Part shown: positions 1 through 42,745 of the stretch, in pieces
Position numbering within the stretch: the stretch's first letter is position 1
Layout: the number at the start of each line of letters is the position of its first letter
Assembly (NCBI GenBank): GCA_001784175.1
Contig: MFPR01000036.1
Coordinates: 1 to 42,745, forward strand
DNA from: Candidatus Lindowbacteria bacterium RIFCSPLOWO2_12_FULL_62_27
GTDB taxonomy: Bacteria; Lindowbacteria; 2-12-FULL-62-27
Length of the DNA stretch: 42,745 nt
Direction: 5' to 3'
Notes under the pieces: model-generated
Database searches by the model: none
What the model saw: only the letters and a program-made list of their open reading frames with translations
What the model was told of the DNA's origin: nothing
Program-made: the position numbers and the translations under genes

Positions 1-691
1 CGGCATATCCGGCGGCCGCAAGGTTGTTGACGGACGCGCGCGGAACCACGGGAGAAAAAACTCCATCAGAGTTGAGCGTGGAAACCAACCCAACCGTTTC
101 GCGAATCAGCGCGTTGACGGTCGACTCCTTCAACCGGCCATCGCGCAGTTCAAACAGGACGGCGTTGCGCTGCATGACCAGCGGGTGTGCCCTGGGATTT
201 TCACCGGCCGGAAGATTACCCGTCGCGGTCAGCGAGAGAAAAACGGCCTTTTCTATCGGGGACAGAAATACTCCCGATTTGACGGAGGAATACCCGTCGA
301 CCAGCTTGGCCAGTTGACGGCCAAGACCCGGATGCCGAAACGCGGTTGCGTAGACGACAAACTTCGAGTGATTGCTTTCTGTCCGCAGAGCCGATTTGCA
401 GTCTTCAATCGCCTTGTCCTTTGAAGGTCCAACCCTTGCCAGGATGACCTTCGTCGCGAGAGCCGGCGGCAGAGCCTCGACCCTGGACCATTCCATCTGG
501 CCGAGTTTGCTCACCTTGTTCTCGGCGAGCTGTTCGATAATCTTGTCGTTCTCGCTGACGGCCGGAGCTTCCGTGCGCTTGATCTTCAAGAAATCTTTCC
601 AAGCGGCCTCAGACGTCCCGGCCATTACAGCGATCAGCAATGCCGGCGCCAACCCGTATGTCAGCTTCCTGAAAAACTGTGACTGAATCAC
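1..691 (-). CDS. Secreted protein of unknown function, 3' end beyond window
   Basis: The frame opens at a GTG (689-691 on the plus strand) and stays open to the left edge, giving about 230 residues with no stop. The GTG follows a very strong ribosome binding site (AAGGAGGTGG, complement of about 699-708), which decides the start; no ATG fits better. Residues about 8-29 form a hydrophobic segment after Lys/Arg and end in a small-residue stretch (GTSEAA), which reads as a Sec signal peptide. The rest is soluble, mixed alpha/beta in character, with no motif I recognise. It is transcribed divergently from the fatty-acid operon and has no obvious link to it. The function is unknown and the C-terminus is missing. 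Confidence 0.7.
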   Translation of the reverse strand, partial: MIQSQFFRKLTYGLAPALLIAVMAGTSEAAWKDFLKIKRTEAPAVSENDKIIEQLAENKVSKLGQMEWSRVEALPPALATKVILARVGPSKDKAIEDCKSALRTESNHSKFVVYATAFRHPGLGRQLAKLVDGYSSVKSGVFLSPIEKAVFLSLTATGNLPAGENPRAHPLVMQRNAVLFELRDGRLKESTVNALIRETVGLVSTLNSDGVFSPVVPRASVNNLAAAGYA

Positions 692-718
692 TTGTGATCC
701 ACCTCCTTTGCTTATTGT

Positions 719-734
719 GACAACACATGTTGTC
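719..734. promoter_or_regulatory. Inverted repeat upstream of the first minus-strand gene
   Basis: GACAACA-CA-TGTTGTC is a perfect 7-bp inverted repeat with a 2-base centre. It lies just upstream of the ribosome binding site of the minus-strand gene at 1-691, in the divergent intergenic region. The position suits an operator or a small leader hairpin. No regulator is identified. Confidence 0.35.
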
Positions 735-824
735 CGGCCCGAATTGGCCTGTGTAATGGGAAACGAGGGATGGTGGTAAAACCGAACAGAGATTTATCCG
801 CGGCGCCTGATCGAAAAGGCATCC

Positions 825-853
825 TTTACAAAAAACGGGGTCCTGTGTAAGAT
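825..853 (+). promoter_or_regulatory. Sigma-70-type promoter of the yceD-rpmF-fab operon
   Basis: TTTACA at 825-830 (5 of 6 matches to TTGACA) is followed by a 17-base spacer and TAAGAT at 848-853 (4 of 6 matches to TATAAT). Transcription would start near 860. An ATG at 852 in the yceD frame falls inside the -10 box, which argues against using it as the yceD start codon. Confidence 0.55.
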
Positions 854-914
854 GCAACGGCCGGGTGAGGAAGAGACGGCGGGGCGTGTCGCCGGAATGG
901 GGGCGCTTTCCCAA

Positions 915-1454
915 ATGGAAATAAATGTAGTCAAGTTGTTAAGGGAGCCGGGCGGCAGTCTGACCCGGCAGTTTACGCCGCGGGCCGCGGAGCTGGCGTT
1001 CGAGGGCATCGAGTTCACCTCCAAGCCGATCCGCGTCAGCGTCGACCTTCAAAACGTCGGCGAGGACATCGTGGGCGATCTTCGGGTGAGCTGCGAGCTT
1101 TCGATCGAGTGCGGCCGCTGCGTGGAGCGCTGTTCGTACGCCGTGGAGGCGGATCGCCAGATCGAGTATCTGACGAACCCGACGGCCGAAGCGATGGAGG
1201 CGGAGATGGACGGCTGGTTTGTGAGCCAGTACGACGGCGAGCGGGTCGTGCTGGACGACGACGTGTGGCAGATGCTGCTCCTCGCGCTGCCCATGCGATT
1301 TTTGTGCCGGGAGGACTGCCGGGGGCTATGTCCGCGGTGCGGTGCGAATCTGAACCGCAGGCCCTGCGGGTGCCCACCGCTCGATACATCGCGCACCCAG
1401 GATCATCCGCTTCGGTCGGCGTTGAACGACATACTGCGAAAGAAAAAGCTGTAA
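915..1454 (+). CDS. yceD: YceD / DUF177 family protein
   Basis: This 179-residue protein begins MEINVVKLLREPGG, like DUF177 proteins, which have been linked to 23S rRNA accumulation and are nearly always encoded just before rpmF. A Cys pair sits in the middle (CGRCVERC). Near the end lies a C-x3-C-x4-C-x2-C cluster (CREDCRGLCPRCG), typical of the family and probably metal-binding. The start at 915 is chosen by family alignment and length (about 170 residues is usual). In-frame ATGs at 852 and 897 exist, but 852 lies inside the predicted -10 box. No start has a strong ribosome binding site. It is the first gene of the fatty-acid operon, 13 bases before rpmF. Confidence 0.85.
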   Translation: MEINVVKLLREPGGSLTRQFTPRAAELAFEGIEFTSKPIRVSVDLQNVGEDIVGDLRVSCELSIECGRCVERCSYAVEADRQIEYLTNPTAEAMEAEMDGWFVSQYDGERVVLDDDVWQMLLLALPMRFLCREDCRGLCPRCGANLNRRPCGCPPLDTSRTQDHPLRSALNDILRKKKL

Positions 1455-1467
1455 GGAGAATCATGCA

Positions 1468-1653
1468 ATGGCAAATCCCAAGAGACGATTTTCAAAGGCA
1501 AGAACCCGGACCCGCCGGTCCCAATGGAAGGTCGCGCCCTCGAACACCGTGCCGTGTCCGAACTGCAAGTCCCCCGTTCTTCCGCACCACGTCTGTCCGA
1601 CCTGCGGCCAGTACCGGGGCCGGCAGGTCATCAAACTCGAATCGACCGACTGA
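1468..1653 (+). CDS. rpmF: 50S ribosomal protein L32
   Basis: This 61-residue protein starts MANPKRRFSKARTRTRRSQ, the classic L32 N-terminus, and carries two zinc-ribbon knuckles, CPNC and CPTC, at about residues 30-50. It is a structural component of the large ribosomal subunit. It keeps the four cysteines, so it is the zinc-binding form rather than the cysteine-free paralogue made under zinc limitation. It has a good ribosome binding site (aaggag, about 1453-1458) and sits between yceD and plsX, the conserved arrangement that ties ribosome and lipid synthesis in many bacteria. Confidence 0.97.
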   Translation: MANPKRRFSKARTRTRRSQWKVAPSNTVPCPNCKSPVLPHHVCPTCGQYRGRQVIKLESTD

Positions 1654-1668
1654 GATCACCGCCGCCCC

Positions 1669-2703
1669 ATGCCCGGCCTGACGCTCGCGCTCGACGCGAT
1701 GGGCGGCGACCGCGCGCCGTACCCCGCCGTCAAAGGCGCCGTGACGGCGACCGAGGCGCTCGGCGTGAAGGTGATCCTGGTCGGCGCCGAGCCCAAAATC
1801 CGCGAGGAGCTGGACCGCCTCCGCGTGCGCGGGGATTTGTCCGCTCGCGGGCTGGCCATCGAACACACGGACGAAGTGATCGGCATGGAGGACGCGCCGT
1901 CGTCGGTCCTCCGCGGCAAGCGTAACGCGAGCGTGGGTGTGTGTGCGCGGCTGGTGAAGGATCGGCGCGCGTCGGGGTTCGTGTCGGCCGGGAACACGGG
2001 CGCGGCGATGGCCGCGGCCGTCGGCGTCCTCGGCCGTCTCGAAGGCGTCCACCGGCCGGCGATCGCCGCGTATCTGCCGCGCATGGATGGGTCATTTTCC
2101 ATTTTGCTGGACGTCGGCGCCAACGTCGATTGCGCGCCGGAATGGCTGCAGCAGTTCGCGGTGATGGGTGACGAATACGCGAAATTTTTGTTCGGGATCG
2201 AACAGCCGCGCGTGGGGCTGTTGTCGACGGGCGAGGAGAAGGGCAAAGGCAACGAGCAGACGAAGGCCACGTTCGAGCTTCTGGAGAGCCTGCCGATCCC
2301 GTTCGTCGGCAACGTCGAGGGCCGGGACCTGTTCTCGGGCCGCGCGGACGTCATCGTCTGCGACGGATTTGTCGGCAACATCGCCCTGAAAGTAGCGGAG
2401 AGTCTGGCGGAGACGATGATGAAGCTGATCAAAAAAACCCTGACGAAAAATCCTGTCCGGCGCATCGGCGCGCTTTTGTCCCGGGGCGCGTTCCGCGAAA
2501 TGCTCAAGATCGCCGATTACTCCGAATACGGCGGATGCCCGCTCCTCGGCGTCAACGGCGTCGCCATCATCGGGCACGGCCGGTCGAACGCCAAGGCCTT
2601 TCACAACGCGCTGGGCGTGTGCAAGCGGTACGTCGAGCAGAACGTGGTCGGCAAGACGCAGGACCGTATCCTGGCCCTGCAGGCCATGCGGAGCGTTTCA
2701 TAA
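1669..2703 (+). CDS. plsX: Phosphate acyltransferase PlsX
   Basis: PlsX converts acyl-ACP and inorganic phosphate to acyl-phosphate, the donor used by PlsY to begin phospholipid synthesis. The 344-residue length is usual. The N-terminal LALDAMGGDRAP and the internal VSAGNTGA and DVGANVDC stretches are hallmark PlsX motifs, and the C-terminal half has the expected CDGFVGNIALK and GVNGVAIIGHG segments. ATG 1669 lies 15 bases after rpmF. It is a cytosolic, peripheral membrane enzyme. It is followed 5 bases later by fabH, so translation is probably coupled through the operon. Confidence 0.97.
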   Translation: MPGLTLALDAMGGDRAPYPAVKGAVTATEALGVKVILVGAEPKIREELDRLRVRGDLSARGLAIEHTDEVIGMEDAPSSVLRGKRNASVGVCARLVKDRRASGFVSAGNTGAAMAAAVGVLGRLEGVHRPAIAAYLPRMDGSFSILLDVGANVDCAPEWLQQFAVMGDEYAKFLFGIEQPRVGLLSTGEEKGKGNEQTKATFELLESLPIPFVGNVEGRDLFSGRADVIVCDGFVGNIALKVAESLAETMMKLIKKTLTKNPVRRIGALLSRGAFREMLKIADYSEYGGCPLLGVNGVAIIGHGRSNAKAFHNALGVCKRYVEQNVVGKTQDRILALQAMRSVS

Positions 2704-2708
2704 TAGAT

Positions 2709-3644
2709 ATGATAGGCGTCGGACTTCTGGGCGTGCGGTTCGCCGTGCCGGACCGGATTCTGACGAACCAGGACCTTGAAAAAATGGTCGACACGACCGA
2801 CGAGTGGATCCAGACGCGGACCGGCATCCGCCAGCGGCACATTTTGTCCGAGGGCGAATCGTCGGTCGATCTGGGCGCGCGCGCGGCCGAGAAGCTGCTG
2901 CAGGACCTGAATTTCGACAAGACCCGGATCGACGCCCTCCTCGTCGCCACCGCCACGCCCGAAATGCTGTTCCCTTCCACCGCCTGCATCCTGACGCACC
3001 GGCTGGGCCTGAACGGCATCCCGGCGTTCGATTTTTCGGCCGCCTGCTCCGGATTCGTCTACGGCCTGTCGATCATCAAGAGCTTCATCGAATCGGGCGC
3101 CCACCGCACCGTGCTGCTCGTGTGCGTGGAGGCGCTGTCGAAAATCGTGAACTGGCAGGACCGCAGCACCTGCGTGCTCTTCGGCGACGGCGCCGGCGCG
3201 GCGCTTTTGTCAGCGACCGAAACCGACCGGCGCTTGAAGTCCATTCTGATCGGCGCGGATGGGCAGTACCAAGAATATCTGTATGTCCCGCTGGGCGGAA
3301 CGGTCGCGATGTCGGGCCGGGACGTGTTCCAGGTCGCGTGCAGGAAAATGACGGAGGCCGCGACGGAGGCCCTGAGCAAGGCCCATCTGACGCTGGATGA
3401 CATTGATCTTGTCATCCCGCACCAGGCCAACACGCGGATCATTTCGCAGGTCGCCAAGCTCCTTCGCATTCCCGAGGAAAAATTTTTCGTCAACATCCAG
3501 TCCTACGGCAACACCTCCGCCGCCTCCATCCCGATCGCCTACCGCGAGGCCGAGGAAGCCGGCCGGGTCCGGCCCGGGTCCCATGTGCTCTTCGTCGCGT
3601 TCGGCGGCGGGTTCACGTGGGGCGCGGCGGTGCTCAAGGTCTGA
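2709..3644 (+). CDS. fabH: 3-oxoacyl-ACP synthase III
   Basis: FabH condenses acetyl-CoA (or another short acyl-CoA) with malonyl-ACP to start fatty-acid synthesis. At 311 residues it is of normal length. The catalytic triad is visible: Cys113 in FSAACSGF, the His of IPHQAN and the Asn of YGNTSAAS. The start at ATG 2709 gives MIGVGLLGVRFAVPD, which aligns with family N-termini; an open frame continues upstream inside plsX but has no family similarity. It lies 5 bases after plsX and 7 before fabD. Straight- versus branched-chain primer preference cannot be read from the sequence. Confidence 0.96.
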   Translation: MIGVGLLGVRFAVPDRILTNQDLEKMVDTTDEWIQTRTGIRQRHILSEGESSVDLGARAAEKLLQDLNFDKTRIDALLVATATPEMLFPSTACILTHRLGLNGIPAFDFSAACSGFVYGLSIIKSFIESGAHRTVLLVCVEALSKIVNWQDRSTCVLFGDGAGAALLSATETDRRLKSILIGADGQYQEYLYVPLGGTVAMSGRDVFQVACRKMTEAATEALSKAHLTLDDIDLVIPHQANTRIISQVAKLLRIPEEKFFVNIQSYGNTSAASIPIAYREAEEAGRVRPGSHVLFVAFGGGFTWGAAVLKV

Positions 3645-3651
3645 TCCGGCC

Positions 3652-4593
3652 ATGAAAATCGGTTTCCTCTTCAGCGGCCAGGGGTCGCAGGCGGTCGGCA
3701 TGGGGAAGGCGTTTTACGACGCCATGCCGGCGGTGCGCGAATTGTTCGATGCCGCCGAAACCGCGCTTTCGATGCCGATAAAAAAATTCTTATTTGAAGG
3801 CCCGGAGGAGACGCTGACCCGCACCGACATCACTCAGCCCGCGATCGCGCTGGTGTCTCTGGCGGCCCTGCGCGTGGCAAGAGATCGCGGGATCGAGGCG
3901 CATGCCGCGTGCGGTCACAGTCTCGGCGAGTACGCGGCGCTCGTGTCGGCCGGCGTCATGGAGGAGCTGGATGCGCTCCGGGTCGTCGCGCGCCGTGGGC
4001 AGGCCATGCAGGCCGCCGCGGACGCCGCGCCGGGCATAATGGCGGCGGTGGTCGGATTGAGCCTGGATCAGGTTCAGGCCGCGCTCGAGGGAATCGCGGG
4101 CGTGCAGGTCGCGGCGCAAAACGCGCCGGATCAGATCGTGCTATCGGGCGAGACCGCTGCGGTGGAGGCGGCGGTTGAAAAGATGAAATCAGCGGGCGCG
4201 AAAAACGCCGTGCCTCTCAAGACCAGCGGGGCCTGGCATTCGCACCTCATGGAACCGGCCACGGGGCCGCTCGAAGCGGCGCTGTCGTCGGTCCGACTGC
4301 GGTCGCCTTCCTTTCCGGTCGTCGCCAACGCGACCGCCGAACCGTTTCCCTTTGAAGATGAGGCGTCGGCCAGGGACCTTCTGGCGCGCCAGCTCACGTC
4401 GCCGATCCGGTTTGTCGATTGCCTGTTGACGATGCGGGCGCTCGGCGTCGACGCGTTTGTGGAGCTGGGTCCGGGCAAGGTTCTGCGCGGCCTCGTCAAG
4501 AAACTGGATCGAACGATTCCCGCGTTCAACGTCGAGGACCCCGCGAGCCTCGATGAAACGATCAAGGCCGTGTCGGCCGGGCGGCCGGCATGA
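3652..4593 (+). CDS. fabD: Malonyl-CoA:ACP transacylase
   Basis: FabD loads malonyl groups from CoA onto ACP for chain elongation. The 313-residue protein opens with KIGFLFSGQGSQAVGMG, carries the nucleophile Ser90 in GHSLGE and a catalytic His196 in the GAWHSHLM context, and ends with the usual FVELGPGKVLRGLVKK motif. ATG 3652 is chosen because the family N-terminus begins exactly there; the longer upstream frame is antisense-like noise in fabH. Its stop overlaps the fabG start (ATGA), a sign of translational coupling. Confidence 0.96.
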   Translation: MKIGFLFSGQGSQAVGMGKAFYDAMPAVRELFDAAETALSMPIKKFLFEGPEETLTRTDITQPAIALVSLAALRVARDRGIEAHAACGHSLGEYAALVSAGVMEELDALRVVARRGQAMQAAADAAPGIMAAVVGLSLDQVQAALEGIAGVQVAAQNAPDQIVLSGETAAVEAAVEKMKSAGAKNAVPLKTSGAWHSHLMEPATGPLEAALSSVRLRSPSFPVVANATAEPFPFEDEASARDLLARQLTSPIRFVDCLLTMRALGVDAFVELGPGKVLRGLVKKLDRTIPAFNVEDPASLDETIKAVSAGRPA

Positions 4594-5366
4594 CGGAGAT
4601 GAACGCGCAGGCCGCACAGGCCGCGCCCGCGCAGAAAGTGGCCGTCGTGACCGGCGCCGGCAGCGGAATCGGCGAGGCGTGCGCCCGGCGGCTGGCGGCC
4701 GACGGCTGCCACGTGGCGCTGTTCGGGCGGCGGCTCGACAAGATCGAGGCCGTGGCGCAGTCGATCTGTGGCGCCGGCGGCGTCGACGCCGCCATCGCGG
4801 TGGCCTGCGACGTGTCGAGCGAGTCGTCGGTCGCCGCCGCGCAGAAGCAGGTGTCGGACCGGCTCGGCGTCTGCAACATCCTCGTGAACAACGCCGGGGT
4901 CACGAAGGACGGCTTGTTTATCCGGATGAAGACGGAGGATTTCGAGTCGGTTCTTCGGACGAACCTCGTCGGCGCCTTTATCGTCACCCACGCGTTTGCG
5001 CCGGCCATGATCCGCACCCGCTGGGGCCGGATCGTCAATGTCAGTTCCACCGTCGGGCTCACCGGCAACATCGGCCAGGCAAATTATGCCGCTTCCAAGT
5101 CCGGCTTGTTCGGCCTCACCAAGACCCTCGCGCTCGAATTCGCCCGCCGAAACGTCACCGTCAACGCCGTCGCGCCCGGATTCATCGAAACCGGGATGAC
5201 CCAGGGCCTGACCGAGGAGGTCCGCGCGGAGGTGCTGCGCCGCACCCCCCTCGAGCGGTTTGCGCGGCCGGAGGAGGTCGCGGCGCTCGTCGGGTTTCTG
5301 TGTTCCGACGCGGCCGGATACATCACGGGGGAGACCATCCGTATTGACGGCGGGATGGCAATGTGA
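4590..5366 (+). CDS. fabG: 3-oxoacyl-ACP reductase
   Basis: FabG is the NADPH-dependent reductase of the elongation cycle and a classical short-chain dehydrogenase. The 258 residues include the cofactor motif TGAGSGIG (about 21-28), NNAG at 100-103, and the catalytic set Asn125, Ser153, Tyr166 and Lys170 (YAASK). The C-terminal YITGETIRIDGGMAM is the standard ending. There is an N-terminal Ala-rich tail of about 14 residues before the first strand; ATG 4599, three codons in, is an alternative start. It overlaps fabD by 4 bases and is followed by acpP after 49 bases. Confidence 0.95.
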   Translation: MTEMNAQAAQAAPAQKVAVVTGAGSGIGEACARRLAADGCHVALFGRRLDKIEAVAQSICGAGGVDAAIAVACDVSSESSVAAAQKQVSDRLGVCNILVNNAGVTKDGLFIRMKTEDFESVLRTNLVGAFIVTHAFAPAMIRTRWGRIVNVSSTVGLTGNIGQANYAASKSGLFGLTKTLALEFARRNVTVNAVAPGFIETGMTQGLTEEVRAEVLRRTPLERFARPEEVAALVGFLCSDAAGYITGETIRIDGGMAM

Positions 5367-5415
5367 TTAATACGCTACAAGATTGAATATCGAAATCAGA
5401 GGGCAGGAGGGTTGA

Positions 5416-5655
5416 ATGGCGAGTATTGAGGAGCGCGTGAAGGAAATCATCATCGACCAGTTGGGCGTGACGGAGGAAGAGGTGAAGGACGCCGCGTCGT
5501 TCATCGACGACCTCGGCGCCGACTCGCTCGACACCGCCGAGCTGGTCATGGCCTTCGAGCAGGAATTCGGCATCAGCATTCCGGACGAAGAAGCCGAAAA
5601 GATCAAGACGGTCGGTCAGGCCGTCGAGCATGTGAAGAAGGCGGTCAAGGAATAG
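5416..5655 (+). CDS. acpP: Acyl carrier protein of fatty-acid synthesis
   Basis: This is a 79-residue acidic helical protein with the phosphopantetheine site Ser37 in [30 protein letters not shown] follows it, as in housekeeping AcpP. It shuttles acyl intermediates among the Fab enzymes encoded on both sides. A clear ribosome binding site (caggaggg) precedes ATG 5416, consistent with the high expression expected of ACP. A second, divergent ACP is encoded in the acyl cassette at 14149-14385; that one is not a duplicate of this gene. Confidence 0.97.
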
Positions 5656-5700
5656 ACCGCAACGCCGGCGCCTCTCCACACGCGCGCAGGAGCGAAAGGT

Positions 5701-6948
5701 ATGCGATCGGATCGGCGGGTAGTGATCACGGGCGTCGGCGTTGTTTCTCCGAACGGTCTCGGCGCGGATATGCTCTGGAGCGCCGTCATCGAGGGCCGGT
5801 GCGCGGCCCGGCCGGTCGAGGGGTTTGACGCTCGCCGGTTTCCCACCACCTTTGCCTGTGAAGTCACGGGCTACACCCCTGAAGAGCACTTTTCGTCGAA
5901 GGAACTCAAACGGCTGGACCGGTTCGTCCAGCTCGGCCTGATCGCCGCGAAAGAGGCGATCGGGGACAGCGGGATAGACGCGTCCAAGGAGCCGCTGGAC
6001 CGGATCGGCGTGATCATCGGTTCGGGGATCGGCGGGATCGCGACGCTCGAGCAGGAGGCGCGCGCGCTGGACCCGGCGTCGGAGCATCCCAAGGTTTCGG
6101 TGTTTCTGATTCCGAAACTCATCATCAACATGTGCAGCGGCGAAGTCGCCATCCGCTACGGGTTCTGCGGGCCGAACCTGACCCAGGCGACGGCGTGCGC
6201 GACGGGGACGCATTCGATCGGCGACGCGATGAAGATCATCCAGCGGGGCGACGCCGACGTCATGATCGCCGGCGGCACCGAGGCCGCGGTCACGCCGCTG
6301 GGGTTTGGCGGCTTTTGCAGCATGAAGGCCCTCTCGCGCCGCAACGACGATCCGGCGCACGCCTCGCGTCCGTTCGACGCCGACCGCGACGGTTTCGTGA
6401 TGGGCGAGGGCGCGGGCGTCGTTGTGATCGAGGAGCTGGAGCGGGCGAAGAAGCGGGGCGCCAAAATTTACGCCGAGGTCGCCGGCTACGGCCTTTCGGC
6501 CGACGCCTACCACATCACGGAGCCGGAACCGACCGGCAAGGGCGCCCGGCGTGCGATGTCGATGGCGATCACGGACGCCGGCCTGAATCCGACGGACGTC
6601 GATTACGTCAACGCGCACGGCACCTCGACCAAATTCAACGACCGCGCGGAAACGCAGGCCATCAAGGCCGTCTTCGGCGACCACGCCCGCCGCCTTCCGG
6701 TCAGCTCCACCAAATCGACGACCGGACACCTTCTCGGCGCGGCCGGCGCCGTCGAGTCCATCACCTGCGCCTTTGCCTTGCAGCGCGGCGTGATCCCGCC
6801 GACGGCGCATTACCAGACGCCCGACCCCGAGTGCGATCTCGACTATGTGCCGAACACGGCGCGGGAAAAACCGATCCGGGTCGCGCTCAACAACGCCTTC
6901 GGGTTCGGCGGCCACAACGGTTGCCTGATTCTCAAAAAATTTGTCTGA
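5701..6948 (+). CDS. fabF: 3-oxoacyl-ACP synthase II
   Basis: FabF elongates acyl-ACP with malonyl-ACP. The 415-residue protein has the Cys-His-His catalytic site of KAS I/II enzymes: Cys166 in TACATGTHSIGDA, His306 in NAHGTSTKFND and His343 in STKSTTGHLLGAAG. It ends NNAFGFGGHNGCLILKKFV, as usual. AGGAG about a dozen bases upstream supports ATG 5701. The gene overlaps rnc by 8 bases. KAS II rather than KAS I is favoured by the gene context (acpP-fabF) and by the length. Confidence 0.96.
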   Translation: MRSDRRVVITGVGVVSPNGLGADMLWSAVIEGRCAARPVEGFDARRFPTTFACEVTGYTPEEHFSSKELKRLDRFVQLGLIAAKEAIGDSGIDASKEPLDRIGVIIGSGIGGIATLEQEARALDPASEHPKVSVFLIPKLIINMCSGEVAIRYGFCGPNLTQATACATGTHSIGDAMKIIQRGDADVMIAGGTEAAVTPLGFGGFCSMKALSRRNDDPAHASRPFDADRDGFVMGEGAGVVVIEELERAKKRGAKIYAEVAGYGLSADAYHITEPEPTGKGARRAMSMAITDAGLNPTDVDYVNAHGTSTKFNDRAETQAIKAVFGDHARRLPVSSTKSTTGHLLGAAGAVESITCAFALQRGVIPPTAHYQTPDPECDLDYVPNTAREKPIRVALNNAFGFGGHNGCLILKKFV

Positions 6949-7612
6949 CCTCGCGGCGTTAGAGGATATCCTGGGCCACCGGTTTTCAAAACCGGACCTC
7001 CTGCTGACCGCTCTCACGCACCGCTCGTACCGCTCGGTCGACGCGGCGTGCGGAGACTATGAGCGGCTGGAGTTTCTAGGGGACGCGGTCCTCGGCATGG
7101 TGGTCAGCCAGAAATTGTTCCGCGACCTCGATCTGCCCGCGGGCGATCTCACCAAGCGCACCAGCCAGGTGGTGAGCCGGTCGGCCTGCGAGGGGGTTGC
7201 CCGGCGGATGGGGCTCGACCGGCATGTCCGTGTGGGCCCGGCGGCCACCATCGAGGGCACATCCATTCTGTCCAACGTCATTGAAGCCGTGCTTGGCGCG
7301 GTCTATCTCGACGGGGGCTTGGACGCCGCGACGGAATTTGTGTACCGCCATTTCGGCGACCTCATCGCCTCCGCGATTCTCGAGGGCGTCGAAAATCCCA
7401 AGGCCATGATGAACGAACTTTTCCTGAAGGAGCGCAAAGCCGCCCCGACCTACCGGGTCGTCGAAACCTCCGGCCCGGACCACGCCCCGACCTACGTGGT
7501 CGAGGCGATCTTCGAAGACAAGGTCCTGGGCCGGGGCGCCGGCCGGAACAAGCGCGAGGCCGAAGCCGCCGCGGCGCGCAACGCCATCGAATCGCTGCTC
7601 GCCGGGCGATAA
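6941..7612 (+). CDS. rnc: Ribonuclease III
   Basis: RNase III cuts double-stranded RNA during rRNA and mRNA processing. The 223 residues contain the signature YERLEFLGDAVLGM (about 40-53, with the metal-binding Glu and Asp), SILSNVIEAVLGAVYLDGG around 108-126 (Glu115), and a C-terminal dsRNA-binding domain from about 152 that ends NKREAEAAAARNAIESLL. The start is a TTG at 6941 that overlaps the fabF end by 8 bases. No in-frame ATG allows a complete N-terminus, so the TTG is the best choice. It is the last gene of the operon. Confidence 0.94.
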   Translation: MSDLAALEDILGHRFSKPDLLLTALTHRSYRSVDAACGDYERLEFLGDAVLGMVVSQKLFRDLDLPAGDLTKRTSQVVSRSACEGVARRMGLDRHVRVGPAATIEGTSILSNVIEAVLGAVYLDGGLDAATEFVYRHFGDLIASAILEGVENPKAMMNELFLKERKAAPTYRVVETSGPDHAPTYVVEAIFEDKVLGRGAGRNKREAEAAAARNAIESLLAGR

Positions 7613-7772
7613 CGGGCTCTTTGAATTCCATCCGGCAGCGCGCGCCGGGTTACCGGAAATCGCGGCGGAAATAACCGATGGCCATTACTGCAAAACTGCA
7701 TCTCTGACACCGATTACCCACCCTGCGCACACTTGAAATCGTGCCACCCCTGCGGTAAGTTTACACTATAAG

Positions 7773-7812
7773 TTGCAGTCGGACGTGGTCCATGATCATG
7801 GAAGAACTGCAA
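7773..7812. promoter_or_regulatory. Palindromic operator candidate of the toxin-antitoxin operon
   Basis: A perfect 14-bp palindrome, TCCATGATCATGGA, lies at 7789-7802, 27 bases before the antitoxin start. It is framed by a wider inverted repeat, TTGCAGT (7773-7779) and ACTGCAA (7806-7812). AT-rich -10-like hexamers (TACACT 7762-7767, TATAAG 7768-7773) lie just before it, with no well-spaced -35. ParD/ParE-type operons are usually autorepressed at such sites. The operator role is an inference. Confidence 0.45.
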
Positions 7813-7829
7813 TTCCAAGGAGGATCAAC

Positions 7830-8057
7830 ATGGCCAGTGTACAAGAAATCATCAGAGACGCTGAATCGCTCCCCGTCGAGGAAAGGGCGATTCTAGTCGA
7901 TTCGTTGCTTAGAACTTTGAATGCTACCGATCCGGAAATCGACAAACTCTGGATTAAGGAAGCCAAACGTCGTCTGGAGGAACTTCGTTCCGGGCACGTG
8001 CGGGGAATTCCGGGCGAGGAAGTCTTCGAGCGTATTCACAAACGTTTTGAAAAATGA
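7830..8057 (+). CDS. Antitoxin, addiction-module component family
   Basis: This is a 75-residue acidic/basic helical protein. The stretch ESLPVEERAILVDSLLRTL and the following IDKLWIKEAKRRLEELRSG are characteristic of the 'addiction module component' antitoxin family that partners ParE/RelE toxins. AAGGAGG just before ATG 7830 decides this start over an earlier in-frame ATG near 7773. The stop overlaps the toxin start in ATGA, so the two are translationally coupled, with the antitoxin first as expected. The C-terminal GIPGEEVFERIHKRF segment probably wraps the toxin. Confidence 0.85.
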   Translation: MASVQEIIRDAESLPVEERAILVDSLLRTLNATDPEIDKLWIKEAKRRLEELRSGHVRGIPGEEVFERIHKRFEK

Positions 8058-8365
8058 TTTTTACCTTTCATCCCGCCGCCGAGACGGAATTTATCGAGGC
8101 CGTCGACTATTATGAAAAATGTGGGAAGGGGCTCGGCTATGATTTTTCCATGGAGGTTTACTCGGCAATTCGAAACGTTGTCGATTTTCCAAAAGCATGG
8201 CCGATCGTGGAAGGCGATGCACGCCGCTGCCTGACAAACCGGTTCCCTTTTGGAGTTCTCTACAGCATCGAACCAGACAGAATATTTATCCTGGCCATCA
8301 TGCATTTGCGCCGGCATCCGGACTACTGGAAAGAACGGAAGCCCAACACGACATCCACTCCGTGA
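8054..8365 (+). CDS. ParE/RelE-superfamily toxin
   Basis: This 103-residue protein follows the ParE plan: an N-terminal FTFHPAAETEFIEAVDYYE helix pair, a middle FPFGVLYSIEPDRIFILAIMH beta-sheet core, and a C-terminal RRHPDYWKER tail. ParE toxins inhibit DNA gyrase and RelE toxins cleave mRNA at the ribosome. The sequence is closer to ParE by the helix motif and the HxxRHPDYW ending, but the target cannot be decided here. It overlaps the antitoxin by 4 bases. The pair sits alone between the fatty-acid operon and the reductase gene and has no visible mobile element beside it. Confidence 0.87.
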   Translation: MIFTFHPAAETEFIEAVDYYEKCGKGLGYDFSMEVYSAIRNVVDFPKAWPIVEGDARRCLTNRFPFGVLYSIEPDRIFILAIMHLRRHPDYWKERKPNTTSTP

Positions 8366-8598
8366 TCTCCGTGTTCATTTCCGTGTCCTCTGTGAGAACC
8401 TCCCCTCTATCTGCCTGTTACAGCGCCGCCGAATGTAAAAATGATTTCCGCTCATCTTGAATTGATCATGTGATCCGGCATGGTCAAACTGCGGATGGCG
8501 CATCCCGAACGAACATGTAGCCCGCCGCATATCGCGCCGCATGACCAAACCATCACTCGCTGCTCCTGCGGCGGAGAGGAGGAGATGAGTAGCGCAAA

Positions 8599-8630
8599 TT
8601 GACTACTTTGTCCGACTTTGGATATAGTAG
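8599..8630 (+). promoter_or_regulatory. Reductase promoter overlapped by an inverted repeat
   Basis: TTGACT (8599-8604), an 18-base spacer and TATAGT (8623-8628) form a good sigma-70-type promoter about 30 bases before the reductase start. An imperfect dyad overlaps both boxes: CTACTTTGTCC (8603-8613) and GGATATAGTAG (8620-8630) match at 9 of 11 positions. A protein bound here would block polymerase. The site type resembles Rrf2-family boxes (IscR/CymR), which would suit a sulfur or nitrogen assimilation gene, but that assignment is inference. The rest of the 294-base gap after the toxin gene (8366-8659) shows nothing else I can name. Confidence 0.5.
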
Positions 8631-8659
8631 GTCTGAGTGAGGGCGGAAGGAGACGACCC

Positions 8660-10942
8660 ATGTATGTAGATCCATCAGCGGGCTTCTGGAAACGGAGCCT
8701 CGCCGGAAAAATCCGGGCGGATTGGGCCAAAGAGATTGACGACTATGAAACCGAAGTCGTCCTGAAGAAGCAGGGGAAGATTGAGGAGAAGGTCTTCGCC
8801 GAGACGCGCCTGCGGCGCGGGGCCTACGGCCAGCGCTATGACAACGGATTCCGGCACGACGGAAAAATGCAGAGGCCCATCGAGTATCCCGGCACGGGCG
8901 TGACCAAGGGTCCGAACACGATGTGGGACGCCCCGGGGATGCAGCGGATCAAGATCCCGTACGGCGGACTTACGCCCGAGCAGATGGAGACGATCGCCGA
9001 CCTTGCGGAGGAGTATTCCGACGCGATCTGCCACGTCACCACCCGCCAGGATTTTCAGCTTCACTATGTCTTCATCGACACCACGCCGTCGATGTTCCGG
9101 CGGCTGGCGGCGGTCGGCATCACGACGCGCGAGGCCTGCGGCAATTCGGTGCGCAACGTCACCGGCTGTCCCTACGCGGGCGTCTGCCCGACCGAGGCGT
9201 TCGACGTCACGCCGTATGCCCGAGCCGCGTTCCAGTACCTGCTGGGCCATCCGGACGTGCAGGATTTCGGCCGGAAATTCAAAATCGCGTTTTCAGGCTG
9301 CAAGGACAAGGCGTGCGCGCTGGTCAGCATGCACGATTTGGGATTCATCGCCGCCGCGCGCTCGCTGAACGGCAAAGTCGAGCGCGGGTTCGAAATGTAC
9401 GTCGGCGGCGGTCTCGGCCCGGAACCCTACCAGGCGAAACTGTTCGATCCGTTTGTTACCGAATCCGAGATGCTGGCGGTCACGCAGGCCGTCTGCCGGA
9501 TTTTTGCGCGGTACGGCGAGAAGAAGAAGCGCGGCCGGGCCCGGATCAAATTCCTGGTCGGCGACTGGGGGATCGAGAAATTCAAGCAGGCCGTGCTGGA
9601 GGAGCGCGCGAAACTGCCGGCCGACCCGCGCTGGACGGAGTACCTCGCGCATCTCGGCGAGACGGACGAGACGCCGCTCCGTCCCGCGTCTTCCTCCGTT
9701 CCCCTTGCCCGCAACGGATACGAATACTGGTATTCGACAAATGTTCTTCCGCAAAAACAGAAAGGCTACGCCATCGTCACGGTGACCCTGCCGCTGGGCG
9801 ACCTCACCGCCAATCAGATGCGGGCCCTCGCGGACCTTGTGCGAAAATATACGAAGGGCACCGCGCGCACCACCGTCGAGCAGAACATCGTGATCCGCTG
9901 GGTGAGCGAATCGGACGTCCCGGCGCTCTACGAGGACCTCAAGCGAATCGGTCTGGCCGAACCCGGCGCCGGCACGATCGTGGACGTCACCGCCTGCCCG
10001 GGGACCGACACGTGCAAGCTGGGCGTGTCGTCCTCCCGGGGACTCGGGGGAGTTCTCAGGGAGCGGCTGGCGGCCAAAGCGCTCGAGATGGACGAGTCGA
10101 TCCGGGGACTGCGGATCAAAGTGAGCGGGTGTTTCAACTCGTGCGGCCAGCATCACATCGCCGACATCGGATTCTACGGCACCAGCCGCAACGTCGGCGG
10201 CTACGTCGTGCCGCATTTTCAGCTTGTCCTGGGCGGCACCATGCGCGAAAACGCCGCGTCCTACGGTCTCGCGATCGGCAACGTGCCGTCGAAATCCATT
10301 CCGGACGTCGTCGACCGGCTGACCGACTTGTACGCAAAAGGCCGGCGGGGTGGAGAGTCGTTCCAGGCGTTTATCGCGCGGCTCGGCAAAGCCGAGCTCA
10401 AAACTGCGCTGGCGGACCTTCTCGCCGTGCCTGCCTACGAGAAGGATCGAAGCTTCTACGTCGACTGGGGCGACGTGCGGGAGTACTCGACGAAAGACAA
10501 GGGCACCGGCGAGTGCGCCGGCGAGGTCGTGAGCCTGACCGAGTTTGGCCTGAAGGCCGCGGACCGCGAGGTGTTCGAGGCGCAGGAGGCGCTGGACGGC
10601 GGCCGGCATCAGCAGGCGGCGGACATGGCCTACACGGCGATGAAGCACGCGGCGCAGGCGCTCGTCAAAAAATACAATCCGGACATCTCCGAGGAACCCG
10701 ACGCGGTATTGAAGGAGTTCACGGAGCGTTTTTGCGACACGCAGATTTTTTACGATCCCTACGCGGGCCCCAAGTTCGCGCACTATTATGCCCGCGCCCA
10801 CGAACACCGGGCCGACCCGGCCGACGCGGAGAAGGCGCGCCACCGCGTGGGCGAGGCCCAGCTTTTCATCGACGCCGCCTACAACTGCAACATCCGGATG
10901 AGCATGGAAAAAACCGCGTCGAACGCTGTCCTCAACGCCTGA
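8660..10942 (+). CDS. Siroheme nitrite/sulfite reductase with C-terminal HEPN-like extension
   Basis: The 760-residue protein reduces sulfite or nitrite by six electrons. It has the two pseudo-symmetric halves of the family. The C-terminal half carries the siroheme-4Fe4S ligands Cys446 and Cys452 (ACPGTDTC) and Cys491 and Cys495 (SGCFNSC). The N-terminal half also carries a cysteine set: Cys170 and Cys176 (GCPYAGVC) and Cys214 and Cys219 (GCKDKAC). Residues about 625-760 form an extra helical domain (AADMAYTAMKHAAQALVKKY) that looks like a HEPN domain. ATG 8660 follows GGAAGGAG at good spacing, so I reject an in-frame TTG at 8618. Sulfite versus nitrite preference is unresolved; no flavoprotein partner gene is adjacent. 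Confidence 0.88.
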   Translation: MYVDPSAGFWKRSLAGKIRADWAKEIDDYETEVVLKKQGKIEEKVFAETRLRRGAYGQRYDNGFRHDGKMQRPIEYPGTGVTKGPNTMWDAPGMQRIKIPYGGLTPEQMETIADLAEEYSDAICHVTTRQDFQLHYVFIDTTPSMFRRLAAVGITTREACGNSVRNVTGCPYAGVCPTEAFDVTPYARAAFQYLLGHPDVQDFGRKFKIAFSGCKDKACALVSMHDLGFIAAARSLNGKVERGFEMYVGGGLGPEPYQAKLFDPFVTESEMLAVTQAVCRIFARYGEKKKRGRARIKFLVGDWGIEKFKQAVLEERAKLPADPRWTEYLAHLGETDETPLRPASSSVPLARNGYEYWYSTNVLPQKQKGYAIVTVTLPLGDLTANQMRALADLVRKYTKGTARTTVEQNIVIRWVSESDVPALYEDLKRIGLAEPGAGTIVDVTACPGTDTCKLGVSSSRGLGGVLRERLAAKALEMDESIRGLRIKVSGCFNSCGQHHIADIGFYGTSRNVGGYVVPHFQLVLGGTMRENAASYGLAIGNVPSKSIPDVVDRLTDLYAKGRRGGESFQAFIARLGKAELKTALADLLAVPAYEKDRSFYVDWGDVREYSTKDKGTGECAGEVVSLTEFGLKAADREVFEAQEALDGGRHQQAADMAYTAMKHAAQALVKKYNPDISEEPDAVLKEFTERFCDTQIFYDPYAGPKFAHYYARAHEHRADPADAEKARHRVGEAQLFIDAAYNCNIRMSMEKTASNAVLNA

Positions 10943-10951
10943 ACAGTGGAT

Positions 10952-11518
10952 ATGCAGAAAATCAACTGGAAACTATTTGTCGAGCGCCCGGAAACTGCGA
11001 GTCCCGACGTTTTCTTCAAAGTTTTCAACACCTGGATTCCGGGCAGCCCTGAGGTCTTTGTCGACGTGGCCGATTACCAGCACGCGCACGACGGCCCGCG
11101 CACGGCTCTGGTCGGTTATTGCTCGGACTTTTGGCTGGACGATGCCGGGTCCCGCGTCGGGCTCCTCTACAATCGCCGCGCGCCGATGGAGGGAACCGGC
11201 GAGGAGAAGCTCAAGCGAACGCTGGGCGAGTTGTTCCGGTCGTGCCGGCGGCTGGAGCAGGACCCCGAGTTTGGCGGCCGGCTGAAGTTCCGGACGGATG
11301 AACTGGTGTTTCGGATCAATGACCGCGGCCTTGCGCCCAACACGGCGGAGACGTTCGACCGCGTCCGGGCTGTGCTCGCGGGGGTCCTGTCCGGCGTCTA
11401 CGGCGGAACGTCGTTTGTCCTCGATCGCGTGACCGACCCGCGGCAGCGGTTCACGGTCAACATTTCAAGCCTTCCCCATCACCCTCTCGATCATCTGATC
11501 CAGCGGTTGCCCTCCTGA
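10952..11518 (+). CDS. Unknown protein linked to the reductase
   Basis: This is a 188-residue soluble protein with no signal peptide, no membrane segment and no motif I can name. It begins 9 bases after the reductase stop (a GTG at 10946 is an alternative start) and ends overlapping the next gene by one base (TGATG), so it is almost certainly co-transcribed with the reductase. The N-terminal half is beta-rich (EVFVDVADYQHAHDGP, TALVGYCSDFWLDD); the C-terminal half is rich in Arg and Asp. It has no cysteine cluster, so it is not a ferredoxin-like electron donor. A role as assembly factor or regulator of the reductase is a guess from position only. Confidence 0.7.
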   Translation: MQKINWKLFVERPETASPDVFFKVFNTWIPGSPEVFVDVADYQHAHDGPRTALVGYCSDFWLDDAGSRVGLLYNRRAPMEGTGEEKLKRTLGELFRSCRRLEQDPEFGGRLKFRTDELVFRINDRGLAPNTAETFDRVRAVLAGVLSGVYGGTSFVLDRVTDPRQRFTVNISSLPHHPLDHLIQRLPS

Positions 11519-12519
11519 TGCTGCGCGTGTGCCTGCTCGGTACGGGCGATTACGCGTACGTCCATGCCGACTGGTGGGGTCGCGTGCCCGGCGCGCGCCT
11601 GGTCGCGGTGGCGGGCCGGACGCCGGACCGGGTCCAGCGCCTGTGCCGTGGCCGGCCGGGCGTCGAGCCGCTGTCCATGGAGGACGTGCAGAAATCCGGC
11701 CGCCCCTTCGACCTCGTGGACATCGTGACGCCGCATTCGCTCCACGCGGAACAGACGGTCCGCGCCTTGGAGGCCGGGTATCATGTGCTGGTCGAAAAAC
11801 CGATGGCGACAACCGCGGCGGACGCCGGGCGGATGGTCCGCGCGGCGGGGTCGGCCGGCCGGAGGCTCTTTGTCGTATCGCAGTACAGATTCATCCCGGC
11901 GTTTCGCGTGCTCTCCAGGGTTTTGGGCGGCGTGCGAGTGCGGCGCGCGAAATATTCCATGAAGGCGACGCTGTTCAGCGCGGGCATCAATACGGACCGG
12001 GAGACTTGGAAATCCAAACGCGAAACCGCCGGTGGCGGCCTCCTGATCGGCAGCCTCGTCCATCCGCTGGATCTGCTGTTGAAATGGTTCGGCGCGCCGC
12101 AGGATATCGTCGCGAAGACCGGCGCGGAGATTCGAAACATCGAGGTGGAGACGCGCGTCCAAGCGTCATGGCGCGCGGATCATGGCGCGCGGATCGAGCT
12201 GGAAGGCGCCGCGCTGCCCGGCGTCATCCCGGCGGCGGAGCTTGAAATCGAACTTGAAAATGGCCGGAAGGTCCGCGTCCAGAATCGGCGCTTCGACCCG
12301 CGTGGCGTGCCGATCCGGTGGAAACTCATGGAACTCTGGACCGGCTTCTGGGGCCGGGCCGTCCCCTCTCGGCGCGATCCTCTCGCCCGGCAGTTCGCCG
12401 ACATCGTCCAGTCCCTGGCCACCGGCCGGCGCGCTGCGGTTGAGGGCGCCGACGGGTTGTCGGTGATCGGTGCGGTTGAAAAAATCTACGAGGCGGCGCT
12501 CAAAAAATCGGATAATTGA
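11518..12519 (+). CDS. Gfo/Idh/MocA-family oxidoreductase
   Basis: This 333-residue NAD(P)-dependent oxidoreductase is of the type that acts on sugars, inositols or their nucleotide forms. Residues 1-120 form a Rossmann fold with GTGDYA near the N-terminus and the family EKPMATT motif (Lys about residue 93) that positions cofactor and substrate. The C-terminal alpha/beta domain contains GGGLLIGSLVHPLDLLLKWFG, which includes the conserved catalytic-region His and Asp. Its ATG overlaps the preceding TGA by one base. Whether it belongs with the reductase pair or with the polysaccharide/acyl genes downstream is unclear; the family function favours the latter. Its 3' end overlaps the converging DUF5989-like gene by 20 bases. 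Confidence 0.88.
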   Translation: MLRVCLLGTGDYAYVHADWWGRVPGARLVAVAGRTPDRVQRLCRGRPGVEPLSMEDVQKSGRPFDLVDIVTPHSLHAEQTVRALEAGYHVLVEKPMATTAADAGRMVRAAGSAGRRLFVVSQYRFIPAFRVLSRVLGGVRVRRAKYSMKATLFSAGINTDRETWKSKRETAGGGLLIGSLVHPLDLLLKWFGAPQDIVAKTGAEIRNIEVETRVQASWRADHGARIELEGAALPGVIPAAELEIELENGRKVRVQNRRFDPRGVPIRWKLMELWTGFWGRAVPSRRDPLARQFADIVQSLATGRRAAVEGADGLSVIGAVEKIYEAALKKSDN

Positions 12520-12691
12520 ACGGCCGCATGCCCAGTTTTTTGATGTAGAGGAAGAGGCCGCCGACGAGGACGAGCAGGATCAAGAGCGGCGTCAGCCACC
12601 ACCAGCGGTAGTCCCAGACCATCTGTTTGAAGGACCGGGGCGGCTCGGGCGCCTCCGGCGCCGGTTCCTTTCGAAGATCTTCTCCGGCCAT
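12500..12691 (-). CDS. DUF5989-like single-pass membrane protein
   Basis: This 63-residue protein has a polar, Pro-rich N-terminus, then WDYRWWWLTPLLILLV followed by a hydrophobic segment to about residue 50, and a short tail ending FNYPIF. The WWW-(hydrophobic)-F-Y-x-x-F pattern matches DUF5989, small proteins found beside MBOAT, carbamoyltransferase and SGNH genes. It starts two bases after the MBOAT stop and is the last gene of the minus-strand acyl cassette. It could be an accessory subunit of the MBOAT enzyme. The function is not known and the family call is by eye. Confidence 0.65.
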   Translation of the reverse strand: MAGEDLRKEPAPEAPEPPRSFKQMVWDYRWWWLTPLLILLVLVGGLFLYIKKLGMRPFNYPIF

Positions 12692-12693
12692 GG

Positions 12694-14148
12694 CTAGAAT
12701 TGGAAATAAATAAACTGCTGTTTCGTGAACATTCCGAAGAAGATGATCGCAAAGGCCAAGAGATAAATCCAGACCCACCGGACCCAGATTTTTTGTTGCG
12801 CGAACCGGACGTCCAGGCCCCACCGGTTCTGCAGGAGGTCCCCTCCGATCAGCACTGCGATCATTCCCATGGCGGTCAGAAACGACTGCGCGGACCGGCC
12901 GAGGAGCAGCGCCGGCGCCAGGGCCGACGGGTCGGTCAGCGCCGACCAGCCGGTTGTGAGGCGGCTGAGAACGGTGAGGGCGTCCGACATGGAATTGGCG
13001 CGGAAGAAAATCCAGGCGAAGGCGACCAGGTTGAAGGTGACGAAGACTTGGGCGGCGCGCCGGACCGGATGCGTTTGCGGGCCCGCATTCCCAAAGATCC
13101 GGGTCTGCCACGGTTTCCAGAACACCGACGCGGCCAGATACAGGCCATGCAGCGCGCCCCAGACGATGAAGGTCCATGCGAAGCCGTGCCAGAGCCCGGA
13201 GAAGAGAAACGTGACCATGAGCGCTGCGGCGACCCCGAAATTCCTTCCATCCCGCCACTGAATTTGCAGGGGCTTGAAGATGTAGTCGAGAATCCATCGC
13301 GAAAACGAAATATGCCAGCGCCGCCAGAAGTCCGGCACGGAGGCGGCGAGGTACGGAGAATTGAAATTTTGCGTCAGCCGGATGTTGAACATTTGCGCGA
13401 CGCCGAGGGCCATGTCGGTGTAGCCGGAAAAATCCGCGAAGATCTGGATCGCATAGAGGTAGGTCGCCCACACCAGCGTGACGCCGTCATGGGCGCTGAC
13501 ATCGCCGTAGACTGCGTCGACATAGACCGCCAGTCGATTCGCCACCGCCTCTTTCTTGAAAAGCCCCCAGCCGAACAGAATGAGGCCGCTGTACAGATTG
13601 TCGGTGTTGCGCTCGTAGGGCGTGCGGAGCTGCGGCATCAAATCGCTGGCCCGCTCGATGGGGCCCTGCAGCAGTTTGGGAAAAAATCCGAGGTAGAGCG
13701 CGAACCGCCCGAAATGCGTTTCCGGCTCGGCCGTTTCCATATAGACATCGGTCAAATAGGAAACCGCCTGCAGCGTGTAGTAGGAAACGCCGATCGTGAC
13801 AAATAAATTTCCCCACGCCGTGTCCGCCGCCAGACTTGGATAAAAGGCTTGGGCGAGCGTGTGCAGGTACTTGACGCCGCAGAGGACCCCGACGTTTGCG
13901 GCGATGCCTGCCCATAGAAGCCGCCCTCGGGCGGTCTCGGCCGTTTGACGCGCCATTCGGAGGCCGCACTCATATGACACCCACGTGACGCCCGCCCATG
14001 CCGCGAGGAGGACCGGCGCTTTGAGGGTCGCGTAAAAGAGGACGCTCGCGACGAGCAACACCAGCCACCGGCGGGCGTCGGGCGTGACCTGGTACACGAG
14101 CCAGATCACCGGCACGAAGAGGAAGTAGGCCGGCGAATCGAAGAACAT
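12694..14148 (-). CDS. MBOAT O-acyltransferase, AlgI-like
   Basis: This is a 484-residue polytopic membrane enzyme of the family that acylates extracellular polysaccharides and similar acceptors (AlgI, PatA, DltB). It opens MFFDSPAYFLFVPVIWLVYQ, as AlgI-type proteins do. It contains FADFSGYTDMALG, NFNSPYLAASVPDFWRRWH and the catalytic LWHGFAWTFIVWGALHG with the invariant His near residue 320. About ten hydrophobic segments are visible. It starts directly after the ACP stop with no gap, so the acyl donor may be the adjacent ACP. Most AlgI enzymes lack such a dedicated ligase-ACP pair; DltB, which uses the DltA ligase and DltC carrier, is the closer functional analogy. Confidence 0.93.
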   Translation of the reverse strand: MFFDSPAYFLFVPVIWLVYQVTPDARRWLVLLVASVLFYATLKAPVLLAAWAGVTWVSYECGLRMARQTAETARGRLLWAGIAANVGVLCGVKYLHTLAQAFYPSLAADTAWGNLFVTIGVSYYTLQAVSYLTDVYMETAEPETHFGRFALYLGFFPKLLQGPIERASDLMPQLRTPYERNTDNLYSGLILFGWGLFKKEAVANRLAVYVDAVYGDVSAHDGVTLVWATYLYAIQIFADFSGYTDMALGVAQMFNIRLTQNFNSPYLAASVPDFWRRWHISFSRWILDYIFKPLQIQWRDGRNFGVAAALMVTFLFSGLWHGFAWTFIVWGALHGLYLAASVFWKPWQTRIFGNAGPQTHPVRRAAQVFVTFNLVAFAWIFFRANSMSDALTVLSRLTTGWSALTDPSALAPALLLGRSAQSFLTAMGMIAVLIGGDLLQNRWGLDVRFAQQKIWVRWVWIYLLAFAIIFFGMFTKQQFIYFQF

Positions 14149-14385
14149 TTACGGCCGCCCCAATTTCGCGTCCACCAGGCGCTGCAGATCCCCCACGTTT
14201 TTGAGTTTCAGAATTTCCAGGTTCTTGAACCGGACGGCGAACTTCTGTTCCACGGCGAGGATCACGTTCACGTGGTTCAGCGAATCCCAGCCGGGCACTT
14301 CCGGGGCGGTCGTTTGCTCCGTGAGGTTCCAGTCGTCGAGTTTGAGCGCGCCCAAAATGGTCTGCTTCAATTCGTTCGTAATCAT
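14149..14385 (-). CDS. Stand-alone acyl carrier protein of the acyl cassette
   Basis: This 78-residue carrier protein has the phosphopantetheine Ser in PGWDSLNHVNVI. The WDSLNH context is that of carrier proteins serving adenylating ligases and secondary pathways, rather than housekeeping AcpP (ADSLDT). Its start overlaps the ligase stop by 4 bases and its stop abuts the MBOAT start, so the three genes form a tight unit: the ligase charges, the ACP carries, the MBOAT transfers. It differs clearly from acpP at 5416-5655. Confidence 0.9.
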   Translation of the reverse strand: MITNELKQTILGALKLDDWNLTEQTTAPEVPGWDSLNHVNVILAVEQKFAVRFKNLEILKLKNVGDLQRLVDAKLGRP

Positions 14386-16064
14386 GCGCCCTCCAGAAGT
14401 CTTTCCTTGTTCGCCCTCCGGCTGGGTTTGCCGGCCGAGCTCTTAATCAACCATCGCGGCGGTACCAGGTAAACCTTCGCGATCGTCACGTCGATCGACA
14501 TGCCGGCCCGGACCACGGCGAGCTTGAGCGCCTTCCGGCCCGCGTCGTCTTCGACATTCGTTTCGGCCGCGACCGCCACCTGCTCGCTGCCGATATCCTT
14601 GTTGTCCTCGGCGAAGGCGATCACGCGCCCGGGAATGACGCCGTCGACTTTCCCGACCGCATCCTCGACGTCCTCGGGATAAACGTTGTTTCCGGCGACG
14701 ATGATGACATCCTTTTTTCTTCCGATGACGTAATACTCGCCGTCTCTTCTGAACCCGTAATCTCCGCTGAAATACCAGCCGTCGCGAAGGACATCGGCGG
14801 TTTTTTCCGGATAATTCCGGTAGCCGTCGAAAAGCGAAACCGATGTAATGGCCAACTCGCCGATGGTTCCGTCGGCAACTTCCCGGCGGTTCTCGTCCAC
14901 CACCTTCAGCCGGCAGCCATCGATGGGCCGGCCGGACGAGACGCACAACCGGTCCGGCCTGCCGGTCCGGGCGGGCGCTGCCATGCCCTTGGAAAGTTCG
15001 GCGCGGTCGGCGGCGAACACGGCCGGCTCGGTTTCAGGCGCCGTCTGCGTGACCGCGAACGTGGTCTCCGCCATGGCGTAGCACGACGAGAGCGCGGCCA
15101 AATTCAATCCGCGCGCCCGGAACCGCTCGATGAACTTCTGATGGCTTTCGTGCCGGACCGGTTCGCTGCAATTGACGACGAGCCGCCAGCTTCGAAGGTC
15201 AACGCCGTCGAGGTCTTCGTCCGAGATTTTGTCCGCCATCAGGTTGTACGCGAAGTTCGGCAGCCACGAGATCGTGCCGCGCTCCCGAGAAACCGCCTCC
15301 AGGAGGAGGGACGGCACCTGCACCCATTCAAACGGATCGATCTGTACCGCCGGAATTCCGAACGCGAGCGGCAGATGAAAGGCCGCGATCAGACCCATGT
15401 CGTGATAGAGCGGCAGCCAGCTCACGATCTTGTCCGTGTCGGTCAGCCGAATCGCCTCCCCGTAGAGCCTGACGTGTTCGAGTACGGCGCGGTGCGACAG
15501 GAGGACAGGTTTCTGCAGGCCGGTGGTGCCGGAGGAATGCTGAAGCAAAAACGGGTCGGCCGGCGCCGCCGCGCGGTGGGCTGCCTCCACGCGGTCCCGT
15601 GCCTTGCCGCTCAGGGTCGTGCCCATGTCCCATTCGAGCGGAAAGTGCAGGCCTTTGATGGTGGTGCCCGCGGCGGGCTCGATCAGAGGGGAAGCCACCG
15701 GCTCGAGGTCTCTTTCCGTGAATATCCAGTCCAGTCCGGACCGGCGCGACATGCCGATGATTCCCTCCCGGAATTTGTCCGGATGCAGCCGCGGGTTCGG
15801 GTAGGCCAGGATCGCCGGGATCGCGCCGACACAGCTCACGGCAAGGTAAAGCGGATAGAGATGGCGGTTGTGACGCAGCAGGATCGCGCACACGTCGCCC
15901 TTGGCGATGCCGCGTTCGGTCAGCGACGCGGCAAAACATTCCGCGGCGCGGACCAGCCCCGAAAAGGTCCACCGGTACGGATCTTCCCCCGCGACCCAGT
16001 GGACGATCGCGTCCCGATCGGGGCGCTTCCGCGCGTTTTCAGTCCAGCGGTTCCAAAGAATCAT
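14382..16064 (-). CDS. Acyl-AMP ligase (FAAL/FadD-like) charging the neighbouring ACP
   Basis: This is a 560-residue ANL-superfamily enzyme. It contains the P-loop-like LLQHSSGTTGLQKPVLLSH, the WLPLYHDMGLI motif typical of fatty-acyl-AMP ligases, YAMAETTFAV, and the hinge region SGDYGFRRDGEYYVIGRKKDVI. The C-terminal lid carries KSSAGKPSR, probably holding the catalytic Lys. The start at 16064 gives MILWNRWTENARKRPD and overlaps the SGNH stop by 4 bases; a longer upstream frame has no family similarity. FAALs activate a carboxylic acid as the adenylate and hand it to an ACP, here the gene immediately downstream. The substrate acid cannot be told from sequence. Confidence 0.9.
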   Translation of the reverse strand: MILWNRWTENARKRPDRDAIVHWVAGEDPYRWTFSGLVRAAECFAASLTERGIAKGDVCAILLRHNRHLYPLYLAVSCVGAIPAILAYPNPRLHPDKFREGIIGMSRRSGLDWIFTERDLEPVASPLIEPAAGTTIKGLHFPLEWDMGTTLSGKARDRVEAAHRAAAPADPFLLQHSSGTTGLQKPVLLSHRAVLEHVRLYGEAIRLTDTDKIVSWLPLYHDMGLIAAFHLPLAFGIPAVQIDPFEWVQVPSLLLEAVSRERGTISWLPNFAYNLMADKISDEDLDGVDLRSWRLVVNCSEPVRHESHQKFIERFRARGLNLAALSSCYAMAETTFAVTQTAPETEPAVFAADRAELSKGMAAPARTGRPDRLCVSSGRPIDGCRLKVVDENRREVADGTIGELAITSVSLFDGYRNYPEKTADVLRDGWYFSGDYGFRRDGEYYVIGRKKDVIIVAGNNVYPEDVEDAVGKVDGVIPGRVIAFAEDNKDIGSEQVAVAAETNVEDDAGRKALKLAVVRAGMSIDVTIAKVYLVPPRWLIKSSAGKPSRRANKERLLEGA

Positions 16065-17044
16065 TGGGACATGCGCGCGCTGATTTCGGCCGAAACGAGC
16101 GCGTGCCCGAAATCGCTGTAATGGAGGGAGTCGACGTAGGTTGTGCGAATGTCGTGCGACACGAGGGCCGGCATGAGATCGATCCACGGGATTCCCTGCG
16201 TCTCGCAGAACGCGCGGATCTGCTCGTTTCTCGGAAACGCCGCCGTTCCCTGTTGCGCCGCCCGCACCTGCGATCTCGGCGGCGACAGCACGAGGATGAA
16301 CGAGTCGCCGGACCGATCGGCGCGGATGGCCAGAACGGCCTTCTGCCAGTCGTCCAGCGCCTGCGGATCGGCCGGCCTCGTCACGAGATTCAGAAAATAC
16401 CGGTCGGCCTGTTGCGGATCATCGAGCGCCTGGCTGGACCGCCACGTCAACAGGCGGAACACGCCCTCGCGTTTGGCGAGGCGTTTGATCGGCGACCGCC
16501 GTTCAATCATCGGATTGGTCAGGAGCGTGTTTTCATACCGGCTGCGGCCCTCCGCCACCGTGACGAGATCGTCGGCGCCCACCACCAGGACCAGGTGACG
16601 CGGCTCCAGCGCAAAGAGGTCGGCCCGGTAGCGGTCCCGGAGCTGATAAACCGTATAGCCGTCAAACCCCGCGTTCACGCCATTCAGCCGGCTCGCAAAG
16701 GTCGAGTCGGCCGGCACCTGCTGGCCGAGCGTGATGGACGTGCCGAGGAACAGCCTCGGCACCGGCGCCGCGCGGGGTCCACCGGTGCGCAGTCCGAGGT
16801 CGTCAAAGCACAGGGAGAAATCGCCGTAGCCGAGGACGGACTGATGGCGGCACCCGCGAAATTTCCAGCCGACCACCGGATCCTCCAACGCGATGTACTG
16901 GACGCGCCGCTGGGCCGGAATGAGGGCATAGGCCAGAACCTGGGCGAGCAGCTCGATTCCGGCGAGATTCAAGAGAACGATGGCGACGCCCATCTTGAGG
17001 CTGGGAGTCCCGGACTTATTGTTGTCTGGCTTGACGCCGTTCAT
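16061..17044 (-). CDS. Membrane-anchored SGNH-type protein, first gene of the acyl cassette
   Basis: This 327-residue protein has one N-terminal membrane segment (about residues 18-42) and then an SGNH/GDSL-like domain outside the cytoplasm. Block I appears as FLGTSITLG with Thr before the nucleophile Ser, and block V as VDSLHYSDFGH, giving the Asp and His. SGNH proteins of this kind act as O-acyltransferases or acylesterases on surface glycans and often work with MBOAT enzymes (AlgX, AlgJ and PatB are examples). AGGTGG lies about 8 bases before ATG 17044. It is divergent from another SGNH gene, with only 53 bases between them. Confidence 0.82.
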   Translation of the reverse strand: MNGVKPDNNKSGTPSLKMGVAIVLLNLAGIELLAQVLAYALIPAQRRVQYIALEDPVVGWKFRGCRHQSVLGYGDFSLCFDDLGLRTGGPRAAPVPRLFLGTSITLGQQVPADSTFASRLNGVNAGFDGYTVYQLRDRYRADLFALEPRHLVLVVGADDLVTVAEGRSRYENTLLTNPMIERRSPIKRLAKREGVFRLLTWRSSQALDDPQQADRYFLNLVTRPADPQALDDWQKAVLAIRADRSGDSFILVLSPPRSQVRAAQQGTAAFPRNEQIRAFCETQGIPWIDLMPALVSHDIRTTYVDSLHYSDFGHALVSAEISARMSQ

Positions 17045-17097
17045 CCTTTTCCACCTGATTGCGGGATAGATTGGGTCTGAGTTAACATAGGCGGATC

Positions 17098-18258
17098 ATG
17101 CGGCGCAAGACTCTGATCAAACTGTCGTTCGTCCTTGCCAGCGGCCTTTTGGGCCTGCTGGTTCTCGAAATTGCTGTGCGGATTGTCCATCCGCAATTTT
17201 TGGCGGTCAGCCAGCTCGCCGACCCGGTCCTTCTGTGGCGCCGCCGGCCGAACCTGGACATGCAGGTGCTCAATGCGGACGGCGAATGGTTCCTGTTCCA
17301 AACCAACTCGGACGGCTTCCGCGCGCGCGAGTTCAACGCGCTGCCGGAGGGTCGGCAGGTCCTGTTTTTCGGCGATTCGTTCATCGAGGGCGATTACGTT
17401 TCCGACACGTGTCTCTTCGTGAACCATGTCGAATCCTTCCTGCGCGAGGGAACCGGCGATCCTTACGTCTGCCTGAACCTCGGCACGGCCGGGTATGGTC
17501 TCGACCAGCAGACGCTCCTGTACAACCGCCTCCGGGGCAGGCTGCGGCCCAGCGTGGTCGTGCTCGCGTACGCGGGCGGGGCGGTCGAAAAGGTGGCGAC
17601 GCGCACGCTCTTTTCGCTGGACCCGCGAGGGGCGTTGATTTCCAACGTGAACGAATCCGCGGCGCCGCCGGTCTCGCAGAGGCTCTATTACGGCGCCAAG
17701 AATTTTTTCCTGCACGACCTGCATCTCTTCAGCGCGATCATCTGGCCGCTTTCCACGAACCCCGATTTCATCCGGCTCATGACGCGGCTGGGCCTGTTTC
17801 ACGTGGATCTGGCCGCCATCGGCGAATCCGGGCCGGCCTTCAGCTACCGCCACGAGCAGTACCGCCGGGAAGCGCCGCCGAGAATCAAGACGGCGTGGGA
17901 AAAATATTCAAAGGTTCTCGCCCTGATGGACGACCGGGTCCGCTCGGACGGCGCGCGGCTCATGATATTGTACATTCCGTCCGAGGAGGAAATGTATCCG
18001 GACAAGTGGGCGAAGTTTTCGTCCGAGGCGGCGCCGGGCGAATCGCCGCTGGATTCCGGGTTGGTCGAGCAGACGGTCCGCCGGATCGCCGAGTCGCGGC
18101 AGATTGCCTTTGTGTCCCTTCTGCCTGTTCTGCGCGCGGCGGCGCGTGAGGAGCGCCTCTATTATCCGAAGGACGGCCACTGGACGTGCAAGACCCAGCG
18201 GATGGCCGCCCGGGAATTTTCGGGGATGATGATCCCGCACCTGAGGAGGATGCCGTGA
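17098..18258 (+). CDS. Second SGNH/GDSL-type secreted protein
   Basis: This 386-residue protein has an N-terminal membrane anchor or uncleaved signal (about residues 7-28). An SGNH domain follows, with block I FFGDSFIEGDYV (Ser nucleophile), an LGTAGYGLDQQ block with Gly and an Asn-like region, and block V YYPKDGHWTCKTQ (Asp and His). It resembles the SGNH proteins encoded with cell-surface glycan acylation systems. It is transcribed away from the MBOAT cassette but shares its 53-base intergenic region, so the two could be controlled together. Its stop overlaps the next gene's GTG start (GTGA). The pairing of two different SGNH proteins suggests transferase and esterase roles, which is inference. 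Confidence 0.83.
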   Translation: MRRKTLIKLSFVLASGLLGLLVLEIAVRIVHPQFLAVSQLADPVLLWRRRPNLDMQVLNADGEWFLFQTNSDGFRAREFNALPEGRQVLFFGDSFIEGDYVSDTCLFVNHVESFLREGTGDPYVCLNLGTAGYGLDQQTLLYNRLRGRLRPSVVVLAYAGGAVEKVATRTLFSLDPRGALISNVNESAAPPVSQRLYYGAKNFFLHDLHLFSAIIWPLSTNPDFIRLMTRLGLFHVDLAAIGESGPAFSYRHEQYRREAPPRIKTAWEKYSKVLALMDDRVRSDGARLMILYIPSEEEMYPDKWAKFSSEAAPGESPLDSGLVEQTVRRIAESRQIAFVSLLPVLRAAAREERLYYPKDGHWTCKTQRMAAREFSGMMIPHLRRMP

Positions 18259-19589
18259 AGCGGTTGTTTCTCAATCGATCCATGCTGTTTTTCTGTATCG
18301 CCCTTCTGTACAGGCTCGGCATCTATTTCCTGGGCCCGCAGATCCAGGGCTTCACGCAGGACAGTTTCTACTACGTGCCGGTGGCCCGGGAGATCGCCGC
18401 CGGCCACGGGATTCAGTACGTCTGGAAATGGTCGGAGATCTATTCGTTCGGCTGGGGCGACCAGTGGGGTGGTCAGGACCCGGAGGAAATCCGGCTGGCG
18501 AAGGCCGGCCATCCGGCGTTCAAAATGGTGCCCGAAGGCGTGGCGTGCAAGCTCCTCTTGCAGGACCCCGGATACAGCTTCTTCCTCGCGTTCTGGCACA
18601 TCGTCGGACTCTCGCATCCGACGGCCATCGTTGTGATCCAGTGCCTCCTGGCCGCGCTCCTGGCGCCGGCCATCTACACTTACGTGCTGCGCCGCGCGCC
18701 GCCGTCCTGCGCCGCCGCCGCGGCCCTCCTCTATGCCCTCGACCCGATCGCGTCCTCCACGTGCTTTTTCATGCTGCGCGAGGTGTTCGTCATGCTGGTG
18801 GTGACGACGGCGGTGTTCGCGCTGGACATGACCCATCGCGCGGCGCCGCTCGTGAAGGGGTTTTTGCTGGGCTGGGGGACCGTGTCGTTCGCGCTTCTGG
18901 GACTGTGGTCCAACCTCCTGTGGGTCTGGGACCGATGGCTCTCGCCGCGCCGCAGGGCCGTGACGATCTCGGTCGTCCTCGTGGCGTGGGCGGTCTTCGG
19001 CGCGTGGGCCGCGCGGAACATCCTCCTGTCGGACGGCAACTACGCGTTCCGGCGGCACCAGACGGCGCTGCTCATGTATTTCACGGCGCTCTACGATTTC
19101 CCGGGCCTGCCGAACGTGTACGACGAGGATTTCAAGAAAGTGTGGGTGGAGGCGAGCGCGAAAGCCGAATACGGATTCACCGTCGAGCAGCGCCGGATGG
19201 AGGCGTCGTTCGTCCGGATGACGTGGGAGGTGTTCAAAGCCGACCCGCCGAAGGTCGCGTGGCGGTTCGTGAAATGCAATTTCTGGTTCTGGCACGAAGT
19301 GCCGGGCGCGATGGAGATTTTGAAGAACAAACCGGTGATTCATATCGTCCTTCGAACGTTCCATGACGCGCAGGTGATCTTCTTTCTTCTGGGCATCGCG
19401 ATCCTGATCCGGACCGGCACGGCATCCTCGTTCCGGTTCGTGTGGGGCACCGTCGCCTATGTGGCCATTTTCATTTTTCCGTTCATGCCGATCCCGCGGT
19501 ACTACACGCCGTTTTTGCCTTTGATCGACATCGTGGCCGCCTACGGGGCGGTCCAGGTGTGTCAGAGAGTGTTCAGTGGTAAAAGGTAA
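18255..19589 (+). CDS. Polytopic glycosyltransferase-like membrane protein (GT39/ArnT type)
   Basis: This 444-residue protein has about ten hydrophobic segments. The first periplasmic loop carries QDSFYYVPVAREIAAGHG and later LLQDPGYSFFLAFW, the pattern of polyprenyl-phosphate-sugar-dependent glycosyltransferases such as ArnT and GT39 enzymes. The C-terminus RYYTPFLPLIDIVAAYGA also fits that superfamily. The start is GTG 18255, overlapping the preceding stop, with GAGGAGG at ideal distance; no ATG near the N-terminus gives the expected first helix. It probably transfers a sugar from a lipid carrier on the periplasmic side of the inner membrane. Donor and acceptor are unknown. Confidence 0.75.
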   Translation: MKRLFLNRSMLFFCIALLYRLGIYFLGPQIQGFTQDSFYYVPVAREIAAGHGIQYVWKWSEIYSFGWGDQWGGQDPEEIRLAKAGHPAFKMVPEGVACKLLLQDPGYSFFLAFWHIVGLSHPTAIVVIQCLLAALLAPAIYTYVLRRAPPSCAAAAALLYALDPIASSTCFFMLREVFVMLVVTTAVFALDMTHRAAPLVKGFLLGWGTVSFALLGLWSNLLWVWDRWLSPRRRAVTISVVLVAWAVFGAWAARNILLSDGNYAFRRHQTALLMYFTALYDFPGLPNVYDEDFKKVWVEASAKAEYGFTVEQRRMEASFVRMTWEVFKADPPKVAWRFVKCNFWFWHEVPGAMEILKNKPVIHIVLRTFHDAQVIFFLLGIAILIRTGTASSFRFVWGTVAYVAIFIFPFMPIPRYYTPFLPLIDIVAAYGAVQVCQRVFSGKR

Positions 19590-19631
19590 AGTTAAGCGGC
19601 GGGTTTGAATGCCCTAAAAGTAATGGGTTGT

Positions 19632-19706
19632 GTCAGGGGTCAGGGTGGTCAGGGTAGGTCAGGGTGGTCAGGGTAGGTCAGGGAGGTCAGGGGTCAGGGT
19701 GTCAGG
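19632..19706. repeat. Tandem GGTCAGGGT array beside the transposase element
   Basis: TCAGGG occurs eight times in about 70 bases, followed by one TCAGGT that runs into the element's end. A longer unit, GGTCAGGGTGGTCAGGGTA (19 bases), is repeated twice without change at 19638-19656 and 19657-19675, then partly again. The array abuts and slightly overlaps the left inverted repeat of the RAYT element. It is too short and unspaced to be a CRISPR. Slippage or REP-type activity may have generated it. Confidence 0.8.
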
Positions 19707-20756
19707 TTGACACATTTACACATTTGTTCCAGACTTGGTCGGTTGAATCTTGGCTTTGATGGATCGCACATTATTCAAAACCCATTTCAGTTTCAGACGG
19801 TCCGAGCGGATGCGACGAATGGCCATACTGACAACCGTGTGCCTCGAAAGTTTTCGGCGGCGACGGATTCCTTCGTAGGTCATTTGTGACAGTTCCCTGT
19901 AACACCACCAGCGGAAATGTTCCTTGATCCGCTCTCCGTCCCTCCACGTCCTTCCGCCGGCCCACCCGGAAATATTTCCGGCTGCTATCCACCTGTCTAT
20001 ATCGTCGGCGTCATACAGCTCCGGCCGCCAGTCCAATCGCCGCGCCTCCTGCGGAGGTCTTCGTTCCGATTTCCTGCGGTTCACCCGTCTCAATATCTCG
20101 CGCCTGGAGTCGACTCCCATTAGAAATTGACTGCCATCCGCGCACACGGTCGCCCGGTTCCCTTCCACATCCAACCCGTTCAGCCAATCCACAAATCCCG
20201 CGCGGGACCTCCCCAAATCCGGATATTCCGCAAGCAATGTCTTGATATCCAGGAGCGACCTTTTCCGTACTTTGATGCGTGCAGACAGCGAACTCCACTT
20301 GTAGTCATCACACCACTTCACCATACCCGCCCTGACGGGATTCAACAAAACGTAGGCAATCACCGCGTAAAAATAGTCTTCCCCGTCAATCAGTTTCGAC
20401 CGATGGCGTCCCTGAAATAAATGCCCCACCCTATTCAAACGCCGGTTCATTTCCCTGGCAAAATTGGTTGAATACTTCTGAAGAAATGTCGATAGATTCG
20501 CACGACGGGTATGAACAACCGCATGAAAATGATTGGGCATACAACAGAACACCAGAATGCGGACACCCAGCCTGTCCGCAGCATCCGAGAGGTGATGCAG
20601 AAATAATTCGACATCGGCATCGCGCCGGAAAAACTTCTGCCCCCCAACGAACCGGTTCATCACATGATATATCCCGTCGGTTACCTCAATTCGGCGCGGC
20701 CTGACCATGAGATTTCATAATATCAGTATTTGTGTAAATGTGTCAACCTGACACCC
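19697..20756. mobile_element. RAYT element bounded by perfect 26-bp inverted repeats
   Basis: The same 26 bases occur at 19697-19722 and, inverted, at 20731-20756, with no mismatch. They begin GGGTGTCAGG, continue TTGACACATT and end TACACA. Each copy can fold a small hairpin, GTGTCA-GGT-TGACAC. The transposase gene lies between them, and its stop codon falls inside the left repeat. Tyrosine HUH transposases recognise hairpins at element ends, so the arrangement suggests an element that moves or once moved as a unit. No target-site duplication is evident, which fits HUH chemistry. Confidence 0.75.
19716..20708 (-). CDS. REP-associated tyrosine transposase (RAYT, Y1 family)
   Basis: This is a 330-residue single-strand DNA transposase of the IS200-like Y1 superfamily. 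It has the HUH motif His60-Phe-His62 in MPNHFHAVV and a candidate nucleophile Tyr79 in FLQKYSTNFAREMNRR. The family's GHLFQGRHRSKLI and YVLLNPVRAGMV stretches are also present. The C-terminal 150 residues, as in long RAYT variants, are basic and may bind DNA (WAGGRTWRDGERIKEHF, SRHTVVSMAIRRIRSDR). RAYTs are thought to mobilise REP palindromes. The gene looks intact. Its stop codon is embedded in the left inverted repeat and its start lies 22 bases inside the right one. Confidence 0.92.
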   Translation of the reverse strand: MVRPRRIEVTDGIYHVMNRFVGGQKFFRRDADVELFLHHLSDAADRLGVRILVFCCMPNHFHAVVHTRRANLSTFLQKYSTNFAREMNRRLNRVGHLFQGRHRSKLIDGEDYFYAVIAYVLLNPVRAGMVKWCDDYKWSSLSARIKVRKRSLLDIKTLLAEYPDLGRSRAGFVDWLNGLDVEGNRATVCADGSQFLMGVDSRREILRRVNRRKSERRPPQEARRLDWRPELYDADDIDRWIAAGNISGWAGGRTWRDGERIKEHFRWWCYRELSQMTYEGIRRRRKLSRHTVVSMAIRRIRSDRLKLKWVLNNVRSIKAKIQPTKSGTNV

Positions 20757-20893
20757 GGACACCCCGACCGGGATTGGTCTTGCAACCGGAAACCAAGACC
20801 GGCCTTATATGCGCTTTCGGGTCCAAACCTCAACAAGTAAACGGGTCGAGAGCAGTACCGCTTCCGGGTTCGGAAAAAATCGGCGTGGGCCTC

Positions 20894-20931
20894 TTGACAA
20901 TATGCCAGTACTGGCATATAATCACTGGCAT
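20894..20931 (+). promoter_or_regulatory. Consensus promoter with 18-bp palindromic operator; probable leaderless start
   Basis: TTGACA (20894-20899) and TATAAT (20917-20922) match consensus perfectly with a 17-base spacer. The spacer is filled by a perfect 18-bp palindrome, TATGCCAGTACTGGCATA (20901-20918). An extra half-site ACTGGCAT lies at 20924-20931 across the start codon. Transcription should begin near 20928-20930, which is the ATG itself (20930), so the mRNA is probably leaderless. MerR-family proteins usually bind between the -35 and -10 boxes, so autoregulation by the encoded MerR protein is likely. Confidence 0.8.
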
Positions 20932-21442
20932 GAAACGAGAGCCGCGCGTTGCCACGAAGCGATTGTCTGTTGCCGATCTGCAGGTTCGTACCGGGCTCCG
21001 GCGGCGCACCATTCGGTTTTACATCGAGCGAGGGCTTGTTCCACACGCCGAAGGATCGGGGCGCGGGGGGTATTACACGGAACAGCATGCGTTGGTCCTG
21101 CGGCGCGCTCAGAAACTTCTCGATGACGGCCTCACCATCGAATTGGCCCGGCAGGTTCTTCAAGGACAGTTGAGCCTCCGCGAAGCGCGCCGGCGGATGC
21201 CGCCGCAGGCCGCGGGGCTTCTACACGAGACCGGCCGGTTCGGCATGCCGCCTCTATTTCGGACTGAGGCCGTCGATGCGTCGGCTGGAACGACCGGAGT
21301 TCAGAGAGTCGATGTGTGGAACCTTGCGCCCGGCATTGCCCTTACGGTCCAGTCCGGCCGGAGTCTCACCGTTGGGGGCCGGAACAAGATATGCGGTGCG
21401 GCGCGCGCGTGTCTCGCACCCTACATTTCAAAAATCCCATGA
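20930..21442 (+). CDS. MerR-family transcriptional regulator
   Basis: This is a 170-residue regulator. Residues about 11-80 form a winged HTH (LSVADLQVRTGLRRRTIRFYIERGLVP, then GRGGYYTEQHALVLRRAQKLLDDGLTIELARQVL) of the MerR type. Unlike metal sensors it lacks a C-terminal cysteine cluster apart from two late Cys. The C-terminal 60 residues (VDVWNLAPGIALTVQSG) look like a small beta domain that could sense a ligand or contact a partner. No upstream ribosome binding site is possible because the predicted transcript starts at the ATG. Its stop overlaps an in-frame ATG of the downstream VIT/VWA gene, so the two probably form one operon and one system. Confidence 0.85.
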   Translation: MKREPRVATKRLSVADLQVRTGLRRRTIRFYIERGLVPHAEGSGRGGYYTEQHALVLRRAQKLLDDGLTIELARQVLQGQLSLREARRRMPPQAAGLLHETGRFGMPPLFRTEAVDASAGTTGVQRVDVWNLAPGIALTVQSGRSLTVGGRNKICGAARACLAPYISKIP

Positions 21443-21465
21443 GGACAAAAAAAAGGAGTGGACAA

Positions 21466-23952
21466 ATGCCTGCCGCAACCGCCCATGCGCCCGACGCGGG
21501 ACTCATTCTCATCAAGGGGGAGGGTCTCCCCGCCAAACGCAAAAACTCCCCGGTTCCCCTGCTTGGGGTATCGATGGAATCCGAAGTTCTCGAATCCGGA
21601 GTTCGAACGACGGTCCGGCAGCGATACCGCAATGCCGAGACCGTTGCGATCGAAACCATGTACAAGTTCCCTCTGCCGCCGGATGCCGCCGTGTGCGGGT
21701 TCGAGGTGATGCTGGGCGGCAGGATCGTGCGCGGCGAAGTCGAGGAACGCGAGAAGGCCTTCGAGCGCTACGACGACGCGATGGCCGCCGGAGATTTTAC
21801 GGCGCTGGTGGACCAGGAAAGGCCGAATGTCTTCACGGCGTCCGTCGGCAATTTGTTGCCGGGCGAAGAGACCGTGGTGATCCTGCGGTATGTCACGCCG
21901 GTTCGGTGGGAAGATGAGCGAATCCGCGTGCAGATTCCCACCTGCGTCACGCCGCGGTACATTCCGAAGGACGAAGACCGGGACGGCTTCGAGGCCGGCC
22001 GCGTCACGCCGGAGTACGAGGACGAAGTCCCTTTCGGATTGAACCTTAAAATCACCGCCACCCTCGCTTCGAAAATCATCAGCGCCGAGTCGCCGTCCCA
22101 CGAGTTCGACGTGAAGACGCAGGGCTGCTCGCTTACGGCGACACTGCGTCAGGACAAGAATGGCCGCGAGGCCGCGCTCGACCGCGACGTCGTCCTGCTC
22201 ATCGCCGTGGCAAATCCTCACGAACCCGCGGCCTTCGTCGGAGCGACGCCCCGGAAAGACGCGGTTGTCACCGTCCGATTCATGCCCGAGTTCGACCCGA
22301 GCGACTATGAGGGTTCCGACATCCTCTTCGTGCTCGACCGATCCGGATCCATGTCAGGGGACTCGATCCGGCAGGCGCGGAATGCTCTTGAAATCTGCAT
22401 CCGGACTCTTCACGAGAAGGATCGGTTCAACATCCTGCGATTCGACGATGGCTTTTCCGTCCGGCGGGATACGGAAGCGTCTGATGTTCTCTTCCCGGGC
22501 GGCTTGAGGCCCTATGACCAGTCTGCGTTGGATGAAGCCGTACGGTGGATCCGCGCCACTCAATCAAGCGGAGGCACCGAGATCATGCCCCCTCTGAAGT
22601 ACGCGGTGGAGCAGGCGCGCACGGCCGGCACGGGTGGCCGCAAGACGCAGATGGTTCTTCTGACCGACGCCGAAGTCTCGAACGACCGTGAAGTCGTGAA
22701 GTTCCTGGAGGAGAACTCTGATGTGGTCCGCGTTTTCGCATTCGGGATTGGCGCGGCCTGCAACTCGTTTCTGATCGAGGCCGCCGCCAAGGCCACCGAC
22801 GGAATGGCCGAATATATCTACCCGGGCGAAAAAATTGAGCCGAAGGTTCTCCGGCAATTCAGCCGGATCGGAACGCCGGGCATGAAGGACGTTCACATCG
22901 AATGGGGCGCGAAGGCCGCGGACCAGGCGCCCGGCCGGGTTCCACCCGTCTTCGACAGCGATCCGCTTGTGGTGTCGGCCCGCGTTCCGGCCGGCCACCG
23001 GCTTCCCCGGCATGTCACCCTTTCCGCGCGCATAGGTCAAGAAAAAGTCACGTGGACGGTCGCGTTGTCTCAGCCGCAGGATGCCGGCGATCTTCCCGCC
23101 GTCCTCTGGGTCCGCGCGCGGCTGCGGGAACTCGAAGGACATAGCACCCTGGGATCGGCGCAAACCGGACGCGGAGCGAAGACGCGGCACAACCGCCTGG
23201 TCAAACTTTCCAAGGAGTACGGTGTGCTGTGCAGTGCGACGAGCATGGTGGCAGTTGAGGTCCGGCCGGAGGGAGAGAAGGCGGCGGGTCAGGCGGAACT
23301 GAGAAAGGTGCCCGTCGCGATCGCCGCCGGTTGGCATGGCCGCGGTTCGGTGATGAAGCGTGCCGGGATTGTCGCCGCGGCAAGTATGGTCAGCCTCCCC
23401 TCCCCCATGGCACGAATGAATATCGCCGGATATCCATCCTCCCGCGCGCTCCGCGCAAGGGCGTCCGACGTGGACACGGATGACGCATGCCTCGTCATGG
23501 GCAGCGCCGAGTACACAGAGGCGAGCATGCCTGACGCGGACACGGAATCCATCGAGATACCACCCGCCGGAGCCGCCACTGTCCGAGATTTCATGCTGGC
23601 TCTCGCGATGACTCAGCAAGCTGACGGCTCATTCCCGCTCGGGCCAATCCTCGCTGAGGCCCTCGGCGGCGCCGATCTGAATGAACTCGCCGCGCGATCC
23701 AGCGCCCTCACGTTCAAGCCGGGCCGCGAGCACGATGGCGCCGACCTCGCGGCTCTTCTTTCCACGGCCATCGCCGTGCAAGTTCTTCGGGAGGACGCAA
23801 GCGGCACCTGGCGGCGCAATATCGACAAGGCGGAGCGATGGCTGGGCAAGTTCGGCTGGGCCAGCGATCTACTCCTGGACGGCGCTCCCCTTCGCGAAGC
23901 CGCGGTCGGCATCCTGCGAACTATTCGGCGTGCGCCGCACGGTCAGGCGTAG
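21466..23952 (+). CDS. VIT and von Willebrand factor A domain protein
   Basis: This is an 828-residue protein without a signal peptide. Residues about 15-150 form a VIT domain (TMYKFPLPPDAAVCGFEV, NVFTASVGNLLPGEETVVI). Residues about 283-460 form a VWA domain with an intact MIDAS metal site, Asp291, Ser293 and Ser295 in DRSGSMSG. The region after about 700 is helical (FMLALAMTQQADGSF) and resembles the C-terminus of inter-alpha-trypsin-inhibitor-like and VWA5-type proteins. AAGGAG lies 7 bases before ATG 21466; ATG 21439 in the same frame overlaps the MerR stop but lacks such a site. A cytoplasmic metal-dependent protein-binding role is likely; the partner is unknown. Confidence 0.88.
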   Translation: MPAATAHAPDAGLILIKGEGLPAKRKNSPVPLLGVSMESEVLESGVRTTVRQRYRNAETVAIETMYKFPLPPDAAVCGFEVMLGGRIVRGEVEEREKAFERYDDAMAAGDFTALVDQERPNVFTASVGNLLPGEETVVILRYVTPVRWEDERIRVQIPTCVTPRYIPKDEDRDGFEAGRVTPEYEDEVPFGLNLKITATLASKIISAESPSHEFDVKTQGCSLTATLRQDKNGREAALDRDVVLLIAVANPHEPAAFVGATPRKDAVVTVRFMPEFDPSDYEGSDILFVLDRSGSMSGDSIRQARNALEICIRTLHEKDRFNILRFDDGFSVRRDTEASDVLFPGGLRPYDQSALDEAVRWIRATQSSGGTEIMPPLKYAVEQARTAGTGGRKTQMVLLTDAEVSNDREVVKFLEENSDVVRVFAFGIGAACNSFLIEAAAKATDGMAEYIYPGEKIEPKVLRQFSRIGTPGMKDVHIEWGAKAADQAPGRVPPVFDSDPLVVSARVPAGHRLPRHVTLSARIGQEKVTWTVALSQPQDAGDLPAVLWVRARLRELEGHSTLGSAQTGRGAKTRHNRLVKLSKEYGVLCSATSMVAVEVRPEGEKAAGQAELRKVPVAIAAGWHGRGSVMKRAGIVAAASMVSLPSPMARMNIAGYPSSRALRARASDVDTDDACLVMGSAEYTEASMPDADTESIEIPPAGAATVRDFMLALAMTQQADGSFPLGPILAEALGGADLNELAARSSALTFKPGREHDGADLAALLSTAIAVQVLREDASGTWRRNIDKAERWLGKFGWASDLLLDGAPLREAAVGILRTIRRAPHGQA

Positions 23953-23985
23953 GTTTGCGGGCGGTCCAGCTGTATCGGAGACTGT

Positions 23986-25476
23986 TTAGTTCGGTAGGGC
24001 GGTCGCCGGAACGGCCGGCGCCGGGCGCAGCGCGTTCGTGACTTTTTGTCGGATGAATTTCCTCGCGTACCGTGCCGCGCGCCTGGGGTCCTTGAGGGCG
24101 CGGCCGATGTTGGCGCGGGAGAAGAAATCCTTGAAGCGCAGCCGCCGGGCGTTTATCTCCGCGCGTTTTTCCTCGTAGATCGCCTGCCGCCGCCGGATTT
24201 CCCGGGCGCAGTCTTCGAAGATTTCGCGGAAGATCCGCCGCGGCACGCGGTCGGTCATGAGGACGTAGCCTTCGTCGTTTTCCGGGAACCAGGAGTCGGT
24301 CCGGAGCGTCAGGTCTTCCCAGCGTTCCATGTGATTGACGACGAGTCCCTTTTTTAGGCCGATTTCCCAGAAGGGCGTCCCGGGCAGCGGCGTGCAAACC
24401 GCGATGCCGCCCTTGTCGTAGTTGGCGGTCTTGATGAAATGCAGCGTCTCCATCATCTGTTGTTCCGTCTCGTCGGGCAGGCCGAGCATGAAGGAGCCGT
24501 GGGCCTGGATGCCGTATTTGTTGCAGAGTTCAATTGCCTTGTAGTTGGTCGCGAGGCCCGTCCATTTGCCTTTCAGCCACTGGATCAGCTCGTTGTTGCC
24601 GGACTCGAATCCGAACGAGATGCCGTCCATGTTCATTTTCTTGAGCGCGCCGCAGATCGGCTCGATGATCATGTTCGCCGTCGAGTCGGCCCAGAACGAC
24701 ACCCGCTGCGGGATGCCGGCGCCGGCCAGCAGGTCGGCGATGACGTTCATCCGCTCCTTTTTGGCGGCGAAGAGGTCGTCGAAAATCAAAATGCTTTTCG
24801 TGGACGGGTCGATCTCGAGGATCGACTGGACCTCCGACAGGACCCGCTCGGGCGTGAAGAACCGGATCGTCTCCCAGAACGCCGCCGACGAGCAGAACTT
24901 GCAGCGGTAGGAACAGCCGCGCGCCGTGAACATGAGCTGCGGCCCCGGCGGAAAGAGGTCGCGGGCCGGAAAGGGGATTTCGTCGAGGTTCTCGATGGAC
25001 GGCCTCGGCGCCGTCACCTTGACGCGCCCCTCGGCGCGATCCCAGTAGCTGATGCCGAGGATCTTCTGGAGACTCGCCGGCTTGAACGCGCCGTCCTCCC
25101 GCCAGGCCTTGACGACCTCGTAAAATCCGAGTTCGCCTTCGCGCAGGACCGCGACGTCCGCGCCGGAGGGCAGATTGTCCGGGATGCAGGAGATGTGCTC
25201 TCCGCCGACCACGATCGGGATCCCCAGCTTCTCTTTGACCTCCTTCGCAATGTTCCGCGCCATGTCGAAATTCTGGGTCACGCTGGTGATGGCCAGCATA
25301 TCCGGCTTGACGGCCAGAACGTCCTTCGCCTCCCACTGGTTGCGCACCACAAACTCGACGTCGGGCATGCGCTGCCGTAGGTACGCGGCGCAATACGCGA
25401 CCCCGAGCGGCGGATACCCGGTTTCGTAGGAGAGATTTTTTGAAGGCTTCACAGCTTGCAGTATGTAGATTTTCAT
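23986..25476 (-). CDS. B12-binding-domain radical SAM protein
   Basis: This is a 496-residue enzyme. Residues about 1-140 are a cobalamin-binding-like Rossmann domain (YPPLGVAYCAAYLR, IPIVVGGEHISCIPD). The radical SAM cluster follows, with Cys188, Cys192 and Cys195 in CSYRCKFC. It has the SFGFESGNN and LPDETEQQMMETLHFIK elements of this group, which includes hopanoid, lipid and tetrapyrrole-modifying enzymes. The C-terminus is long, basic and helical. AAAGGACGG stands before ATG 25476. It has its own promoter in the gap after pelG, so it may not belong to the pel operon. The substrate is unknown; no methyl donor or carrier gene is adjacent. Confidence 0.85.
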   Translation of the reverse strand: MKIYILQAVKPSKNLSYETGYPPLGVAYCAAYLRQRMPDVEFVVRNQWEAKDVLAVKPDMLAITSVTQNFDMARNIAKEVKEKLGIPIVVGGEHISCIPDNLPSGADVAVLREGELGFYEVVKAWREDGAFKPASLQKILGISYWDRAEGRVKVTAPRPSIENLDEIPFPARDLFPPGPQLMFTARGCSYRCKFCSSAAFWETIRFFTPERVLSEVQSILEIDPSTKSILIFDDLFAAKKERMNVIADLLAGAGIPQRVSFWADSTANMIIEPICGALKKMNMDGISFGFESGNNELIQWLKGKWTGLATNYKAIELCNKYGIQAHGSFMLGLPDETEQQMMETLHFIKTANYDKGGIAVCTPLPGTPFWEIGLKKGLVVNHMERWEDLTLRTDSWFPENDEGYVLMTDRVPRRIFREIFEDCAREIRRRQAIYEEKRAEINARRLRFKDFFSRANIGRALKDPRRAARYARKFIRQKVTNALRPAPAVPATALPN

Positions 25477-25503
25477 CCCATCCGTCCTTTTGGCTTTGGT
25501 CTA

Positions 25504-25532
25504 ATTATGTCAGCGGGGTGGATCGAAGTCAA
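25504..25532 (-). promoter_or_regulatory. Promoter of the radical SAM gene between pelG and it
   Basis: Read on the minus strand, TTGACT (25532-25527), a 17-base spacer and CATAAT (25509-25504) form a strong sigma-70-type promoter 28 bases before the radical SAM start. A small hairpin, AGCC-CTGC-GGCT followed by TTCTT, overlaps the pelG stop and the -35 box and may weakly end pel transcription. Confidence 0.55.
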
Positions 25533-25545
25533 GAAAGCCGCAGGG

Positions 25546-26919
25546 CTATCCTGAAATCGGCTGGTTCATGAAGGTGAGGTATTCGAGCCGGTTGAGATTG
25601 CGGTCGAGGAAGAAATAGGCGACCGGGACGGAGACGAGGCATGCGGTGAAATATCCGTAGCCGTAGTTGGCGAATCCGAGGTTCAGCGACACCAGGGTGA
25701 AGGCGGCATTGGTGCACAGGAAGACCACCGTCGAGATCAGGGCCTCCTTGCGAAAATCAAAATAGAGCAGGACGACGAGCAGGATCAGGAAGATCGTCTG
25801 GAGGTACGCGGCGATGAAGCCGATGCGCATGATGCCGTACTGCTGGTAGCTGAAATGAAGCGCCTCGATCACAAACGGCGTCAGGACCAGCATGCAGAGC
25901 GTGATCGCGCCTTGAACCTTGATGAGCTGCCCGAGTCCCTCCCGGATGCTGCTGACGAGCCTGTCGCGTTCCCGCAGGATCTTCGACCGGTTCGCCTTGT
26001 GGATGATGGTCGCGTAATAGGTCTTGTACTGCTCGTAGAAGTCCGTTTCGATGCGGATCAAAAAGAGCGCGAAGGCCGGGATGGTGGCGAGGTAGGCCAT
26101 GAAAATGGAATTATCGTAGAGCCGGTTGGCGTAGAGCGGGCCGGTGATCTGATATCCCGACTCGCTGAGCCAGAAGATGAACTTGTCGATCCAGACGCCG
26201 AGGTTGTAGAAAAACCCGATCAGCAGGTGCGGCAGGTAGGGCCCGAAGGCCGCGAACATGTCGCGGTCGATGTAGCGGTCGGACGGAAACTCGACCATGA
26301 GGCGAAGGATCAGCCAGAAGAGGATGATGAGCTGCCCGGCCGTGAACCCGCCCAGGACGCCGATGAGACCCTGGGTCGGCGCCAGATACCACGCGCCGAG
26401 GACGCTGAAACCGGTGCCGACCAGAAACGCCGTGACAATCGCCCGGTAGTCCTTGGCCGCGCTCAGAAAAATCATGCATATCCACATGCTGCAGATGCAC
26501 AGATACAGCAGGAAGGCGATCAGGCAGTAGAGAAACGGCAGATCGCAGTGATACAAAAACGCCGCCGCGACCGGCGCCTGCGTGGCGAGCGTCACGACCC
26601 ACGTCGTGTTGAAAATCGGCAGGACCATGTGCGCCTCGTCGCGGTAGAGGCGGTCCGCGAGGTACCGCGTGACGACCATCTGCAAAATGCCGGTCATGAT
26701 GATCGAAAAGGCGTAGACGTAGTTGATGGTGGCGCCCATGATGTCGGCTTCGTGGTCGCTCAAAAAAACGCGGACGGTCCGGCCGATGACCGAGATGGCG
26801 ATGACGGTCATGAGCCACGGCCCGGAACTGATGATGGCCGCGTAGACGTAGGCCTTGATGTGGCTGGTGTAGGTATCCTCGGAGAGGATTTTGCGAAGTT
26901 CAAACCCGATGCCGGCCAT
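25546..26919 (-). CDS. pelG: PelG, Pel exopolysaccharide membrane transporter
   Basis: This 457-residue protein has about twelve membrane segments and the PelG start MAGIGFELRKILSEDTY. It belongs to the MOP/Wzx-like superfamily and is thought to carry the growing Pel polymer across the inner membrane with PelD and PelE. Family-typical stretches include SSGPWLMTVIAI, VVTRYLADRLY and LGVWIDKFIFW. Its length matches PelG of Pseudomonas. It starts one base after the pelF stop and is the last pel gene. No terminator stronger than a short hairpin follows. Confidence 0.93.
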   Translation of the reverse strand: MAGIGFELRKILSEDTYTSHIKAYVYAAIISSGPWLMTVIAISVIGRTVRVFLSDHEADIMGATINYVYAFSIIMTGILQMVVTRYLADRLYRDEAHMVLPIFNTTWVVTLATQAPVAAAFLYHCDLPFLYCLIAFLLYLCICSMWICMIFLSAAKDYRAIVTAFLVGTGFSVLGAWYLAPTQGLIGVLGGFTAGQLIILFWLILRLMVEFPSDRYIDRDMFAAFGPYLPHLLIGFFYNLGVWIDKFIFWLSESGYQITGPLYANRLYDNSIFMAYLATIPAFALFLIRIETDFYEQYKTYYATIIHKANRSKILRERDRLVSSIREGLGQLIKVQGAITLCMLVLTPFVIEALHFSYQQYGIMRIGFIAAYLQTIFLILLVVLLYFDFRKEALISTVVFLCTNAAFTLVSLNLGFANYGYGYFTACLVSVPVAYFFLDRNLNRLEYLTFMNQPISG

Positions 26920-26920
26920 G

Positions 26921-28408
26921 TCAGCGCCCGATGACGACGTTCATGTAGTGGCGGTAGAGGTCGAAGTATTTAAAATTCAAATCGGTCTCATTGTAGAAAA
27001 GTTCCGTCCGTTTTTTTCCGGCCTGGCCCATCTTTCGCGCCATCTCCGGGTTGGAGAGGATCGTGCAGATCGCATCGGCCGTGTCCTGGGGGGAAGCGAG
27101 GTTCGTCACGAGACCGCTTTTGCCGAGGGCCCGGTCCTCGTCGGTGCGGCCGTAGAGCATTTCGGAGCAGGCGCCGACGTCGGTGGCGACGCAGGGCACG
27201 CCCTGCGTGTGCGCCTCGAGAATCACCAGCGGCTGGGCTTCGCTGACGCTCGTGAGGACCACGACGTCGAGGCCGGGATAGTATTCCTTGACGTTGATCG
27301 GCCCCGTGAAGGTGATCACGTCGTCGAGGGAGAGCATGCGGGTCAGGATCCGGCATTCCTGGTGGTAGGCCTCGTCCTCGTCGGTCGGCCCCAGGATGAG
27401 CGCCTTGACGTTCGGGAGCCGGTCTTTCACGATTTTCACCGCCTTGACGAACGTCTTCACATCCTTGATCGGAACGACCCGGCCGACGAATCCGATGTAG
27501 AGCGCGCCGGGCTCTTTCGGAAACGCGCATTTGAATCCGGAAAAGGCCTCGACGGAAATGCCGTTCGGGATGATGGAGAGTTTCGCGGGCGGCGCGCCGT
27601 CCTCGAGTTGAAGGAGCTGGTTGCCGCTGTAGAGCGTGATGATTTCGTCGGAGTACTGGTAGGTGACGCGGCTCATGAATCCGAAGAGATTGATCCACCA
27701 CTGTTTGAAAAACGACGCGCCGCCGCCCCTAACGCCCCGGCCGTAGGATTCCTCGAAGATCCATTCGGAGGAGATGATCTCGATTTTCCGTTCGTTGGTG
27801 TAGATGCCGTGTTCGGTCAGGATGAGCGGCGCGCCGTTCCGGATTTTGGCGAGCGCGCCCAGAAGCCCCGCGTAGCCGGTCGAGATGGTGTGATAGACGC
27901 GCGCCCGAGGGACCTGCGTCGCGAACACGTTGTAGAGGGGCAGATGGGTAAATCGCCAGGTCCAGAAATAGTCGATGAACGAATTTTCCGTCTCGTGTTT
28001 TTTGTAGAGCCGTTCGAGAATGCTCCAGGAACGTTTTGAGAAAAAAAACTCCCGCCAATCGATGCTGCCCTCCGGATCGTTCGCAAACAGCCGCGCGAAT
28101 GCGTCAAAGCTGTCAAGCCGGCCGTCCCAGAGTTCATCGTACAGCCGTTCGATCAGTTCCCAGCGTTGCCTGTGCCGTTTCTTGACCCGGCGCGTTTCGC
28201 GGTATTCGTGAAGGTAAATTTCCTGGATGCCGGTGATGTTGTCGGGAATCGGATATTTATACGTCCGGGCCTCGTCGCGTTCCGCCGAGATCAGAAGCAC
28301 CGAAAACTCAATGTTGGGCAGGGACCGGACGAGGTTGTAGACCCACGACGAGACGCCGCCGCGAACGTACGGAAACGTTCCCTCGAGAACGAGACAGACG
28401 TCGCTCAT
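26921..28408 (-). CDS. pelF: PelF, Pel glycosyltransferase
   Basis: This is a 495-residue cytosolic GT4-type glycosyltransferase that polymerises Pel, a GalNAc-rich polymer, from UDP-sugars. The N-terminus MSDVCLVLEGTFPYVRGGVS is diagnostic of PelF. The C-terminal half has the donor-binding features of GT-B enzymes: YIGFVGRVVPIKDVKTF, then LTSVSEAQPLVILEAHTQG with the Glu pair. Start 28408 is chosen because the PelF N-terminus begins there; it overlaps the HEAT gene stop by 4 bases. Length and motifs look normal and active. Confidence 0.95.
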   Translation of the reverse strand: MSDVCLVLEGTFPYVRGGVSSWVYNLVRSLPNIEFSVLLISAERDEARTYKYPIPDNITGIQEIYLHEYRETRRVKKRHRQRWELIERLYDELWDGRLDSFDAFARLFANDPEGSIDWREFFFSKRSWSILERLYKKHETENSFIDYFWTWRFTHLPLYNVFATQVPRARVYHTISTGYAGLLGALAKIRNGAPLILTEHGIYTNERKIEIISSEWIFEESYGRGVRGGGASFFKQWWINLFGFMSRVTYQYSDEIITLYSGNQLLQLEDGAPPAKLSIIPNGISVEAFSGFKCAFPKEPGALYIGFVGRVVPIKDVKTFVKAVKIVKDRLPNVKALILGPTDEDEAYHQECRILTRMLSLDDVITFTGPINVKEYYPGLDVVVLTSVSEAQPLVILEAHTQGVPCVATDVGACSEMLYGRTDEDRALGKSGLVTNLASPQDTADAICTILSNPEMARKMGQAGKKRTELFYNETDLNFKYFDLYRHYMNVVIGR

Positions 28409-30357
28409 GCCCCCGACACCTTGCGGCGGATGATCTGCCGGACCTGCGCGGCGGTCGGCTCCGGGCAATCCGACTGCAGGACGTCGAAGAGGGTGTCGAT
28501 CTCGTCCTGAAAGGAGGCCTCGGCAAGATATTTCAGCAGGAGCGGCTCCGGCAAAATAGGCCGCTGTTCGAGGAAGACGTCCACGATATAGTCCGGCACC
28601 GGCTCATTCCGCGCCCGGATCACGTCGAACAGAATCTCGAAATAAATCGCAGCCCGCCTGGAGCAGAGGCCGGGCAAAAAGAGCTCATACAGTTCCAATC
28701 CGAACTGGGCGCTCCGCGCGGATACGATGGCGCGGATGCGGTCCATATAAGGAACGAATGCCGGCGTGTCGGCGAGCGTCAACAGGTCTTCCAGCGTCTT
28801 GAGGCCGAGACCGGGATGCTCCTGCAGTTTCATGAGGAGATCCAGGGCCCAGCGCCGGAACTCCTCTGTCCGGATGTCCTGTTTAAGATGTTCGATGAGC
28901 CCGTGGACGGCGTCGGGGCTTCGGCGGATGATCGCGGCCGCGGCGCCCGCGCAGGCTTCGCGTGTGTGCGGGTCGGGATCGGTTTCATCCATGAGGAGAA
29001 GCCTGTCGAGAATGTCCGGGTCCGGGTAATGCTCAAGGAGACCGATGGCGAGGTAGCGGATGTTGAAGTTTTCAGAATAGATCAGCCGGATGATTTCGTC
29101 CCAGAGCGGTTTGTCAAAATCCGTCTTTCGGGCCAGTTCAGACAGGAACTGCAGGATGGTTTGAATCAGGATCGCGTTTTCTTCCTGCGGAAGCGACAAG
29201 TATCGAACCAGGCTGTTAAACTGGTGATGCCGGCTCGCCAATCGGCCGATGGAGAGTACCGCCGAATAGCTGAGAAGCGGATCGCCCGTCAGAAACCGTT
29301 CCAGGACCGGGACGGCTTCGATACATCCGCAGGCCGCCAGCGCCTCGATCGCCGCCTGTTTGAGCAGCGCGTCCTCCTGCCGGTCCAGGATGCGGACGAG
29401 CGTGTTGAAGGCGTCGCGCGTTTCGAGCCGCCCGATGAGTTCGATGAGGCCGGCGCGGACGTCCGGGTCCCGGACGGCTTGAAACCGGGCTTGGTAGCGG
29501 CGGAGCCGAAGCTCCTCCGGCGCCCGATTCAGAAGCCACCGGCTCATGTTCCGGAGCGCCGTGTCAGCGTTCGAGATCACGTGATCGATCAAGAAATCAA
29601 CGGCCGCCGGATGGTGAAACTCGGACAGCCGCTTCATCATCTCCTGCTTGACCTCCACATTCTCCTCCGTCCGCGCCGCCCGCAGGACCGCCCGGACGGT
29701 CCGGCCGCCCCTGCGGCGGGTCACGGCCCAGACGGCCATTCGCCGGATCTGCTCCGACGGATGTTTGAGGAGCGGCAGGAAATGCTTCCAGTACTTTGTT
29801 TCGTTGTAATCGATCAAGGTGACCATGGCTTGCCGGACGACGTCGGTATCCGTGTTCTTGAGGAGCCTGCGAATGGGCCGACCGGCGGTCGTGTCCTTTA
29901 TTTTTTCGAGGACCTTGAGCGCGCGAATGAGGACTTTGGGATCGGGACTGTCAAGCTTTCGAATGACCTGCGGGACGAGGCGGAAGATTTTCTGGTCAGC
30001 GACGATTTCCAGGGCGGTCTCCGATGCCACCGCGCTTTCCGACACGATCATCCGGGAGAGGGTCGGAAGGATGGTACGCTCGGGAAACCGTTTCAGGGCC
30101 GTGAGGGCGGCCTGCTGAACCTCCTTGTCCTCATGAAAACAGTATCGCTCCAGGAGCGGCAGGCCGTTGGAGTTCCTGGACAGCTCAATGTACTTGCAGA
30201 ACAGGATCGCGGAATACTTGTCGGAAACGAGGGCGTGAATCCGGCCCGGCAGGTTGGGCCGGTCCAGGACGACGAGTTTTTCAACCGCCTCTTCGCGGAC
30301 GTCCCATGCCGGATCGGCGAATTCGCGGAGGGCGACTTCGAGGTCGAGGGCTTTCAT
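28405..30357 (-). CDS. HEAT-repeat protein inserted between pelE and pelF
   Basis: This is a 650-residue, entirely helical, soluble protein of tandem HEAT-like repeats, for example CFHEDKEVQQAALTALKRF, HPSEQIRRMAVWAV and KQAAIEALAACGCIEAVPVL. It has no signal peptide or membrane segment. It lies inside the pel operon, 3 bases after pelE and overlapping pelF by 4, so it is very likely made with them. It is not part of the pelABCDEFG set of Pseudomonas. PelE here also carries a short HEAT-like stretch (about residues 120-190), so this gene may extend that scaffold. A platform joining PelF to the PelD-PelE-PelG inner-membrane complex is a reasonable guess. Confidence 0.85.
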   Translation of the reverse strand: MKALDLEVALREFADPAWDVREEAVEKLVVLDRPNLPGRIHALVSDKYSAILFCKYIELSRNSNGLPLLERYCFHEDKEVQQAALTALKRFPERTILPTLSRMIVSESAVASETALEIVADQKIFRLVPQVIRKLDSPDPKVLIRALKVLEKIKDTTAGRPIRRLLKNTDTDVVRQAMVTLIDYNETKYWKHFLPLLKHPSEQIRRMAVWAVTRRRGGRTVRAVLRAARTEENVEVKQEMMKRLSEFHHPAAVDFLIDHVISNADTALRNMSRWLLNRAPEELRLRRYQARFQAVRDPDVRAGLIELIGRLETRDAFNTLVRILDRQEDALLKQAAIEALAACGCIEAVPVLERFLTGDPLLSYSAVLSIGRLASRHHQFNSLVRYLSLPQEENAILIQTILQFLSELARKTDFDKPLWDEIIRLIYSENFNIRYLAIGLLEHYPDPDILDRLLLMDETDPDPHTREACAGAAAAIIRRSPDAVHGLIEHLKQDIRTEEFRRWALDLLMKLQEHPGLGLKTLEDLLTLADTPAFVPYMDRIRAIVSARSAQFGLELYELFLPGLCSRRAAIYFEILFDVIRARNEPVPDYIVDVFLEQRPILPEPLLLKYLAEASFQDEIDTLFDVLQSDCPEPTAAQVRQIIRRKVSGA

Positions 30358-30360
30358 CCG

Positions 30361-31380
30361 CTACGAAAGGCTCTCCGCCCACCACGGCGCGATGAGCTGA
30401 TGGGTGGTGTTGAGGTCGCCGAAGGCGCGCGTCGCCCGGCAATCCTCGGCCACCCGCAGAAAGTCGCGTCTCCTGAAAAAAATCTCGGCCCGCCAGAAAT
30501 AGGCGTCGACATTTTTGGGATCCATCTCGATGGCCCGGCTCAGATGGCGCTCGGCCTCGTCGATCCGGCCCAATTTGAACATGACGCGTCCCATGCTGAA
30601 ATGGGTTTCACTGTCCTGCTCGTACGAGAGGACCTTCCCGAAGGTTTCCGCGCATTGGTCGAGATGGTAGCGCTCGCCGATGGCGTCGAGGGTCCCGGCC
30701 TGGATGTATTCGAGGTAGGCGTATCCGAGTTCCTTGAGGAGGAGGACATCCGCGGCCCGGGCCGCCGATTCCGCCGCCAGCGTGCGGATCCGCTTGCTGA
30801 GTTTTTCGTCGATCTTCGCCAGCGACGACGACGCGTAAAACCGGACCTCGCGGTCGGAGTCCTTCAGGAGATTCTGAAGCAGTCTGACCGAATCGCGGGT
30901 CTCGAGTTTGCCGAGATACTTTGTCGCGGCCCGCCGGAGCGTCACGTCGCGGCCATGGATGAGGTCGACCAGCGGCTGGATTTCCATCTGCCGGCCGATC
31001 TCCTCCTCGATGTCCATGATCCGGCCGAGCTGGTCCTCCCGCTGCATCTCCGTCTCGATCGCTTTGTGGTAATCCTCCATCACGCCCACTTTCAGCGCGT
31101 CCCGCCGGATGAGCATGACGAGCAGCACGAACGAAAAAGCGGCGCCGCCGATCGGATAGAAGAAGAGCGTGCCCAGAAAGATCGCCAGACGCTGGCCGTC
31201 AAAATCCTTCCGGACGTTTCCGGCGGCGGTCAGGGCCGCGGTGGAAACGAGGTGCAGGCACACGGGCAGGATCCAGTCCCGCAGGACATAGAGGTTCGTC
31301 CTGGTAAAGAGCACCCAGACGGATGCGCCCTCGAACGTCGCGGCGATCGAGACACAGAGGAATACGGCGAATTTGCTCAA
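30361..31380 (-). CDS. pelE: PelE, inner-membrane TPR protein
   Basis: This is a 339-residue protein. It has two to three N-terminal membrane segments (about residues 5-25, 35-52 and 68-90), a cytoplasmic helical linker with HEAT-like helices (PLVDLIHGRDVTLRRAATKY), and TPRs from about residue 215 (ETHFSMGRVMFKLGRIDEAE, AIEMDPKNVDAYFWRAEIFF). This matches PelE of Pseudomonas, which links PelD and PelG. The gene overlaps pelD by 4 bases. The identification rests on order (between pelD and pelF) and architecture, since PelE sequences diverge strongly. Confidence 0.8.
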   Translation of the reverse strand: MSKFAVFLCVSIAATFEGASVWVLFTRTNLYVLRDWILPVCLHLVSTAALTAAGNVRKDFDGQRLAIFLGTLFFYPIGGAAFSFVLLVMLIRRDALKVGVMEDYHKAIETEMQREDQLGRIMDIEEEIGRQMEIQPLVDLIHGRDVTLRRAATKYLGKLETRDSVRLLQNLLKDSDREVRFYASSSLAKIDEKLSKRIRTLAAESAARAADVLLLKELGYAYLEYIQAGTLDAIGERYHLDQCAETFGKVLSYEQDSETHFSMGRVMFKLGRIDEAERHLSRAIEMDPKNVDAYFWRAEIFFRRRDFLRVAEDCRATRAFGDLNTTHQLIAPWWAESLS

Positions 31381-32762
31381 GACGGCGCCGAAAATTTCCG
31401 CTCGACGCGCCCCACGAGATCGTCCTGCGTTTCATCGCTCATCTGGTACGAGTCGAATTCGGTCCGAAACCGGAATTCCCGCCCGGGGTCGCGGTAGGGC
31501 CGGAACTCGAACGCGGCGATGTCGGCGCGGATTTTCTCCAGCCGTTCCGCCGCCTCCTCGTCGCCTTTTGCGATCATGAGAATGCAGAGTTGGTCGTCGG
31601 TTTTGTATTTGGACACGATATCGACATCGGTGAGATGCGTTTTCAGTATCCGGTTGATCGACTTCAGCAGCCGGATCAGGGACGGGGCCGGGATCTGATC
31701 GACGTCCTGAAAGCGCATGATGGCCAGGGACAGCGGCATCGCATAGCGCGCCGCGCGGTCCACTTCCTCCTTCAAGCGCCGCTGGAGATACGTGTAATTG
31801 TAGAGATCGAGCGCCTCGTCCAGGATGTTCTTGCTCTTGTGCCACTCGAATTCATCGATCCGCTCGATGGTCTTGGCGATCCATTCGGCGATCATTTCGA
31901 ACATGCGGATGGAATTGGGATTGAATTTCAAAAACGGCACGTCATAGACCTCGATAAATCCGTTCAGGCGGCCGTTGGAATCGAGGAGCGGCCCCGCCAT
32001 GAGAGCCTCTTCGGGCTGCGCGCCCTGCGCCTCCCCCGCCCGGCGGCGGACGGTGTCCCGGACGCTTTTGACGGCCTTGTGCTCGATGGCCATCTGCGCG
32101 AGGCCGCGGGCCTGGCTCAACCGTTCGGGCGGGGCCGTGGTCCAGCGGCCTCCGGCGCGCACAAAGCCCTCCTTGTCCTTCAAGTACAGCGCAAACGCGT
32201 TGAAGGAGAGCTGGTGGGCGAGGATGTCCTCGACGGCGGCCGCGAGTTCCTGCCGGTCGGTCGTATCGAGTTTTTTGGCGGATTCGTAGAGAACCGAGAA
32301 GGTCGAGAAATTTCCGACGACGGCCTTTTCGAGTTCGGCGTTCGTGTAGTTGAGCACCTTGAGATGTTCATCCGCCGCCTTGAATTTTTCCTCGAGCAGG
32401 TCGATCCGTCCCTGGAGTTCAACGGCCTTGCGCTTGAAGCGCTCGCGGATCTCCCCCAGCGTGAACCCCGTGAACGTGAGCACGGCCGGCGGGAAATAGG
32501 CGTCGAACTCGAACATCACCCAGATGGACATGATTTTCTGATTGGCGTAAACGCAGGCGATGTACGCGACCGCGGCGGCCAGCCCGGCAAACCGGCCTTC
32601 CCGGACGCCGTACCAGCTCGCGATGTAGACGACGACGGCCATGAAGGGATGGAGCTTGATCGAAATGAAACCGATGTCCTTGCCGCCGGCGATGAGGCTG
32701 GCGGCGATGATGAGGAGGAGGGCGCCTAGGGATTCAAGATACGGAAGTAGTTTTTTTCTCAT
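31377..32762 (-). CDS. pelD: PelD, c-di-GMP receptor-like inner-membrane protein with altered I-site
   Basis: The 461-residue length equals known PelD. Four membrane segments (about 12-28, 38-52, 58-76, 84-104) are followed by a coiled-coil-like helix (105-150), a GAF domain (about 155-305) and a degenerate GGDEF domain (about 315-455). The GGDEF position reads KTDDQ (387-391), so it is catalytically dead as in all PelD. The inhibitory site that binds c-di-GMP in Pseudomonas PelD (R-x-x-D) reads Thr378-Asp-Val-Asp381 here: the Asp is kept but the Arg is lost. C-di-GMP binding may therefore be weak or absent. It overlaps the receiver gene upstream by 29 bases. Confidence 0.9.
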   Translation of the reverse strand: MRKKLLPYLESLGALLLIIAASLIAGGKDIGFISIKLHPFMAVVVYIASWYGVREGRFAGLAAAVAYIACVYANQKIMSIWVMFEFDAYFPPAVLTFTGFTLGEIRERFKRKAVELQGRIDLLEEKFKAADEHLKVLNYTNAELEKAVVGNFSTFSVLYESAKKLDTTDRQELAAAVEDILAHQLSFNAFALYLKDKEGFVRAGGRWTTAPPERLSQARGLAQMAIEHKAVKSVRDTVRRRAGEAQGAQPEEALMAGPLLDSNGRLNGFIEVYDVPFLKFNPNSIRMFEMIAEWIAKTIERIDEFEWHKSKNILDEALDLYNYTYLQRRLKEEVDRAARYAMPLSLAIMRFQDVDQIPAPSLIRLLKSINRILKTHLTDVDIVSKYKTDDQLCILMIAKGDEEAAERLEKIRADIAAFEFRPYRDPGREFRFRTEFDSYQMSDETQDDLVGRVERKFSAPS

Positions 32763-33126
32763 TCACAAGCGTTTTTCGGATGATGTCAATGATTTCCCTG
32801 GGCACGAAGGGTTTTTTGACGTACTGGCACTTGTGGTCGAAAATCTGGCGGCGCTCCGCGTCGTCCAGGACCTTTGCGCTCAACACCAGGATCGGCGTGC
32901 CGCGGTTCAGATCGGTTTCGCGGACCTTCGTGACCAGATCCAGTCCGCTCATCTGGGGCATGACGATGTCGGTCACGATCAGGCCGTAGGGCTCCTTGGT
33001 GATCCGCTCGAGCGCGGTCACCGGATTGTCGAACCGCACGACCTCGAGCTTGTACATCCTCAGCGCGGCCGTCAGGAGCATCGTGATTTCCTTTTCGTCG
33101 TCGACGACCAGGATTTGAGATTGCAT
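32734..33126 (-). CDS. Receiver-only response regulator inside the pel operon
   Basis: This is a 130-residue single REC domain with no output domain. Key residues are present: acidic pair Asp9 and Asp10 (LVVDDE), phosphoacceptor Asp53 (VTDIVMPQMSG), Ser83 (VLSAK) and Lys105 (VKKPF). It can be expected to be phosphorylated and to act by protein contact. It starts 4 bases after the pelC stop and overlaps pelD by 29 bases, an unusually deep overlap that couples the two. PelD is the obvious contact candidate, and the Hpt protein at the head of the same operon the likely phosphate source; both are inferences. Confidence 0.93.
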   Translation of the reverse strand: MQSQILVVDDEKEITMLLTAALRMYKLEVVRFDNPVTALERITKEPYGLIVTDIVMPQMSGLDLVTKVRETDLNRGTPILVLSAKVLDDAERRQIFDHKCQYVKKPFVPREIIDIIRKTLVNEKKTTSVS

Positions 33127-33130
33127 GATC

Positions 33131-33613
33131 CTATTTGGAGGCGGACAGCCGGTCCGCCGCCTTCTGACAGATTCGGCGGGTCACTTCGGTCAGCGACTCG
33201 CCGCCGGTGAACGAGGCGGCGCCGCGGTCGGCGCAGGTCGCCGACCAGACGGTTTTTCCGGTCTTCGCGGAAACGGCCCGGATCGTGAACCCGACGACGC
33301 TCTGCTCGGTGAGGCCGTGCCGGTAATGATATTCCGTGATCCGGCCCATGATCAGGTGATCCGCGCCGGCGGTCGCGGCCGCCGCGCCGGCGGCCGTCTC
33401 GGGAATGAGGGGAATCCCGCGCGATTCCAGTTCCACGCGCAAAATGCCCATGACCGCCTGGGACGCGTTGGGCTGATCCGTCAAATTCTCAAACTCCACG
33501 AGGGCCAGCGTGCCAAGCCCCGCCGGCGCCGGCGCTTCCCGAACGGCCTCACGGTTCGAGACACACCCCACCTGCATGAGAAGTCCGGCGGCCAGGATCG
33601 CAATCAACTTCAT
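33131..33613 (-). CDS. pelC: PelC-like outer-membrane lipoprotein
   Basis: This 160-residue protein has a short signal sequence ending MQVGC-VS, a usable though imperfect lipobox with Cys at residue 17. It lies where pelC is expected, directly after the pelB genes. The body, LALVEFENLTDQPNASQAVMGILRVELESRGIPL in pieces, has the beta-alpha pattern of PelC/CsgG-like lipoproteins. PelC of Pseudomonas forms a ring under the PelB pore in the periplasm. The size (PelC is about 170 residues) and position support the call more than sequence identity does. An alternative is a general penicillin-binding-protein-activator-like (LpoB) lipoprotein. Confidence 0.72.
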   Translation of the reverse strand: MKLIAILAAGLLMQVGCVSNREAVREAPAPAGLGTLALVEFENLTDQPNASQAVMGILRVELESRGIPLIPETAAGAAAATAGADHLIMGRITEYHYRHGLTEQSVVGFTIRAVSAKTGKTVWSATCADRGAASFTGGESLTEVTRRICQKAADRLSASK

Positions 33614-33645
33614 ACTCCGGAGATTACTTCAGCCGCCCGATGAAG

Positions 33646-34902
33646 TCAAAAGTAATGGGTGACTTTCGCCTGAAAGAGCCGGGTTTTGCCGGTGCCGGTG
33701 ACGGAGCTTTCCGACGCCATCTCGTAGGCCGACTCGAGCAGCGTCGCCGCGTCGACGTGGGCGAAGAGCTGAACGCGGTAGCCGTAGGACTCGAATGAAA
33801 ACAGGTCGATGTTCCGGGAGTTGTCGTGCGCCGAGAAAACGTCGGCTTCCGCGAAATACCGTTTTGAAAAATGCCGGCCGGCGTTCAGGTGCAGTCCGAT
33901 CTGGTTGATGGTTTTGGCCAGCGCCACCACGCTCACATATTCGTCCTTCGGCGAATTCCGGATTCCATAATACCCGAGATACCCTCCGGCATAGCCTGCG
34001 TGGCCGCTCGGATCGGCCACCGTCCGGAACGCCCGATAGCCGACCGTCATTTCGTAGATGCGCCCAGGGCCGAAACTCCGCGTCTTGTGAATTTTGTACT
34101 CCCTGTATTCGAACGCCGCGGACCAGTTGAGGATCTGGTTGGCGGATTGGGAGATGATCTGCGTCGTCGATCCCCGGTATGCGTCGTAATAGCCGTTCGC
34201 GAGGTACGCTTCGACCGGATCGTCCCAGAGTTTCCCGAGGACGGCGTCCAAACGGTAATCCCGGATTTCATCCGGCCGGTACACCAGCGTCGTGCCGATG
34301 GAGACCCGGCCGTCCGAATCGCTGTAAGCCTCGCCGAGGCCGGCCCATAGTTTGAAATCAAACGGCCAGCCATGCACGCGTCCCCATTCGACCTGCCATG
34401 CGTTTGCGCGCGGGTGGACGCTCTGCTTCAGGAAGGATTCCGCGTGCTTGTACTGCCTGAGTCCGGTCGCCAATCGAATGTACGTCCGGTCCTGCAGCGG
34501 GAGATAGGCCTCCACGTCATGCGCCGCGCGGTCCTGGGCGGCAAATCGGCGGAGCGAGAGGTCGTAGGCCAGCCGCCGTCCATACTGATACTTGAGCTGA
34601 GTGTAGAGTTTTCGGACGTCCTCGTGTTTCGGATCGATCTGGAGGACCTTGCCGTAGAGTTCCAGCGTTCTGTCCCAGTGCCCGAGCCTCTGATAGGCGT
34701 AGGCGAGGTCGATGAGGAGGACTGCGTTGGCCGGGTCTTCCTTCACGGCCCGATCGAGAAGTTCGGCCGCCTCCCGGTACCGTTTGGTGTCGATGTAGAG
34801 CCGGCCGAGCAGAAACGCCTCCTGGCTTTCCTGCTTCGCGCGCGCGGGACCGGCCAGAACGCAGAGTAAAACAAGCGCGATCCAGGGCCGCGTCCGGTTC
34901 AT
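33646..34902 (-). CDS. Outer-membrane beta-barrel half of split PelB
   Basis: This 418-residue protein has a cleavable signal peptide (about residues 1-22, ending ARA). TPR helices follow (about 25-110: AFLLGRLYIDTKRYREAAELL, VLLIDLAYAYQRLGHWD). From about 125 there are alternating amphipathic strands (IYEMTVGYRAFRTV, GLHLNAGRHFSKRYFAEADVF) ending AKVTHYF. A C-terminal Phe is the signal for outer-membrane barrel insertion. In Pseudomonas, PelB is one 1,193-residue protein with a membrane anchor, TPRs and a 16-strand export barrel. Here the barrel with its last TPRs is a separate gene with its own signal peptide, overlapping the upstream TPR gene by 4 bases (ATGA). Confidence 0.88.
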   Translation of the reverse strand: MNRTRPWIALVLLCVLAGPARAKQESQEAFLLGRLYIDTKRYREAAELLDRAVKEDPANAVLLIDLAYAYQRLGHWDRTLELYGKVLQIDPKHEDVRKLYTQLKYQYGRRLAYDLSLRRFAAQDRAAHDVEAYLPLQDRTYIRLATGLRQYKHAESFLKQSVHPRANAWQVEWGRVHGWPFDFKLWAGLGEAYSDSDGRVSIGTTLVYRPDEIRDYRLDAVLGKLWDDPVEAYLANGYYDAYRGSTTQIISQSANQILNWSAAFEYREYKIHKTRSFGPGRIYEMTVGYRAFRTVADPSGHAGYAGGYLGYYGIRNSPKDEYVSVVALAKTINQIGLHLNAGRHFSKRYFAEADVFSAHDNSRNIDLFSFESYGYRVQLFAHVDAATLLESAYEMASESSVTGTGKTRLFQAKVTHYF

Positions 34903-37340
34903 GGCGTTCGGGATTTCAAGACGATTTCGGCCTCGCTGAATTGACGGGTCTGCATGAGCGCCTCCGCGAAATTGAGCCGGATTTCACGATTGTCCGGCGT
35001 TTCCCGGTACAGTTTCCGGTACAGGTCGACGGCTTCGGGCAACCGGACCAGCCGTATGAGCACCGATGCGTACAAGACGCGGACCTCCCGCGTTTTCTTC
35101 TTCTCGTCCGGCAGTTTCGGGTACTGTCGGTAGATCGCCTCATAGAGTCGCCGGGCGTCCGCCGGTTTTCGCCAGTACGTATATATTTCGGCATCCCGGA
35201 ACAGTACTTCAAGATCGTCCGGTTTCAGCGCCATGCACTTTCGGAATGCGGCGTCCGCTTCCTTGTAGCGCTGGTTCCAGTAGAGCACCGTGGCCTTCAT
35301 CTTCTGGACGTCATAGTCCTCCGGATTTTTCTCCAGGATCCTGTCGTAGAATCGGACCGCGAGATCAATCTTCTCGGCCCAGAGAAACTGCTGGGCCAGG
35401 ACGTTGAGGGTCCCGGCGTTCTTGCCGAACCGCGTCTCGATCCGGGCCAGCGCCTTTTCGTATTTTGGGGCGTCGCCGGTCTCGAGATATCCGACGACCA
35501 GCCGCACGTGGTTTTCGACGTCGGCCGGATCGGCCGCCGCAATGCGCTCGCGGATCGTGAGGATTTTATTTGGCGGCGCCCGGGTCTCCTCATAGAGGCG
35601 AACGAGCAGTTTGAGCGGGTAGGGATCGGCCCATCCCCCCGCGTGGCGCTCAAGGATCTCCGCCGCCCGGCCATTCTGATTCTGCGCCGAAAACCATTCG
35701 GCCAGGAGGATCGCCTCATGCGGATCGAGGGCCTGAAGACGGTATTTGATCTCATACGCGGCCGCGATCTGCCCGGCATGCCGGCTGGCTCGGTACTGGT
35801 TCAGAAGCCGCCGGACCCATTGCATCTTTTCCGAATCGGGCGCCCGGGCCATCTCACCTTCGACCTTCCGGATCGCCTGATCGTGGATGCGGTCGCGCTC
35901 GGCCTCAAGTCGAGCGATCCTCCCGGCGTCGCCTGGCGAGGCGACCCTGACTGCGTGCGAATACGCGCCCAGGCGCTGGTATATATCTGCCAGCTCCGAA
36001 TGGCGTTGGGAGTCGAGCAGCCGGGCAAGATCGGGGGTGGAGGGATGCGTGAACAGATAAAAATCTCCAAGCGTCGATCTCAGGCCTGCGACCGACGTGT
36101 GGGCGCCGGCATTCTTGAAAAAATAGGCGATCAGAGGATCGATCGTTTCAGCCCTCCTCCGCCAATCGAGCAGCGCCTGTCGTTCCGGCGTGAGGCCGCC
36201 ATCGATTGGGGCGCCGATTTCCGCGGCGGCGATGAACGTCGCGAAGAGGTCTTCGTGGAGGCGGTCGCGAAGGCCGGTGTCGTTGAGCAAGCGCGCCGGT
36301 TTGAGGATCCCGCGCCCGCCTTTCAGCCGGAGCGCCAGGTAATCGTCGAATTCTTCGGGGCGGAGCGCATGCGAATCCATCAGCCGGGCGTACAGGCCGA
36401 GCGCCTTCTGCACGGCGCCGCTCCAGGAGTGGTAGTGGATGGCGTTTTCAAGATCGTCCCGCAATCCGCCGCGCTCGTACAGCGATTCCGTGAGTCCCGC
36501 GGCCTCGGCGAAATGTCCCGTCTGGGCGTAGAGTTCGGAAATCAGCCGCGTCGCGGCCGTATCGGCGCCGAAACGTTTCTCCATCCTCGCGGCGATTTCG
36601 TAGCCCTTCGGAAGGTCCCGGTTCCAGATGTGGATTTTCGCAAGTTTTTCATAAATCTCCATCCGGCCCGGGTCCGCCTTCAGAATGTCCTCGTACTTGC
36701 CGATCGCGCGCCCGGCGTCTTTTTTCCAAAAGTAGGCTTCGGCCAGTTCCTCCTTCCATTCGGGAACGTCCGGCTGACTGCGCTCCAGCCCCTCGTAGAG
36801 ACGAATCATGTCATCCACGCGCTTCAAGGACGAATAGAGCTGGGCAAGCCGTCGCCGGTGTTCGTGGTCCGACGGGTTCAATTTCACGTAAGCTTCAAGA
36901 TACTTGGCCGCCTTTTCGAGCCGCCCGTACCAGATCAGGTCGTCGACCAGTTTTTTCAAAATGTCCCGGTCCTTGGGATTTTTGACGTGCATGTCCTCAT
37001 AAATGTCCGTGGCTTTCTCGGGATGCTCCGTCCAGGCGTAGAGTTTCGCCAGATTCTGGAGGATGTCCTTGTTGTCGGGAGACGTCTTCAGGAGTTCCTG
37101 ATGGAATGCGATGGCCTTGTTGAGATCACCGACCTCCTCGGTGATGTTGGCATACTCCTTCACCGCGTAAAAAACGTCGCCGCCCTTCTGCAGGATCTTG
37201 TTCAACTCGACGAAGGCCATGTCGATCTGGTAGGAACGGAAATAGATGCGGGCGAGATCCAGTTGCTGGGGATAGATCACGACGGCCGTGCCGATCACCA
37301 GGGCATAAAACAGAAGGAGGCTGCGGAACCTGGCTTTCAC
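34899..37340 (-). CDS. TPR-scaffold half of split PelB
   Basis: This is an 813-residue protein. Residues about 7-24 form a membrane anchor (LLLFYALVIGTAVVIY) without a clear cleavage site. The rest is periplasmic TPR helices, many readable: NKDILQNLAKLYAWTEHPEKA, EWKEELAEAYFWKKDAGRA in pieces, and YDVQKMKATVLYWNQRYKEA. It has no beta-barrel. Together with the gene at 33646-34902 it covers the parts of PelB: the anchor and scaffold are here and the pore is there. PelB TPRs bind PelA and guide the polymer through the periplasm. It overlaps the pelA deacetylase gene by 4 bases. Confidence 0.88.
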   Translation of the reverse strand: MKARFRSLLLFYALVIGTAVVIYPQQLDLARIYFRSYQIDMAFVELNKILQKGGDVFYAVKEYANITEEVGDLNKAIAFHQELLKTSPDNKDILQNLAKLYAWTEHPEKATDIYEDMHVKNPKDRDILKKLVDDLIWYGRLEKAAKYLEAYVKLNPSDHEHRRRLAQLYSSLKRVDDMIRLYEGLERSQPDVPEWKEELAEAYFWKKDAGRAIGKYEDILKADPGRMEIYEKLAKIHIWNRDLPKGYEIAARMEKRFGADTAATRLISELYAQTGHFAEAAGLTESLYERGGLRDDLENAIHYHSWSGAVQKALGLYARLMDSHALRPEEFDDYLALRLKGGRGILKPARLLNDTGLRDRLHEDLFATFIAAAEIGAPIDGGLTPERQALLDWRRRAETIDPLIAYFFKNAGAHTSVAGLRSTLGDFYLFTHPSTPDLARLLDSQRHSELADIYQRLGAYSHAVRVASPGDAGRIARLEAERDRIHDQAIRKVEGEMARAPDSEKMQWVRRLLNQYRASRHAGQIAAAYEIKYRLQALDPHEAILLAEWFSAQNQNGRAAEILERHAGGWADPYPLKLLVRLYEETRAPPNKILTIRERIAAADPADVENHVRLVVGYLETGDAPKYEKALARIETRFGKNAGTLNVLAQQFLWAEKIDLAVRFYDRILEKNPEDYDVQKMKATVLYWNQRYKEADAAFRKCMALKPDDLEVLFRDAEIYTYWRKPADARRLYEAIYRQYPKLPDEKKKTREVRVLYASVLIRLVRLPEAVDLYRKLYRETPDNREIRLNFAEALMQTRQFSEAEIVLKSRTP

Positions 37341-39505
37341 GGCCGGAAAATCTCCACCGTTACGCGGCCGTAGGGATCATGCTCGAAAGCCAGTACGCCG
37401 TTTTTCGGCTGAACGGCGAACTCCCGCGACCTTCCCTGCCCGGGCGTGATCGACACCCGGCAGGCGCCGCCGTCGCCGGGAACGGCGATCCGGAACCGGC
37501 CGCGGCCCTTGATGTCCGCGTCGAATCGGATCTTGCGCCCGTCGGCGCTCCACCGGGAAATTTCGGCGGACGATTCGACCAGATACGGCCGGTGCGCGCC
37601 GCCTGTCCCGAACACGATTCGATGTTCCGGACTTTCGTCCAGATGCGCGTACAGGAGATCGCCGTCCCGCTTGTAGCCCAGAAGGCCCGCGCTCCGCGCC
37701 AGGTCCGGCGCCTGGCCGGGGGGCAGTCGCTCAAACCGGATCGTCCGGCACCCGCCGTTGTCGCGGATCGAATAGTCCAGAGGCCCCTGGCGGTCGATGC
37801 GGGTCGAAAAGAATCCGTGCATCGTCAGGATGTATTCGCTCGTGAACATCGGATAAATGTCCTGCGCGAGCGCGCCGTCATAGATTTTTTTGAGGGCGTT
37901 CAGGGCGCCGATCCGCTCGGCGGAATAGAAATGGTAATAGACGTTGATCGGCCTCAGGCGGATCGGCTCCCATGTCCTGGCGAAGGTGGTGAGGACGAGC
38001 TGAAATCCGTGGAAGGGCCCGGTCCAGAGATTGGTGTAGACGTTTTCGTTCAGGTTCGACGCGTAATACTGGTGGCGCGTTCCGGCCGGCCCGACCTGCC
38101 GGCGGATCGGGGAGACGTACATGTACGACGGATAAAACGCGTCGAACCGCGCGCCGGCGCCGTTGATGCTCAGAAGGCCGTGCTTCTGAATGACGCCGAG
38201 CGTCGCGTCGTCCGGCAGGCAGTCGCCGGACCAGAAGAGCGTCCGTGTTTTCTTTTCCGGCGGCGCCAGGTGCGCGTTGATGTAATCGACGGAGGCCTTG
38301 ATCTCGTCCTCGTTGTTCATGGCATAGCCGCCCTTGATCCGCCGCACGTGCCGGAGAATGTATGAACTCTGCCTGACATATTTTTCGCCGTACTCGGTGA
38401 TGACTTTCCGTCCGGCCTCCCCGCCGGCGCGGTCGAGCCCGGCCCAGACGAGCGGGTGGGTGAATGTGTGGCTGGCCGGTTCGACGTGCCGCCTCCGGAA
38501 TATTTTCCGCGCAAGTTCGACGTTTTCCGGGCTGCCCAGATACTCGGGCATGATCTCGGCCGTGATGACGGAGACGCTGATGGGGACGAGGTACGAGTCG
38601 AGGATTTCGCCGAGGATGATTTTGGAGCACGGGTCGTGTTTGCCGTGCAGCGCGAGATTGTTGAACCCGTCGCCGTCGATATGCGAATAGAAAATCCGCT
38701 TCCCGTTCCGGACCGCGATGTCGGGCGCGACCACGGGGTCGAGGCGCAGGGCCTCCCGGACGAAGAGGAAGGGGTTGAGCCGCCAAAGGCGCTTGCCGGT
38801 TTCCTCGTCCTCGTAATAGACATATCCCTCCCCCGCCATCCCGCCGCGCGGCGTCGTCACAATGGCGTCCGACACCGCCGCGCCGCCGAAGGGGTTTCGC
38901 CGACTCACGCGCAAAAATGTCTTGTTGGCCGGATCGGTCGACCGGATCCCTTCAAAATGGCCCACCTCGTGGACCAGCGATCGCTCGAATGCGGCCATGG
39001 CGGTGTCGACGATCTCGATCTCGATTTCATGCGCGCCGTATCCGGATTCGAAGGAATGCACAAGACCCATCCGGCCCAGAAGGCCGTTGATGTCCGATTC
39101 GGCGGTTTTCCGGCCGGTCTTGCGGTCCTCGTAGACGCCGAGATTCTCGAGGACCATGAGTTTTTTCCCCTCGTCGAGCCGGTCGGTCAGCCATCGGCAC
39201 AGCGCGCGCGCCGACGGATTGTCGGGCGTGTTGAACCACGTCACGACGGCGCCGCAGGCCGCCATCGTTTTGCTGTCCGGCAGGGGCGCCGCGATGTCGT
39301 AGTAGTCGACGTCGAATCCGTAGTGGTTCAGGACCATTTCGAAGTGGCGGTGAATCCGGGTCTCCCGCGGCGTCGCTTCAAACTCCGAGTTGTACAGCGC
39401 GCATATTTTGCGGTTGAGCGGTTCGGCCGTCGCGCTTGGAGCGCCGAGCGCCGTCGCCAGCAGCGCCGGCAGGACGGCGGCGAATCTGCCCAACCCCCCG
39501 GACAT
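37337..39505 (-). CDS. PelA deacetylase half (split PelA)
   Basis: This 722-residue periplasmic protein has a signal peptide (about 1-27, ending ATA). Its carbohydrate esterase-type deacetylase domain carries the metal-binding residues Asp277 and Asp279 (SHIDGDGFNN) and His346 and His350 (ASHTFTHPLVW). The N-terminal 30-260 region resembles the reductase-like middle domain of PelA; the C-terminal 180 residues are beta-rich and may bind glycan. Deacetylation of Pel makes it cationic and is required for export. The GH114 hydrolase domain that begins PelA in Pseudomonas is absent here and is encoded by the gene just upstream, 9 bases away. All recognisable deacetylase ligands are present. Confidence 0.9.
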   Translation of the reverse strand: MSGGLGRFAAVLPALLATALGAPSATAEPLNRKICALYNSEFEATPRETRIHRHFEMVLNHYGFDVDYYDIAAPLPDSKTMAACGAVVTWFNTPDNPSARALCRWLTDRLDEGKKLMVLENLGVYEDRKTGRKTAESDINGLLGRMGLVHSFESGYGAHEIEIEIVDTAMAAFERSLVHEVGHFEGIRSTDPANKTFLRVSRRNPFGGAAVSDAIVTTPRGGMAGEGYVYYEDEETGKRLWRLNPFLFVREALRLDPVVAPDIAVRNGKRIFYSHIDGDGFNNLALHGKHDPCSKIILGEILDSYLVPISVSVITAEIMPEYLGSPENVELARKIFRRRHVEPASHTFTHPLVWAGLDRAGGEAGRKVITEYGEKYVRQSSYILRHVRRIKGGYAMNNEDEIKASVDYINAHLAPPEKKTRTLFWSGDCLPDDATLGVIQKHGLLSINGAGARFDAFYPSYMYVSPIRRQVGPAGTRHQYYASNLNENVYTNLWTGPFHGFQLVLTTFARTWEPIRLRPINVYYHFYSAERIGALNALKKIYDGALAQDIYPMFTSEYILTMHGFFSTRIDRQGPLDYSIRDNGGCRTIRFERLPPGQAPDLARSAGLLGYKRDGDLLYAHLDESPEHRIVFGTGGAHRPYLVESSAEISRWSADGRKIRFDADIKGRGRFRIAVPGDGGACRVSITPGQGRSREFAVQPKNGVLAFEHDPYGRVTVEIFRP

Positions 39506-39514
39506 CGCGGTCGA

Positions 39515-40363
39515 TCAGCCGGCGCGGTAGAGCCGGCGCAGATCGATTTCGGCGATATACAGGCGGAAGCGGTGGGCCATGCAGAGTTCCCGGCTGCGGC
39601 GGATCAAGTCCGGCTGTTCCGCGGTCGCATAGTCGATCACGAAGACCGTTTTGCCGGTCCGGCGCTGAAAGGCTGTGAGGCGATCGAGGATCCACTGCGT
39701 CGCCTCCGGATCCTGCGGGCCGTAGGCCCGTGCGGAAAAGTCGTACAGCGTCGCCAGATCCTCGACCAGGACGGCGTCGATGTGGGTATCGATTTTTTCG
39801 AGGATGTCGATGCCGCTGTTGGTGAGGAGGGTGAGTCCCGGATACCTGTCACGAATTTTCCGGATCAGCGCCGCGGCCGCGTCGATTTTTCCCGCCGATC
39901 CCGGCGCGTTCGAAATCTCGCCGTAGACGGCTTCATTCAAGGTATCGAGAAACAGGCCGTTGAACCCGCGGGCTACAATGGAGGCAATGGCGGTGTCGAG
40001 AAGAAGCGCCTGCCACTCCTCGCTTCGAATGTCCACCGCGATGTCGCCGGGCCAGTTCGGATTTTCTTTTCCGACCCAGGGTTTATTCCGGATCAGCGGC
40101 CAGTAGGGCCGATAGGTCCCGCACTCGCCGATGCTGAGGTACCCGATTTTTTTTGCCGGCGCGAGGTTCCGGACATCCGGCCATTCGTCCGGCTCGAGGA
40201 TCGCCAGATCGACCGCTGCAAGTTCGCCCGGCGGAATCGCCGGGCCGAAATAGCAGACCCAGCCGCCGGGATCAAACGGCGGCGGCGTTGTCGCCGGTCC
40301 CGAACAGGCGCAGAGAAGCGCGAGCGCCAGACCGATGAACCGTGCCGAAAACGCGCGCCGCAT
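39515..40363 (-). CDS. GH114 glycoside hydrolase lipoprotein, PelA N-terminal part as own gene
   Basis: This is a 282-residue protein. The N-terminus ends LALLCAC with a good lipobox (Cys20), so it is a lipoprotein rather than a soluble secreted domain. The body is a TIM-barrel of the GH114 type (endo-alpha-1,4-N-acetylgalactosaminidase): WVCYFGPAIPPGELAAVDLAI, KKIGYLSIGECGTYR, GFNGLFLDTLNEA (Asp140) and AVLVEDLATLY (Glu201), the last probably matching the catalytic Glu of PelA. It cuts the GalNAc-rich Pel polymer and so sets its length or release. ATG 40363 is chosen because the signal peptide begins there. It is separated from the deacetylase gene by 9 bases. Confidence 0.88.
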   Translation of the reverse strand: MRRAFSARFIGLALALLCACSGPATTPPPFDPGGWVCYFGPAIPPGELAAVDLAILEPDEWPDVRNLAPAKKIGYLSIGECGTYRPYWPLIRNKPWVGKENPNWPGDIAVDIRSEEWQALLLDTAIASIVARGFNGLFLDTLNEAVYGEISNAPGSAGKIDAAAALIRKIRDRYPGLTLLTNSGIDILEKIDTHIDAVLVEDLATLYDFSARAYGPQDPEATQWILDRLTAFQRRTGKTVFVIDYATAEQPDLIRRSRELCMAHRFRLYIAEIDLRRLYRAG

Positions 40364-40389
40364 GCGATTTCGCGAAGTGGGTGGGCCGA

Positions 40390-40572
40390 TCAGCCGGCCC
40401 TGGCGGTCAACCGGACGGAAGCGACAAGCTCTTTGAGCCCGTCGGCCAGCGAGAACGCGGGCGCGTATCCAAGAATCCGGCGGGCTTTCGAATGGCCGCC
40501 GTTCGAAACAAGCGCCCCGGCGATGTGCGAGCCGATGAATCCGCAGCCGCCGGTGATCGCGTAGACGCTCAT
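40390..40572 (-). pseudogene. Deletion remnant of an NAD-dependent sugar epimerase
   Basis: This frame encodes 60 residues. The first 26 (TGGCGFIGSHIAGALVSNGG) are the NAD-binding start of an SDR sugar-nucleotide epimerase. The last 33 (SKARRILGYAPAFSLADGLKEL) are the normal C-terminus of such enzymes. The roughly 230-260 residues between, with the catalytic YxxxK, are missing, and the reading frame is kept across the join near residue 26. A UDP-GlcNAc 4-epimerase (PelX) that makes UDP-GalNAc accompanies some pel loci, so this was probably such a gene. Its start overlaps the Hpt stop (ATGA). It cannot be active; a collapsed assembly is an alternative explanation. Confidence 0.8.
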
Positions 40573-41057
40573 GCGGGATCAGGTCTCCCGGGGCGGCAGT
40601 TTTTTCCGCGGTCGTCCATGCGATCGTTCTCCAACTGCGACAGTTTCTGCAACCGGTGGAACACGGCGTAATCCGCCGCGCTGCGCTCCACTCCCTTCTC
40701 GGACGACGCCGCGACATCGCTGATCGCGGTGAGCCATTCGACGCAAAGGTCACATATCCCGTCCGTCACGGGCTTTGCTCCCTTCAGAAGGGGATACAGC
40801 ACTTCGTCCAGCGCCGCGCCGAGGTCTGCGAGGGTCTGGAACCCGTACATGCTGGCGGCGCCTTTCATCGAATGCGCGGCGCGGAAAATCTCGTTGACGG
40901 GGCTGAGATTGGCCTTGTTTTCCTGCATGTCCGCGACCAGGGACCTGAGTTGTGCAACCTTATCCGGCAGATCGGACGCGTAGATGATCCGGAGCCTCCG
41001 CACTTCATCATCGATGGCCGAATCGAACTGCCCGGGCACCGGCAGGTCGGTGCTCAT
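40569..41057 (-). CDS. Hpt phosphotransfer protein at the head of the pel operon
   Basis: This is a 162-residue helical protein with a single Hpt domain and the phosphorylatable His62 in FRAAHSMKGAASMYGF. Hpt proteins pass phosphate between receiver domains and have no kinase activity. No histidine kinase is encoded in the window, so the kinase is elsewhere. Candidate partners are the REC-only protein at 32734-33126 and the HTH-REC protein at 41523-42131. It overlaps the epimerase remnant by 4 bases and a short upstream ORF by 3 bases. The C-terminus past about residue 140 is charged and probably disordered. Confidence 0.92.
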   Translation of the reverse strand: MSTDLPVPGQFDSAIDDEVRRLRIIYASDLPDKVAQLRSLVADMQENKANLSPVNEIFRAAHSMKGAASMYGFQTLADLGAALDEVLYPLLKGAKPVTDGICDLCVEWLTAISDVAASSEKGVERSAADYAVFHRLQKLSQLENDRMDDRGKNCRPGRPDPA

Positions 41058-41149
41058 GCGACGTGATGGAGCCTCGACAGGGCGGACTCCAAGTTCGCGG
41101 CCATGGACAAATAATGATAGGAAATTTCATTTTCTGCCGCCACCTCCAT
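41054..41149 (-). CDS. Short ORF before Hpt, possible STAS-like remnant
   Basis: This 31-codon frame (MEVAAENEISYHYLSM to NLESALSRLHHVA) ends overlapping the Hpt start. The same frame is open upstream for about 55 more codons after a stop (TGA) near 41317 without ATG, GTG or TTG. Its translation there (RQIVKIVASRSVSRYIRI) continues smoothly into the 31 residues. The whole reads faintly like the end of a STAS anti-sigma-antagonist domain (NLESALSRL at the end). It could be the tail of a gene lost by deletion, or a leader peptide of the operon. A promoter-like pair lies just upstream, so a real, nearly leaderless short gene is also possible. Confidence 0.35.
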   Translation of the reverse strand: MEVAAENEISYHYLSMAANLESALSRLHHVA

Positions 41150-41522
41150 GATGCGAATATAGCGTGAAACGGAGCGGGATGCAACGATTTTGACGATCTG
41201 GCGCGGGATGCGGACGGAATCGGGTTGAACTGGATGTGAAAACGCCGGCGGACCAGGCCGTGCATTCTTAGATTGCCCCCTTTTTTCAGGGACTCCGGGT
41301 CATCCCAACAAAACAATTCCTGTCACGAAACCATCCGGCGCTGAACAGTCCCGCGTCGATGGACCCTTCGGTCCCGCATCATCAGGTTTCTGATATTGAA
41401 CAAAATACGCGCTTTCTTTCGAAGGAGTGCGATTCGGAAAGGGTTTTGCACGAACAACTCGCAAAGAATGCAAACTACTTAAAACAACCAAATCAACGAA
41501 TGTGCGTGAATGGGGGTTGAGG
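41150..41522. other. Divergent intergenic region between pel operon and HTH-REC gene
   Basis: These 373 bases hold the candidate pel promoter (41156-41184), an open but start-less minus-strand frame noted with the short ORF, and a more AT-rich segment (about 41385-41500) before the regulator gene. TTTGCA (41445-41450) and TGCAAA (41469-41474) form a loose inverted repeat. No RNA gene or clear terminator is visible. The regulator probably binds here. Confidence 0.4.
41156..41184 (-). promoter_or_regulatory. Candidate pel operon promoter
   Basis: On the minus strand, TTGCAT (41184-41179), a 17-base spacer and TATATT (41161-41156) form a plausible sigma-70-type promoter. The start site would fall near 41149, at the short ORF's ATG, about 95 bases before the Hpt gene. 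No other match as good was seen in the divergent region. Confidence 0.4.
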
Positions 41523-42131
41523 GTGACACAAGGGGAAGAACAGGAAAGATCGTTTATCGGAACGAAGGAGGCGGCCAAACTGTTGAGCGTTGCGCCAACG
41601 ACGGTCCAGCGCTGGATCGACTCCGGTATCCTGCGGTCATACCGCACACCCGGCGGCCATCGACGCGTGCGGCGCAACGATATGGCCGAATTTGGCAAGG
41701 AACACAAATATCCTCTCCCGCCCGGACTTGGTGAGTCAAGCGGCGCGCGTGTGCTCGTGGTCGACGACTCCTCGTCCACGCTGAAAATGCTCAAACGAAA
41801 AATTCTTGAGAAATTCCCCGACGTCGCCGTGGAAACCGCCACGAACGGCATCGAAGCCCTTCTCAAAATCGGCCATGCCAAACCGGACGTGATGATCCTC
41901 GACATCATCCTGCCCGAGATGGACGGCGTGGAGGTCATCCGCCGCATCAAAAAGACGCGGTCCTACGACGACATCAAAATCCTCGCCATCACCGCCTACG
42001 GCAAAAAAATCGGAGACCGCGCCATGGCGGCGGGCGCCACCGCGTTTTTCGCAAAAAATGATCTCGCCCGGATGTTCGACGCGCTGGCAACCCTGCTGGC
42101 CGCAGGCGCAAGGGGCGCAAAAACAGAGTGA
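41523..42131 (+). CDS. HTH-receiver fusion response regulator, divergent from pel
   Basis: This protein is about 202 residues long. It has an excisionase/MerR-type HTH at about 12-58 (IGTKEAAKLLSVAPTTVQRWI, then RSYRTPGGHRRVRRND). A receiver domain follows from about 75, with Asp81 and Asp82 (VVDDSSS), phosphoacceptor Asp127 (ILDIILPEMDG) and Lys178 (FFAKND). The order HTH-then-REC is the reverse of most response regulators. The start is uncertain: GTG 41523 follows a GGGGGTTGAGG stretch; GTG 41502 and a more upstream ATG (41427) are in frame but less well placed. It is divergent from the pel operon, which makes it the likely regulator of that operon. Confidence 0.8.
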   Translation: MTQGEEQERSFIGTKEAAKLLSVAPTTVQRWIDSGILRSYRTPGGHRRVRRNDMAEFGKEHKYPLPPGLGESSGARVLVVDDSSSTLKMLKRKILEKFPDVAVETATNGIEALLKIGHAKPDVMILDIILPEMDGVEVIRRIKKTRSYDDIKILAITAYGKKIGDRAMAAGATAFFAKNDLARMFDALATLLAAGARGAKTE

Positions 42132-42169
42132 TCCATGGGCCGCGGGCCCACAAAAAGGGAGGTGTTGTC

Positions 42170-42664
42170 ATGTTCAAGCGTTTCCTGATCTGCATGCTGG
42201 GCGTACTCACGATGGGATCGTTTCTGCCGGGCGTATGTTGGGCCGGCCTGACCTACGAAGGCTCGACCACGATCGGCGAGAACATCATGCCGGACGCGGT
42301 CAAGGCCTTCGAGTCCAAGACCGAAATCAAGTTCGACAAGGTCGGCGGGCTGGGTTCCGGCAAGGGCTTCAAGGCCGTCATGGCCGGCGAGGTCGATCTC
42401 GCCGGCGTGTCGCGCCCGCTCGATGCGGACGAGAAGAAACTGAAACCCTACTACCAGACGATCGGCTACGACGCCGTCGCCATTTACGTGAACGAGAAGA
42501 ATGCGGTCAAGGGCCTGACCAAGGAACATCTCAAGGGCATTTTCACGGGGAAAATCAAGAACTGGAAGGAAGTCGGCGGCAAGCCCGCGGAGATCGTGGT
42601 CATCACCGAGATCAAGGCGGGCGGCCGGGCGACGATCAAGGAGTTTAAGGATCATGCCCGCTAA
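42170..42664 (+). CDS. Short PstS-like substrate-binding protein
   Basis: This is a 164-residue secreted protein with a signal peptide (about 1-25, ending CWA). The mature part begins LTYEGSTTIGENIMP and continues with GSGKGFKAVMAGEVDLAGVSRPL, then LTKEHLKGIFTGKIKNWKEVGG, all typical of PstS-type phosphate-binding proteins. It stops after IKAGGRATIKEFKDHAR, where full-length PstS goes on for another 100 or more residues. So it is either a naturally short single-lobe family member or a truncated gene. AGGGAGGTG before ATG 42170 is strong. It lies 38 bases after the HTH-REC gene. The remaining 81 bases to the window edge show no convincing gene start. Confidence 0.8.
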   Translation: MFKRFLICMLGVLTMGSFLPGVCWAGLTYEGSTTIGENIMPDAVKAFESKTEIKFDKVGGLGSGKGFKAVMAGEVDLAGVSRPLDADEKKLKPYYQTIGYDAVAIYVNEKNAVKGLTKEHLKGIFTGKIKNWKEVGGKPAEIVVITEIKAGGRATIKEFKDHAR

Positions 42665-42745
42665 GATAATTTTTCGCATCTGTTCAAATCCTATGAAATC
42701 GAATAAGATAGGTTCCCAACGAGGGGTAGAGAGCGGTGGGGAGGA

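Follow-up and report, generated by a model that had tools for sequence, protein, structure and literature searches.

The biofilm polymer Pel occurs widely and is the textbook example of a polysaccharide whose synthase is controlled by c-di-GMP. In Pseudomonas aeruginosa, the R367A substitution at the I-site of PelD abolishes both c-di-GMP binding and pellicle formation (PMC2170427). The pel loci of Bacillus cereus and streptococci provide a precedent for a split PelA (PelADA and PelAH), and the streptococcal loci encode a PelD without the c-di-GMP domain (PMC7112168). Outside the Pel pathway, the phosphorylated single-domain regulator EpsW of Myxococcus xanthus activates the sugar transferase EpsZ by direct contact (PMC12802240), and SgmT of the same organism, a hybrid histidine kinase that is also a c-di-GMP receptor, controls the extracellular matrix (PMC3509222).

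The stretch of DNA analysed here, 42,745 nucleotides in length and referred to as the window, carries a complete pel operon on the minus strand, with 12 intact genes and one degenerate gene. The operon shares the seven functions of pelABCDEFG of P. aeruginosa, as well as their order, but differs in its split pelA and pelB, in the insertion of a stand-alone receiver (REC2) and a HEAT-repeat protein (HEAT), in the presence of an Hpt gene and an epimerase remnant at the 5' end, and in the loss of the I-site arginine of PelD. For the Bacillus cereus and streptococcal loci, by contrast, the main text of PMC7112168 makes no reference to receivers or two-component genes. The intergenic gaps are -4, 26, 9, -4, -4, 32, 4, -29, -4, 3, -4 and 1 bp, and on account of these short distances (-29 to +32 bp) the operon is very likely to form one transcription unit. 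In a scan of the window, terminator-like and promoter-like patterns were not commoner than in shuffled sequence, and no Rfam families or tRNAs were found above chance. The first-pass annotation had joined the Hpt, REC, HEAT and pel genes in one tight minus-strand unit, and all of them lie where it had placed them, with support from Pfam; its pel gene set was likewise right in that all of the genes are present, but pelA and pelB are both split, and it overlooked the epimerase remnant.

PelA is divided into a GH114 lipoprotein of 282 residues (39515–40363; PF03537, 65.9 bits), in the translation of which a cysteine follows the signal peptide, and a deacetylase-like part of 722 residues (37337–39505), which is without a Pfam match and scores 249–294 bits in phmmer against the full-length PelA of Cupriavidus and Azonexus. 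PelB is divided into a TPR part of 813 residues (34899–37340), recognized by its TPR families, its position and its matches to the PelB of relatives, and an outer-membrane part of 418 residues (33646–34902) with TPR at 30–105, a C-terminal YF and a predicted barrel, which gives weak matches to the counterpart gene in L010 and L004. These are followed by the lipoprotein PelC (33131–33613; 160 residues; phmmer 34–67 bits against PelC of Pseudomonas and Azospirillum), the membrane protein PelD (31377–32762), to which Pfam assigns a GAF domain and a degenerate GGDEF domain, and PelE (30361–31380), a membrane protein of 339 residues with HEAT and TPR repeats (Pfam) and matches to the PelE of relatives. 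The GT4 synthase PelF (26921–28408; DUF3492, 299 bits, and glycosyltransferase group 1) and the Pel exporter PelG (25546–26919; PF16933, 468.6 bits), the sole PelG of the genome, are both present and their genes lie 1 bp apart. Counterparts of PelA, PelB, PelC, PelD and PelE are thus all found, PelB by its TPR content, its position and weaker matches.

REC2 (32734–33126, minus strand; 130 residues; PF00072, 75 bits) lies just before pelD, with which its gene overlaps by 29 bp, and its phospho-pocket is complete (D9–D10, D53, S83 and K105). HEAT (28405–30357, minus strand; 650 residues; HEAT_2, 134 bits) is a soluble protein and candidate scaffold encoded between pelE and pelF, the model of which consists entirely of helical repeats with a mean pLDDT of 82. 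The first-pass annotation had named the absence of the Hpt, REC and HEAT genes beside pel in relatives as grounds for refutation. REC and HEAT do recur, at the same two positions and in five phyla, whereas the Hpt was found beside pel in the window only. More than 20 other loci encode HEAT at this position, and the full arrangement, in which REC2 immediately precedes pelD and HEAT separates pelE from pelF, is found in the window and in 19 other loci. Among pel loci sampled by PelG, with the window added, 20 carry both genes, three carry HEAT only, none carries REC2 only and 103 carry neither; this pairing is well above chance by locus counts, while a phylogeny-corrected pair test had few supported independent pairs to draw on. 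In the tree, the REC2 proteins form their own receiver clade apart from other receivers (support 97/99, or 97/98 in a larger set). Across phyla, the HEAT proteins are only 14–23% identical to that of the window, and the grounds for a putative common origin are their position and their profile scores, which HEAT repeats inflate. In two Planctomycetota, L151 and L157, PelE and HEAT form one open frame.

PelD matches the structures of P. aeruginosa PelD (PDB entries 4etx and 4dmz) in a profile comparison with an E value of ~1e-70, and its AlphaFold2 model has a mean pLDDT of 86.8; when the whole model was used in a structure search, the top ranks were filled by GGDEF domains, and the sequence profile was used instead. 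In the alignment, the I-site reads TDVD (T378–D381) and not RxxD, the arginine being replaced by threonine, and the residue aligned with the second arginine, R402, is an isoleucine or a neighbouring lysine or arginine, depending on gap placement. RxxD is retained in 16 of the 26 PelDs that are accompanied by the HEAT module, and is absent from many PelDs of Spirochaetota that are without it. As a general rule, the replacement of c-di-GMP by REC2 is rejected on these two grounds. Most REC2-bearing relatives keep RxxD, which argues that REC2 would be an added input and no simple substitute for c-di-GMP, and that a relay in these relatives would supplement the control by c-di-GMP.

The reading that we favour, with moderate confidence, is that the locus encodes a subtype of Pel synthase in which a dedicated receiver and a scaffold belong to the PelD/PelE/PelF complex, with REC2 serving as a phospho-switch that acts at the protein level. 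The inner-membrane complex of PelD, PelE, PelF and PelG would gain two cytoplasmic parts, REC2, which may bind PelD, and HEAT, which may bridge PelE and the glycosyltransferase PelF. Once phosphorylated at D53, REC2 would contact PelD differently and thereby turn polymerization on or off, alongside the usual c-di-GMP input. In the organism of the window, REC2 is probably the main switch, because the c-di-GMP site of PelD is without its key arginine. The phosphate may travel from a hybrid kinase encoded elsewhere to the operon Hpt and from there to REC2. The occurrence of the REC2/HEAT pair in at least five phyla points to an on/off switching of Pel of a hitherto undescribed kind. A more far-reaching proposal, a class of phosphorylation-switched Pel synthases in which REC2 is a dedicated PelD subunit that supersedes c-di-GMP where the I-site has decayed and HEAT couples PelE to PelF, is put forward tentatively. 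If the mechanism is correct, signals from histidine kinases would reach a polysaccharide synthase directly, including synthases that are without the c-di-GMP motif. REC2 and HEAT are also new candidates for subunits of the inner-membrane complex of Pel.

The likeness to EpsW is that of a stand-alone phosphorylatable receiver tied to an exopolysaccharide enzyme, the REC2 gene immediately preceding pelD in 20 loci; however, EpsW acts on the phosphoglycosyl transferase that initiates a Wzx/Wzy pathway, whereas the pathway of REC2 is synthase-dependent and its presumed target is PelD. With SgmT, the likeness lies in the kinases beside pel in L100 and L102, which have a GGDEF-like end without GG[DE]EF and with RRED; however, SgmT works via the DNA-binding regulator DigR, and the window is without such a kinase. 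The first-pass annotation had proposed direct control of Pel by a His–Asp relay. This is supported in part: control at the protein level, via PelD, PelE and PelF, best fits the gene positions, but the direct relay is hypothetical, and the window is without a dedicated kinase.

The REC2 proteins of Omnitrophota, which have lost key residues, bear on an alternative that we consider unlikely, namely that REC2 serves the synthase complex structurally, as a subunit that holds PelD in place whatever its own phosphorylation state, with the intact pockets of some clades being inherited but not used. The pocket is intact in the REC2 proteins other than those of Omnitrophota and L161. The Omnitrophota keep the gene position but have lost residues of the receiver (aspartate to serine in L131 and aspartate to asparagine in L132), and a pseudo-receiver occupies the REC2 position in L161. 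A pseudo-receiver that is still in place suggests that REC2 is a structural subunit in Omnitrophota, and phosphorylation therefore cannot be the only role of REC2. Against a purely structural role, the D/D/S-T/K pocket is conserved over deep divergence, in the window, the L015 phylum, the Spirochaete and most Planctomycetota, which would be unexpected without use. Together with the natural PelE–HEAT fusions, the pseudo-receivers make the question of REC2 and HEAT a testable one.

The role of REC2 could also be transcriptional or buffering. A divergent HTH-REC regulator near the operon, as annotated in the first pass, is indeed encoded on the plus strand (41427–42131; 234 residues; PF12728 and PF00072) with a MerR-type HTH, 370 bp from the operon start, and control of pel transcription by this regulator is possible from its position. 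That the relay ends at this regulator acting on the pel promoter, with REC2 as a mere intermediate carrier, is nevertheless improbable, since REC2 always adjoins pelD, since HEAT, to which it is linked, has no regulatory character, and since a MerR-REC gene was not recognized beside the other loci that carry the REC2/HEAT pair. Very improbable is the copying between phyla of one ancestral operon with two passenger genes sharing no function with Pel: the patchy spread of the pair (one Spirochaete and a minority of Planctomycetota) fits whole-operon transfer, but REC2 and HEAT occupy separate places in the operon and have been retained across large sequence divergence, HEAT is fused to PelE in some loci, and loci without one are mostly without both. 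The PelG tree is too poorly resolved to tell whether the pair spread by transfer, and of the three genomes examined from the phylum of the window, the other two are without PelG.

Returning to the favoured phospho-switch, the proposed phosphate donor is the histidine phosphotransfer protein encoded by hpt (40569–41057, minus strand; 162 residues; PF01627, 47.5 bits, 2.2e-12), the first gene of the pel operon, with His62 in FRAAHSMKGAAS (HSMKG) as the phospho-accepting histidine. It is the only stand-alone Hpt found in the genome, the other five Hpt matches lying in open frames of 614–1060 residues. No Hpt was recognized beside pel elsewhere, either in a Pfam search of 14 genomes or records or in a motif scan of all other sampled pel loci, which covered short stretches only and would overlook divergent Hpts. 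The Hpt could serve other receivers, because the genome has 81 receiver matches, with many receiver and hybrid proteins, and because the Hpt is not a conserved neighbour of pel. No dedicated histidine kinase was found in the window or the pel operon. In many relatives, the position of the Hpt is occupied by a second receiver, sometimes with an adjoining histidine kinase, and a histidine kinase adjoins the pel operon in L100, L101, L102 and L129. The remnant of a PelX-like NAD-dependent epimerase (40390–40572, minus strand; 60 codons) separates hpt from the GH114 gene. It aligns with the epimerases encoded next to pel in L004, L098 and L090 and weakly matches the N-terminal Rossmann region in Pfam; in this remnant the N-terminal Rossmann motif is fused in frame to the C-terminal end, with ~270 residues missing.

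The pel genes of the window are on the minus strand, running from 41057 to 25546 in the order hpt (40569–41057), a degenerate epimerase gene, pelA-hydrolase, pelA-deacetylase, pelB-TPR, pelB-barrel, pelC, the gene of a stand-alone receiver (REC2, 32734–33126, phospho-acceptor D53), pelD, pelE, the gene of a 650-residue HEAT-repeat protein (28405–30357), pelF and pelG. The successive spacings are −4, 26, 9, −4, −4, 32, 4, −29, −4, 3, −4 and 1 bp, in agreement with the tight minus-strand unit including the Hpt, REC and HEAT genes that the first-pass annotation had described; a MerR-HTH-REC gene (41427–42131) is divergent from this operon. PelG, PelF and GH114 gave strong Pfam matches, the 722-residue protein without a Pfam match scored 249–294 bits against full-length PelA of proteobacteria, and the PelD profile headed by the window protein retrieved the Pseudomonas aeruginosa PelD structures with an E value of about 1e-70. 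PelA and PelB are thus each split in two; a split PelA is shared with Gram-positive Pel loci (PMC7112168), and fission of PelB is recorded in an operon survey (PMC7112194).

For comparison, pel loci (L-numbers) were picked by PelG alone, so that receiver and HEAT genes played no part in the selection. It drew on a named species collection (80 loci) and plasmid records (5), with PelG-positive genomes added from the phylum of L015 (15/46), Spirochaetota (24/393 over the cut-off), Omnitrophota (7/384), Planctomycetota (28/343) and the phylum of L010 (9/345); phylum names were taken from record titles, and the records of the L015 phylum are titled Deltaproteobacteria although that phylum counts only 46 genomes. 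Upstream DNA was taken along, and genes were located by profiles built for this analysis. PelG was not found in the two other genomes of the window's phylum (three genomes searched). The proposed co-occurrence of REC and HEAT genes beside pel in relatives was recovered: with the window included, 20 loci contain both a receiver beside pelD and a HEAT gene between pelE and pelF, three contain HEAT only, none the receiver only and 103 neither, a count that is not a significance test because loci within a phylum are not independent and only a single independent pair is left once the PelG tree is reduced to its supported branches. The HEAT-only loci comprise L098, in which pelD is N-terminally truncated, L161, in which a degenerate receiver was overlooked by the profile, and L143, a true absence. 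A partial receiver and HEAT are also present in L157, which is cut by a contig end. The order is rearranged to pelE-pelF-pelG-pelD-HEAT in L140:13123–18998. In the KSB1 MAGs L014, L016 and L025, pelF-pelG lie just after apparent pilus-assembly genes, from which a receiver gene separates them in L014 and L016; pelD, pelE and pelA were not detected in the stretches upstream of pelF.

In the receiver tree, 15 pelD-adjacent receivers, including those of Omnitrophota, fall on one side of a branch with support of 97/99, separate from 5′-end receivers and other receivers, and the window REC2 and its spirochaete counterpart in L104 group together (100/94). The enlarged tree with Planctomycetota again split REC2 from the rest (97/98), although the placement of L160 and the very long-branched L161 is set by the midpoint root; the receiver of the HEAT-less Planctomycetota locus L148 falls among the REC2s. 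On this phylogeny, REC2 is a receiver lineage of its own. The phosphorylation pocket (Asp-Asp, Asp, Ser/Thr and Lys) is complete in the window, the L015 phylum, the spirochaete and all complete Planctomycetota REC2s except L161, and is eroded in Omnitrophota, where the phosphorylated Asp is replaced by Ser or Asn in L131 and L132. Pseudo-receivers are nevertheless retained directly 5′ of pelD (Omnitrophota L018:2426–2809, L131:1158–1529 and L132:8599–8976, minus strand; Planctomycetota L161:9075–9530), which argues for an additional structural role of REC2.

Structure prediction gives the window HEAT protein an all-helical repeat fold (mean pLDDT 82), the C-terminal quarter being weaker. Its counterparts are 624–685 residues long in most loci and only 14–23% identical to the window protein, so that locus position and protein length count as much as sequence in the case for orthology. 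A single open frame encodes PelE followed by HEAT in L151 and L157, the best sign that HEAT acts on PelE. We propose that REC2 would bind PelD, that its phosphorylation would alter the synthase and that HEAT would bridge PelE and PelF. A precedent for action by contact is the Myxococcus EpsW–EpsZ pair, in which a phosphorylated single-domain regulator stimulates an exopolysaccharide enzyme (PMC12802240), although that pathway differs from Pel. The openly accessible literature that was searched does not describe any receiver or HEAT protein as part of pel operons, and the main text of survey PMC7112194 mentions neither response regulators nor HEAT; the arrangement is apparently undescribed, although absence from this literature is not proof.

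In P. aeruginosa, c-di-GMP binding and pellicle formation are both lost when PelD carries the substitution R367A, D370A or R402A (PMC2170427). The R367/D370 site reads TDVD in the window PelD (residues 378–381), aligned directly to REVD of a diguanylate cyclase. All 11 PelDs scored from the L015 phylum retain this RxxD motif, as do L143, L151, L157, L160 and L161. The motif is missing, or the site cannot be aligned, in the window, L104, five Omnitrophota, L142, L156 and L162, and most Spirochaetota PelDs without the REC2–HEAT module have lost the motif too. The receiver is therefore not a simple replacement for c-di-GMP, since RxxD can be retained with the module and lost without it. The source genome contains 15 GGDEF matches, PelD itself among them, and the organism therefore probably still makes c-di-GMP. 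Most PelDs of the Spirochaetota loci L107–L128 lack both RxxD and the receiver–HEAT pair, so that Pel may often have lost its c-di-GMP control in this phylum. A second weak match to the GGDEF part at the C-terminus of seven Planctomycetota PelDs (L146, L147, L148, L149, L152, L155 and L159) suggests tandem degenerate GGDEF domains.

Conserved co-occurrence with pel was not recovered for the Hpt gene: among the genomes and loci scanned, Hpt was seen there in the window only. It is the sole stand-alone Hpt found in its genome, the five other matches being in frames of 614–1060 residues. At its place, just 5′ of pelA, ten other loci carry a second receiver; the order in Azospirillum thermophilum is response regulator, epimerase, pelA. 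Kinases adjoin the pel operon in L100, L101, L102 and L129. Those immediately before the first receiver in L100 (1–1050) and L102 (2587–4497) are histidine kinases with a C-terminal GGDEF-like domain that has an I-site-like RRED motif and no GG[DE]EF; they may sense c-di-GMP and recall SgmT, a kinase that binds c-di-GMP (PMC3509222), which hints at a possible convergence of c-di-GMP and phosphorylation signals.

The window is one 42.7 kb contig of a 4.39 Mb genome that is 94% complete. Between hpt and pelA, the epimerase remnant (40390–40572, minus strand) has 60 codons and an internal deletion that may be genuine or an assembly error. A B12-binding radical-SAM gene (23986–25476, minus strand), 69 bp past pelG on the same strand, could share the pel transcript, and a 330-residue protein (19719–20708, minus strand), near a MerR gene, has a weak match to IS200-like Y1 transposases.
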